From Beroe forskalii (Eukaryota; Ctenophora; Nuda; Beroida; Beroidae): DNA of 64,000 bases. The translations under genes and the position numbers were made by a program. Each line of letters begins with the position of its first letter. Position 1 is the first letter of the stretch. The notes below the pieces were generated by a model, which did not search any database, was not told the DNA's origin, and was given only the letters and a program-made list of their open reading frames with translations. Where the stretch lies: the NCBI GenBank assembly GCA_011033025.1, contig WFMF01000493.1:1-64000 (forward strand), written 5' to 3'. Below are positions 1 to 64,000 of the stretch, piece after piece.

Positions 1-1456
1 TACTTCAATAGATGGTACATTGATAATAATACTGAATAGTGTACAACAAGACGTTACTTCAATAGATGGTACATTGGATAATGAATACTGAATAGTGTAC
101 AACAAGACGTTACTTCAATAGATGATAATGAATACTGAATTGTACAACAAGATAATCAATACATTGGGTACTGAATTGAATGAATAGTGAATACAACAAG
201 ACGTTACTTCAATAGATGGTACATTGGATAATGAATACTGAATAGTGTACAACAAGACGTTACTTCAATAGATGGTACATTGGATAATCAATACTGAATA
301 GTGTACAACAAGACCTTACTTCAATGGATGGTACATTGGATAATACTGAATAGTGTACAACAAGACGTTACTTCAATAGATGGTACATTGGATGATCAAT
401 ACTGAATAGTGTACAACAAGACGTTACTTCAATAGATGGTACATTGGATAATCAATACTGAATAGTGTACAACAAGACGTTACTTCAATAGATGGTACAT
501 TGGATAATACTGAATAGTGTACAACAAGACGTTACTTCAATACATGGTACATTGGATAATACTGAATAGTGTACAACAAGACGTTATACTAACATGGTAC
601 ATTGGATAATACTGAATAGTGTACAACAAGACGTTACTTCAATAGATGCTACATTGGATAATACTGAATAGTGTACAACAACACGTTACTTCAATAGATG
701 GTACATTGGATAATGAATACTGAATAGTGTACAACAAGACGTTACTTCAATACATGGTACATTGGATAATACTGAATAGTGTACAACAAGACGTTACTTC
801 AATAGATGGTACATTGGATAATGAATACTGAATAGTGTACAACAAGACGTTACTTCAATACATGGTACATTGGATAATACTGAATAGTGTACAACAAGAC
901 GTTACTTCAATACATGGTACATTGGATAATGAATACTGAATAGTGTACAACAAGACGTTACTTCAATACATGGTACATTGGATAATACTGAATAGTGTAC
1001 AACAAGACGTTACTTCAATAGATGGTACATTGGATAATACTGAATAGTGTACAACAAGACGTTACTTCAATACATGGTACATTGGATAATACTGAATAGT
1101 GTACAACAAGACGTTACTTCAATAGATGGTACATTGGATAATGAATACTGAATAGTGTACAACAAGACCTTACTTCAATAGATGGTACATTGGATAATAC
1201 TGAATAGTGTACAACAAGACGTTACTTCAATACATGGTACATTGGATAATACTGAATAGTGTACAACAAGACGTTACTTCAATAGATGGTACATTGGATA
1301 ATGAATACTGAATAGTGTACAACAAGACCTTACTTCAATAGATGGTACATTGGATAATACTGAATAGTGTACAACAAGACGTTACTTCAATACATGGTAC
1401 ATTGGATAATACTGAATAGTGTACAACAAGACGTTACTTCAATACATGGTACATTG
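1..1456. repeat. 52-bp satellite/minisatellite array
   Basis: About 27 head-to-tail copies of a unit that reads roughly GTTACTTCAATAGATGGTAC followed by ATTGGATAATACTGAATAGT and GTACAACAAGAC (52 bp). Some copies carry a 4-bp GAAT insertion, giving 56 bp. The array continues off the left edge of the window. Copies differ by a few scattered substitutions (TAGATGG or TACATGG) and the variants alternate in a higher-order pattern. No gene is seen in it. Confidence 0.97.
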
Positions 1457-1457
1457 A

Positions 1458-2961
1458 GGTATATCCACTCGCGTGCGCTTTTTGCAGACATTTTAGGTAG
1501 CGGGCGTGCGTAGCCCGGTAAAATATCTGCACGCTAAATTTGATATACCCACCGGATATAGCCCGGCCCGCGAGAACAGTTCTACACCGGTTGCAATATA
1601 GCCCGCCTCTTGGAAGAAAATAACTTTTGTTGCTTTACTGGCTGAGATCATTGAAAGTGTCCATGATAACAAATTTAGCAGCAAAATCTCGATCATGAGG
1701 CAAAAAACTGACAAATAGTATGATTTTTTGTGGAATTGATTATCGACAAAAACATCGAGGTCATGTGAAGTTAAAAGTCAAAACACTGAAATTGCTTTTC
1801 ATCATCGTCCAGCAGCGTAAAAATAATGAAATTGTGATTCGAAGTAGTTCAACTTCGAAATAGAAGTGGATAAAATTAACAGCAAAACAACATAGGTATC
1901 GATAATTAATGAACATTCAGCAAAATATGTGGCCAACAGTAGACAAAAGTCGATTCAAATTGCAGAGAAAACAGTGAACTGCGGTGAAAGCAGTGATGGC
2001 AGCAGTTCGAATTCTGTAAAAAATCATTTCGAGAAAGAGAAGTAAAAAGATTCAAAATCAAAACACGAGAGAATGAAATTTAATATCATGAAATAAAATC
2101 TGGAATTTGCATTCGCCTTGATCATTAATTGCATTGCCATGTTGTCAAGGTTACACATTTTTCAGAAATAGCAAGAGGTGAATGAGAGCAATACGTCATT
2201 ATCACAAATAACTATGGTGCATTACTTTTTCTCACACATGGATGCTACGATGTTAGATAAATGCCGCCTAATTACCGGTCTGGTACATTGTGCAATTACT
2301 GCCCCATGAGAAATGTAAAATAGGCACTTTAAGTCATTGGCATACCATATACAACCATAGTAATTACGTCATTCTCAGCGGCCTATTTAACTGTGCGGCA
2401 AAAACAGAGTTTCACCAAATGTAAATACGCTCATTTTTAGCCATTTCCTTTCATCGTTTTCTATATCTTTTCAAGTTCTGTTGTAATTGATGCGTTTAAA
2501 AAAATGACATGCTACCAAGATTAATTCATTTTCTTCTTTGTTTGTTTTTCTAATTATTGTTTGTTTCTCCAAGATTGCCCGTGTTTCATTTACCTACAGC
2601 ATCTCACTACAATTTAAGCCAATAATCCTTCGATTGCAAGACCTTTGAGATTGATCCATGTTTTTATCCGATTCGCCTTTTAAAATTTTCGCCCTCGGGC
2701 CCTTCGGGCCCTCGGGCTCACAACTTTGAACTTCTGCATAAGCTTTGCCAACCCTGCGATCTAATACTTACGATGCTTAATCGTGTTTGTATTGCATTTG
2801 TAAAAAACTTAAATTTTTGTTAATTTAAGTAAAACTCAATATTATTGTTGCAAAACCTTCGCGTGTGTTCAAATCTTCGAGGATTTACTTGAACATTCAA
2901 CTCCTTTCATCTTAGATAGATATGCCTTCTCCCAAAAAGCTCACGCGAGTGGATATATACC
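1458..2961. mobile_element. Putative non-autonomous DNA transposon with ~27-bp inverted ends
   Basis: The left end GGTATATCCACTCGCGTGCG is matched in inverted orientation near 2934-2961, where the reverse complement of the plus strand reads GGTATATATCCACTCGCGTG. The interior is AT-rich with no convincing ORF. A clear target-site duplication was not found, so the borders are approximate. The left border abuts the satellite array. Confidence 0.5.
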
Positions 2962-2979
2962 ATATACTCCTCGCCTCAT

Positions 2980-3121
2980 GGGCTGAATTTCGTATAGCAC
3001 TCGGGCTCTTCGAGCCCTGCGTGCTATACGATATATATCCCACTCGGGCTTGCGCCCTCGAGGGATAGATTTTCATATCGCACGCGCAAGCGCGTGCGAT
3101 ATCAGATATGAAATTCAGCCC
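2980..3121. repeat. Three-stem nested palindrome
   Basis: An outer stem pairs GGGCTGAATTTC (2980) with GAAATTCAGCCC (ending 3121). Inside it lie two hairpins: CGTATAGCAC paired with GTGCTATACG around a GGGCTC/GAGCCC core, and TATCGCACGCGC paired with GCGTGCGATA around AAGC. The segment could fold as a three-way junction or cruciform. Confidence 0.8.
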
Positions 3122-4055
3122 TAGAGGCTGCGGAACCTTCTGCAGATTGAGAATTTGTACAAATCCACGGTTCATTGCATTTAATGCTCCATGAACTGTG
3201 CTTTCCAGGTTCCACACGTCAGCTGGCATCAATCACATTGCCCATCGGAGTAACGGAGTCCCAGCCACACAGGACCAGGACCTGTGTGAGTACCTCTAGT
3301 AGCACACAGAGGCTGTAAATTACTCTAGTATAGCTTTCTTACTACTTATAATTCTTCTTCATATATAAATTAATAAATATGTCAGGCGGAATTTACAAGA
3401 ATTTTTTACAAGAATTTTAAAATATAATTTGTGACAAAAGCAATGTCATTCAAATCGCACACAAGTCTGTAATATTATGTTAATCGGGGATGATAGTGTG
3501 ATTTGGTGATGTATTTTGGTGATTAGAATTGATTTGGTGAAAAGTCATCAGCGTACTGATTCGAGGGAGCAGACGAAAGCATACAAAAAAGGGGCCAATT
3601 TTTGAATACTATAGAAGGATAATGGTGACTAGATGAGATTGGGGATCGTAATGTGGGCACGTACAGACCAAAGAGCCAACAGAGAGAGATGCCGAAGAGA
3701 GAAAAGAACTGATGCCGAAGAGAAAAAAGAACTGATGAGAAGAGCTGAAGTAACAGGAGTAATCGTGCAGGAAGAGCAAAGCAACAAGAACTCACGAAGA
3801 CCTGGAGAAGGAGAATTAGAAAAGAAGAAATGGATAGGGTTGATGTTGTCCCCCGGCCTACGCATGCCCCACGCATGGGACACAGTTAAGCCCAAATCGG
3901 TACGCAGCCAGGTGAGCATCGGAGAGGCACCTGCTTCCCACACATATGTAGCAGGTGGCTGGATCACTACCAGCGCAAGTCGGAAACACCCCCTCTTTTC
4001 CACTCCAGCCATCTGGGATCCAAACTGAGTGGGACACTTAGACAACATCCAGGCC

Positions 4056-6690
4056 CTATGATGAGGATTCAGACGATGAAAAGAGCAGACAAGGCTGGAA
4101 AACAAAGAGCAGAAAGCGGAAAGAGTGAAAAGCTGAGATGAGAGAGATTGAAGGTGGAATCACAGGAAATCTAAGATGAGCTTTCACCTTGCTGAGACAG
4201 TTCTTTTTGTACTTTAGAGTGCTCTTGTACATAATCTTGATTGCCCTGGTCATGATTTGTATATGTCTCACAAGTGAGTCATTATTTGATTCAGCAGGAC
4301 CTGGTGGATATGTCCTGGCTATCTGAATGCCATTAAGAGGAGTATCACCATGGTTGATGTCGAGACTGTTGATCAGTGATGCCATCTTATGCCTATGTGA
4401 TGTTGTTAGTGGACAGGTGGCAAGGATGTGTTCTTCATCTTCAATAGCTGAGGTGTCGATTCCTTTTGATGAGCAGAAGTCGCAGATCCTTTCTGCTTTA
4501 GGAATGTTTTGTGCCTTCCAGTTTCAATATTGAGTTTGTGAGCACTACAGCGAATCCTTGCAGTGAATTTCCTGTCCTCAAAATTGCGGGCATGGTCAAG
4601 GTTATGTTCCACGTGATCTTGTCTTTACCTCTCTGTAGAATGAGAGCCTGCTTGATTGCTCCAAGGTGAATCTCCATGCTTCAGTGAAGTGATTCTGAAG
4701 GTTCTTGACCAGTAACACAGGAGATGCAGCTTCAGCTAGATGAGTGGCTGAAACAGAGGCTGCCAGTTGATACTGATTATTGCTGTCTGTTGCAAAACTT
4801 TCGATGATAGATTTCATGTTGGAGTACCATGATAAACCAAGATTTGCCTTTTCGTTGAATGCTGCCTTGGCAAGGTTTGAATCTTCCATCTCAGCCAGTC
4901 TTTTGAAGTATTTGACGCAGAGCTTCAGTAGGGTTTCCATTATCTACTTGGAATCTTTTATCTAGATAAATAGATAATTTTTTCGCAATTATCTAGATTA
5001 TCTAGATAATTTTTGAATCCGGAATTTATACAAATTTGACACAACTTTCAACGTAAGAAACGCACAACTTTTGCAGTGAAGTATCATCCCATAACCAGCT
5101 CTTGGTTATTCACATTGTTGTTAATTGAAGTTTATGATATCAATGACCACCAAAAGATCATTTGATATCGAATGAAGTTCAGGTGTTCAGGACATTCGTT
5201 GTTTCATTTGATTAAGTTGAAATATGTAATCATCCATAAAAAAGTAGCAACAAGTTCTCATCTACCCATCAGTCGCTATAAACACTTGCATTAGCCATTA
5301 TCCATCGGAAAGGAGTCAATTAATGACGAATTAAGGTTGATTTCATATGATGGCCTCGGACAGTCGGAGTTGCTGGAGTGAGAATTAGAGAATAAGAAAA
5401 AGGAATGAAATTCCCTAATTAACATACCAAAGTTAATGGTTGTTCGAGTTGGATGCGTTAACAATTTAATGTTGGTTATTTAGGGGTTTGATTTTAAACA
5501 AGCAATGAATTTGCCATAGCTGGAGGCTAATTTCGTACATATTTTCACCTCATTTTTGAAAAGGGCACAATGTTTTGTGACAGAATATTTATATAGTAGT
5601 GGAGGAGAATATCGAGAGTTAAGAGTAGGTATTGAACTTTTGTTTGATGTGATAAGATCCTTTATTAAACTTTTTAACATTGCCTTCTATTATCTAGTTC
5701 TGTTATTCATTTCAGTTTGACAATGGTCAAATTATTAGTTAAACAGATTGTACTTGAAGCCGGACAGTCTTTCCATTAACCTGGAGTTCCTGAACATTGA
5801 GCAATTTTCATAGAAGTCTGAAATAAGTCCAAGTCCATCTATGCATAGCCACAAGGTGTCTTACTAACTTAATAGATCTCCAAAACGGATGTGAAAATGA
5901 ACAGAACAGAAATTTTGAATATTCAAAGTCCAATAATTATTGAAAAATTTCTAGAAAATTGGAAAATTTAGCTGAAATTTCTCGGCAAAAGGGATATGAA
6001 GTTTATCTAGATATCTAGTAGAAATTATCTACTTATCTAGATAAATAGACAAAGATTTTTTGCAAATTATCTAGACAATCTTATCTAGATAATATCTAGA
6101 TGGAAACCCTAAGCTTCAGGCTATCGATAAGAAGTGGAAATCTGCCAGTTTCACCCCAGGCAGCAGAGTTGGATGCATTGCGCCTTATGCCTAGCAGATA
6201 CTTGAGGTGACGTAGATGAACCTGCTCAAGGCGCATCTTGGCAATTTTCGAGACACAATTGTTGATATTACTGTCACGGTCAAAGCAGGAGATAAGGTGT
6301 TTCACGACAGGTCGACTAGGAAGCCAGACTTGGCACCCATAGGTTAGGATGGGTGTCACAAGGGAACCAAAGAGTTGCTGTAGGTTCTTGGGATCCACGT
6401 ATCTCCTGTCAACAGTATTCCTCAGACTGAAGTGTGCCCCGAGGCCTTTCTTGTAAAGCGAGTCTTCGGCCTGGCTGAAATTCCCCTTGTTGCTGATGAT
6501 GATACCCAGGTAGCAGTAGGAGGTAACCAGCTCGATCTTATCTCCATTAATGATTGGTCTCCAGGTGGCACTTGGAGGATAGAGTCCATTCATAACCATG
6601 AACTTGGTTTTAGAGATATTTATTTCGAGACCCCAGGCATTGCAGTAGTTCTCAATAACATTCAGTTGGTTCCAAAGCCCTTATATATAG
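4056..6690 (-). pseudogene. LINE (non-LTR retrotransposon) reverse-transcriptase C-terminal fragment, interrupted
   Basis: Read on the minus strand from about 6690, the translation gives the fingers/thumb side of a non-LTR reverse transcriptase: an ENYCNAWGLEINISKTKF block, then YLGIIISN, then LVTPILTYGCQVW. It continues to a terminal zinc-knuckle-like CDFC...EEHILATC near 4430-4500. At 6111/4929 the frame is cut by a ~1.2-kb MITE; the amino acids on each side (DSLKL, then CVKYFKRL) join once the insert and one 8-bp duplication are discounted. A 1-nt frameshift lies between the ETGR segment and the zinc knuckle. No 5' half or endonuclease is present. Dead remnant, clade not assigned. Confidence 0.8.
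4929..6111. mobile_element. hAT-like MITE with 8-bp target duplication
   Basis: Inverted ends TAGGGTTTCCA (4929) and TGGAAACCCTA (ending 6111) are followed inward by AT-rich repeats of TTATCTAGATAA. The flanks are an exact 8-bp duplication, AGCTTCAG, at 4921-4928 and 6112-6119. An 8-bp duplication plus termini fitting YARNG are hAT-superfamily traits. It sits inside the LINE reading frame. No transposase ORF, so it is non-autonomous. Confidence 0.85.
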
Positions 6691-6937
6691 CTACAGACCT
6701 CTCTGACACCACTCAGTACCCAATCAAGCATGCCGAATGTTCATACCAGAGTACCAGTGACGTTTGACACCACCAGGTATATAGACATCACTTAGAGGAG
6801 TAGCCACATCCGATTAAAATATGACCTCATCACTGATAAGAACTACAGTACTACATTGTACTGTACGAATTGTACTGTACTGTACTGTGCGAATGGTGAA
6901 CGGTGGCTGGAGGCCACGGGCCCTGCTAGTAGTAGTA

Positions 6938-7245
6938 ATAGTTTGTTTGAATTCTGTTTGTCAATAGTTTGTCTTATTCTGTCTGTCTATAGTTTGTCTG
7001 TAATCTGTATTTTGTCTGTTTTTGTCTGTAATCTGTATTTTGTCTGTATTTTGTCTGTAATCTGTATTTTGTCTGTATTCTGTCTGTCTATAGTTTGTCT
7101 TATTCTGTCTGTCTATAGTTTGTCTGTAATCTGTATTTTGTCTGTAATCTGTATTTTGTCTGTATTCTGTCTGTCTATAGTTTTTCTTATTCTGTCTGTC
7201 TATAGATTGTCTTATTCTGTCTGTCTATAGTTTGTCTGTCTTTCT
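6938..7245. repeat. TCTGTCTGTCTATAGTTTGTC-type simple tandem repeats
   Basis: About 300 bp of imperfect repeats built from TCTGTCTGTCTATAG, TTTGTCTGTAATCTG and TATTTTGTCTG. The long open frame across it (repeating LSVICILSV) is a by-product of the repeat and not a gene. Confidence 0.9.
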
Positions 7246-7841
7246 ATGTCATCTGAATGGACACTGTAAGCTGTTTGTACCCATCAGTGGTCGACCGGGG
7301 CCCCGGCCCCGGCCAAAATCACTGCCCCCGGCTCTTCCCGGCCGCGGCCGAATTTTCAACCCCGGCCCCGGCCTAAAATCGTGATTTTACCGGGGAATTG
7401 GCCGAAGATTTAACATTTACCTTTTCAGATGAAAATTTGTGAATTCCATAATAATTTCCTTACTTGACATTTTTCCATCCAATGATATTTCTAATGCTTA
7501 GGACATTTAACTTCTGAATAGGTCGCTCAAGACGCGTACTCACGTACATTTTAATTACTTCAAATTGTAGAGAAAATTGTATTGAGCTGATGTTGCTATC
7601 TATTGCAACCACCACCCCAGACCCGAATCTATCATCGAAGTTTAACTTTCGTGTTATTTTTGCTTCGACGAGACATGTAAACACGTTGAAAATAAACGAA
7701 AATACTGTTTTGAAAAGGCTAAATACTATTGAGGCATCTATTTTATCAGCATTATTAAACGTTTGGTTTTTGGAGGTTGTCGCACCCAGGGCAATCGACA
7801 CATTTAGGTTCCACAACACTGTTGCTCTTTCTTTTGGACCA

Positions 7842-8741
7842 TACGGTAGTCGGACATTTGCCCGACACGGACATTTATCTGACACGGACAGTTGTCCGAA
7901 ACCCAGTACGAAATTTTGCGGACATTTGTCCGACATGGACATTTGTCCGAAAATCCCATTACAATTTTTTCAAACTTATTGGAAGGAGCCTATCAATTGT
8001 CCGACACGGACATTTGTCCGAATAAGACAGTGTTAATGAGGTTATCAATAGTCCTCAACAATCTTCTGCGGGCTCTGATCATATTTGACCCACTTGGCGG
8101 CTCTGGGTTCAGATGGTTGACGCAGCTGTCTCCTGGTGAGCTTGAGGTCTGTTAGTGCCTGCTCTGCGTGGAAGGAGACACAAGGAAGCACCGTGCTGGT
8201 TCCACATATCGTGGCTGAAGGTAAGAGGTGTGGTCGAGGTCCCAATCCAGGTGGATCCGAAATAGGAGATGAAGGTGGCCATGTTTGTTGGGAGCAGGGG
8301 CTTGCGGGTCGACATCATCCACAGGAAAGAAGGCGATGGCTCCAATCTTGGCGAAGCTGTCTCTGTAGGATTTTGCAACCCCGCCTGGTAGTAGAGGGCA
8401 ACACATCAGCAACAGCGTTGTGGATTGCCAGCTCGTAGTCCAGGGGGATGGAGGAGGGTTTGTAGGGGCCCAGGTTTCGACTTCTTCGAAGGGGTTTCTG
8501 TAGAGGGTGGTGGTCTTTCCAGAAGAGAGGGAGATTAATGGTGTTGGGGAAGAGCCCGTCTCGCATCACATTACATGAGAACGTCCCATCTCGTCAGTAT
8601 CGGGTCCCATCACCCCGCATGAGTGATGGGGTGATGTCAAATCCTGGACTGGGGTCGCATCACATGATTTTGTACCTACGTATCAGTCGGAGAACCTTGC
8701 CGTATAATCATCAAATGTAAACACAGTAGTTCCCCTTTCCT
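7842..8741. mobile_element. Insertion inside copy A carrying Mutator-like remnants
   Basis: This segment is absent from the sister copy at 47290. It is bordered by similar words, CTTTTGGACC on the left and CTTTTGACC on the right, which could be a mutated 9-10-bp target duplication as made by Mutator-like elements. The left part holds repeats of CGGACATTTGTCCGACACGG type. The assignment rests on the protein remnant at 8152-8569 and is tentative. Confidence 0.45.
8152..8569 (-). pseudogene. Mutator-like (MULE) transposase fragment, frameshifted
   Basis: A minus-strand reading contains LDYELAIHNAVADVLP followed by STTRRGC. This matches the general MULE transposase pattern of an acidic residue, then E-x-A-x-x-NA-x-x-x-xFP and GC before the transposase helix. 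The frame then breaks, and the continuation (SYRDSFAKIGAIAFFP) sits in another frame. Only one conserved block is visible, so this is a remnant; a random match is possible. Confidence 0.4.
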
Positions 8742-9319
8742 TTTGACCAGACATGTTGAAAAAATACAAAAATAGAGTCTGAATGCTATAAAAGTATAAA
8801 AGCGACTGTTCTATTTGCACAGGTCATCTGGCTTCTGCATATCATTGAATTTCAGTTACAGCCTTGATTTTGCTTCGGCCAAATTCGTCTAAAAAATACG
8901 AGGATCGAGTTGAAATACTAAAGAGGCGAAACTTCTATTTGCTCAGATCGTCTGGCTTCTGGGGGCTGCCGCCCCCAGACCCCTGCGTATCATTGAATTT
9001 CAGTGACGGTCTTCATTTTTCTCAGAAGTCAATCCAAATAAGTCGAAAGAATACGAAAAATAGAGTTGAAATGCTACAGAGGCAACGATTCTATTTCTTT
9101 TTGCTCAGGTCTTCTGGCTACTGGGAGCTGCCGCCCCTAGACCCCAGCATATCATTCAATTTCAGCGACGGTCTTGATTTTGCTTCGACCAGATTCGTTT
9201 AAAAATACGAAAAATTGAGTTGTAATACCAAAGAGGCGAATATTCTATTTGCTCAGGTCGACTGGCTCCTGGGAGCTGCCGCCCCCAGACCCCTGCATAT
9301 CATTGAATTTCAGTGACGG

Positions 9320-9530
9320 TGGGGGGGCAACGTCCCGCTTTGTCCCGGTTTGTCCCGCTTTGCCCCATTGCTCACCCAAATCTTGGAGCGGGACATTTTT
9401 GGCTTTTTGGGGCGGGACAAAGCGGGACATTGCGGGACAAACTGGGACATTTCTGATATGAAATTTCCAATATTTAAGGAAAAAGTTTATTTGTTGGCTC
9501 ACCGGGCATTGAATTCATTGAATAAGGGGT
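9320..9530. repeat. GGGACA/TGTCCC low-complexity tract
   Basis: Short direct and inverted copies of TGTCCCGCTTTG and GCGGGACAAA. The tract begins where copy A of the hAT-like element stops matching its sister. Similar GGGACA words recur inside the element at 42152. No gene. Confidence 0.6.
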
Positions 9531-10895
9531 GAAACTTCATCCCAGGCATATTTTCGACCTCATGATCTCAGTCTCATGGACTACTTTTCTTGCCCTCATA
9601 GCTCACAAATATATGCTGCAAAGTTAAACGCTCACCCCAATGGCCCAATGGTCTTGAATGCATTTCATTTTGAAAATTTAAGGAAATACCTTTAGGACAC
9701 TTGGGACAAATGGGACATTGACAAATGGTACGCAAGAGAGAACGACAATTTGTTTGTACTTCTGTCAGTAATAAAAATCGAAATAAAATAGTAAATTATC
9801 ATTACACGACTTTTTGCGCATTATGTCGATGAGATAAGAACTTAGAACACGATTCAACGATTTAAAATTAGTTTATTACATTTTCTAACAGGACATGTAG
9901 TTTTTCTCATCATTTGAGACATGAAATGGTATTTACTCGTGAGTCGAGGTAAAAATGCGAAGGTGACGAATATTGCAGGGTTGCAATCAGTGCGTCAAGA
10001 GTTATTTGCGGAGTGATCTCATTATTGGGTATTAGACGAGAGATTTGAGTTAGAAAGAGGGTTAATCGAGTTTCGTTTTTCGTGGTGTAATCATGTTATC
10101 AACATCGCTATACTGCGTACTTTGGTTACATAGATTCTCCTCGTGGCATAAGGAACTTATCACACTTGGTGCGATAAGATTAATTCGGTAACGCAGTGTA
10201 GCTCAATCAATAAACTTTCAATATCATATGATTTGAATTTAAGAAGTTCTAATTCTGTGGGCCGGAAATGATTGCCAAGTTTGTCGGATAGGGAAAGTTT
10301 GAGTGCCTCACAGCATATTTTCAGGGTGTTTTGAGTAGATCACATATGAAAATTATTTCGATATTGCTGAGAAAAGACTGCTCCTTATTCGTTTAACTAG
10401 TCTCAAAAGGGTCTAGGATACATTAACTTCTATATTGGTGAATATCTTTCAAGATTCAAGTATAGAAAAGGATTTCATGCTTGAAATTACCAATTCTCAG
10501 GGCTATGAGAAAATGAGTGACTCCCGAAATTGGACTAAACTAATAGTCAGACAACATCTGTAACTGTAATTCTGTAACTGTATTTCATCAGACACGATCA
10601 ATCTATGGTCAATATTCCTCACCGAGTCAGGATTCTATTAAAAAAAGGGTTCTATAAAGTGTGAGCTACAATGCAGAGTCCTTTTTATACCTTATGTGGG
10701 GTACTTATTAGAGCTATGCTTAAATGATTATATTAGCGCTCTGATCCATGCCAGGAAGTTGGTAATGTGCCACATGAAAACTTATTTAAAACCCATTGAA
10801 AATTCTGAACAAACCCATTTTTGGCCATTTCCTCTAAAATTAAGACGATTTATGAGTTTTGAACTGGACCAAGACTAAAGACTAAAGACTAAAAA
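9531..10895. other. Gene-free stretch
   Basis: AT-rich sequence with no ORF that looks coding and no clear repeat borders. Confidence 0.5.
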
Positions 10896-10964
10896 TGGAA
10901 TTTTAGCAAGTTTAGAAGTTTAGACTTTAGTAAAGTCTAAACTTCTAAACTTGCTAAAATTCCA
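10896..10964. repeat. Near-perfect 69-nt palindrome
   Basis: The 34-nt arms at 10896-10929 and 10931-10964 are exact reverse complements around a single G at 10930; the left arm starts TGGAATTTTAGCAAGTTTAG. The left flank has three ACTAAAG repeats. No target duplication was recognised. Confidence 0.95.
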
Positions 10965-11144
10965 ATTCATTTTTTCCAAAAAAACTAAAAATGCAATGCT
11001 TCACCCTTGTTGAGCTTATTAGCAAACGGGAAGCAGGAACATTTGCTCCTCTATAAAATTATAAACTAAACAATATGGAACAACTTTTTACTTTTTTGGA
11101 TATGAGACTCAAATCAATCTAATAAACAGTTACATGTCGAAGTG

Positions 11145-11248
11145 GTGACCGTATACCGCAACTTACATGGTCGAGGCTACAGCCGAGACTGTGTAAGTTG
11201 GATAATGGACGAGGCGTGCCGAGTTCATTATCGAAGGTATACGGTCAC
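11145..11248. repeat. Small foldback element
   Basis: GTGACCGTATACC at 11145 is matched by GGTATACGGTCAC ending at 11248. A second nested pair, CAACTTACA and TGTAAGTTG, lies inside. A related word (ACTGTATAACCGAACTTACA) recurs near 11447, suggesting a dispersed family. Confidence 0.7.
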
Positions 11249-11259
11249 AGCTGAGATCA

Positions 11260-12364
11260 TGGAACCGATTATACCCCGACCAGAAATAGCTGAAAGTTGA
11301 GACCGAATGTTCTCCGGCCAAACAACAGTATTTCTTCACACTGATCGGGACCCTCGTCCGGATCCAACACTTAAGTAAATTTTTGAGTGCTCCTTTATAA
11401 AATCAAATTTAATTTTCAGCTTTTTTGCACTGTGTGTCATTGGAGACTGTATAACCGAACTTACACGGTCGCTAAAACAAGCGTGGGAAGGGCATAATCG
11501 TGACCACACGATATTATCACGTTTAAATTAAAATGCGAGAAGCTACTTGATCTTTTAAAAAGTCATGATTTAAATGGATCTTTATAATTATTATTATTTA
11601 ATAATCCGCCTAGGAATGCTAGAAGATCGGAAGAGATGAAATTTATAAGTATGCAGGAAATCTTTAAGTTTAATAAAATAATCTGAACGTGGAATCGTGG
11701 ACAATATTACATGAAATATGTTTCATCATTATTAAATTGGAACATTGAAACTTTCGCTAATCTAAGTTCTTCCACATTACTGATCAACCCGAGCAACAAC
11801 CAAAGTGAATGGAAGTTTCGAAATGACATTTTCTGATTTCTATGGCTGACTCTGATTTCTCGAAAGCTTATAATATAATAAGAAATATAATAAAGTTTTA
11901 TACATTTTTAAACAAAAATCAAATACAATAATTGAATCTGCCTGCTAATTTAATGATTATCTTGCAGTTAATCTGAATATTACCGAGAAATCCAATCAAA
12001 TCCACAGTGACTCCTTCACAACCAAGTATATTACCAAAATGATGCATCCAATATGATATACCTTAATAAACGATGGTAGGCAGGAGGAACAATTAGGACT
12101 TTTTGAGGCCAAAGAATGTCAAATAACACATTGATGGAAGTAGAAACTTGTCTCATTTCTTACGAGATCAACTGATTATCGTATGATTGAGTAGATGATG
12201 ATTCAGACAACCAACTTTACCAAATATCTGGAGAGACACCCACACTTGAGCTGTCGTCGTCGACACAGAGCAGCAATATCACGTATGTACACGTAGACAC
12301 ACAGGGTGTGACACTTCAAACACATCTTGATAAGATAGCCATCTGAATTACTTCACAAACTCTG
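11260..12364. other. Gene-free stretch, probably 3' flank of the coiled-coil gene
   Basis: AT-rich sequence with no coding signal. As it lies downstream of a minus-strand gene, part of it may be 3' UTR. Confidence 0.45.
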
Positions 12365-12793
12365 TCAAATATCGATGAGCTCCTTCAGAGAATCGTCGAT
12401 GAACTGCCCGGTTCCCCTGTAATCGTCCATGTACTTTGAGAGCAGGTCCTCCTGGTGCTGCACCTTCTTCAGCAGGTAGACAACCTGTCTCTCGGAGTTG
12501 TCTGCGCGTTTGTCTGCCTCCGCCAGGTCCTCCTTCATGATGTTCAGCCGGGCTGTCAGGTCGTCCTCCGTGTTCTGTGATGTCTCCTCCGAGTCCTTCA
12601 GGCGTTTGGACAGGTTCTCGTTCTCGATGATCAGATCCTCGTAGTTCTTACTGAGACTCGTTACTCGGTCTTTCAGATCGGCGTTTTCTGCCCCGAGGTT
12701 GTCGTTTTGGTTCTTCAACTCGACCATCTTCTGCTTGATAATCTCCATGGCTTTGACACGGGAGTCAGTGAGGCACTTGATGTCATCTGCCAT
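12365..12793 (-). CDS. Short tropomyosin-like coiled-coil protein
   Basis: One exon encodes 142 residues starting MADDIKCLTDSRVKAMEIIK. The whole protein is a continuous heptad-type coiled coil with no proline, rich in K, E, D, L and N, and it ends SLKELIDI. Stretches such as DLAEADKRADNSERQ and the acidic tail ending in a hydrophobic residue resemble the C-terminal part of animal tropomyosins, actin-filament coating proteins. Animal tropomyosins are usually 248-284 residues, so this is about half length. The nearest ATG is at 12793; just upstream, CCCGTCTCCCCTTGAG|GATAATGG looks like a 3' splice site, so a 5' UTR intron or a spliced leader is possible. GC content and codon use are clearly coding compared with the flanks. 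Another short coiled-coil protein cannot be excluded. Confidence 0.7.
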   Translation of the reverse strand: MADDIKCLTDSRVKAMEIIKQKMVELKNQNDNLGAENADLKDRVTSLSKNYEDLIIENENLSKRLKDSEETSQNTEDDLTARLNIMKEDLAEADKRADNSERQVVYLLKKVQHQEDLLSKYMDDYRGTGQFIDDSLKELIDI

Positions 12794-12802
12794 TATCCTC
12801 AA

Positions 12803-15800
12803 GGGGAGACGGGGTTAGTATTGCATGGGCAATTATAAGAACAAAGGTGCAGAAAATGTTTCAATTGAGCAAAATAAAGAAGAAGTCTTCCACATTCAAG
12901 GATACAACCAGCATTTATTTTAAAAATTATGAAACCAACGTCTTGAAAATTTAATGTTTCATTGTGACCAATTCTTGACGAAAGTGGGCAAAAACGAAGC
13001 AAGTTCCTTCAATAAAATGCCGTAATATCAATTTAAAAAAGCAGGGAAACAGCGATAACATTTCAAACCATTTCATTTACTTAAAAACTCCAATTTGAAC
13101 AAACTTTATTAACAAAACATACAGGAACAATAATACAATTCATAGCAAGGCTTTGCTACAAAAGTACTCATTTTATGTACAGAACTACGAGGGTATTGTT
13201 TACAGTACAAAGGTGTCAGGTGCACACTGCACACACACTCTTAGAGAATTATTTAAATTTCATGTGGATTCAAATATAATAGCACATTCAATCTTCGTTG
13301 ACGGAAAATATTACCTATCAAACTTACCATATTCCTTTTCAAAATTACAACAAAATATCAACTTTCATTTCCCATTTTGGCCTGTCTCTGGTCTAATGCA
13401 GGTCAAGCACCTCTAGCCATGCCAAAGAAGGAAACGGAACTTAGATGCCAACTTTTGTACTGTATTCAATACCATGGAACTTTTAACGATTTCATATCAA
13501 ATATTCTTCACGATGTTCTTCATCAATTTCATTAATGCAACATTAAATTTCTGAATTTTTTAATAAAAAGATACATAGACATTGATAGTGGAAAAAGAAG
13601 TCAAAATTTTTATTGATCAAAGTTATGTATTTCTGAAAAACGTTAGGAAGGAACAATATATCCTTGCGTGAGATAGGTCATATGCAATCGCCTTCAAACC
13701 AATTCATTATCAACATTTCTCATATAATAATAAAAACTTGCCCTAATAGAAGATGAGAGCCTAGATGTTCTAAACGCTAAATTAGACTCACCAATTATTA
13801 ATGATGATACTCTTTAATCATGAAAAGTGTCAAAAATATGACAATCCTTTGCAAAAATTTGCATGATTCTACATTATGGTACGTACTACCACGTACCATC
13901 CAGTAAAATATTTTCCAATATAACCTAGTCATCTACCCTAGTAGTGAGACACTAACATTTGAAAGAAAAGTACAGAAGTACAGGTCATTACTATTGCGGC
14001 TTATGTGATTTAGATACATCCAAGAATTAGAAAGCATATAAAAAGTATGGCCTCCTGACAGGAGGGACCGCCAAACCATGTATCTCCTTGCAGGAGTATC
14101 TCAGAATCATTTTGAATGCATGATGGCCAGTTGGTGTAATTGCTGCGTGTTTGGCTTGAGTTCGAAAGATCCGAGTTCGAGTTCCGAACCATTTCCAAGC
14201 CATGTGCCAAGAGTGAGAAACATCTCAAACCTAAGCTGCAGCCATGCCACAAGGTTCACGTAGGCAAGTGTACAATAAACTGTGCTGGAGGATTAATGAG
14301 GCGAGGAGCTGCCCATTACTGCGAAGTCTAGAGCGAATGAATGGACTATGGATTAACCGTCACCGGTTTTATAATCTTCGATTCTTGTAATTGGCTATAC
14401 AGCTGTTGGAACAGAAGTAAAACCTTTAATATCTGTTGAATCACACTTGTTCAAATGTCTGCCGTGGAGATATGGGGAGAGTGGGGGAATTTCCTTCTTG
14501 TCAGAAGGCCTTCAGGAGGATGTCATTGCCACAGTGATGCAAAGAAAGCTACGCAAAAAGTTAACACTGTACTCGGGTCAATTTTTCCATAATATTTGAA
14601 TCCCTTAATTTGTAATTGAAACCCTGGTGTCTCGACCTTTCGAGTCACGGAATGTTACACAATACACAGTCCTTGGGTATTAGTACTTTTAACGGCTCGT
14701 GTACTTTCTACGCAAACCATAGTAAAGCACATATCATATGAGCGCTATCATGCGACATACACTGCAAAAATAACATGCGCCTCAAAAGGTCGAGACATCA
14801 CAGTACCTCTAAAACTGCACAATGGATGTTAACGGTTGAAAACACATGTGAGTTAAAGGCATATGTGTTTTTATCATGTCAATTGTTGTTGATATGTCAA
14901 TTCTAGTTGGTTTTTATAAACTGGGGTTCCTTCCGATTTCAGAGACGGTGAGGCAAAAAACCGACTTAGTAAGTAAAAAATTAATTGCAACTTTGTACTA
15001 ATTAAAATAATATAAAACTTTGACTAAAGTCCGTTTTTATATTTAACTTGGGAAAGGACCCCCGTTGAGTTATATATCGAGCCGAATCAAAAATCATTGA
15101 ATATTCAATTAATGTATCAAAATCTTAGAAAGTACCAAATCCTCTCAAAAACTTCGGTCGGATTATCTTTTAACATTTAACACATCATTTGAACGTATTA
15201 TGCACTCCTAACAAGAAAACCTGAAAGTCCGATTGGATGGCTTGGTCATGTCCTCTTTTAAAGAATTGTTTCAGATTTCGTCATGCCTGATAGCGAAGTA
15301 CATAGAACAAAGAACAGGAACGTAACTAGCATAGTATAATGCTTGAAACATTTCCTTGCGTTACATATTCGTCATGTTTTGTGCCCAGTTCGGCCGATGC
15401 ATGATTCAGATTATTAATCCGGAAAAGGGTCATACCTTCAATAAAACCTCGGACTTTGGTCTCGATGCGATTTTATACACTTGGATCTTTGTCGGGGTGT
15501 ACGAATTTGCAGCTTTATCCCGTTGCAAAACATTTCATTTAAAGATTCAACTCATCAATCTTAAGAAAAACTGTGATTCATTGATCACAATTGTTCGTGC
15601 GATCATTGATCAATGATCAAATTTTTTAGAGATGAGTACTGATATATTATGAGCAGTAATTTCAATAAACTCTTGCTTCCCTTCATCATTTTGATAATAT
15701 AGCTGCAAATAAAACAGCTTGAAGATTATCTATAATCGAAGGAAATGGGCAAGCAGAAAAACTGCAAAGCAGCCACTTATCGTTACTTCAACCTGTCACA

Positions 15801-16240
15801 CACGATTATACGATAGAAATCTATGATTGCACAAGGGTAATATAGGGTTACCAGGAAATTCAAATTGTTGAATTATTTCAAAAATAAAGCCAATCCACGA
15901 TATCATGTTAACAGTCCATCTTATCCAATATGCAGCAAACTTGCTATGATCATTCTATCTCAGGTATCACCTTCTATTGCTCTTGAGGGCTGAGGCTGTA
16001 GTAATACTTTTCGTTCTGATTATTGCGGGGAACAACTGAGCTTTCTTTTGATCATTGGCAACAAATAAAATTTTGCAAAATCTTATAACATGAAATTAGC
16101 TCTGAAGATAAGAGATAATGTAGCCAAGGGAGAATTTTCATTAATGCACGTCTTTGCATCGTTGTCAACTTTCTAGTGACTATAGAAATGCTCATTTGAA
16201 GTAGCGAAACCGTTTAAACTTCATTAAGAATAAGGAATAT
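12803..16240. other. Gene-free intergenic stretch
   Basis: AT-rich sequence with several accidental ORFs under 90 codons that lack family features or coding composition. I see no exon I can support. Confidence 0.5.
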
Positions 16241-16243
16241 AGT

Positions 16244-16335
16244 ATGGACACTAACCTTAACTTTTACCTAAACCCCAACCTTGATATTGTACTGGCCTTT
16301 AAAGTAACCCCTAACCTAACCCTAACCACCATGGC
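16244..16335. repeat. Degenerate CCCTAA-like tract (1)
   Basis: Runs of CTAACCTTAAC, CCTAAACCCCAACC and CCCCTAACCTAACCCTAACC resemble degenerate telomere repeat (TTAGGG on the other strand). It is followed by CCCATTGGGCTGTGGG palindromic sequence. One of four such tracts in the window. Confidence 0.7.
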
Positions 16336-17394
16336 CCATTGGGCTGTGGGTTTAAAACATATACATCCCACGGGCCGCGCCCTCGGGAAGTATCGCAAAA
16401 TTAACCCGATTGGTGCGTACCTATGCATTTCATAAATTTATCTTACACATAACATAGCTTTACATGCTCAGCACTGGGCTAATAATGACATTTGGCGTTC
16501 ACCTCGCACGATAATCAATTATCTAGAAATTCTAATTTTCGTATCGAAATATCGCATTATGACACTCGTGTAGATTATTCGCCCCTTTGAGTGAAAGCAT
16601 TTCTAGTTCCACTATATTCCATTGTGAGACGCCATTATAATATCATTATTATATTCGTACTACATTTCAAGACATCACGACTGCGGCTTGGCCCTTGTCC
16701 CAAGGACGGAAGCAAATTTCAGATTCAGCGCACGTGTCAGGTTATTACAGGTTAGTATTTGATATAGTATTTGATATAGTAAAATAACATGTTTGGTGAT
16801 TTTACTGCAAGATTACAGCTCCACTGCTCCAAATTCATAGTGTTGTAATACTGCTGGCAATAAAGCTATGCAAAATCAATCAGGGTTGCAGGCTGTAGGT
16901 GGTTGAAAGAATCAGGGAGATGTTGAAGTTGTGATTTGCAACTTGCAAGCGGTTTGGGTAGTCTGAAACCACGCCCTTCAAACAATTTCCCATATTTTGG
17001 GGCGAATGCCAACTATTAATTTTATCGTTGTGAATTTCATTGAACGATAATCAAATTTCAAAGCTGGAAACTGTGAAAATTTAATTGACCCAGATTTATA
17101 TCTCGAGCAAAACATAGCTTTTCATGCAACATTTGTCAAAAAGTCACATGTTCGACAAATATTGTCATTGTAGAGTCATGCACACAACCACGTATTATCA
17201 CGCCGCATCAAATCACGTACAAGGGCCTGCTACGCAACCCTTGGTCACATAACGTCAGTGAATCTTCTCGTTTCCTACATCCATCTTGCTAGAATTATAA
17301 CCAGCTTTGACACATACCAGGTTCGCAGGTTGAGTGCACAGTGAAGTCTCAGGCATGATTACTCCGCAGGACTTTCAAGGAGCTGCAACACCAC

Positions 17395-17560
17395 ACATCA
17401 TCAGATATCGTACTATCGTACTCCAACTGTCGTAGATATCTACTGACTCGTAGATTTGCAACTATCGGAGATCTGATATCATCGATCAGCTATCGGAGAT
17501 CGGCTACCAGTCTAGTTGGGATATCGTACTATCGTAGATCTGCCATCATAATAGCAGACT
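17395..17560. repeat. ATCGTACTATCGTAGATC-type degenerate repeats
   Basis: Repeated words ATATCGTACTATCGTA, CTATCGGAGATC and TCGTAGAT lie just downstream of the MICAL-like stop codon, so they probably fall in its 3' UTR or 3' flank. Confidence 0.6.
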
Positions 17561-17609
17561 CTTCTCGTAGAATCGCTGTGCACTAAGCGACTATCCCATC
17601 AGCTGTGCA

Positions 17610-17763
17610 CTACACGACTATCCCAGCCGTGGCAGACATCACCTCCCGGAACTGCCTGTCCATCTCGATAGCACTGAGTCGCTGTGTCTCCTCCATGTTC
17701 ACCAGGTGATCCCTCTCCTCCACCAGCGCCAGCAACTTCGTCACCAACTCCTGCTCCTTCGAC
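17610..17763 (-). CDS. MICALL: MICAL-like exon 16 (end of bMERB, stop)
   Basis: Encodes [20 protein letters not shown] and ends SATAGIVV, stop. The [12 protein letters not shown] block matches the last helix of bMERB domains, which supports joining this exon across the 7-kb intron 15 that contains the lipoxygenase gene. Acceptor GTTGCAG; joins exon 15 in phase 2. Confidence 0.85.
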
Positions 17764-20700
17764 CTGCAACGAGGCGGACTGTTAGACAACAAGTAGTCGG
17801 TACAAGTACTCTGGAATATGTTCTAACTAGTCGGTGCGTGTCCTAAAACTAGTCGGTACATTATCCGGTGCATGTCCTAACTAGTTGGTACATACTCCGG
17901 TATAGTACAGCTAATAGCTATAACTAGTCGATATGTACCGCAGTACGTACCATGGTATGTAACGATAAGTTAGAGGATGTATTGAGGAGCAGCTTGGTAA
18001 GGGTGTGATGGCGTGTTTTACTAGATAGTTTCAGGGAGTATTTGGGAATCATAGGGTGTATCAGAAAGATACTTTTGGATTATATTAGGGAGTGTTAGGG
18101 AATATTGGGAATACAAAGCAGGATATTGAAACTTGCGTCACACATTTCTAGTCAAGAGATTCATTACCATATTCCATGATTGAATAATCATGATTGAATA
18201 ATGTTTGAATTGTTATATTTACAGAACCAGAAGATGTCGTAGTACGACGAAGTTGATTGTCAGTAAAAACACCATCATTTATCTTTTTATCCTTTTATAG
18301 CACCAGTGCAACCGAGTGAAAAGAGGATATATGAATAAATCACTGTTCTCATAATCTTCAGGGGAATTGCAAATAAATGTGACTGGTACTGAGTGAACTT
18401 GCATTGGATGTTTAAAGTTGTGTTTCGAAGCACCCCGAATATTTCAGAATATTTATATGAAATAAGTCACGATTACCTGAATTTATGAATTCACAGCTTG
18501 ACAATCAAATGAAATATCCAAAACCGTGATAATTTGATGCTGGTCCGCTAGAATCATTTATTTGATGTAAACCTCTTAACAATCATTTTATCTCGAGTTT
18601 TGCGATCCACCTTTGATCTGTCATATGCCTCAGATGAACAGTTTACCATCGAAACTACATCTCATCAGTCCCGAGAGTCATATCGAGAGAGTGTAGATTG
18701 AAAATTCTTCCGCCATTCAGATACAAATCGTTATCACAATGGTTTAAGGCGGGGGAACACAAAATAGCGCTTTATCCTTGCGAAGCTGTGTCTAGGGCGC
18801 CCACGCAGAACTTACAATGAATTGGCGCCGTTTCGCGCGTCACCACGGTAACAAGACAGGTTGTCATGGTAACATTTCATGGTAACATTGTCATGGTGAC
18901 CCTGATATAGAGTTATCGAATGTCTTCCGCCATGAGAAATCTTAGTGTGTGGCCACCATGTAGTAATGTAGTATTGCTTCTACACTGAACAGGCTTCCAG
19001 TTCAACGAATACACAAATTACAAGAGTATTAAGTCTCAAAATCTACTTATATCGAAGGTAAACTTTGAATTGTCCAAAAAATCGAACGTCGACGGCATCT
19101 ATGTTTGCCCACGGCTGAGGTTTGTGTGAACAGGTGAGGAGACAAACCAACGCGGAACCCAAACCCTTAAATTATAGGTACAACTTATATTATATCTGTT
19201 GTATATATGAGCGAACACTGTTAATTGTTGTGTAACACGCAGCACTGGAATCGAATCATATTGTAGTCATTCCCGAACACTTATAATGTGAACTTATGTC
19301 ACGTAGATATGTTTCGTGTACCTGACGTTGTCAGTCAGAGCCGGGCTGGAATGATGGGTTCATTGGACCATTCATTGTGGTACCTCTTCAAGATGAGACC
19401 AGGACACCAAGGCCCCACTAGGTTGAACCAGAAGATTAGAACTGGGAGCCGTGAACCCAACTCTTGGCTTTTAACATTATCAGTTTGTTTTACCCTGGCC
19501 TGCAATGACGCTCATTCGACTTGTTCATTCCGGGGAAAGGAAAACCACCGCATTACCACGCCCTGAGTCGCAGGTCAGGCTAATTCTCAGTATTTGCAGC
19601 TCACGAAGAGACTCCCTATCAGACCACTCTCACTCCAGCACTTCAGATCAGGCAACTCTATAGTCTAGTCTTCTTTGATTTCATGATTTCATGGCATCGT
19701 TCGACCCTATAACATTTCAACAACTGCAATTGAACACAACAGGCACCAAAACATTGAATGATTCAAACATTTAAAAAGATTTGCAGTAGTAATTAAGTTT
19801 CAATGGAGGCCGGAGGGTTTGTTTTTCAGCGAATTTTCAAAGAGATTGACCATTTTGAATGCATTCATTAGCAAATTCACACTACAGTAATGTCTGCCAA
19901 GTTTGAATATTTTGTTATATGGCACGTGGGAAATGTTCTTATTGAGGGCAAAGCATCAATTTTCAACATTGAAACTTGCATTCCATTTATAAACTTCAAA
20001 TACACACCAATCAGAACATTAAGTTCATCATATTTTTTTCTTTCCTTTCTTATGGAAAATTGCGAATAAGCTCGTGTTATAATGAATCATAAGTGGCTTC
20101 AACATGTAAATGTAATATCACCGTAAGGTTTAGGACGATCAAACACCACCTTTTTTTAACTCGGTTTCGTCTCGTCCAAAGCAAACATACATTTAAGCTT
20201 CATAGGTATTAGCTTCATAGGGAAAAAGGGAAAATTATAATTTGATGGTCGAATTTCAAAATTCCAATTTAAGATTTATTTTTCAGACAATATCATATCC
20301 ACGTGATATTGTCAGGGATACCTTTTAATTACGTTTCATCAACCCCTGCACAGTCGGTTTCTTTTGTGGACTAGACCGTAACTGTCACCGATTCTTGGGC
20401 CTCAACCAGACAAGCTGAGCCCAATAATTAAGAAATTAGTAAGTTAGTAGACAAATAAAGAACCAAGGTACAGCACCTGTAATATTAACTCCGGAATTTG
20501 AAATTCCCTCTTACAGTCTTAAACCAGGTCCAAATGACTCACTAATTAGCCCACTAGGAGAGAAACCAAGGAGTATATTTCATTATCCCAACATTCTATA
20601 ATCTTTGCGTAAAAAGCTATAAATATTCCTTAAAAGTATGGCTTTTCAAGTTTTAAGACACCCTTCATTATTCATATATTGATTCACTGCTATTTTAACA

Positions 20701-23700
20701 TTTATGTTAATAGATGATGACAGATCACAGCATGATTACCTAGTATGTAAGAACTGTGAATGTCTTCTTTGAACATATCAATGTCGTCTTCTTATGTTCA
20801 CTTTTGGTTTACTTTTGGTTTTAGAATATTTGAGTTCTCGGTTTCGGTCATCTTTATCATTTTACGTTTTCCGAAGTTGGTTTGGTTAAAAGTTTTGATC
20901 AGATATTTCATTATGTTTGCAATAGACTGTTTGCAATAGACTGTGTAAATTACATCCTCAGAATCCAATCTTCTTTTGAGGTTCTTTTGAAAGTATGGAG
21001 TTGGATGGTTCAAACGATTTACTTAGCGGCGACCTAACTTGTAGTGCCGACGCGTACACCTTTATAATCCACACTGGAAGCAATCATCCTGATGGAAAAG
21101 TTGCCAAGAAATGGAATGATGGAACGATGATACTCACAGTTAACCCTGGTAGTCCATCCCGCCAATCTGAAAACCTGAGGGTCACTGAGCTCTTTCCTTT
21201 CAATTCCGAAGGCTCCGTTTCGCGTGACTTCTGGCTACCCAAACATGTTGGAGTGCCCAAAGTTCTCAAAGTGGATCTAGAAAGCAATAAATTTGAAGTG
21301 ATTAAAGACGCATTATATGTGCGCGAGATTACAGTACTGGTAAAGGGTGAGATCTACAGATTCCCAATCAAGAACTATGTGTATCCACACAACCCGATCA
21401 GGGGGAATCCCACTGTAGCTGAAATGGGGTGCCCGCCACATTTCCTTGTACGGGAGGGGGCAGGCACTCTAAAGCACCAAGAGACTGAGCAGTTCATTCT
21501 CGATGCTAGAGAGGAAGATTTGGCAACTGTTAGAACCATGGTAAACTGGGCTGAACCGGAAAATGAACCGAAGTTCCTGTATCCAGGGTCCCTTAGTGAA
21601 ATGAACTATGATAATCTCCCAAGATTTCTTAAGTTCAAGGAAGCCCAATTCGAGGCAATGTTTGGAGCTGTGCTGATTGGTAGACGAAATTTGATGTATA
21701 CAATTTTAAAGAGAAAGTTCAAAAACTTCCTGTTTAGAATCACACCCGGATCTTTCAAGTCTCTAAAACACTACGCCCATTTCATGGTGAAAAAAGGTAC
21801 GCAGATCAAAGCAGCTAAAGATCAGATAACGGCAGCACTAGAAGTAGTCAAAGTTTTCCATACTGATGAAGAATTCGGGAGGCAGATGCTGTGTGCTTTC
21901 AGTCCAATGATGCTGAGAAAAGTAAATGAAGTAGGGGATCGCTGGAAGTCAGGGCTTCAAAACATCCCAGCATGGACCCTGGAAGGCAAGTCTCTGGAAA
22001 GCATCCTGGCAGAAGGCAAACTGTTCGAAGTGACTCATGATGGTCTGGAGGGGGTACCTCACGGGGGCTTCTTGAGTGAGAAGTTGACAGGACTCCAACA
22101 CACTTGGTACGTTACTTTGGCAGATGCTCTCTTTTATCAGACAGATAACCAAAAGCTGATACCAATACTGATAAGGCTGGAAAACAGAGTGGATGGTGAA
22201 GAAGCTACGTACTGGAATCCACCGGAACCTGGAACAGACGGTGAAGATCCTGATTATCTGGCCTGGCTGCTCGCCAAAATGTACTTCAAGTGTGCAAACC
22301 TAAACGTTTATAGCCTTAACTTGCACTTTGCAAGAGGCCATGCAATAAACGAGGTATTTGCTGTGTCGGCCTACAGGAACCTGCCTAACGCACATCCTTT
22401 GCTGAGGCTCCTCCAGCCTCACATCCAAGGCATTATCCCAGTGAATGTCCAGGCCCGGTCTGTCCTGGTGAATCCGGAACGGTGCGCCTTTGCTACGTTT
22501 CTGTCTGCTGGAGAGAGCTTACAAATGGTGCACGACACCTACTTCAAGAAGGTCACGTACCAGGACCTGCTAATCCCGCAGGATGTAGCTGAGAGAGGGG
22601 TAGAGGAAGTGGCGGGTTACTTCTACAGGGACGACGCTCTGGGGTACTGGAAGCTCCTCCACCAGTACTGCAGTGAGATGGTAGACCTGGCCTATCTCGG
22701 GGATCAGGATGTCCACAGAGACGAGGAACTGCAGAACTTTGCTAGAGAAGTAGCTCAATGTGGCTTCAGGGGATTCCCAAATAATGCAGGTTTTCCTAGT
22801 ACTATTCCAACTAAAGATGCTATCAAGGAGTACCTAACCGCAATCATATACAACATATCTGTATTTCACTGCGCTGTGAACTTCCAAACGTTCCAATATG
22901 CTGCATTTACCCCAAACTACCCGGGAATTATGAGAATGCCACCTCCGAAAAAAGGGGATATCGTCACAATGCAACGAATTCTGGATACCTTGCCATTGCC
23001 AGAAAATACTTTTGCATCAATTTATATCAGCGTTTCACTTGGCGGATTTTCTCCCATTGAAAGGTTTTATCTGGAAAGTCCCGGTCAAGACAGACTGGGT
23101 ATGTTGGGAGAAAATATGGCGGTTTCAGAAGAACAGGAGTCTTGTATAAAACGTTTGATAGAAGGAATGCGAGATTTGCATTTCAAGATAAAGGACCGAA
23201 ATGAGGGATTAAAGATAAAGTACACAGTTTTGGATCCAATGAATGTACCCATCACTACACAGGTGTAGGAAAAAATGGAACTGAGGAATTTGTCATTAGA
23301 AGTTCTTAGGGGGATCAAATGTATGGGAGAACCTTTTCTTTCATTGACTTTTGAAAAACTAGATTATACTCAGGAACCACGTTTAGACTTGAGATGACAA
23401 GCATGATGAATCTTTACAGTAGCAGTGATGAAAATCGTCATTTAGAGTTGACTTACTGAGCGATGTGTCCTGATTCTTTAAGAGGGGTCTGGGATGCTCT
23501 GGGATACTATAAACTACCTTCCTTCATTGAAAATGATGTTCTTAGCATTTCCAAAAACAGAGTTCTAAATAAGACTGTGCAAAACAAGGATCAGGTTGTT
23601 TGGAGATCTATTCAAAATGAAATCCCGAGACCGGTGTTATTGAAACAGTGGACACTGGGCCTTAGAATGTATTCATTCGTATGCAAGAGAATAACCCCTT

Positions 23701-26700
23701 CTACTTAATGTCTTAGCTATATCATGTTTCTCAGAGATGCCTTATGTTTTAGTATTCGTTTAGTTTTATTCCATTAGATGCTCAATCTTATGACTTCTTT
23801 CTTTGTTTATCATCATATTTTTATACGAAATACATATTAAACATATGGTTTCCAAACATATCAAGGAATATTGAAAAAATGGGGTTTCGAAAAGGAATCT
23901 AGCCAGTTTACCAAGTAAATACAAATATCTCGGGTCAGAGGGTGCTAGTAGGTATAGCATCCTAAATAAGATGCTTGGTAAAATCATACTGATCTGAATG
24001 TGGCCAAAACTTTTCAAGCACGATAAAACAACCAGAGGAAATGAAACTATTTCAGAAAATTGTGTTATTCCCAGATTTGGGACACCATTAATATCATAGA
24101 CAGTAGACACTGTTAATATCATAGATGACCTGGACTCCTTCAAAATCCACCTTGGGAGCTTCCTAAGACAATTTCCCGATCAGCCCCCAGTGACAGGATA
24201 CACTGCGCGGAACAGAAACAGTATTATAGATTGGACGAACCAATCCGGTGGCTCTCAGATGGATCAGCGGCCGTGTTAATCCCTACTACCTCCTTAAAAA
24301 GTAAAAGTGTATTTGACACAAGAAATTTGGCGAGTCTCACAAATCCTGTCTAATAAAGTAATAAAGTAGTCAGAGATGAATTAAAAACAATCAACATCTC
24401 ATTTTTCACAAAACTCTGACTTGATGTATTACAGACTTGTATCTACATGAAGCATTAGCGTCTCATAATTTGATCCGCAACATATCAATATATCTATAGC
24501 ATTTGTCGCTGAACTCGGTTCTGAACCTAACCTGGTGAACTCAGTGAATGTCCTTGCTGAACGGCATGTTAAGCAAGGAACTGAAGCTGAAAGGTGCCGT
24601 TCAGACCGAACTATTGTGCCAAATGTTGGTTTATATAAATCGTGTTTCTCAACACATACTCAAATTGATCCCCAGTCCCCCGAGTGTCGTGAGGGCGTGT
24701 TCCCTCAGAACAGCACCTCCTACATCTGGGGGACTGGCTGAATTTCTCACACGTGACACGTCTATCCCTCTTATATTAGTAGCAGTACAAGTTAATCCGT
24801 CTCAGAAGCTCTACTAACTTGATGTATCGCTCCTTGTACTTCTTCCTGACTCCATGCAGGTCGCGGAGTTGGCGTTCCAGGGTTTTCTGCTGCAGGTTTA
24901 TGTCGATTTCCTTGATGGAGATCACCAGCACGCTCTCCAGGTGACTCAGCTTGTTCTTACGGTTCACCAGCTCGAACCAGTCGTAGAGAGCGTCATCGTC
25001 AAACCCTTTACCGTTCTCTGGAATGGGGGGGGTTGAGAGTGGAGTAAAGGAGTGAAATAAACACTTCTACGTAGGTACAGAAGTAAAAGTAGGACTGAAA
25101 AGTCTTACTTTGAAAGTGCAAGCCGTGGATACATGATCCAATTATTGTGCAGAGACATATAAGTCCAGAAAAGAATCGAGGTGGTATCTGTACCTACATC
25201 ATATTTTAGTTTGGTGCTCAAGATTCAACATATCTAAGTTGAGACAATACATGTGTTGAATACAACCTTTCATTACTTATTAAATATTCTCAGTTAAACA
25301 CAATTTACTGAGTACTACATAATATTCGATGTTATAACTTTAATTTAAGTTTGAAGGTTTCTTACAACACCTGCTTGGAGTTTACACGATATTTGACGCG
25401 AATATGTAAATTCAATATTGAATTCTAAGAAATTATTTATTCTGCTTCCCGGGTTCAACGCACAATTCCATCTTTAGAATGGGCATTTGAATAAATTCTG
25501 CAGGTGTGACACTATCTTTTAAACGATATCTAAACAGTAAACTGGATCGATCGACCGGATCGGACCGACCGGCCAAGAAACTATTACAGACCGAGTGCGC
25601 CGCTCATTGAATGAAAATTTATAATTGAGGTTTTGCGCAAAGATACGGAGAGACATATTCCCGCGCCTTCCTGCAACAAAAAGTACACCGTTCCAGCATT
25701 TGAAGACTGCTGCGCGCACAATTTATTTCTAGCCCTTGGTAAAACAGTACCTTGATCTCTGAGCTTGAGCTCGAGTCCCTGGCCGCACAACTCCATCTGT
25801 TGCTGTTGGTGCTCGTTCTCGTTCATTTCCTCCATGTACATCTGCCTCTTGAGCAGAAGCATTTCCTCCTCTTCTCGCATTGCCTGCACATTGTTTTAAA
25901 GTGTTTAACATATACTCTGTTATCATTCCAACACAGCATGTGAACATTCCACAGACAAATTCATTGTCTTATCTATCGTCAAATTAGTTCTGTAATTCGG
26001 TCAATTCTAATTCCATGACTGTACAGTAAATACCCACACAATTTAATGATTTGCCTTATCAATGTCCTCGACTGAGCTGTAATCCAGTACATTACGCTTG
26101 CCTGAAACACGTTATTATTGTTTACATCATGTAGAGGAAGGTATGTAATGTCATATGAGTAATGATATGAGTAATACGATACGACATTTACGTCACACTC
26201 ACACTTTTACTTAAGATGAACTAAAAGCAGATACACAAGTCCGCACACATACATACAAACGCAAACACACGCAATATCCCGGCTTGTATTTGAGTCGAAG
26301 TGACTTTTAAAATGCACGTATTTAGTAGGGCAGTGAAGCAGTAAAAAATGAGTGAAGTGTGACGGTTATCATAACAAAGGTGTAATATTAAACTGAAAAT
26401 GTAGTGCCTAGGCTCCAGGATAACAATTTATTAAAATTGACTTGAAATTAACAAACGACCGTCTTCACAACCATTACCGACTGTTATTCAGTAACTTAAC
26501 TCACTGCGTTTCAAGATAGGAGAGAAGAATTTGTTGATTGGTGCGATGTCTTTCATGGATAGAAGGGATCTTCGTTTCCGCTGTGAGTTGTCCAGTTCTA
26601 GGGCGCTGGTAGGGTCACTGTTACCGCAAGAGAGAGACCGGGGTCTCGACTCTGAAATCAGGCGTTATTCCAAAAATCACTATTAACAATCATTTGAAGG

Positions 26701-29700
26701 TGCAAATTTTTTGGTTATTTCTATTGGGCATAATCATTCAAATTCAAAACAAAACATAATTTAGAAAGAACTAGTTAATGACGCGCGTAATGACGTATTC
26801 TGCAGCTTGTAAATCAAGTAATCCACACGCAGTCTCACCATCCTCGACTTCTGACTCGCTGGTAGAACTGAGTGGAGCCTGTCTGCCCTGACTGGACCGT
26901 CTAGAGTCCTCGTCCTCCGAGTACAGATCGGATTCCGTGTCGAAACTACCGGAGAGAGAGGGGTGTCAAAACAGGAGGGGAGTAGGAACAATCGATCAGC
27001 ATCGATAGAAGATAATATTGTTATTGAATTTAAATTATCCAATCATTTCGGGACTACTTCTTTGATGAAACTAATCTTAAAAACGGACTGGAAAATAAAC
27101 AGAACAGATCATGGCTTAGACAACATCGAATGTACACTGGCAAGTTAATCTGCCATCACATCAGCGCAAGGAAAAGAAATTAACTGGTGGGTTGTTTAGA
27201 AGTGTCGACGAGCGCAGGGATCACCCACAGGTAATGGACTTCTGACGACATTTCTTTAGTATGTAGAGAGGTTATTGGATTAGACCAGTAGTAGGAGCAG
27301 TAGTAGGTAGGTGTATGATATTACATGAGATAGTCAGACCTACCATACCCACCTAGTACCTACCACATTAGGTGTCAGAGTAGGTTGTTTAAATTTAATC
27401 AATACAACAGGACTACACCAGAATAAACCCCCGTGACGAAGCTAATCACAAGTTATTCGAAAGCTACTGATTACAACTCTCTCGCATAAGTTACATGGTT
27501 TAACCTTCAATCTCTTGTGTAGGTTGAAACTAATACAAACACTACCAGGCACCAGCCACCAGGACAAAAATCAACTGGAAAGCTGACTGAACTAACAGTT
27601 TTTGCAGGTAGTTTCGGCTAGTTGAAGATGAACAACCTGGACAGCATTTCACATAACCCACCTGACAATATGTCACATGACTCTCCTGACAACATGTCAC
27701 ATGACCCGCGGTACAACACTGACAACATACTATTATAACATGACAACACGACCCACCCGACAATACTGACATACGACCCACCCGACAACTTGACCCACCT
27801 GACGTGCATTCCCCCCTCGTCGCCCTCCTCCAGTGGAGACAGAGCTCTGTCCTCTTGCTCGTGTACTGCTGGAAGAGACCACAGCTCCTCAGGGTCTGTT
27901 ACTGGACACCCCAGAGCTTCCCTGTACTCCTCCGACCTGCACTCCTCCCGGACCTTGATCTTCCTGCGATTCAGGGATAGATTAGAAGAGGGAAATGAGG
28001 GATAGAACGAGTAGCTGTATTAATCAGCTGGTATCGCGGAATCTTAAAGCGTCAATAACTCCAGTTTCATCCGATTTCGCCACCATTTTGATAACGTGAC
28101 ACCATGCGTATTATAAAACTAAATAGAATTCTACAATTCCGGGACACCTCACGCCTTATATTATAATTACTGCTACAAAGCAGCTAGAGTAGCGTTCAGT
28201 ATTGAATATATATAACAAATCTGTAATTAACAGTGTTGTACAACTGCAATGAACTCTTGACGCATATGTACAATAGTAAAGCTTCGAGTAAACATGTAAA
28301 GGAAGTACGCAAAGAACAAGTTCATAGTCCAGGCGAAACCCGCAACAACTTGCCGAAATCTATCGGAGCACAGAATTGTTTAATTAAATACGCTGCAACA
28401 TATCCATGCTGATTACTCTGCAGGGCGGGGGCCGGGGGGCAGAGGGAGAAAACGATGGTAATCTCCGGGGGATAATTAAAACCGCCAGACTCTTCAAATA
28501 AGCACCAAGCACCCAGCACAAGCCACAACAGAGTTTGTGAAGTTATCAAATAAATTCGATTGTGTTCAATTGAACCTGTTTCTTGACACTTGAATTGTAA
28601 ATTTGGTTCGGAGATGATCTGGTATACTTTATAGACCCATTTATAATTTTCTCATGACAAGTCACAAGTAAACATAAGAAATCCAACCCCACTTGCTTAT
28701 TTGGCAGCCCCTTTTTGTAAATGAAATTTTGCAATTCATCATCCCGCCCCAGTAATTGGTTATCAGGCAGTTATGTGATCATGCAACCAGAAATTCGAAA
28801 TGCCTGATCAGTGATCTCGTTACATCTTTTACGTTTGTTATCATATAATAACCAGGGCGTTCAGGTGATTTTCTAAAACCTCATCTTGATAAATTTTGCT
28901 AAATAATAATATGTTTCAACTCCACTCATTAAAAGCAAAAAAGTAAGAATTAGTAAGTGGAACCAATGTGGAACCTATAAGAAACAGAGGATAGGAATAT
29001 TACGTCATATACCGCATAACACTTACTTTAACATGAGGTACAGTAATATGTACAGGTATAAACTAGGTCTGAGTGAGTGTGCGTCATTTAACCATATTAC
29101 AGCAATGTACTCCTTATTAAAATGAGCCGGAAACACTTCAAACGAGAATGCGTTCTAGAAGAGTAGAAGGATGAATGATAGTGAAACAGATCTTACTATC
29201 TTACATATATTATACGCTCACGACTGATAATATGCGCTTAAGAATGACGTAATAACTTTGATTTAGAATAGTGAGTTGATGATACTGAGTTGTTTATTTT
29301 CCGTACACGACAGGTATACGCTCACAAGTCATTTGATCTTTGAGTAGTGAAGGAGGGTGGAACGATGTAATATTATGTGTCTTGGTTAATGGTTCTAGCT
29401 TTGTGGAGAAGGGACCATTTCAACCGGTCTCAGACGGACCTATTATTCTTTATCATGTACGAGGTAAAAGTCAAATAAGGGACTCGAATACTCGAATCAT
29501 TGTTTTAAATTTGAAATACCTCCAGCTTGAAGGATTCAATAAAATAATTAAGCTTGAATCATGATTGATTATATTTACTAATCTAACTTGACTAGTACTT
29601 GATTTCATGTGATTACTAATTTGAAGTTGCGTTTGATTCTAGATTAATGCTTAATTTGACTATTTGACTAACTTACAGAAGTATTTCACCAACTTGAAAC

Positions 29701-32700
29701 AGGATTGACTAAGTTTAAGAGTTTAAGCAATATTTGACAAAATTTAAGCTGTATTTGACTAGCTTTAAGCAACAATTGAGTAACTTGAAGCAGGATTGAC
29801 TAACTTGGCGTTGTATTTTACTGCCTTGGCGTAGTATTCAAGTATTCAACTAACTTTAATCAAGAATTGACTATTTTGAAGCTTTATTTGACTAACTTGA
29901 AGCAGGATTTGACTAACTTTAAGCAAGAATTGACTAACTTGAAGCAGGATTGACTAACTTTAAGCAGGATTGACTAACTTGGCGTAGTATTTAACTAGAT
30001 TTCAGCAACAATTATAGACTAACTTGACGTTGTATTTTACTACCTTAAAGCAGGATTGACTAACTTGGAGGAGTATTGAAGTATATTAAGTATTCAAGCA
30101 ACAATTGACTAACTTGAAGCTGGATTGACTAACTTGGCGTAGTATTTGACTAACTTGAAGCAGGATTTGACTAACTTGAAGCAAGAATTGACTAACTTGA
30201 AGCAAGAATTGACTAACTTGAAGCAGGATTTGACTAGCTTTAAGCAAGAATTGACTAGCTTTAAACAAGAATTGACAAGCTTAAAGCAGGATTAACTACC
30301 TTGAAGCAAGAATTGACTAACTTGAAGCAGGACTTCACTAACTTGAAGCAGGATTTGACTAACTTGAAGCAGGATTTGCAGTAGCTTGAAGCAGGATTGA
30401 CTAACTTGAAGCAGGATTTGCAGTAGCTTGAAGCAGGATTGACTACCTTTAAGCAAGAGTTGACTAACTTGAAGCAGAATTGACTAACTTGAAGCAGGAT
30501 TTGCAGTAGCTTGAAGCAGGATTGACTACCTTTAAGCAAGAGTTGACTAACTTGAAGCAGAATTGACTAACTTGAAGCAGGATTTGCAGTAGCTTTAAGC
30601 AAGATTTGACTAACTTTAAGCAGGATTTGACTAACTTGAAGCAGGATTAACTAACTTGAAGCAGGATTTGACTAACTTGAAGCAGGATTAGACTAACTTG
30701 AAGCAGGATTTGACTAACTTGAAGCAGGATTAACTAACTTGAAGCAGGATTTGACAAACTTGAAGCAGGATTAGACTAACTTGAAGCAGGATTTGACTAA
30801 CTTGAAGCAGGATTAACTAACTTGAAGCAGGATTGACTAACTTGAAGCAGGATTAGACTAACTTGAAGCAGGATTTGCAGTAGAACATGCTGTCTCCGTG
30901 ATACACCTCGTACATTCCCAGTACCAGCTTTGTTCCACATCCGTTACACACGAAACACTGACGATGGAAGAGTCGTTGCCTAGCAACGGTGCGTTCCAAG
31001 AGGTACACGTGACTCCCACAGATAAAACACAGGTTGCCTCGGCTACTCCCGCCTTCTGTGGGGAGGGGTACATTGGTGAGTGGGGGAACCTGGGGTAAAG
31101 GGATGGATTGGTTAATGGGCCGGGGGGAAGGGGTAAAGAGGTTATGATATACGACGCAACGACGCTATGCTACCCACCACTTTTTTAGCCATTTTAAAGA
31201 CTAAAGAAAGAGTCAGAGAAAAGGAAAAAGGTTGGCCGATTGCTCTGCGAGAGGTTAGGTTATGGTAAGAGGGGGAATGAGAAGACCTTTTCTCACTACA
31301 GCAGCAGGAATACTGGATTTTGTAATAGTACCTAGTACTCCTGTATGTGATAAATACCTGTGATATGATTATTGCAATTTACATAAACACTGTACAGTTT
31401 CCTTTGTAGTACAGAGAATGATTCGAGTTTCCAGTGCCTATTAACTGCACACACAAACTAACACTTTCCCACTTTCCTGCACCACGGCTGGCACTAAAGA
31501 CTGTGAGAGGGAGAGTGAGCTATTAGCGTTCATCATCATCGGTTTATAACCACTTTAAGCTATGAAAATGACGAAACTTTTGAGTGCTTATTTTACGAGA
31601 ACGCGGCTATTAAATTGAGTAAAAGTAAAACACAGGTACTTAATAGCTGCTAGCCGGCCTAAGGCTCTTGCAGTTTCAAGGAAGTCTAGATGTTATCAAC
31701 TGTAAATTGCAAAGTGTTGCGTAGGAATGTGCTGAGGCGAGGGAATTTAGTGGGAGCGAAACCTTTAGAATTGTCATGAACAATACACGCATACCCTATT
31801 GTATTAACCTGCGTCACCGTGCCCTTAACAGTATCAAGTGCTACAAGATTACGTCAGTTCTCCATATACTTCCTGTTTCCTTCCCAGTTTGAAAGCTGTC
31901 ACAATTCACAAACTTGAAAATCATTTCAACTAAGTCACTGCAATGAACAACACAGATATTAAATGTATACAGAACTATTGCCCGTACCTACAGATAGTGT
32001 CTTATATCAAATACCTGGATCATATGCTCTCGTCATTATCTTTCCCACATCTTGTTCGCTGTAAATCACATTGCGGTTGTTTGGCTTCTTCCTGCATTTC
32101 GTGTCCTGTTCCGTCCCATCTTCTTCGCCCTGGTGGGGTGGACCCCTCTTCTCAGACTCGCCCTGGTGAGGTAGACCCCTCTTCTCAGACTCGCCCTGGT
32201 GAGGTAGACCCCTCTTCTCACTCTCCCCTGCTGTCTGTCTGTCCGCTGTCTGTCCCCCTCTTCCTCTGCTCTCATCCACTGATGGGCGCCGGGGGTTCTT
32301 CTTCTCTTCCGAGGTCTGGCGCCGGGTCACCTTACTCTCTCCAGTGTGTCGCCGATAAGTCACCGCCCTCTCAGTCGGGTCGGGGGATTTGTGTCGATAT
32401 GGCGCACTCTCAGGGGACTTAGTACGCCGATGAGGGACTTCAGGCGACTTGGTCCGATGTAGGGAGTACTCAGGGGACTTGGTCCGATGTAGGGAGTACT
32501 CAGGGGACTTGGGTCTGTGAGGGACGGGATCAGGGGATTTGTTTCTGTGAGGGACGGGGTCGGGACGGGAGATGGGCTCTGGAGAGGGGATGCGGCGAGT
32601 GGGGGCGTCAGGGGAGGATATGACTCTAGTCCCGGCGTCGGGGGACGATATCCGGTAGGGGGACTTGTTGCCGGCCGAGCAGCGTCGAGGAGTCCGAACA

Positions 32701-35700
32701 TCTTCGGGCCGGTCTGATCCGTAACCGTAGTAGGTGCTGAGGAGAGATGCGAGGGGTTAGGGGCTATAGGGGAGGAGGCAAGGAGTCAGAGAATAGCAGT
32801 TGGGGAAAGAGGGTGGGATTGGGTAATTTCAATATTGAACAAGTGCTGCATCTTTTTCCATTATTCTCTCTATTGTCTCTGCAAATTAGACAGGTTACAG
32901 TTACACTTGGGTGTATACCTTGTGACAAGTTAAGTAAATCAAATCACAGCTTCTGATCCCTTGTTAGATGCTGGATGATCTCACATCAAAAAGCAGGAAT
33001 AGACTCAACTTGGCACGGTAAATGATATATTGATATCAATGCACACCGATATCAGCTAATACTAATACCCAAATTAGTACTAAGTTACAAGTATCAGGCA
33101 GGGCAACCTGCCAACAAAAGTAAAGTACACATTACACAACAAAGTATTTTAAAACAAAAAGTACCTACCTATACAATAAGCACTAAAGACACACTACTTA
33201 TTGAATAGACAAGGCGCGAGCTTCTAGCAGTCAGCAGTCAAGTGTTGTCTAATATAATGATGGTGGAGTGTGGACCACGGACAAACAAAATAACGGCAGT
33301 AGGCACACTTGTTACTGAGTAGATGCACTTCCATCTGCTCCTGTACTAAAACTTAAAATAAACGCTGAAAAATATCGTATATATCACACATGATCAAGGG
33401 AACTAATAACATACATCCCGGTCATTATTCTCAGGACAATGGCATTGTTTACTCGTTTACACCGAGCTAATAATTCATCAATGTACGTGACTCATGTTCA
33501 TTATGAGTACAATATACATTATACATAATAGGTCAGTTGTAAACAGTTGAAAAGTGTGGGCAGTGGAAGGTGGACTTCTGCTGCATCCTGTCTACCAAAA
33601 GAAAACATGTACTGCCAGAATCAGTGATATATCATAGTATCTCAAAATAAACCTTGCCATTGAGTTTGCTGTAATGTGTAAGGTGAACTATGTACGATGT
33701 ACACATTTTACAATGTACAAGATAACTACACGCATTACAAATTCGTGTACACACTGTACATAGTGTAATGTTTACTCATGGTAATTTGAGTAGGGAGCAT
33801 GAAACTTTGTTTCATTTCTTTACCAGCCTTAACTCGAAAATAAGCGACTTGTCGCATTCGGTAAACGACATCTCGCTGGTCCACATTAATGACGTCACTA
33901 CTTCTAGTTCAATATAGGTGTGGTACATGTATTATGTACAATACATAGCATTCATTACTGGAAAATATAGACATAACAAAAAGAAACAAACAAAGGACTC
34001 TGGAATATGCGGTAATTGCACTGATTAAGGCATGTACTTCGCTCGATATGAACTCTTCATGAGTTCAAGTAGGTACATACACAGTACACAGATAAAACTT
34101 TCGTCATTGAAGTTGGTACTTCTGGAACTTCAGTGTTTTCTGCTCTTAGTGAATCATGGGGATTCAAATAAATTCTGGGTATTCAGTAATATAGACTTTA
34201 GGCACGCAAGGAAAATACAATACCTGAACAAACTTCATAACCATGCTTCAAAATAGTCTAAATATTTGGTGAAAATAGCAAGAACCGAGCTAAATAAGAG
34301 AACAAAAAGATAAAATGAGAGGCTCTTAGGCATTGCGTCACACTCTGCAGCTATATAAGGCATATTTCATCACAAGGAACAGCCAATTATCTGACAAAAG
34401 AAACGTCTATAGTTACAAAGAAATTGTCATTTGTAATATCCTAATCAATTGCATGGTTATTTGTGGACCACGAAAAGATCGAAAGATCGAGTGCAGAGAT
34501 TTAAATAGCAATATATGCTCTCTATCGTCAAAGAAATTTCAAGCCATGCAGTATAGCGTTTTTTTAATCTAGGTTGTGTCTAAATATAGCATTGTAGGCA
34601 CTGATGTAGCGTTTAGCATAGCTTTTGAAAAGACAAAGAGTTAAATTAATAAAGCAACATATAACATTAATGATCATGAAATGGTGCAGACACGTGGAGA
34701 GAAAAACGAAAGCAACGAAATAATGAAATATTCTATTTCAATATAGGAGCTATCAAAATGAGAAAATGAAATGATCACATTTAATGGCTAAACAATCAAA
34801 AGATGGTAGCGAATCATAGCTGTAGCAATGTAGCAAGTTCAATCATTGACATCAATGTGAACTACATTCGAACCTTGTGGACTGGTTTTCTTGTAACAGG
34901 TCTACACTGCATGACACGTTGGACAACAAATTCAAATTGCCTTGATCGCTGAAACAGTTGGTGAGTGTGAGAAAAACTTTATGATACCACACCATGAATT
35001 TATTCATCCTAGAAGCAGTACTCATGACGAAATACAATACCTTGAAACATTCAATATGGTCCAAGAACTAAAACGCTACTGCACCCCTATTCAAACTTTT
35101 TTTACATACGCCTGCATGGGGAAGATATACGGTTTAATAAATTGACCAAATTCGAATTATCAATACATATCTAATTCCAAAATAATAATATCAAACTCTC
35201 ATTAAAGCCATAATAGCCACAGTAACCTTACTGCCAACAAAACATAGAAAGAAATGCCGGTAAAAACGCTCCTTGGCATTTGGCACGGAGGAATATTGAC
35301 CTGTCCGGTCATCATAATTAGCACCAACATTCCAGGAGACATATATTACGTTATACAGACCGGGTCTCAGGGGTATGTGTGAGAAATCTGATACACCTGA
35401 CGAGACTCTCTACTAGAGGGTGGTTTAACATGAAAGTGGTTGTTACTGAGCCTAAATAAGACTTGTTGCGACAACTTTTACATGGGATAATATGGGGATG
35501 TAATATTTGATGGAGTTCCCTGTAATCAGATAATTTTAACCGGAAAGTGCACGACAGAGGTCGGACAAGTTCCCAGATCAGGAATAGCGAATTATCAATA
35601 AATCATCAGGTCCTATAAACAGTAACAGTTCGGAGAACTCTGTTACATGAGCACTGGTGTTATTGATTTAAAAGTCTTGTACGTGTAATCACAGCCACTT

Positions 35701-38700
35701 TCTACAGTGAGCGGACAAAAGACCCCCGGACAGATTAAAGACCCGGCAGGGTCAATAAGGTTAGGTTAAGGGTCAATGTTAGTGTTGGGGCTTGGGTTTT
35801 GTTAGGGTTATTAGGGGGCTTCTGTCAGGGAATAACTTCCTACATTGCAAACCATAAAATAGATAACTCTCTAATCTCTCCACTACTCAACTACTCTCTT
35901 CCTCAGAGATTGAGGCGTGAGAATTACACCCCACCAGATGACCAGATCGTTTATTATTTGAAACACCTCTCGTGATTCATACAATGTATACCAATATGAA
36001 GATATTAGCTGTTTTCATTGTGCACAGTGCACAGTAAATGATGTACATACGACCACTGACCACTGTGTAATGTTAGAACCTTAATAAAACAGACCATTTT
36101 ACTCAACTAACAAGACAAAACTAGTCCCTGCTAACCTTTGTAAATCAAGAACTGGCAGTACACTGCACAATGTGCACTTCATGCATTATACCGCGGATAT
36201 CGCTAGCGGCGTATTGGAGCAACTCTCGTCTCTCGCAGTAGAGTGATCAGTGAACGCACAACAGGACAAACTAACAGAACTCTTTACACTGCACAATGTA
36301 AACTGTATATTAATTGTACATTGTTCATTTTACACTGTACAATGTAAACTGTACATTGTACACTGTACATTTTACACTGTACATTGAACACTGTACATTG
36401 TATACTGTACATTGTACATGGTAGAGTGTAGCAATGTACTTCATACACCATCACACACCCTTCGTTCAGACATTCACACTCCTCTGAACCAGCAGCATTA
36501 CATCATGATGCTCACTCATGCATCGCCTAGTCTAGCATAATGAGTGACAGATCGCAGAAACACAGGTAGTCATGACGTCATCGTGACGTCACCACTAATA
36601 AACCTGCTAAATCGAGGAGTGCACATGCACGCCAAGTTAAAACATTATTACTTCATTATACAGGTGTAACATGTTACACGGGATAATTCTATTATCATCA
36701 AATTACACGAGTCAGTTTACATCGTAATTATTATGAAAATTAACATACACCAACCGGGTGATTATGATTCAGCATAACTTCTGAGCATGGGTCTTGGCAC
36801 AAGACGGTCATTATCTTATCTGCTCCCCAATTGTGTGAGAATATTTCGGCATGCACCAAGATAAAAGATGGCAGGCCGATGTTTTGTGAGGCAACTGAAG
36901 ACCTAAATTCTCGACACCAGGGACATATCAGTTTCATGTATCAATTTGCTCAACATTTCACAACGTGACATTTGAGCAACGGAAGTAAGTTAGAACAACT
37001 ACATAATATTAGTAATATTAGATTGGATTGCATAATATATGCAAAGTGAAGAACAAAATGTGTCCAGTACACATAGTTACATTCTCAATAAATCTCATAT
37101 CCTCGATAAAAGATAAAACCGGCAATAAACTTGTTTTTTTTCTTCAGAAGTATCTTGTGAAAAGTTTTTCAGGCAACTACCAATATTCAGGGGGATTTCA
37201 AAGAAGCTTAGGTCGCTTGATGCTTTGATGCTATGCGCCCAATCGTTGTCTGACACCACTTTGTCACCAGTGTCAAAGATCAAACCCTCGTCACTGACAC
37301 CACTTGTCTCATTTCACTTGTCTCATTTCACTTGAGATTGCAGTTCATCAATTTATGCTCTTCTATGGAAGTCAGTCACGATTGTCTTTCATTTTTGCAC
37401 GAATTTTAGTCTTGGAAAGATGCAATAGTACTACTAAAACAGTGTTTTATCCTCATTTAAATTTTAAAAGGCACCAAAACTGGAATTTGAACTCAGTAAG
37501 TCTGTCTATGACCTCTGTTTATAAATTTACAACAATAATAGGTACTCTTTCCTTCTTTTGGCTGGACTGCTAGAATATCAGGATAAAGTTGCTCTCCTAA
37601 GACGATCTTCCAACACATCTCTTCTAAAGACTTTCATCTCTCATTGCAATATGACCCTCGTCATGACTAAAACCATTCTATGCAACATTGCAATATGATC
37701 CTCGTCATGACTAGATCCATTGTATGCAATCACCTAATGAGGGTGATAATGAGGTACTGGTGATGGGGGGACATTGCTTCGTCACCTGATCTCCGACTTG
37801 CTGGGTCATGTAACTCGTCAATGCTTGGTAATACGACTCACTTACGGTTGTATATATACCATGGCCCCACCAACCAAGTATCACTTCTATCATCGTTTAC
37901 TAATCTGACAACTTCTTCGCTATGAGATTGACCCTTCAACCATCATCTCCTTCCCTCGACACTTCCTCCAGACTGCAGAAGAACAGACCTCCCCCTCTCA
38001 ACCTTGGGATGCTGTCCTCCACTCCCAACAGAAGGGTCCTGCCTCTGGTCTGTGACAAGCCCCCTCCTCCTCCCCCCACTGAAAGGAGAAGAACCCTCCC
38101 AACTCCCCCCACTCTACCTCGTCTCTGTGACATACCCCTACCTCCTCCTCCCCCTCCTCCTCACTCTCAGCTCACCAAGGACTCCTCCTCTGGACGCATC
38201 AGGAAACCCTCCACTTCTCAATCCCAACCACAGGACCAGACATCCCTCAAGCCAGAAAGCCCCACCAACAATCAGAGACCGGGGAAACGCACCTCCCCCG
38301 ACTCCCCTCCACAGTCAGATACCCCCACTCTTGCTGCAAAACGACAGCGCTTCCTGTCCTGTATCATCCAGGAGACCTTCCACAGTATACACTCTCCAGA
38401 CATCCAGTCTCCAGGGATCCCTACCCCACTCCCTCCCTCTCCAGTCATCTCTCCCATCTTCCCACCCTCTCCTGCTCGGAAGAAGACTGCTCCTACCAAC
38501 CCACCTCCCCCTCCTATAATCCGGATGAGAACCAGCTTCACCTACTCACAGATCGAGATACTGGAGACTACCTTCTCAGCTCAGCAACAGATCTCCAGAC
38601 TACATGCAGCTCAGATAGCCTCTCAGTTCGAGTTGCCTCTGGAATGCATCACGTCCTGGTTCTCCAACAGAAGGCACTTGGAGAGGAAGAGGGAGAGAAG

Positions 38701-41700
38701 GAGGAGGGCTACTTTGCAGCAGAGGACCAAGTCGGCCAGCAGAACAGCCAGCAGGAGTGGGGAGGCACACACTGTATGATCTGACACATACTGTATGATC
38801 TGTGTTTTCAAGACATTGTTTTTAAGAATACTGTATCAGTTAATCAGGGATAGTTTTGTTTATTTAATGATATTGAATTATTAGCTTCGGTAATTAATTA
38901 TAGTTGGGTATTTAAGACTTATATTATTGCGTTATATTTTGATATATTCAATTTATTAAACATGCCAATATTTCGTGCATGATCTGTGTTTTCGAGAATA
39001 CTGCATTAGTTTAACAGGGATAGTTTTTTATTCAATGATAGCGAATTATTAGCTTTGGTATTTACTTATTTATTAAGATTTATGGTGCATATACGATTGA
39101 TAATATTGCATCTTATTATGATAAAGTTTCGACTAATCTATTGGTGCAAATTATCATTTAGCTTCCAATTTTTCGTAAATGATGAAACAAACAAAAAATC
39201 ATCCCAATATTATGTCACTCAACATGGTACAACTGTACAAGTGCAGACCACATTCTGTAAGATGTACCGCATTTAACAATATAGCACATACACTATCACT
39301 TCTAACATCAGAGCAACATTCCACTGGTAGATGGCCTTACATCATCAATTCCCAACACTGGATCAAGTTATTTGTAATACGCGGTGGGCAAAGACATATA
39401 CACAGACATAGGTTTAACAAGTCAACTAGGGGCTCTTGACAAGCTTATAGTAACTAATAGCCCATACACTGAGCAACATAACCAAGAGCTAGGTGCTAGT
39501 GACTAGCTGCCAGACTTGTCAATAGCCAGCTGCCCCTGCAATTACAGAGAGAGACAGCAATGACCGATGGTTTATCAGTTGCCTTGAATCACCAACAATG
39601 TACATGCATATTGCATAAATCTCTGAGCTCTAAAGTTCCACCATAATGAATGTATACATAAATGATTATTAAACACTAAGCAGGTGTCCGCTGATCCAGC
39701 CTAATAATGACATAGAGTGATCGAGAGCGAAGTTTGTTTCTAGGGGTAGGGGTCAGGTGGACAGAGCAATGTCTTAACTGGGTTAGTTTCTAGGGGTTGG
39801 GGTGAGGTGGACAGAGCAATGTAGTACCTGGGCTTGTTTTTAGGGGTAGGGGGTGAGGTTGACAGAGAAATGTTTTTACCTGGGTTTGTTTCTAGGGGTA
39901 GGGGTGAGGTGCACAGAGCAATGTCTTACCTGGGTTTGTTTCTAGGGGTAGGGGGTGAGGTGGACAGAGCAAAGTCGTCCACAGAGAGGGAGGGTTCGTG
40001 GATGCTGTTGATCATGTCCTCTAACTCTTGTCTTGTCTTCTCCTCGTTTATACGGTGCGGTGCCATCTTGAACCCGTTACTAGGAGAACATACATGTCAC
40101 TGGGGGAATTGGAGGTTAATAACCATTGCTTATATTCGAACAGTGAGGGTGCCTACCAGACTAGGGGTTGTTGACTAATGACTACATTCAACTCAACCAT
40201 AGTCTTCATTGAGATACAAAAATGGAAAACATATTAATGCTTCATTCACTCAGTTTGGTTTTTATTCAAAAAGGTGACTGAACAAATAAATACGGCCAAG
40301 GAACACCTAATGAAATAGATGAGTGTCAACATTATACTAAATCAATTAACGATTCGTCGCACGAAAATAATATCATGTTTTTAAATAAAAATCAAAGGCC
40401 GCATCCAAACACAACGAGAGAAACTGTCAAAGAATAAGTCCTAAAATACTTGATACGACAGTCTATAATGTCATCTGACATATTATTATGCGTTGACCGT
40501 ATACTCTGTATTTTATTCCATGATGTAATCCTTACAAGAGAACACTTCAAGATGTGTTAGCAGCTACGAATCATGCAAAGAACCATGACATCTGAGTGCA
40601 ATTTGGTGTTCTAGTTGGAAGAAATACTACATTTTGTAATTTAGTGAATTTGTTTTCCCTTTGACTTTATCAGCTATCCCCGGCAATTATTTCCGGTTTA
40701 ATGCTATTATTAGTTAGGATATACGACAGTGCACGACGCACGTGTGGTGTGTGAACTTATGAAGGAACAAGGAGTAGACATTACAAAACGTCACCAATTC
40801 ATCGTTGTGAATCAATGCCATGACATCACTCTCGCCCTGCTGCTTTCCTTGCAAGACATGTGCAATGTGTGATATTTTGATGATTTATTTAAATGTGACT
40901 TCATTCAGTGATGAAGCGAGAGAATAATGGGCTAATGTCAAGGCGTTGCCTTATTAGGACACAACACTTGGGCAGACTTCAGTAATTATTGTATCAACGT
41001 ATTCACTTAGATGTAAATTTGAAGTGTACATTGTACAAATCATGGTAATGTGTCAGTGTGAAGGACGAAAGTACATCTAAAATCTACATTGATACTGATA
41101 TACTAATATAAACCATTCTAAATCGCGGTACATGCAAATGATGCAATATGGACCGTGATCTACTACAACAGCGACACATGCCCCCTACATCTGACACCAA
41201 CCTGTTACTCTGTTTCTTGTCGATGGCAGAGAGGCTCGTTCTCTGGACCCTCTCCTCCCCTCCTCCTTTGTTTTCTGATGACGTCACTCTCTCCTCGCTC
41301 TGCCCTGCTCCGGCTGATGACGTCATAGCAGCCTCCTGCTCGCCTTCATCTGCTAATATAACACAATAAGATAATTAATCATCATGCATTGTCACGAATA
41401 TCGGCAATTTTCATCATTCCAACCCCTAAAACCGAAAGATATGTCACTTTCCGGACACTGAATGAGACATAAAAACGTAATTACAAAAAACCATGAACTA
41501 ATTATTAATTCCAAAATGCAAATGGCGACCATTTTGCCCATTTCTTCTTTTAAATGTGGGATCAAATTAGGCTTGGCGGATGGGTCAAGTTCCGTGCACT
41601 TCCAGACTTCTTTTTCAGTGACACTTCAGAAAGAAAAGAGTTCCCAGCTCTCAGAAAGTCCAGGGTTAATTGTAATCCACGATCATGAGCAAGAGGAAAC

Positions 41701-44700
41701 ACCCACCACGTACTTCAGGCCATTACGTGATTACACAATTAGCTAATTACTGAATGATGTGCAGAGAATGGGCGTTGAGTGCGATTATATTAGAAAAGTT
41801 AACCTACTCACAGTCGGTCACGAAACTGTCTGCTTATCAGAAAGGCATGCAGTGAATATTATCAACAGTGGGTTTATTGTAAACGGATGAATTCCTTCAC
41901 CCGAAAACTTACCCCTTTTGTGGTATTTTACGTGAGCTCTAGATCAGGGGCTCATGGGGCTCAAAATCTCTCAATTTTGGAAATTCTAAATGCTTACCAA
42001 GTGAGAGTGACATGACATGCTCTCCTTATTCCCACAGGTAATTCCAATTCTAAATTTCAAATAAGCAGGCAAATCTACGTTATGAACCCGTTTCATGAAC
42101 CGAAGTTTGGATTAAATAACACTTCAATAAAAGGCATTCAGTGCAAGTTGATAGGGTAAAACGGGGTGAAGTGGGACAATTTGAGACATATTCAGGTGCC
42201 ACAGTCACACTTTTAACAAAAAATTAATTTTTGGTTGGTGATTTTAGCAATGAACCCTTCCTCTTTCGATAGAATTGGCCGAAAAAATCTCAACCAATGG
42301 TTTTCATATAGAAAATAGCTGTCCATCTTTCCCCGCAGCATGTTCCACTTCACCCCTCATGTGGAGGTAAAGAGGGACAGTCTCTGTAGCCCGGAGATAA
42401 CCATTTGAGAAGTTTTTTCTTGATTGGACGTGTACAGTTCTTTAGAATAAGTCGAATAAACCACTTTGGAACAGAAAAGATTATCTAATTGGGCAAATTG
42501 GAGAATGAATGAATTGGTCACTTTAAAAATTATTATTTTAGATTTAAAATTTCAAATTTCACAAGTACCTCTTTGGCAGTTTTTAAAAATGTCCCACTTT
42601 ACCCGCGCTCACCTAAAAACTTTGTAAATTTGTTGTATGGGAACCATTTATCGATTTTTCTCCATTCCAACGGTTCAGTAGCCATCTGAGTGAAGCCCAA
42701 AATGACAAAATTCAATGAGAGATTGAAATTACCTTTAATTAACACGTTGTGGGGGAAAGAGGGACACTGATAGTTAACAAGGATAATAATCACAATATAA
42801 GCAATAAAAGCATTTGCAATTCATAATTTGTTCCCTAAAACATCCCTTATAAGTTTCTCAGACATAAAATTTTATTTTCGTTGAAAATCATGTTATTGGG
42901 GAAAGTGGGACAGTCAAGTCAGATCAAATGAAATCATGTATTCCTAAGGAAACAGTTATGCTGTGGAGGTTGTTTTTCATCAAGATTTTCACTTTGGTTG
43001 TATACTTTATTTTCTTGAAAATAGCACTAAATGATATGGTATAATAATTTTGGGGGGAAAGTGGGACAGTTGCGCAAAAATTGTCAAAAATTTAATAAAA
43101 AATCAATAATTTTAATTCGTGATGCTGTATTAAAGGTTTGATAAGCATTATTGATATTCTCATATACATAAGTCACAAAAACAAGGCGGTTTTCGATTAG
43201 TTCCATACTTTTATCCCATTACCCCACCAATCCAATAATCAAGATTAAATTCTGTTCCACTTTCCCCACTCACCTGTAAAGTCTTTGTTGGCAATAGAAT
43301 TCCATCTAAATTATAACAAATAAATGCCTAGATCATTATAAAAATCAGTTGTTATTGCTGTACCACTTTACCCCAATGGGTAAAATATACAAATATGAAT
43401 GTCCCACTTTACCCCACTGAAATACTGTTGGGGTGTTGCTTTGGAAAATTTTCGTGTCCCACTTTACCCACATCGGTCTTATGCATCATTTGACAGTGTT
43501 CCTCTTTACCCAAAGTGTAGTCTTCACCACAGCTTTGCATAGGTGAAGGTTTTTTGAATTTTCGTGAAGTGTCCCACTTTCCCCCCAGGTGTTCCATTTC
43601 ACCCCATTTTGTCCCTCTTTACCTCCTGTCCCACTCCACCCCGTTTTACCCTAAGTTTTTACATGTTTATTGAGAAAATTACATTAATTCACCATTGGAA
43701 CCACCCACTAGCCATGATTTCATAGCGAGATATGATACATTGTCATATGAAATAAAACCAGACAAAAAACTCAAAATCACACACAATTTAAACAACTTTC
43801 CCGTGACATATTGACAAAACAAATCTGCGTGAGAAGGGAATGTGTACACTGAAAAACATGACAGGTCATTAAATGTGATGAGTACAGATGATAAAGACAT
43901 GTACACTGTACAATATACCACAAATACGATCTTATCAGTCACTATCAGTATTTGATGTGTCACAGGGAATAGTACGTACTACGTGCACTGTGTACTGGGG
44001 TATTGGGGTGAACTATATTACGTAATATGACGGACTGTGGAGACAGTTTTGAGATCACATGTTACGACTTACGAGATAAATTTGTGGTCGATTTCAAACC
44101 TCTCCCCTCCATTTAAATCATTTCTAAAAAAGTTGTATTTGTTACAATACCGTTTAGTTTAATAAATTCTGTTCATAATATTTCTTAATAGCGTTTCTCA
44201 ATAATTTCGTTCATGTTAATGGAGATAAGATACTAATTCATCATATCTGGTATCCTAACTCCAGAATAAACTAAGCTATTTTTGCAGACTGTGGTGAATA
44301 GGGATCCTAAGGTACCATAGGATGGTCTTTCACCCACCAAATTTTGGGAATGGATTTACGATATTTTTCAACTTCGATTTTTAGGCCTACAACGACTAAT
44401 TTGAGTATGGAATCAATTCTAAAGGGTGGCGGGGCCTGCAGAGAGGCCATAGATAAAAGTTGGAGATAGGATTGTTTTGCACTCAGCTTTTTTGCACTCA
44501 GTCGAAGATTTGAAAACCCCTCACTCACCATCGATGATTTACGCCATATTCGAAACTTTCTTTACGAGGCAAAGCCGAATGCTCATTATTGCAAAAGTAC
44601 AACATTTTAGGAGTTATATTTAACTGTACCTTGTACCACGAGCAATTATGCTCTACTTTAAATGAATGCACGGTTTTAATGCGCATGCAAGTGGTACAAT

Positions 44701-47700
44701 AATTTGTTATCTAATTGGTATTATCCCCGCATAAACTTTGATCAGTAACATTTTGGAGGATTCGTACACCACGTACACACAGTACTCACAGTATACACTA
44801 TACAAAGCGGTCAAAGCGTAAACAGCATACACAATATTATACACAAGTTCCAGTATACACATTATGTATGAGGGATACCCGGCAACGTTACCGATGACAT
44901 CGCATATTCTAAAGAATAGAGCTGAATATGTGTGCATGTATAAGTACACTACCACTGTATTGCCTCGTACAACAACCGAATATTGCAGTGAGTTCAGGGG
45001 AAAGCTGGTGCTGAATTATGGTTTACAGATACCTTTACAAATTTTGCAGTATTTGCTTGAGTATTAAAGAGCGTAGACAGTTATTTGCAATGACCTTAGA
45101 CACTGACCATAAAATTACATCAATTCATTCAATACTCCCCATCCCAAATTTTGATCATCAAGGTCCATGCCGACCTAACTCCTCTACCTGTTCGCTGCAC
45201 TACATCATCCCCTATTCCACAACTTACCAGTTCGCGGCACCAAGTTGTCGTCAATGAGAGTGAGCGATGTCTTAGGCACAGTCTGACAAGGCATACCCTC
45301 GAACTCCCCGCTGCCTATCAGTGCATTCCAGCTGTCCCTCTTCTGGCGGCGCCGGGGTGGCGGCTGTCTGGGCCGCTTGTAGGCGGTGGGCGGCGTGGCA
45401 GGCGGTGTCTGGTACAGCGAGGAGTTCTCACTGGTAGACTTATGGTCTCGCACCACTGGCGGCATGAGAGTGGTGGCTGTCAGGTCAAGAGACCTGTCAC
45501 AGGGCAGGTAGTCTGCGGCTGTGGGGTCTTGTGTGCTGCTTCTAGGGAGGAGGAGGAAGTTTAGGGAGTGAATATGGGAGTTTTACAGCGGAGTTAGGAG
45601 TTAAGGGAGTTGAGGGAATGCTACAGGAGAGAAAGTACCTATAGTACTAGATTTGGGGAGCTATGGGAGTGGTGGAGTTTTATTTTAAGGGGGGGGGGGT
45701 TCACCCCTCACATTTTGGAAAATACGAATTTGAGATATGAGTGGGCCCCGGGGATTTCGGCTCTCATGGGCATAAAAATTTTTTGAAGGCCTAACTCAAA
45801 ATTTTGGTCAATAATATAAGTGCGAAATTAAGTCTCAAAGCGATTCTAAAAATTTCATGCAGAAACATTGAAAAATGGCGGAGGAGTAGCGAAAAGAGTA
45901 AAGTCCATTTGGGCAAAAGCGCTAACTGAGATATAAGCGATTTAGTGGATTTTTGAAGGTTTTTATGGGCTAAAATGGCCAAATAAGGTCCAATTCACTT
46001 AGAAATTGGTTTGCCCATCAATTTTGACCTAAATGATGTGCAAAACAAGTTTGAAGCTCATATCTCCAAAAATGTGGCCAAAATGGCCATCTTAAGGCCC
46101 AAAATAGGCCAACTGCCACTTTGGCGCGCATGCTTTGCATGGGCATAACTTGGCCATTTTTCATCCGATTTTGACAAACCAATACACTAAAATGATCCGA
46201 GGCCTCACATGGGCAATGTTGGACCTATGGACTCAAGACCACCGTCAAAATGTTGGTACACGCCCTGGCCATCCTGGCCAACTCATATCTCAAATTCGTG
46301 TTTTCCAAAATGTGAGGGGTGAACCCCCCCCCCTTAAAGAAGGGATCAATTTTAAAATTGGTTTCAAAATTCAATATCAATGTGGACACCAAAAAGATCA
46401 ACTTTCGGATAATGCACCCTGATGATGAAATGAGGACTGGCGATTGACAACTGCAGCCTATTGCAGTGATTATTACAGTCTAGATATTCAAACCTGCTTT
46501 GAATACAAGTCATCGTTTGACCAGCTATGGACGATCAATCATCAAGCAAATTTGGGGATTATAAAAATTTCGATCTAATTAACCTATCAAATTGTAGAAA
46601 TAAACAATTCACACAGTGAAATGGCACATGAAAGCATTACAGTTATAAATTGAAGTACTTGTATTATACACTATTAATAATTTCATACTATATACAGTGG
46701 TCGACCGGGGCCCCGGCCCCGGCCCCGGCCAAAATCACTGCCCCCGGCTCTTCCCGGCCCCGGCCAAAATTGAGGAAGAGACCGGGGCCCCGGCCCCGGC
46801 CCCGGCCTAAAATCGTGATTTTACCGGGGAATTGGCCGGGGATTTAACATTTACCTTTTCAGATGAAAATTTGTGAATTCCATAATAATTTCCTTACTTG
46901 ACATGAAACGGGGCGATATATTTTTCCATCCAATGATATTTCTAATGCTTAGGACATTTAACTTCTGAATAGGTCGCTCAAGACGCGTACTCACGTACAT
47001 TTTAATTACTTCAAATTGTAGAGAAAATTGTATTGAGCTGATGTTGCTATCTATTGACCACCACCCCAGACCCGAATCTATCATCGAAGTTTAACTTTCG
47101 TGTTATTTTTGCTTCGACGAGACATGTAAACACGTTGAAAATAAACGAAAATACTGTTTTGAAAAGGCTAAATACTATTGAGGCATCTATATTTTTATCA
47201 GCATTATTAAACGTTTGGTTTTTGGAGGTTGTCGCACCCAGGGCATTCGACACATTTAGGTTCCACAACACTGTTGCTCTTTCTTCAGGACCAGACATGT
47301 TGAAAAAATACAAAAATAGAGTCTTAATGCTATAAAAGTATAAAAGCGACTGTTCTATTTGCACAGGTCATCTGGCTCTGCATATCATTGAATTTCAGTT
47401 ACAGTATTGATTTTGCTTCGGCCAAATTCGTCTAAAAATACGAGGATCGAGTTGAAATACTAAAGAGGCGAAACTTCTATTTGCTCAGATCGTCTGGCTT
47501 CTGGGGGCTGCTGCCCCCAGACCCCTGCGTTTCATTGAATTTCAGTGACGGTCTTCAATTTGCTCAGAAGTCAATCCAAATAAGTCGAAAGAATACGAAA
47601 AATAGATTTGAAATGCTACAGAGGCCACGATTCTATTTCTTTTTGCTCAGGTCTTCTGGCTACTGGGAGCTGCCGCCACCAGACCTCAGCATATCATTCA

Positions 47701-50117
47701 ATTTCAGCGACGGTCTTGATTTTGCTTCGACCAGATTCGTTTGAAAAATTCGAGAAATTGAGTTGAAATACTTAAGAGGCGAATATTCTATTTGCTCAGG
47801 TCGTCTGGCTTCTGGGGGCTGCCAACCCCAGACCCCTGCATATCATTGAATTTCAGTGACGGTCTTGATTTTGCTTCGAAAAGATTCGTTTAGAAAATAC
47901 GGGAAATTGAGTTGAAATGCTAAAGAGGCGACTATTCTATTTGCTCAGGTCGTCTGGCTTCTGGGGGCTGCCGCCCCCAGGCCCCTGCATATCATTGAAT
48001 TTCGGTGACGGACTTTATTTTGCTTCGACCAGATACCTAACCTGTCAGTTTTTTTTCATGCGCATATTTCATTTCTATTTTCTTGTCTGAAAAGTACTCC
48101 AGCCCCAATTTTCTTCATCTAACTTTGGTCAGCATTCCCCGGCCCCGGCCCCGGCCCCGGCTAAATTGATGCTTCCCCGGCCCCGGTCCCGGCCAAATTT
48201 CTCAATTCTTCCCCGGCCCCGGCCCCGGCCTGAATCGCCATCCCCCGCCCCGGCCCCGGCCCCGGTTGAGATCCCGCCCCCGGTCGACCACTGACTATAA
48301 TGCACTTTTGCGTCAATATATTATGTTCAAATATTATATGAAGAAATTTAACATATTATCATGTAAATACATTGACTGAAATATTTCTGTTTCAAAGGGT
48401 GCTGAGAGTTTGCAATCGAGGAGGCATGGTTTATAAATTAGCTTGGGTAACAACGTATATTGTCACACAGATTAATAATGAAAAATAAAATCTTATACAG
48501 GGTGTCAGAGGGTTATTTCTCAGTGTTCCATGGTAATTTTTTGATCAAAAAATCACATTAAAAGTTATCATTGAAGAATTTGATATTCTAATTTAAATTA
48601 TAATAAATTGAGTGTATTGCATTGTGCCAAGAAATACAGTATTTCATTAGAGTGGGTATGAACATGGGTATGCTACATATTGTACTGGTATTGTACTAGT
48701 ATGTAAACACTAAACAGTGGCAGAGAGTAGCACTACAGTATTTTATCAACGAAAACTGGGAGGCAATTTGTGGCGAACTTTTAGTCCTTGCATATAAAAA
48801 TAGGTACCTAAAGAGATGTCATTGAGATGGATCATGTACCAATGACCATATATGGTGTGTTGTTATTCACTGCAATAGGCAGTGCATTAAACCTGTCAGC
48901 AATGAGTTGTTGTCTGCAGGAGGAGGTAGTGGGGGTTCTGGCAGGTGAGCTTTGTGGGGTGGTAGAGCTGTTCGTCATTCGGTCTACTGAGCTGGTATAT
49001 TCAATACTACTGCTGCTCCAGCTCTGTCCTCCATTCTTCTTAGGGCAGATCAGATAAATAGATGAAAAACACATCAGAGTCTTGGAGGAATTTGATTTTA
49101 ATGATAATTTCATGATGGATGTAAAAATATCTTGCCATATACCTGATGCTAATCAATATGTTACCTTGGCTAGAGGCCGTGGTGGGGGTGCAGGTTTTAG
49201 CATAGCATACTGTGTAGGATTGTGAAGCCTGTATCTGGGCGGGGAGCCCTGGTAGCCTCTGTAACTTAGCATGTCATCAGACCCTTCTTTACTTTGCTCC
49301 TATAAGGCAATACATGATAACATTCTTTGAATAGAACCTAAATACCTCAATTTTTAGGCATCATATACAATATACTAATGTTATATGGTCAATGAACTTT
49401 GATCCAATAATATTCAAACAAAAATATTTACTGAAATTGATTTTATTGGGTCTTCAAGTTGTTACTTTTCTTAATTCAAACCTCAAATGGGATTTTATCT
49501 TTGAAGTGGTGGTAGTACTGAGAGAGATAAGTTATAACACTTAGTCTGTCTGGTACATGCATTTCAACCATGTCCTCAGCTTCTAGAAGGGCTGGGATTC
49601 CTAATGAATTTTCTGCCACAGTGAAAGCAAGTCTGTTATTCTCCAACATGTTTTCAGGATTGAGTGTGTAAAAGTCACTGAAAGTTAAATGGGTTAAATG
49701 ATCTAGATGAGCCTATTCTCATTTAATCTGATCCATTCAAAGGGAATGGGGTTGATTTTCCAGTTTTTGTTTCTCATAGAGGAGAATGCCAGCTACCATT
49801 AGGTTTGGACCCCATGAAAAATATCATTCTAGGCCAAAGTTATGAATTCTTGAAATTGCAGGTTTGCCTGTAATGATATTTCCAATGTGATTTACCAAAT
49901 TAAGCAAGAACCTTGTAAGCAACCACAAGCAATGCATGATCCTTAAAACTCCTAATACTTACATAAGATCAGGGTGGAATCTGTGAATGATAGCACAGAA
50001 TGCAAGTCCATTCCTGAAGCTGTTTGTCAAATCATTTATGTTCACTCCAGGGTATGAGGCACATTGCCTAGCACACCAATTCTGGAGGGCTCTCAAGGAA
50101 GATGTCTGACTTGACAT
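17610..50117 (-). CDS. MICALL: MICAL-like protein gene, 16 coding exons (CH - linker - LIM - bMERB)
   Basis: Exons, in transcript order: 49963-50117, 49482-49677, 49165-49299, 48893-49038, 45228-45541, 41202-41352, 39930-40079, 32015-32736, 30863-31055, 27799-27963, 26839-26945, 26505-26651, 26055-26101, 25751-25883, 24819-25017, 17610-17763. They total 3114 nt, so 1037 residues, with every phase matching. An in-frame TAA precedes the ATG directly. Domains: calponin-homology about 7-112, a long low-complexity linker 118-656, one LIM zinc finger 666-719, and a C-terminal coiled-coil bMERB domain from about 870 to the end. Known MICAL-like proteins link Rab GTPases, EH-domain proteins and actin in endosome recycling and junction traffic; that role is inferred. 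In mammals CH and LIM are close together and the long linker follows LIM; here the linker lies between them. There is no monooxygenase domain, so it is not a full MICAL. The gene hosts two antisense single-exon genes in introns 7 and 15. Confidence 0.88.
17790..17955. repeat. AACTAGTCGGTACAT-type degenerate repeats at intron end
   Basis: Five or so diverged copies of CTAACTAGTCGGTACAT and TCCGGTGCATGTCC just upstream (minus strand) of the exon 16 acceptor. Confidence 0.65.
17960..20990. other. Intron 15 sequence without recognised gene
   Basis: Non-coding in appearance. Contains a short run of TCATGGTAACAT repeats near 18850-18900. The 92-codon ORF at 19288 shows no family feature. Confidence 0.5.
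20995..23268 (+). CDS. Lipoxygenase (single exon, PLAT + catalytic domain)
   Basis: 757 residues in one exon. An in-frame TGA lies six codons before the ATG, fixing the start. An N-terminal PLAT/C2-like beta-barrel (about 18-130) begins [10 protein letters not shown]. The catalytic helical domain has the metal-ligand pattern of non-haem iron lipoxygenases: H444 and H449 in [10 protein letters not shown]625 and N629 in VFHCAVNF, plus the C-terminal carboxylate of V757. Supporting family blocks are [16 protein letters not shown] and [13 protein letters not shown]. The enzyme should add oxygen to polyunsaturated fatty acids to give hydroperoxides; regiochemistry and stereochemistry cannot be read with confidence. 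The last residue is Val where nearly all animal and plant enzymes have Ile. There is no N-terminal haem (allene oxide synthase) domain and no signal peptide. It lies antisense within intron 15 of the MICAL-like gene. Confidence 0.95.
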   Translation: MELDGSNDLLSGDLTCSADAYTFIIHTGSNHPDGKVAKKWNDGTMILTVNPGSPSRQSENLRVTELFPFNSEGSVSRDFWLPKHVGVPKVLKVDLESNKFEVIKDALYVREITVLVKGEIYRFPIKNYVYPHNPIRGNPTVAEMGCPPHFLVREGAGTLKHQETEQFILDAREEDLATVRTMVNWAEPENEPKFLYPGSLSEMNYDNLPRFLKFKEAQFEAMFGAVLIGRRNLMYTILKRKFKNFLFRITPGSFKSLKHYAHFMVKKGTQIKAAKDQITAALEVVKVFHTDEEFGRQMLCAFSPMMLRKVNEVGDRWKSGLQNIPAWTLEGKSLESILAEGKLFEVTHDGLEGVPHGGFLSEKLTGLQHTWYVTLADALFYQTDNQKLIPILIRLENRVDGEEATYWNPPEPGTDGEDPDYLAWLLAKMYFKCANLNVYSLNLHFARGHAINEVFAVSAYRNLPNAHPLLRLLQPHIQGIIPVNVQARSVLVNPERCAFATFLSAGESLQMVHDTYFKKVTYQDLLIPQDVAERGVEEVAGYFYRDDALGYWKLLHQYCSEMVDLAYLGDQDVHRDEELQNFAREVAQCGFRGFPNNAGFPSTIPTKDAIKEYLTAIIYNISVFHCAVNFQTFQYAAFTPNYPGIMRMPPPKKGDIVTMQRILDTLPLPENTFASIYISVSLGGFSPIERFYLESPGQDRLGMLGENMAVSEEQESCIKRLIEGMRDLHFKIKDRNEGLKIKYTVLDPMNVPITTQV
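23269..23899. other. 3' flank of the lipoxygenase gene
   Basis: No supported gene. An 81-codon plus-strand ORF at 23463-23708 has no recognisable family and ordinary AT-rich composition; probably 3' UTR or chance. Confidence 0.45.
23900..24290 (+). pseudogene. Degraded LINE 3' coding remnant
   Basis: Plus-strand readings give [20 protein letters not shown] with CVIPRFGTP after it, then, after a break, [20 protein letters not shown]. These follow the order of the C-terminal end of many non-LTR retrotransposon proteins (a TRGN segment, then a conserved Phe/Gly stretch, then an LxxFKxxL-xxFL helix). Frame breaks are present. No 5' part is seen. Moderate confidence only. Confidence 0.45.
24819..25017 (-). 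CDS. MICALL: MICAL-like exon 15 (bMERB coiled coil, part 2)
   Basis: Contains [20 protein letters not shown], the DLMxxWFxLVNEKNxL-type block conserved in MICAL family C-termini. Donor ATCAA|GTTAGT, phase 2. Without splicing the frame runs to a TAA at 24776, giving an alternative tail [13 protein letters not shown]. Confidence 0.92.
25751..25883 (-). CDS. MICALL: MICAL-like exon 14 (bMERB coiled coil, part 1)
   Basis: Encodes [20 protein letters not shown] and on to [14 protein letters not shown], the first helix of the bMERB Rab-binding domain. Acceptor TGTGCAG, donor GTACTG, phase 1. Confidence 0.9.
26055..26101 (-). CDS. MICALL: MICAL-like exon 13 (47 nt, apparent GC donor)
   Basis: Encodes [15 protein letters not shown]. 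The acceptor TTTCAG is good. The only in-frame donor preserving the acidic lead into the coiled coil is AAG|GCAAAT, a GC-AG type intron. An internal GTACTG would also keep frame but drop 12 residues. Confidence 0.68.
26505..26651 (-). CDS. MICALL: MICAL-like exon 12 (basic segment)
   Basis: Encodes a basic stretch [20 protein letters not shown] immediately before the bMERB coiled coil. Acceptor ATTTCAG; donor GTGAGT, phase 1. Confidence 0.8.
26839..26945 (-). CDS. MICALL: MICAL-like exon 11 (acidic Ser-rich)
   Basis: Encodes [20 protein letters not shown] and on to [10 protein letters not shown]. Acceptor CCGGTAG, donor GTGAGA. Confidence 0.83.
27610..27798 (-). repeat. Degenerate repeats of the exon 10 splice donor
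   Basis: On the minus strand the intron after exon 10 reads CAG|GTGGGTCAAGTTGTC, then TTGTCGGGTGGGTC, TTGTCGGGTGGGTC, TTGTCAGGAGAGTC and TTGTCAGGTGGGTT, separated by ATG-rich spacers. The repeated core GTCaGGTGGGT contains the exon 10 donor. Confidence 0.65.
27799..27963 (-). CDS. MICALL: MICAL-like exon 10
   Basis: Encodes [20 protein letters not shown], then [20 protein letters not shown], a charged post-LIM linker. Acceptor AATCGCAG; donor CAG|GTGGGT, phase 2. Degenerate copies of the donor word follow in the intron. Confidence 0.83.
28006..29570. other. Intron 9 sequence without recognised gene
   Basis: AT-rich, no coding signal; short ORFs lack family features. Confidence 0.5.
29660..30880 (-). 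repeat. ~21-bp minisatellite derived from the LIM exon 3' end and its splice donor
   Basis: About 50 units of the plus-strand form GGATTTGACTAACTTGAAGCA, decaying toward the left (29580-29800). On the minus strand a unit reads TGCTTCAA|GTTAGTCAAATCC, which is the end of exon 9 plus its GT donor. Several units (near 30367, 30416, 30495, 30577) instead contain GGATTTGCAGTAG, which also matches exon 9 further upstream (codons for YCKS). The array therefore overlaps the exon border at 30863. Confidence 0.92.
30863..31055 (-). CDS. MICALL: MICAL-like exon 9 (complete LIM domain)
   Basis: Zinc ligands are C666, C669, H687, C690, C693, C696, C716 and C719, spaced C-x2-C-x17-H-x2-C-x2-C-x2-C-x19-C-x2-C, which fits the LIM consensus. 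The last ligands lie in YCKSCFK, whose codons run into the donor TTCAA|GTTAGT. That exon end is reiterated in the adjoining 1.2-kb intronic array. Confidence 0.93.
32015..32736 (-). CDS. MICALL: MICAL-like exon 8 (large low-complexity exon with in-frame minisatellites)
   Basis: 722 nt, 240 residues, Pro/Ser/Arg-rich. It contains two coding minisatellites: [10 protein letters not shown]-type repeats (about six KSP copies) and three GESEKRG(L/P)PHQ copies. Many SP and KSP sites suggest phosphorylation by proline-directed kinases (inference). Acceptor CTCCTCAG; donor G|GTATTT, phase 1. The only very large exon of the gene. Confidence 0.85.
32127..32227 (-). repeat. In-frame 33-bp coding minisatellite in exon 8
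   Basis: Three near-identical copies of GAGTCTGAGAAGAGGGGTCT-type units on the minus strand encode [11 protein letters not shown] twice and [11 protein letters not shown] once. Confidence 0.9.
32385..32560 (-). repeat. In-frame ~30-bp coding minisatellite in exon 8
   Basis: Units around AAGTCCCCTGAGTACTCCCT repeat on the minus strand, encoding [10 protein letters not shown] and diverged relatives ([30 protein letters not shown]). Confidence 0.88.
33000..36280. other. Intron 7 (distal part), no recognised gene
   Basis: AT-rich, with many short TGTACA/TGTACAT words. ORFs up to about 80 codons look accidental. Confidence 0.5.
35755..35822. repeat. Degenerate TTAGGG-like tract (2)
   Basis: AAGGTTAGGTTAAGGGTCAA, then GTTAGTGTTGGGG and TTTTGTTAGGGTTATTAGGG. 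Flanked by GACCCCCGGACAG-type sequence on the left and a C/G-rich CTGTCAGGG on the right. Confidence 0.65.
36280..36425. repeat. Self-complementary TGTACATTGTACAC repeats
   Basis: About ten overlapping copies of ACACTGTACATTGTA and TTTACACTGTACA. The core TGTACA is palindromic, so the tract can pair with itself. Similar words occur at 33690-33770. Confidence 0.8.
37640..37727. repeat. 44-bp tandem duplication upstream of the homeobox gene
   Basis: CATTGCAATATGACCCTCGT is followed by CATGACTAAAACCATTCTAT and repeats once with few changes (CATTGCAATATGATCCTCGT). Confidence 0.8.
37851..37858 (+). promoter_or_regulatory. TATA-box-like element for the homeobox gene
   Basis: TATATATA lies 63 nt before the ATG at 37922. 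With a usual ~30-nt spacing, transcription would start near 37885, giving a short leader of about 35-40 nt and no room for an extra intron. Confidence 0.45.
37922..38779 (+). CDS. Proline-rich homeodomain transcription factor (PRD-like, Ser50)
   Basis: 285 residues in one exon with an in-frame TAA seven codons upstream. The N-terminal 198 residues are proline/serine-rich (runs of 7-8 Pro) with a repeated (V/L)CD(K/I)P-proline motif at 43-50 and 68-80. A 60-residue homeodomain without gaps spans 199-258: R5, F8, L16, F20, W48, F49, N51 and R53 are all present, with WFSNRR in the recognition helix. Position 50 is serine, as in Pax/paired homeodomains, and [13 protein letters not shown] resembles the paired class; no paired domain is visible. 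The tail is very basic. DNA-binding regulator, nuclear; target unknown. No introns; it sits antisense within intron 7 of the MICAL-like gene. Family placement beyond PRD-like is uncertain. Confidence 0.9.
   Translation: MRLTLQPSSPSLDTSSRLQKNRPPPLNLGMLSSTPNRRVLPLVCDKPPPPPPTERRRTLPTPPTLPRLCDIPLPPPPPPPHSQLTKDSSSGRIRKPSTSQSQPQDQTSLKPESPTNNQRPGKRTSPDSPPQSDTPTLAAKRQRFLSCIIQETFHSIHSPDIQSPGIPTPLPPSPVISPIFPPSPARKKTAPTNPPPPPIIRMRTSFTYSQIEILETTFSAQQQISRLHAAQIASQFELPLECITSWFSNRRHLERKRERRRRATLQQRTKSASRTASRSGEAHTV
38788..39130. repeat. Imperfect tandem duplication in the homeobox 3' flank
   Basis: TGATCTGTGTTTTCAAGA...GAATACTGTATCAGTTAAT recurs ~190 bp later as TGATCTGTGTTTTCGAGA...ATACTGCATTAGTTTAAC, with AGGGATAGTTTT and GAATTATTAGCTT shared downstream. 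The two copies have diverged clearly. Confidence 0.75.
39736..39990 (-). repeat. ~50-bp tandem array of the exon 7 end and its splice donor
   Basis: Five units: the first is the real exon 7 end, four lie in the intron. Minus-strand unit core: CCTACCCCTAGAAACAAACC followed by CAG|GTAAG. Donor versions in order are GTAAG, GTAAA, GTACT and TTAAG (the fourth has lost GT), then a partial unit. Each unit also has a pyrimidine-rich CCCCTACCCCTAG acceptor-like word 12 nt before the donor. Confidence 0.9.
39930..40079 (-). CDS. MICALL: MICAL-like exon 7
   Basis: Encodes [20 protein letters not shown], then [20 protein letters not shown] and [10 protein letters not shown]. Acceptor CTCCTAG, donor GTAAG. 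The last ~50 nt and the donor are repeated four more times downstream in the intron (39736-39929), so the true 3' border could vary. Confidence 0.83.
41202..41352 (-). CDS. MICALL: MICAL-like exon 6 (acidic linker)
   Basis: Encodes [20 protein letters not shown] and on to [12 protein letters not shown]. Acceptor ATATTAG, donor GTTGGT, phases 1 in and 2 out. Confidence 0.8.
42152..43653. mobile_element. ~1.5-kb inverted-repeat element, TA-flanked
   Basis: The left end TAGGGTAAAACGGGGTGAAG is mirrored by the right end, whose reverse complement reads TAGGGTAAAACGGGGTGGAG. The interior has many GTGGGACA words in the left half and their complements (TGTCCCACTTTACCCC) in the right half, so much of the element can fold back. 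The terminal TA may be a Tc1/mariner-type target duplication. No transposase seen. Confidence 0.8.
45228..45541 (-). CDS. MICALL: MICAL-like exon 5 (proline/arginine-rich linker)
   Basis: Contains [20 protein letters not shown] and [19 protein letters not shown]. Acceptor CCCTAG, donor GTAAGT, phase 1 out. Intron 4 upstream holds two MITE-like insertions (45689-46333 and 46695-48293). Confidence 0.85.
45689..46333. mobile_element. 645-bp MITE with ~55-bp inverted ends and TTAA target
   Basis: The ends are G11-TTCACCCCTCACATTTTGG and its inverted copy ending in C10. Arms match for over 50 bp, through GAATTTGAGATATGAGT. TTAA flanks both sides (45685-45688 and 46334-46337), a piggyBac-type target. 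No transposase, so non-autonomous. Lies in intron 4 of the MICAL-like gene. Confidence 0.88.
46695..48293. mobile_element. Complete GGGGCC-ended hAT-like element (copy B)
   Basis: Inverted ends CAGTGGTCGACCGGGG and its complement at 48278-48293. Near both ends lie (GGCCCC)n-like blocks. The flanks ACTATATA and ACTATAAT agree at six of eight positions, consistent with an aged 8-bp duplication, and CAGTG fits hAT termini. The middle carries about five ~150-bp tandem units, each with a CTGGGGGC/GCCCCCAG hairpin. A minus-strand ORF (46851-47364 region, two frames) is conserved with copy A but unrecognised. Confidence 0.85.
48893..49038 (-). CDS. MICALL: MICAL-like exon 4 (Ser/Thr-rich linker)
   Basis: Begins [20 protein letters not shown]. 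Donor GTTTAA is weak (phase 2) but joins in frame to exon 5; acceptor CCCTAAG. Confidence 0.78.
49165..49299 (-). CDS. MICALL: MICAL-like exon 3 (linker)
   Basis: Encodes 45 residues with an aromatic/proline-rich stretch ending [11 protein letters not shown], a possible SH3-type ligand. Acceptor CTTATAG, donor GTAACA; symmetrical phase 0. Confidence 0.85.
49482..49677 (-). CDS. MICALL: MICAL-like exon 2 (CH domain, C-terminal half)
   Basis: Contains [20 protein letters not shown] followed by [20 protein letters not shown], the conserved second half of the MICAL/MICAL-like CH fold. Acceptor TTTCAG; donor GTTTGA; ends in phase 0. Confidence 0.95.
49963..50117 (-). CDS. MICALL: MICAL-like exon 1 (CH domain, N-terminal half)
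   Basis: Starts [18 protein letters not shown] and ends in the CH signature [16 protein letters not shown]. The codon before ATG is TAA, fixing the start. Donor GTAAGT after phase 2. Confidence 0.93.
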
Positions 50118-50474
50118 TTACCTCAAAGAGTATACATAAAATCATCTTGACTAGAGATTGAAATTGAAGCAATAATATTGATGAATTTAATAGGTAACAT
50201 TTTTCATAAGATTCAACAGCAAACAAGAGCCAAATTTGATCTAATAAATCTGGTTGATATGCATATTGCAATTCTTTGTAATATGCTATGATACTCAGCT
50301 AAATCAACACAGTATTTGACAATTTTGTTGGATAACAAGTCTTTCACAAAGTGCTTTGATTCTTTAGCCTGTATCAATATAAACTAAATTTCTTGATACT
50401 TAAAAGGCCTGAAGTGAGGCCTGAAGTCATGACTATTGTGCTGATGCAGCACCATAGCTTATAGCTACCCCTAA

Positions 50475-50797
50475 TCTTACTACTTATAATTCTTCTTCAT
50501 ATATAAATAAATATATATGTGTCTGTCCGGTTTATAATATCTGTCTGTCCGGTGGCTTATATATATCCACAGATTTTTCTGACATCACTCAGTACCCAAT
50601 CAAGCATGCCGATGATCAGAATGTTCATACCAGAGTTCCAGTGACGTTTGACACCACCTGACATATGGACATCACATAGAGGAGTAGGCACACCCGAATA
50701 AAATATGACCTCATCACTGATAAGACTGGATTGTACTGTACGAATTGCTGAAGCGAAAAAATTGTTAATGGTGGCCGGAGGCCACGGGCCCTGCTAG
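50475..50797 (+). mobile_element. Short non-autonomous Helitron-like element
   Basis: 323 bp starting A|TCTTACTACTTATAATT and ending with a perfect hairpin GTGGCC-GGA-GGCCAC, GGGCCCTG, CTAG|T. The A and T flanks, 5' TC and 3' CTRR with a nearby hairpin are Helitron hallmarks. Both ends match the larger element at 3337-6929. It lies ~360 bp upstream of the MICAL-like start codon. Confidence 0.75.
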
Positions 50798-50799
50798 TA

Positions 50800-53700
50800 A
50801 AGTATAGTTCTAATATAGTCCTAAGAGTTTATTAAATCATCAATTAAAAGGTTAGTGAGTTTTGGGGTCTGTAGAGATACCAAGGTTTTTGAATAGCAAT
50901 AAATAGTTAGAGTCACAAACGAGCTATACCCTATGAAATGCATCCTTGAATATCAGGAGAAAAAGGTGGACTACCAAGGTTAGTTTAAGGCATGTTTACC
51001 ACTTTTATGAGTGAGGGTTTAAAATAGAATAGAAATGATTATTTTTGACATGTTATCAACTCGAATATTCAAAAATTGTGTCAATAATATAGAGTACCTT
51101 TGGGCCTAGGTACCCACAGACTCAAACCCTGGATGCCATGAATGACAAGCAGGAATCAAGTACACTCAACCAAGCAATTTTATATGGACAAATTCAATTA
51201 TGACAAAGGACTTTTTGTTACCATATTTCTGATGCTATTGAAGTGTAATGTAATTTATGATTTTCGATAATCTGGATGATATGTCCTGTTATGAATTATA
51301 CTTATCCCTTTCATTCCCTAGCTAAGTCTTATGTCAACTCGATGAACCATTGGACTCTGGCAGTACAATTGAAACATCAGAAGCAGACTGTGAGGTACTT
51401 GATAGAGTTGAGTGAAGCAGCTGGAGACTTGAGCTATGAGGCACTGACACTGTAGTAGCAAAGTGAAGCAGGAGTGGACTGCAAGGTACTTGCTGTAGCA
51501 GGAGTGGAGTGAAGGAGGATCAGACTGTGATGAGGTACTTGCTAACTAATTAATTAATTAGTTCTCATGATATAAAGTGTATCAGAACCTAATAAATATA
51601 AATATACTGTTATATAAAACCACTACAAAGACTAAAATGATACCTTAGCTTTGCTACTACCCTGACACACTTGCCTCTATTTGTAGGCTAAAATGAGAAA
51701 AATTGGGAGATTAGTTTCACCCTATTAAGTCTCAATGTAGCTTCTTAATAAGTTAGCCTAAGACTAAGACTAATAAGTTACTTGCTAAAGTCAAGTGAAG
51801 CAGCTAAGCCAGAGACTTAGGCTGTGAGGTGGGTTCCCTTTGAGTATATTGCGCAGCATATATTCTAGATGGGTGGTCTTGTCTCTGGCACTTTTTGAGT
51901 CACGAGGCAGCTAGCGAAGTCCTGTTCCACCCTCCAGCAGCTTCGGTCTGCTAGGTGCACCCCGCTAAGGTTCAGGCAACACTGAGCTGACTCTCATCCA
52001 GCTCAGTGCCACCTCACCTCATTTTCTGACCCCCCTGTTATCACCCTCCTCACCTTACTTCACGCCATGCTCCCCTTTCCTTGGCTCATTTCTTCCGGCT
52101 ATCATTGCCCCTTTTTTCTCCAGTTCCCTTGGATCCCTTTTCTTGCTTGCAGTTCTGCTACTTTCCTCTGACTCTTCACCCTTCAGGCATCTCCCAGAGA
52201 CCCAATAAACTGCAGATAGCAATATGATTTTCAATTTAAAATTCAGATATCTTCTATCGTGATGGAAAGACATAAGGCAAATTCCAGTGATCTGACATGC
52301 AGTGATCTGACATGCAGTGATCTGAAACACAGCTTAACACAAGGTATACTATGAGTCACAACTCCACTTTGATCGCAAACAGATGCAAACAAACACACCC
52401 AGATCCCACCAATTACACCTATTCAAATCATTTTCGAGCTTATCAAGAGCACAGCGCATGCGCATGCAGTGCGTGCGCATGCTGCATGCAGCTTATCAGT
52501 TATGTTGTTACCATAAAAGTCTCAACGACCAACCCTTTCAGGAAACCTTTCAGCAACTCTTTCAGGACTACTCCCTAGGTACAATCGATCATGTCCCCTG
52601 TGCAGTGTGCAGGCCTCCCTGTACGGCTGTGCATAGGCACTAGCCAATGGAGAACCTGTGCGCAGCACTAACTTTTTGAGGGCATTGTTGCAGCAGTTGG
52701 AGCATGTGGAACTACCAGAACACTGGATCCAGTCTAGTTATAGAGACCCCACGTCCTACCTGGTTTCACGAGACAGGGCCGACTGCAGTCATCACAATCA
52801 TATCTCTGCACTAGAGCTATGCTAATGCAGAGACGTACTCACTGGAGTACTAAATATGATTACTGCTCGCATACCACCAAGGATCCATGTCGGCCAATGT
52901 TTCTGGAAGGGTATGGTCGGGCATATATGTCCTCCAATCCTGTGTGTTGGGGGCACTACAGGGTCTTTAGTAAGCCTTCCGTCAACTATCTATCTATCTC
53001 TATCTAGGCTGTGAGGACTTGGCACGAAAGCGTGAACTGCAAGGAACTCGCTAGGACCTTAGTCTTAGTAGTCTTAGTAAAATAGCCAGGGTTGGTTTAA
53101 TCGACCAGCCCGGTGGCAGCCATGCTGAGCATGGAGACTATCCCAAATACACTAGGCTAAGGGTGTGACTCCTGGGTGGTTTTTAGGCCACCTGACTGCC
53201 AGGATATCCTGGGCTGAGAGCAGCCCACCAGGACAGGACCCCACCAGGACAGGACCCCACTGGATTGTAGTTAAGTTGTATAAGTTAGTTAGTTGGTAGT
53301 TAGTATTTAGTTCGTGAGTATGTTTGTTTGTTCTTTATTGCGATATCTGATATTTGAATTAAAAAGAAATATTTCTTCAAGGCATCAATCTGCAAGACTT
53401 TTCTCCAACTCCATACCTGAACACCAACATGATGCCTTTAGGTAATGCAATGTGGAGCGCAGTAGGATCTAAGTGAGTCACACCAAGATGAGTGGTGTGC
53501 AGGCATCTTTAGTCCAATACCTACCTCTGCTTTTGGGGTGTTTTAATTGCAAGAGCTTTTTATGAGGTAGGCCCCCAGCAGTCTGATAGATATCTTTCCT
53601 AGCTGATATGCTTTCGTTTTTACCAGGTTCTAATTTTTTTTTTTTTTTTTTTAGGCTTAGGCAAGTCAAAATAAGCTTCCAAATTTAAATTTTAAATTTT

Positions 53701-53900
53701 AAATTTTGTATAACAGAGTGTTTGATTGTGTGAGTATTGAATCAGAGTATCAGGTTCTAATTCTGGTTATATTTTGATACTGATAATTCAGTTCATAGGA
53801 TCTTTTTTGCCACTTTTCATTCATCAAATTCAGATCAGTAGACAGCAAAATTTTTCAATAAGATTAAGAAAATTTCCTGCTAAAGTAAGGCACCTGTAAC
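50800..53900. other. Intergenic stretch between the divergent MICAL-like and SCLY genes
   Basis: No gene supported. Holds degenerate GAAGCAGGAGTGGA repeats near 51440-51530, CAGTGATCTGACATG repeats near 52290-52325, and CTATCTATCT near 52990. T19 at 53634-53652 may be a retroelement tail on the minus strand. Confidence 0.5.
52455..52493. repeat. GCATGC alternating purine-pyrimidine tract
   Basis: CGCATGCGCATGCAGTGCGT then GCGCATGCTGCATGCAG: overlapping GCATGC palindromes with almost strict purine-pyrimidine alternation, a sequence type that can take the Z form. Confidence 0.7.
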
Positions 53901-53904
53901 AACC

Positions 53905-54555
53905 AAATGGTCAATCAAATGGAATTGGTCGATCGATCAACTACATTTGATCAACTAATGTGTTTTCAATCGAAAATCTTTGAGCTAGTAGGAAAACCAC
54001 TAAATATTGCTCATTTAAACACGATTCAAGTCATTAGGGACCAGTAAAACACACCATTCATTCAAATGGAGTTGATTGATCAACCAATTCCAATCATTGT
54101 CAGACGTTGTCTGAAGGGGTCAGACAACATCTGACAATTCCAATCAATCAACCGACGAACGTTACGGGCACCTCACATTTCTTGGCAAATAGTGTATCAG
54201 GCACCCATAACATTTGTCAGTCGATCAAATGGAATCAGTCAATTGTGAATCGATCAACTCCATTTCAACAAATGATGTGTTTTACTGGTCCATAATGACT
54301 TAAATTGTGCTTAAATGAGCAGTATTAAGTTTTTTCCTACTAGCTCAAAGATGTTTTATTAAAAACACATCAGTCGATCAAATAAAGTTAATCGTTGTCA
54401 GACGTTGTCGGACGCGCGCGCCCACCGAAGGCGAAGGGGTCAGACAACGTCTTCCCCTAACTCCGTGCGCGTAACCAGGGCCCTGGAAAGGGCAAGACAA
54501 CGTCTGACAAGTTAATCGTTGATCGATCAACCAATTCCATTCGATCAACCGCTGT
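53905..54555. mobile_element. ~650-bp foldback element with nested hairpins
   Basis: The left arm (GGAATTGGTCGATCGATCAA) is inverted on the right (TTGATCGATCAACCAATTCC). An inner pair of ~150-bp arms (53940-54090 and 54220-54385) shares TGTGTTTTACTGGTCC-type words in opposite orientation. Two further hairpins built from CAGACGTTGTCTGA lie inside. No ORF. Confidence 0.75.
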
Positions 54556-54776
54556 CGGGTACTGGCAATGCCAAACAATATTTATCAAAATGATTTTAAT
54601 AATATATTTTGAATCAAAAAATATATATAACAATTAAGGTTTCCTCTGGCTCTAACCAGGGCACATGGCGTTGCGCCGCGCACGTAACCAAGTTACTCGA
54701 TCTAACCAGAGCTCTCTTTTGTGCGCTGCGCGCGCCGTCGTTTGACCTGGTATTAGGGAAAAATTAAAATAAAAAG

Positions 54777-55028
54777 GGTATGTCTCCCATATAAACGGCT
54801 CTGAGTGACGTCACATATCTAAACGTCAATTTTTCTGTATCCTAAACCTAACCATAGTCCTTACCAAAACCCTAACCTTAATCCTAACCCCAACCCTAAC
54901 AAATCCTGACCCTAACCATAACCCTAACCCTGGTCCTTAAAGCGCGGCTAGGTGCGCTTAATTATATTTTTCTGAGTGACGTCATTGTCATAGATAATGA
55001 AGGCTCCCGTTTATATGGGAGACCTACC
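54777..55028. mobile_element. 252-bp MITE with telomere-like core
   Basis: GGTATGTCTCCCATATAAAC at the left is mirrored by GTTTATATGGGAGACCTACC at the right. Next to each arm is a copy of TCTGAGTGACGTCA. The core (54841-54945) consists of degenerate CCCTAACC words. Confidence 0.82.
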
Positions 55029-55029
55029 A

Positions 55030-56880
55030 TAAAAAGTTAAATTTAAAAATAAAAGACAAAGTAAAACTTGCAAAATTGTGCGTTCCTAATGCCCACAAGA
55101 ACTTTAACCCTCAAAAGAGTAAATTTGAAATTAATGTGGCAAGGAATTTATTGCCCTTACCAGGGCCCTGGTTTCGCCTACATAGGAATTGTATCAAATT
55201 GTGTTATTATATGACAAAAATTTACACTACAGTACTATACTTCAGCTTCTATTACTAGACCTCCTTACATGCTGTTTTTTTGTTTTCTTTAGTGTTTAAG
55301 AAAGAATAGAAGGGAACAATTCTCTGTCTAATAAGCAGAAGTTTAATAATTATTTGAGGAATAACCCATTTGTGGCGAAGAAAAAGGGCATTAATATCAA
55401 CCATTGACTTTGTTTTTAACTAGTTTCTAAATTATTTTCTATTATTTTTCAGGCTTAGATTTTGACAGTTTTCTTGATAATCCAATGTCTTATCTATAGA
55501 GGTGTATCAGTATACTACAAACATGACAAAATACTGCATATCGATTTTCTAATTCAAGGATTGACATAAGAGGCGGACGAGACTAAACTGTGAATCATCA
55601 GCGGTTACCCTACAGTTGTAAGGTCTCCCTGCCATCTGCGATGTAGGTGTACCATCAGCAGGTGACAAAGGGAAACGGAGGGGTTTCGGCCCACATACCC
55701 CTCACAGCTTACAACTGCAATTTACACCTTTGTTGAAGGTGTGTTTTTAGAAGAAGTTAATTTTGTGTTTACTAATGAACTGAAGTGTGATGGTCCCATA
55801 CCATTATTTCTATACTCTATACTCTACTCTAAAGGCCCAAAAATTTTTAAGGACCTAAATCAAAATTCTGCTCTATAACATAAGTGTGAAAAATTCTGAT
55901 AATTTGTTGAACTTGATTGCTTACAGCATTGACTGAGGGGGACCCCATAGCAAAACACTAAAATTATGCAGCAAATAGCAATTGTCTGACATTGACAGAC
56001 CCTCTCGAGAATCAGTGCTGTCAGTGGGTCATACATTGTACGACAATGCAGCAAAAATGTCATGTAGAAAAAATGAAAAATTGGACCCCCTTGAACCCCC
56101 TCCCCCCCCCCCCCAAAAAAAGAAGTTATTTTCAAACAAGTTTTTTTGAAATTTCATCAACTTCTTCAATGGGCAGCATTGTTTTCTTAACCAGTTAAGT
56201 TCATTTTATTGTTATTATACCTTATTGGTGCCTATAATTTATGCACCAAAAAATCCATCATAACTGCATTTTTTGTTGGAATCTTATATATAATTTGGAG
56301 ATGGCACGTGAATTATGTCTGTGCGGGCGCACAGTTTAAATTTGAGCTTGCCAAGAAAATATCAAGGAAAACGAATGCAAACGGAAGAAATGAGGTGCCG
56401 TTGCTATGGAGTTGGATATTTGCGCACATGCAACATAAAGTAGTTCGTAAAGTAGTGCTACTATTACGTTAGTGATTTAAGCTGTCGAGATGTTGCTTTT
56501 AAATGTTGATGTTTTTAAATTTTTAGTTCATGAGGCATGTAGGAATATTTTGGACGACAGTTATCGGAAGTTTTGGAAAGTAGGAAGTTATTACAAAAAC
56601 TATCTAAGCAGTAAAGTTCAACCGATGAAATAAATTCGCATCGAACGATGTTTGATCCTACGTCTCGGCGTGTTTCAAAATTAATGAGAAGTTCACGAAT
56701 TTCGATTCAGAAAACTTTACGTAAACGTAAGGGAAAATAAAATTGTTGAACTAACAAAACACGACATGCGTGCGCATTTTAATCTTGCGCGCAACGCAGA
56801 AACTCTGCGCGTGTCGCAAAGTTATTTCAGATATAGTTACGAACTTATAAGACAAAATGCGCGGCGTGAAATTATGAATT
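55030..56880. other. Intergenic stretch, no supported gene
   Basis: AT-rich; a C16-type run near 56102-56115; a plus-strand ORF at 56209-56472 (87 codons) has hydrophobic N-terminal residues but no recognisable family. Confidence 0.45.
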
Positions 56881-56904
56881 TGATTTTGCGCTTAGTCTGA
56901 GCCG

Positions 56905-56941
56905 AGGGAGCAATGTAATTGCAGGCCCATCGGGCCTGCTA
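56905..56941 (+). mobile_element. Possible Helitron 3' terminus
   Basis: A perfect hairpin CAGGCCC-ATC-GGGCCTG is followed directly by CTAG and then T. This resembles the CTAG|T ends at 6929 and 50797, but the stem sequence differs, so it would be another family. The 5' end was not located. Confidence 0.4.
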
Positions 56942-57183
56942 GTGGTTCATAATTTAGAAATTCTCAAAATAAAGATGAGAAATAATCCACTAATGATTTG
57001 ATTATTTAATTGATGTTAAAGACTTGCTTAAAATGCTGACTTAATAAAGACCAATAAGGTTGATCCATCAGGTGTGTATGAGTTCAGTTGATCGGTAGTT
57101 GATGAATTTGTCTCTGGAATGGTTGCCCTTTAAACTTTTTAAACTTTTTCAAAGTTTGCAAAATATCTTTGTACATTTGAGCT

Positions 57184-57318
57184 ATGGTGAATTCTGGTAG
57201 CATCTATGTTGACAACAATGGTACAACAGAGATGAGATGCGAAGTAATAAATGCAATACAAGATTCTCTAATAAAGGATTGGGGAAATCCAAGTTCACAG
57301 AACAATCCTGCTCAATTG
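57184..57318 (+). CDS. SCLY: SCLY exon 1
   Basis: Encodes [20 protein letters not shown] through [13 protein letters not shown], the N-terminal substrate-loop region. Donor GTAAGT, phase 0. Confidence 0.93.
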
Positions 57319-60300
57319 GTAAGTGAGTATTTCATTCAGGTTTGTCTCTATCATGGTTGAAATTAAACCAACATAGTTAATTAATTGATCTAGCAGCTTC
57401 AGTGTATGATCCCCGGTTATTATTAATATTTGTGCAAATGCTATAGAACACTGGCCACTGCAAACATGCAAAGATTATTAAGGCTTGATTGTACTCAAAT
57501 TGAAGCCTTGCTAAATCACCTAGGAGTTTTCTAGATCAGTTCAGTTGATTATTCTTCCCTTGGGATGGTGGTGTTTGAGACACTTAGTTGGAAAGGGGAT
57601 AGTAAGTCTATTATCCAGGTTGAAGAATTCTCCTGGAATTTGGACAAATGGAGAATAGAATTTGACATTTGACTATTTCAAAATTCAAGTAATTGGATAT
57701 CAATTGTTTTTTTAGATTCTTATTTGACTAATATGAATGTATCTTTGGTTCAGGCTAAGCAAAGCATTAATCTCTCTCGCAAACGGATCAGTCATCTCTT
57801 AAACTGTAATGTTGAAGAAGTTTTATTTACATCAGGTAAATATATTGAATTCAATGAATTCCTTACAATATTATATTATAAAGTTTTTGAAAGTGACACA
57901 TTGTGTGTATATATAGAAGTAATTAATTAATTAATTAATTAACCAATTACAATAATACATCAACTTTGCTTTTAAGCAATACAAAAGAGTAGTGAAAGGG
58001 CCGAATAGATAAAGTCAAGCTTGGTCCAAAGGCCTAAATTACATAATATTGCCCCCTTCTTAGTACGTGTTTGGCATGTTGTTTTGACTTTAGAGCACAT
58101 ATCATGATCACTGATATTTCTGTGGCATTATAAATTGCTAATAGAATTCTTAAATCTATTCTGACAGGAGGCACAGAAAGCAACAACATGGTTTTACACA
58201 CTATAGCCAAGAGCTACTGTAATCCAGAAGTTGTCATATCATCCATAGAACATGACTCCGTCAGCCTTTATGCAAGACACCTTGCTGATCAGGTATTGAT
58301 TATTGAAGTGTATTAATTCATCATGATATTATGGAGATGTTTTACTGACATTTTTAGAGTGATGTGATGAATAATGATGATAATTATGCATACTCTCTGT
58401 TATTTTTTGATCCTTACAATTTGGGAAAATTTGCTCTGCCAAATAGTGCTTGTGTTCTAAATCACAACTGGGTTTTTCTGTAAGCTTCTTTTGCTGCCTT
58501 GCTGCCAGACCTTGAAAGTAACAAAACACTAGGTCACTACAGGGAATGATAAGGCTGACAGAAGTTCCTGTCAATGGGTCAGGATGCCTGATGGTAGAGA
58601 ATGTTGTAGCAGCTTGTACCCCTAACACCAAACTGGTTTCTGTGATGCTTGCCAACAATGAGACAGGAGTACTGTTTGATGTTTCATGCATATCTCAAGC
58701 TGTTAAGAATGCCTTCCCAGAGATATTGGTTCACACTGATGCTGCTCAAGCTATTGGTAAGTGGATTTTAAAATTTAGGGCTTTATAGGGGATATTGTAA
58801 ATATGATACCAAACTTGAAAGTGTTATCCATGTCTCTGACTCTCCACAGTTTCCCTTACTTGAATTGAAATGTCAAATATTGATTCTAAACACTAATTGT
58901 TCAATTTAATGCTCAAATATATGAGTATACATAATATATTGCTTTCAATGCTGTAATGTGATCTGTTCGTGACTGGAACCGGGTATGAAATTAAGAATAA
59001 TTTCAAACATTGGGTACTGTAATTTGACCCACCTAATTCTATAAATTCAGTGCAGCTTTAAGGGAGCCCGATTTTTCACCTATGGCAATTCACCTCAAAG
59101 AACTTAATCTCTCTGCTCTGGCCCTAACCATAACCCTTTGACTCTAACCCATACCTAAACACAGCCCTCACCCAGACCCTAACCTTTGCTTAGAGGTGAA
59201 ATTGTATGATGAAATGTCGACTGTCGTGAGGTGAATTTTTGTAGGTGAAATATCCGTCCATCATTCATAGGAGCACGTTGCAGCCACGTTTTCTAGCAGG
59301 CAATCTGTAGTGTAAAATGCTTTATCAAGCTAGTCGCTCAAAACAATATAAATTCACTGGTAATTTATAATAACATAAAATTTATGTATCAGTACTTCAG
59401 TACAACCTTTCAAGCCCTATATCTGCCATTTAAGGTATAAAAGCAATGACTTGTGAGTTGTGATTGTATTCCAGTGAAGGATAACTCATATAAGTCATAA
59501 CACATCATAATTAATTATACTTCCAGGTAAGATACCAGTAGATGTTGAGAGTCTTGGAGTAGACTACCTGACAGTTGTAGGACACAAGTTCTATGGACCC
59601 CGGGTAGGGGCACTTTACCACCGGGCTGGAGCTCCGTTACTACCCCTCTTCTACGGGGGCGGTCAGGAACACAGCCTCAGACCTGGCACAGAAAACACTC
59701 CCATGATTGCGGGTATGTGTGCTATTAGAATTGAAGATATTTACCTACCATAGTTAGAATTTTCGAGAATATTTTTGAAGTAGCCTATGGCACCTTCCCT
59801 TATGCTGTTATTCCTGCGATAGCTTCCAACATTGAATCCAGACCCCCTGCTTCACACAGGACTAGGGGCAGCAGCCGACATAGCTTCTCGCAACCTGTAC
59901 TCGGAGAGTTGTCTCATGCTGCAGTGTCGAGACCACCTGGAGACGAGACTTCGCGAGACATTCGGAGACAAGGTTGTGATAAACTGTGCCCAGTCTCCGA
60001 GACTTCCTAACACTTCGAACTTCGCTTTACTTCTACCCAACTGCAGGTCTGGTGATTATCTGATCAAGGAAATTATTTTTAGTTGAACTCATTTAGTATC
60101 TTTTAGAATGAGTACTTTCTTCGGAACGTCTGAAATGCAGAACCCACACGTACCAGTCACCAGGTGTGTTGCAATCAAAGCCAGCTTCTTTCATACAGCA
60201 TGGAATATTCTAGAAGATGAAATTCGACCATCTTAAATATTTCTCTTAATTTTTGCAATCTTCCATTCGTAGCAGGTAATACTGGTAGTATAATTGACCT

Positions 60301-60715
60301 TACTTCATTTCCCAGGAACGTTGACATTCTGAGGGAAGTTAATTTCACTGCTAGTAAAGGAGCAGCTTGTCACAGTCATAACACAGCAAGACCATCCCAA
60401 ATACTACTCAAATCAGGGGTCAGTGTTTCTACCTAACATAATAACATATACATGGTGTTGTCAACAGTCATATTCGTTGATTTTCAGAAAAGTAGAATTA
60501 TCAAGAAAGAAATGATCTATACTGACGAAAAATCTTGCAATGTAGCTGCCTTTGAAACTTCAAGTACAGAATTAAAACGCGCCCTCTTTCAGGTGCCCCA
60601 CGAAGTGGCTATGAACTCCATTAGGGTTAGTTTCGGTATCAAGAACTCACTCGAGGATGCTGAGTTCATCGTACAGGACCTTATACGAGCAACGAAAACA
60701 TTAGCCCTTAAATAG
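57184..60715 (+). CDS. SCLY: Selenocysteine lyase, 8 exons
   Basis: Exons: 57184-57318, 57754-57835, 58168-58292, 58543-58756, 59527-59712, 59860-60046, 60316-60418, 60593-60715; total 1155 nt, 384 residues, all phases matching. In-frame TGA two codons before the ATG. A class-V aminotransferase-fold, PLP-dependent enzyme that frees selenium from selenocysteine as alanine is formed, supplying selenium for re-use. Visible features: YVDNNGTTE near the N-terminus, [29 protein letters not shown] (PLP-contact Asp), [10 protein letters not shown] with Schiff-base K206, [20 protein letters not shown], and GAACHS with catalytic C328. GHKFYGPR and GAACHS separate it from the mitochondrial cysteine desulfurase NFS1. 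Slightly shorter than the vertebrate protein. No N-terminal targeting signal, so probably cytosolic. Confidence 0.95.
57754..57835 (+). CDS. SCLY: SCLY exon 2
   Basis: Encodes [20 protein letters not shown] and EEVLFTS. Acceptor GGTTCAG, donor GTAAAT, phase 1. Confidence 0.93.
58168..58292 (+). CDS. SCLY: SCLY exon 3
   Basis: Begins [17 protein letters not shown], the PLP-phosphate binding loop. Acceptor CTGACAG, donor GTATTG, phase 0. Confidence 0.94.
58543..58756 (+). CDS. SCLY: SCLY exon 4
   Basis: Contains [17 protein letters not shown] and [12 protein letters not shown], the PLP ring-contact region. Acceptor CACTACAG, donor GTAAGT, phase 1. Confidence 0.95.
59070..59255. mobile_element. 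Small foldback element with telomere-like core, in SCLY intron 4
   Basis: TTTTTCACCTATGGCAATTC then ACCTC at the left is inverted at the right (GAGGTGAATTTTTGTAGGTG). The core at 59117-59190 holds CCCTAACCATAACCC, CTAACCCATACC and CCCAGACCCTAACC. Confidence 0.65.
59527..59712 (+). CDS. SCLY: SCLY exon 5
   Basis: Contains the Schiff-base lysine in [14 protein letters not shown] and the GGGQE...[12 protein letters not shown] block. Acceptor TTCCAG, donor GTATGT, phase 1. GC content is noticeably higher than in exons 1-4. Confidence 0.95.
59860..60046 (+). CDS. SCLY: SCLY exon 6
   Basis: Encodes [20 protein letters not shown] and on to [16 protein letters not shown]. Acceptor CACACAG; donor CAG|GTCTGG, phase 2. 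Confidence 0.9.
60316..60418 (+). CDS. SCLY: SCLY exon 7 (catalytic Cys loop)
   Basis: Encodes [20 protein letters not shown], with catalytic C328. Acceptor TTCCCAG; donor GGG|GTCAGT keeps phase 0 for exon 8. Confidence 0.9.
60593..60715 (+). CDS. SCLY: SCLY exon 8 (C-terminus)
   Basis: Encodes [20 protein letters not shown] and ends ATKTLALK, stop, matching the C-terminal dimer-region order of the family. Acceptor CCTCTTTCAG. Confidence 0.92.
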   Translation: MPHEVAMNSIRVSFGIKNSLEDAEFIVQDLIRATKTLALK

Positions 60716-60908
60716 GCTATTCAACATGACAACATAGTGCTGTGTTAGGCTTAGTTTTTAGGTTTGCTGTGTTGAAATACAGAAATGATGTTTTATAGGA
60801 TTACTGTGTTTATAAGTTGTCGCTTTTTCTATTTGATTAGTTAATTGTTTCCGTTTGTATCGACTCCGTTCCCCCGCTGACGTGTAGTACACAGTACAAT
60901 TCAATTAA

Positions 60909-62693
60909 AGGGGTAGTTCACTATAGAATTGACTTTTAAGAAAATTAAAATGGTTATGATTTTATCACTTCTCACGTTGCATGTTATACAATGGTGAAAT
61001 CCCCATGCCTCTATCTCAATTAGGCCGCGAATTATTGCGGTTTATAGATTTCAGCGCGATGACGTCACGTGGGCACAACAGGTTGCCGCACAGCGTTACA
61101 ATACGTGTGAAATCTATGTATTGTGCACTGATATAATATAGAAGTATAGAGGTGTTAAATTGGGTACAACTGTCGGAATTTCAGTTGATCGTTTAAAATT
61201 TTGTTTTCTTCAATGTTTGCAATTGTATTGAACTATAAATTTCAAGTAGTCGTATGCAAGAAAAGAGTAATATTTACCAAATTATTATAACACACCTATT
61301 AAGTTGCAAATGATTACACGCTATATAGTATACTTCTTGAATCATGATATGTGTAGACTGTACCTAAGTACCTACCTATCGAGTCATAATATGTACCGTA
61401 GATTCATCATTCAACAATGTTTTTGTTTTTCTGATAAATTTTCATCCAACAGTGTATAGTAGTGTAGACTGACAATATATCAGAAAAGCAAAAATTTGAT
61501 TGTATGGAAATACCTTTATTGTCCATCTCTGCCCTTTGGCCATGTATGTGCTACTACCTTTACTGTGAGAATCGTAGTACTATCAAATTGCCCTGTTTTT
61601 CTACCACGTCTAAATAAAGCTTAGTCTCTGTTGTAGGATTCTAGCCCATAAAAATGTGGTAAGAATCGCTGACACGACAACAGTAGCCATCTTCAGGCGG
61701 AAGATCGTCGGAAAATTGTCTTCACTGTTTCTTACACTTGTGTTAGTCCCCTCATTCTCTGAACTGTCGTGTTAACATTCATATCCAACTGATCAACTGA
61801 AGCCGGCTTTTCGTCAGCAGCTTGCCCTTGGTTAAGACTTGAATCTAATAATATTGTCGTAGCAACCAGTAGTTAGTACTGCCGTGTTCCTTGCTGTCCT
61901 ATCTTCAAACTCACTTCCTGCTATAATATTTGAGCCATTTGAATCTTGTAAAGTTGTCAGGTTTATCTTCTTTTGAGCAGCTTGAAAGGGAGTGACCGTC
62001 ACAGCTTTCAGAAATCATTATACTATTTTACCTGCTTACTTACAACAATAGCTTATAGGTCATCATCACAGTTTAATCATAGTTGACATTGTGTTGTGGT
62101 GTTTTGTATAAACTCTATTAAAGTGCCATAAATTACTGTCAGATACATTTATGGGTGTTGTGAAAGCTGAATTACTAAGCGTGAGTGGTACTACAGTATC
62201 ATTCCTGTGATGTACATTTACATTCACTGTGTCCACAGATATTTATTTAAAAGTTAACATGAATCATGATCATACGTGCAATACAGGATGTAAAATACAA
62301 TATTATTCAGTATTGTGAGTTGTAACATATATTCAGGTGCCTTTTTTTCCATCCTGAATCCTGTTACCTCTTTATTGTTTGTGTTAATAAGTACCTACAT
62401 TACATCATGGGTTGAGAGAAAGTTTAATTTCAATAATGAGAAACAAAAAGTAATTCAAAATACACAAAACTTTCGGCAGGAAAAACACATATATTACCTT
62501 TCACATAGCGTATCTGATAGCGTTTGTTGCGGTGATGTGCCCACGTGACGTCATCGCGCCATAACATAAAGGTGCGATTTCTCGCGATCAGAGTAACTTA
62601 GAAACACAGGGATTTCACTAAACATATGTTTGCAGTAATGGTAGATAAAATAGAACATAAAAAGTGGCACTTTTTCTAGAGTGTACTACCCCT
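60909..62693. mobile_element. Long TTAA-flanked non-autonomous element (T2-type MITE-like)
   Basis: TTAA at 60905-60908 and 62694-62697. With the target included the left end reads TTAAAGGGGTAGTTCACT and the right end, inverted, TTAAAGGGGTAGTACACT, fitting the TTAAAGGRR terminus described for the T2 MITE group. Inverted similarity continues inward for ~170 bp, including GCGCGATGACGTCACGTGGG on both sides. No transposase ORF. It lies just after the SCLY gene and could affect its 3' end. Confidence 0.82.
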
Positions 62694-62697
62694 TTAA

Positions 62698-63773
62698 ATT
62701 ATAAGATTTTACAGCACAATAATTGTACACACTTACTGTACAGAGTACACACTGCGTACTGTTTCTTTTACCTATACTGACAACATTATTTCGATAACTC
62801 TCCTGAATAATACTTTTACGACACATATATAATAGCTCATTTCTTAATTCCCAGTTTGAATGTTGAATTTATCGAAATCGTATACGTGATGCACTGATGT
62901 AGCGTATTTATTTACTGCGCCGTTTTAACAGTGATTCACCTGCAATGTTATTATCATTGTGTACAGGAAAGGTCGTGAACCTTTTGATAAAATGGTACGT
63001 TTCTTTGAAATTAGGATTATTATCTCTACTGCGTATTTGTGTGTAGTATACCTACCCGCCCTAAATTGGCGTTTGCAACTCAATAGGCATTATCGCAGTA
63101 CGAATTGGCTAATAAGTTTGATGACGTTTTACCACATTTCTTCACACGCAGGTTTGAGTAGTTCTATTTAATGCAGTACGGTGTATTAAGCAGTACATTT
63201 TGTGTGTATTTGTACTTTGTATATTCTCAACGTAGCTTCATGGTTTGCACTTTAAAGTGTAACGTTTGGAAATTGGCATGTATTTATTTAATGAAACGAA
63301 CTGAACGGACATTATGAATTAAAATGCAGTGCATAATTTAGTATGCTTCATAAGTTTTCAATTGTTTATTGTTACTTATGTTTTTGTTTTCTGAAGGTAA
63401 TCTAAACTTCTTTCAAAAAAAGAGTGAAGTCTACGGCTAAACTTTAGGATAACATTTTCGTGATAAGTTTTATATTTTATGATTTGTGATGATTGGTATA
63501 ATTTTCTTTATCTAACAGTATCTAATACTGAACCACCTTAATTTATTCATTCTCTAATGGCTGCGTTTCAATGTTTACAATGTAAAGATATTATGGAAGA
63601 TCTTGATTATTGATGTTTAATCTTTCGTTTTGCTTATTATATGCAGAACGCACGAATTCTAATCTAACTCTTACTCGTTTTTACTCGTTCTTCACAAATT
63701 TCAATACTTAAACTGCATATTAACAAATGATGTCTGAATTCCTCTCTAAATCTTTCTAACGTCCAGGAAGGAT
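62698..63773. other. Intergenic stretch before the last gene
   Basis: AT-rich with no coding signal. The last ~40 nt is pyrimidine-rich and ends in the acceptor-like GTCCAG at 63759-63764 or so, just before the next start codon. Confidence 0.5.
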
Positions 63774-63841
63774 AATGGCACTCCAGTTAGCATCTCGGGT
63801 GTGTTCCAGGCAGTTTCTAGCATGCTCCAGAGCTCTGTCAA
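63774..63841 (+). CDS. First coding exon of a probable mitochondrial protein (partial)
   Basis: ATG in the context GATAATGGC opens MALQLASRVCSRQFLACSRA and LS, followed by donor A|GTAAGTG in phase 2. The segment has four Arg, no acidic residue and many Ala/Leu/Ser/Cys, the make-up of an amphipathic mitochondrial targeting peptide. The sequence TCTTTCTAACGTCCAG just upstream looks like a 3' splice site, so a 5' UTR intron or trans-splicing is possible. The mature protein lies beyond the window, so its identity is unknown. Confidence 0.6.
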
Positions 63842-64000
63842 GTAAGTGCACAGCTCATTGGGCATTCCGTAAATAACATTATATCATTCGTTTTGAAGTT
63901 TTCTTAGTTCTTTATGAACTAGCTTACGCCGGCGCGCAATGCACCTTTGAGTGTATAGTACAGACCTTCTAGATAAACGGTATGTACTAAAAATAATAGG

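Follow-up and report, generated by a model that had tools for sequence, protein, structure and literature searches.

The border of a LIM-domain exon is repeated many times over in the intron that follows it, and we consider the resulting array to be a 'mirage'-type boundary minisatellite that is passive, with splicing at the first donor and the other donor words normally ignored (probability roughly 0.8). Mirages, known from the lancelet Adh3 and globin genes (PMC3087553), are exon-intron boundaries duplicated in tandem in the manner of a minisatellite. Under this reading a segment made up of the final approximately 15 bases of the LIM exon and the initial approximately 6 bases of the intron would have been duplicated in tandem. 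Unequal exchange or slippage would then have enlarged the array by one to four units at a time, chiefly next to the exon. Older units would have been displaced from the exon and would then have decayed, and the remaining donor words, as passive by-products, would normally be disregarded by the cell. By analogy with the lancelet mirages, splicing of the gene is expected to be normal.

The gene and its LIM exon

The window, that is the whole stretch of DNA analyzed, is 64,000 nucleotides long. CH, LIM, and bMERB domains are ordered along its minus strand, presumably within a single transcript, and judged by this domain order the gene is MICAL-like. The order CH-LIM-bMERB is typical of MICAL-like (MICALL) genes. 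All exons given here are on the minus strand. The CH-domain exons lie at 49482..50117 (Pfam CH, E 7.3e-11 and 1.3e-11), a span that consists of two stop-to-stop frames and extends into flanking non-coding sequence. The LIM-domain exon lies at 30863..31055 (Pfam LIM, E 5.7e-8) and the bMERB-domain exon at 24776..25066 (Pfam PF12130, E 2.5e-9; stop-to-stop frame). Nothing convincing was found for an FAD monooxygenase domain upstream when minus-strand frames of at least 35 residues were scanned for motifs of that domain.

The exon borders of the gene were deduced from phase together with Pfam and PDB matches, and 12 donors were picked by hand, some of them possibly wrongly. The LIM exon is the 8th of the hand-called exons. 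Its PDB matches include MICAL1 (E 2.2e-13) and CRP1 (E 6.1e-13). With the acceptor CCACAG/AAGG and the donor CAA/GTTAGT (the slash marks the splice junction) it would be 193 nt long, entered in phase 1 and left in phase 2, and on the minus strand its terminus reads CTACTGCAAATCCTGCTTCAA/GTTAGT. The intron that holds the array is placed by its sequence at 27964..30862 (minus strand, 2,899 nt, phase 2), and the following exon at 27799..27963 fits the LIM exon in phase, giving an in-frame join over the 2,899-nt intron. On phase only, the splice would use the first donor, at 30862.

Elsewhere in the window we observed a lipoxygenase, whose top PDB matches were an allene oxide synthase-lipoxygenase, which we take to be that of a coral, and an arachidonate 5-lipoxygenase, presumably the human one. 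A tropomyosin-like ORF in the window gave no match in a PDB search, and an Rfam search gave no match reaching the gathering threshold.

Structure, decay, and origin of the array

The array (29673..30862, minus strand) begins at the inferred splice junction and extends approximately 1.2 kb into the intron. Its unit, GTTAGTCAAATCCTGCTTCAA, corresponds to about 15 terminal exon bases and about 6 initial intron bases, is mostly 20-22 bp long, contains the donor word CAA/GTTAGT and is repeated about 50 times. At 29849-30877 TRF reported a 21-bp unit present in 49 copies (score 1162), with a higher-order period of 83 bp. A 17-nt unit pattern allowing up to three mismatches was matched 39 times, compared to 0.29 matches expected, and all 39 matches in the 64 kb were found inside the array, at 29689-30874. 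The expansion of a LIM exon border into an array of about 1.2 kb, which had been proposed in a first-pass annotation of this DNA, was thereby borne out. The exact 21-mer had no match in the viral_contigs or genome_contigs collections, both of which are non-animal and uninformative on the host genome.

Segmentation gave 56 units. The statistics were computed on the 49 units of 18-23 bases, and the 7 longer units were omitted. Close to the exon the units follow a four-unit (83-bp) higher-order pattern. The first 12 units form four-unit blocks (CTAAT, CAA(A)T, TTAAT, CAAAT), and one block occurs twice, as units 14-17 and as units 18-21. Over the first 26 units the resemblance was greatest at a lag of four (1.41 edits, compared to 2.22-3.05 for the seven other lags tested).

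Identity to the consensus, measured in steps of 100 nt from the junction, was 0.97, 0.97, 0.93, 0.91, 0.90, 0.88, 0.90, and 0.78 for the first eight steps and 0.79, 0.89, 0.73, 0.76, 0.67, 0.55, 0.53, and 0.61 for steps 9-16, with a shuffled intron giving 0.56. It thus stayed at 0.97 up to 200 nt from the junction, lay at 0.88-0.93 over the following 500 nt and at 0.73-0.89 between 700 and 1200 nt, and was 0.53-0.67 beyond. The drop is uneven, and background is reached about 1.3 kb from the exon, near 29560, through a degenerate tail at 29560..29672 (minus strand). Window position and edit distance were correlated accordingly (Spearman -0.454, p 0.001; 49 of the 56 units). Since identity falls with distance from the junction, the exon-side end of the array would thus be the younger or the more recently homogenised one.

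The best downstream match of the junction extends over 28 of 28 bases. Four long units, starting at 30593, 30510, 30427, and 30385, have GCTACTGCAAATCC where ordinary units have GTTAGTCAAATCC, and match exonic sequence. These units of the long GGATTTGCAGTAG version (minus strand; 30364..30385, an exact exon copy over CTACTGCAAATCCTGCTTCAA, and likewise 30406-30427, 30489-30510, and 30572-30593) are each identical to the exon in 21 of the 21 bases of CTACTGCAAATCCTGCTTCAA, all of them purely exonic, in agreement with an earlier remark that units with the longer version resemble the exon upstream. This match suggests that the array took up bases of the exon on at least one occasion. The YCKSC at the end of the exon is also present at the corresponding place in CRP1 and is thus encoded by ordinary LIM codons, which makes copying from exon to array the likely direction. 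Together with the start of the array at the junction and the exonic bases in the long units, this makes the exon end the likely source of the array, as the first-pass annotation had suggested, judged from one sequence only.

The opposite order of events would be that an older intronic repeat came first and that one of its units was converted into the exon, leaving the exon with repeat-derived last codons. As the exon end equals the near units, identity alone gives no direction. In the far units, moreover, the intron-derived bases TTAGT are kept at 0.89-0.96, compared to 0.54-0.61 for several exon-derived bases, and this better retention would also fit an older intronic repeat. However, FYC is shared here with MICAL1 and YCKSC with CRP1, and the long units hold exon bases that are absent from ordinary units; we therefore regard an array-first origin as unlikely. 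That the array is a general satellite of the genome which landed beside the exon by chance is extremely improbable. Copies may exist beyond the 64-kb window, but every one of the unit matches within it falls in the array, and chance would have to account for 21 bases that match LIM codons exactly.

A second boundary array was found in the same gene. At 39929, CCAG/GTAAGACA and about 40 bases of the exon recur at a spacing of 50 bp. This array (39732..39976, minus strand) has a 50-bp unit made up of the exon end and the donor CCAG/GTAAGACA, in 4.8 copies including the exon copy, and its likely source is the exon at 39930..40066 (minus strand), for which the upper end given is an in-frame ATG. 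Downstream copies spanning the junction exceeded all 500 resampled controls at two of the 12 hand-called donors, with a score of 28 for the LIM-exon donor (null maximum 20) and 31 for the donor at 39929 (null maximum 17). Only these two had copies with at most 6 mismatches in 22 within 3 kb. The donors at 45227 (P 0.008), 49164 (P 0.010, low complexity), and 27798 (P 0.056) were suggestive of boundary copies and failed correction for 12 tests, and the seven remaining donors gave P values of 0.062 to 0.948. With two clear cases among the 12 hand-called donors of one gene, the genome may make such junction arrays often.

Donor words, U1 pairing, and reading frame

At up to three mismatches to CTTCAAGTTAGT, 57 donor-like words were found in 29400-31100 and 55 in 29600-31100. 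The donor position holds GT in 40 of the 57 words, GC in 9 and other dinucleotides in 8. The word reads CAAGTTAGT, exactly CAA/GTTAGT, in 31 of them, the real donor included. The earlier remark on potential donors is supported to the extent that many words in the repeats equal the real one. The GT at the donor position is not specially preserved. Its T is retained at 0.78 in the units near the exon and at 0.67 in the distant ones, below most columns, several of which stay at about 1.0. Selection preserving the donors found no support, the T of GT being among the less conserved columns. As conservation gives no sign of donor retention, the repeats are most likely passive, and the first site is probably fixed by exon context.

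At the first junction an in-frame TAA is located two codons past the split codon. Use of any of 98 of the 99 later GTs in the array, or of any of the 30 downstream words identical to the real donor, would retain an in-frame stop. Since the TAA is retained, a simple donor shift adds no zinc-binding repeats from the array, and the partial zinc-binding repeats that had been envisaged are excluded for the present sequence. The frame encoding a repeated peptide does exist as a stretch of the array, but it is severed from the exon by the same TAA.

Donors were ranked by the energy of pairing with the U1 5' end alone. The real LIM-exon donor paired at -1.7 kcal/mol and was the weakest of the 12 hand-called donors, the other 11 ranging from -5.0 to -11.4 kcal/mol. 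Within the array 46 of the 99 later GTs paired at least as strongly as the real donor, as did 109 of 203 later GTs of an intron slice that stops 24 bases short of the intron end. The best paired array sites, 30529, 30446, 30299, and 30043, reached -6.3 to -7.5 kcal/mol. U1 pairing scores were a check put forward with the first-pass annotation. Because so many later GTs pair as strongly as the real donor, U1 pairing alone cannot specify the splice site, and it is not obvious how the first donor wins despite its weak pairing.

With a weak true donor ahead of 30 identical later words, in a gene that has a second donor array, the LIM-exon array might instead be a regulated or copy-number-dependent splicing element, its repeats recruiting U1 for the exon or steering part of the transcripts towards a product that lacks the bMERB domain, which we consider improbable. 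In one form of this idea the internal donors compete with the first and keep the stop after SCFKLV, so that the array acts as an off switch tuned by copy number, leading to mRNA decay or to a protein without the bMERB domain. The identity of 31 donor words (the real one counted), the stop kept at nearly all later array GTs (98 of 99) and the weakness of the real donor beside 30529, 30446, 30299, and 30043 agree with such a switch. Selection for donors would however be expected to keep GT better than other positions, which it is not, with 17 of the 57 words lacking it, and the lancelet mirage genes are reported as splicing normally (PMC3087553 and PMC3902484); there is little likelihood that the array is an off switch. 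In another form the downstream donor-like words would recruit U1, help to define the exon and rescue a weak true donor. The true donor is indeed the weakest by U1 pairing, and in human PAH a natural donor can be used more when U1 binds downstream of it (PMC5933811). The words nevertheless show no sign of conservation, and in most of the repeats U1 pairing is no better than at the true donor, making this rescue very unlikely.

The weak first donor, the retention of TTAGT in far units and the uniform exon edge, which differs from that of lancelet BflGb6, count against reading the array as a passive mirage.

The array offers a natural test of splice-site choice, with 31 identical nine-base donors of which the first is the coding one and is weak. 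Should splicing be confined to the first, the choice would be made by position and exon context and not by the donor word.

Relation to known boundary arrays

The first-pass annotation knew of no described case of an exon end amplified in this way. The lancelet mirages are such a precedent (PMC3087553 and PMC3902484). Apart from Adh3 and the globins, mirages have been described in lancelet TnC and, in imperfect form, PGBD5 (PMC3902484). Their units measure 10-72 or 150-160 bp, splice signals are present in many but not all of them, and regular splicing is reported (PMC3087553 and PMC3902484). Of the features of a mirage, the LIM-exon array was found to have a unit of minisatellite length, a unit spanning the putative boundary, and GT in 40 of the 57 words.

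The LIM-exon array resembles the lancelet mirages in having tandem units over the exon-intron border and duplicated splice sites, many but not all of which are intact. In BflGb9 it is likewise the 3' exon boundary that is duplicated, and the 10-72 bp of the Adh3 units bracket the 21 bp found here. BflGb6 has 3-6 copies, compared to about 50 in the LIM-exon array, and the edges of its array escape homogenisation, whereas in the LIM-exon array uniformity is highest at the exon edge. The higher-order blocks and the degenerate far end of the LIM-exon array would fit concerted evolution inside the cluster with its edges left out, as in BflGb6, but the uniform exon side would not. Two clear arrays within one MICAL-like gene are also unlike the lancelet cases. 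Human minisatellites are known for polar mutation, in which turnover takes place mostly at one end. Turnover in the LIM-exon array would be one-ended in the same manner, with the coding splice junction as the uniform end.

Outside lancelets, no long boundary array was recognised among the literature matches listed, which is weak evidence of absence; the exceptions were short repeats at boundaries of duplicated human genes (PMC2812944) and boundary duplications discussed in connection with intron gain (PMC4974935). In human segmental duplications boundary minisatellites have also expanded and junction-spanning arrays are proposed as a source of new introns, but the units are about 30 bp, repeated about four times on average and found in paralogues, compared to one long intronic array here (PMC2812944). 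In the potato RdRp gene a boundary duplication likewise supplies spare splice signals, and there the tandem duplication created a new intron, of which none is shown at the LIM-exon array (PMC4974935). Earthworm metallothionein genes have intronic minisatellites, for which the excerpt of PMC12783039 describes no boundary duplication. If the host is not a lancelet, mirages would arise in other animal lineages too. The LIM-exon array belongs to a known kind, of which it is a long, clean case.

Exon-end repeats of the MICAL-like gene

A second exon-end array of the MICAL-like gene, the minus-strand gene with CH, LIM and bMERB exons, was found at 39732-39976 (minus strand) and is built of 50-bp units. 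These units contain exon-like bases; most of them carry a CCAG|GT donor, and an acceptor-like CCCCTACCCCTAG is present in several. Repeats were also found after two further exons of the gene, at 45227-45170, where GTGCMGCGAACWGGTA is repeated once, and at 27798-27630, where GTCAGGTGGGT is repeated (both minus strand). These are possibly small or decayed boundary duplications, i.e., tandem copies spanning an exon end and the start of the intron. In the junction-copy test of the hand-called donors neither candidate was significant after correction for 12 tests.

The exon preceding the LIM exon carries in-frame coding repeats of two peptide types (32125-32558, minus strand).

Other tandem repeats

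A large tandem array with a 52-bp unit occupies the window edge (1-1456), with about 24 copies from position 181. Tandem repeats of about 148 bp were found at 8835-9320 and 47378-48028 (plus strand), and since their consensus is nearly identical at the two sites, a dispersed element is suggested.

Other genes and open frames

In the gene model used here, exons of the MICAL-like gene flank a homeodomain gene on the opposite strand, which is a single open frame (37904-38779, plus strand). Matches to aminotransferase class V were found in two frames at 58522-59750 (plus strand). A short, divergent tropomyosin-like open reading frame (12365-12814, minus strand) had a Pfam score below the cut-off and no match in a PDB search. 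The lipoxygenase at 20980-23268 (plus strand) is a single open frame of 762 codons, with allene oxide synthase-lipoxygenase and arachidonate 5-lipoxygenase as top PDB matches.
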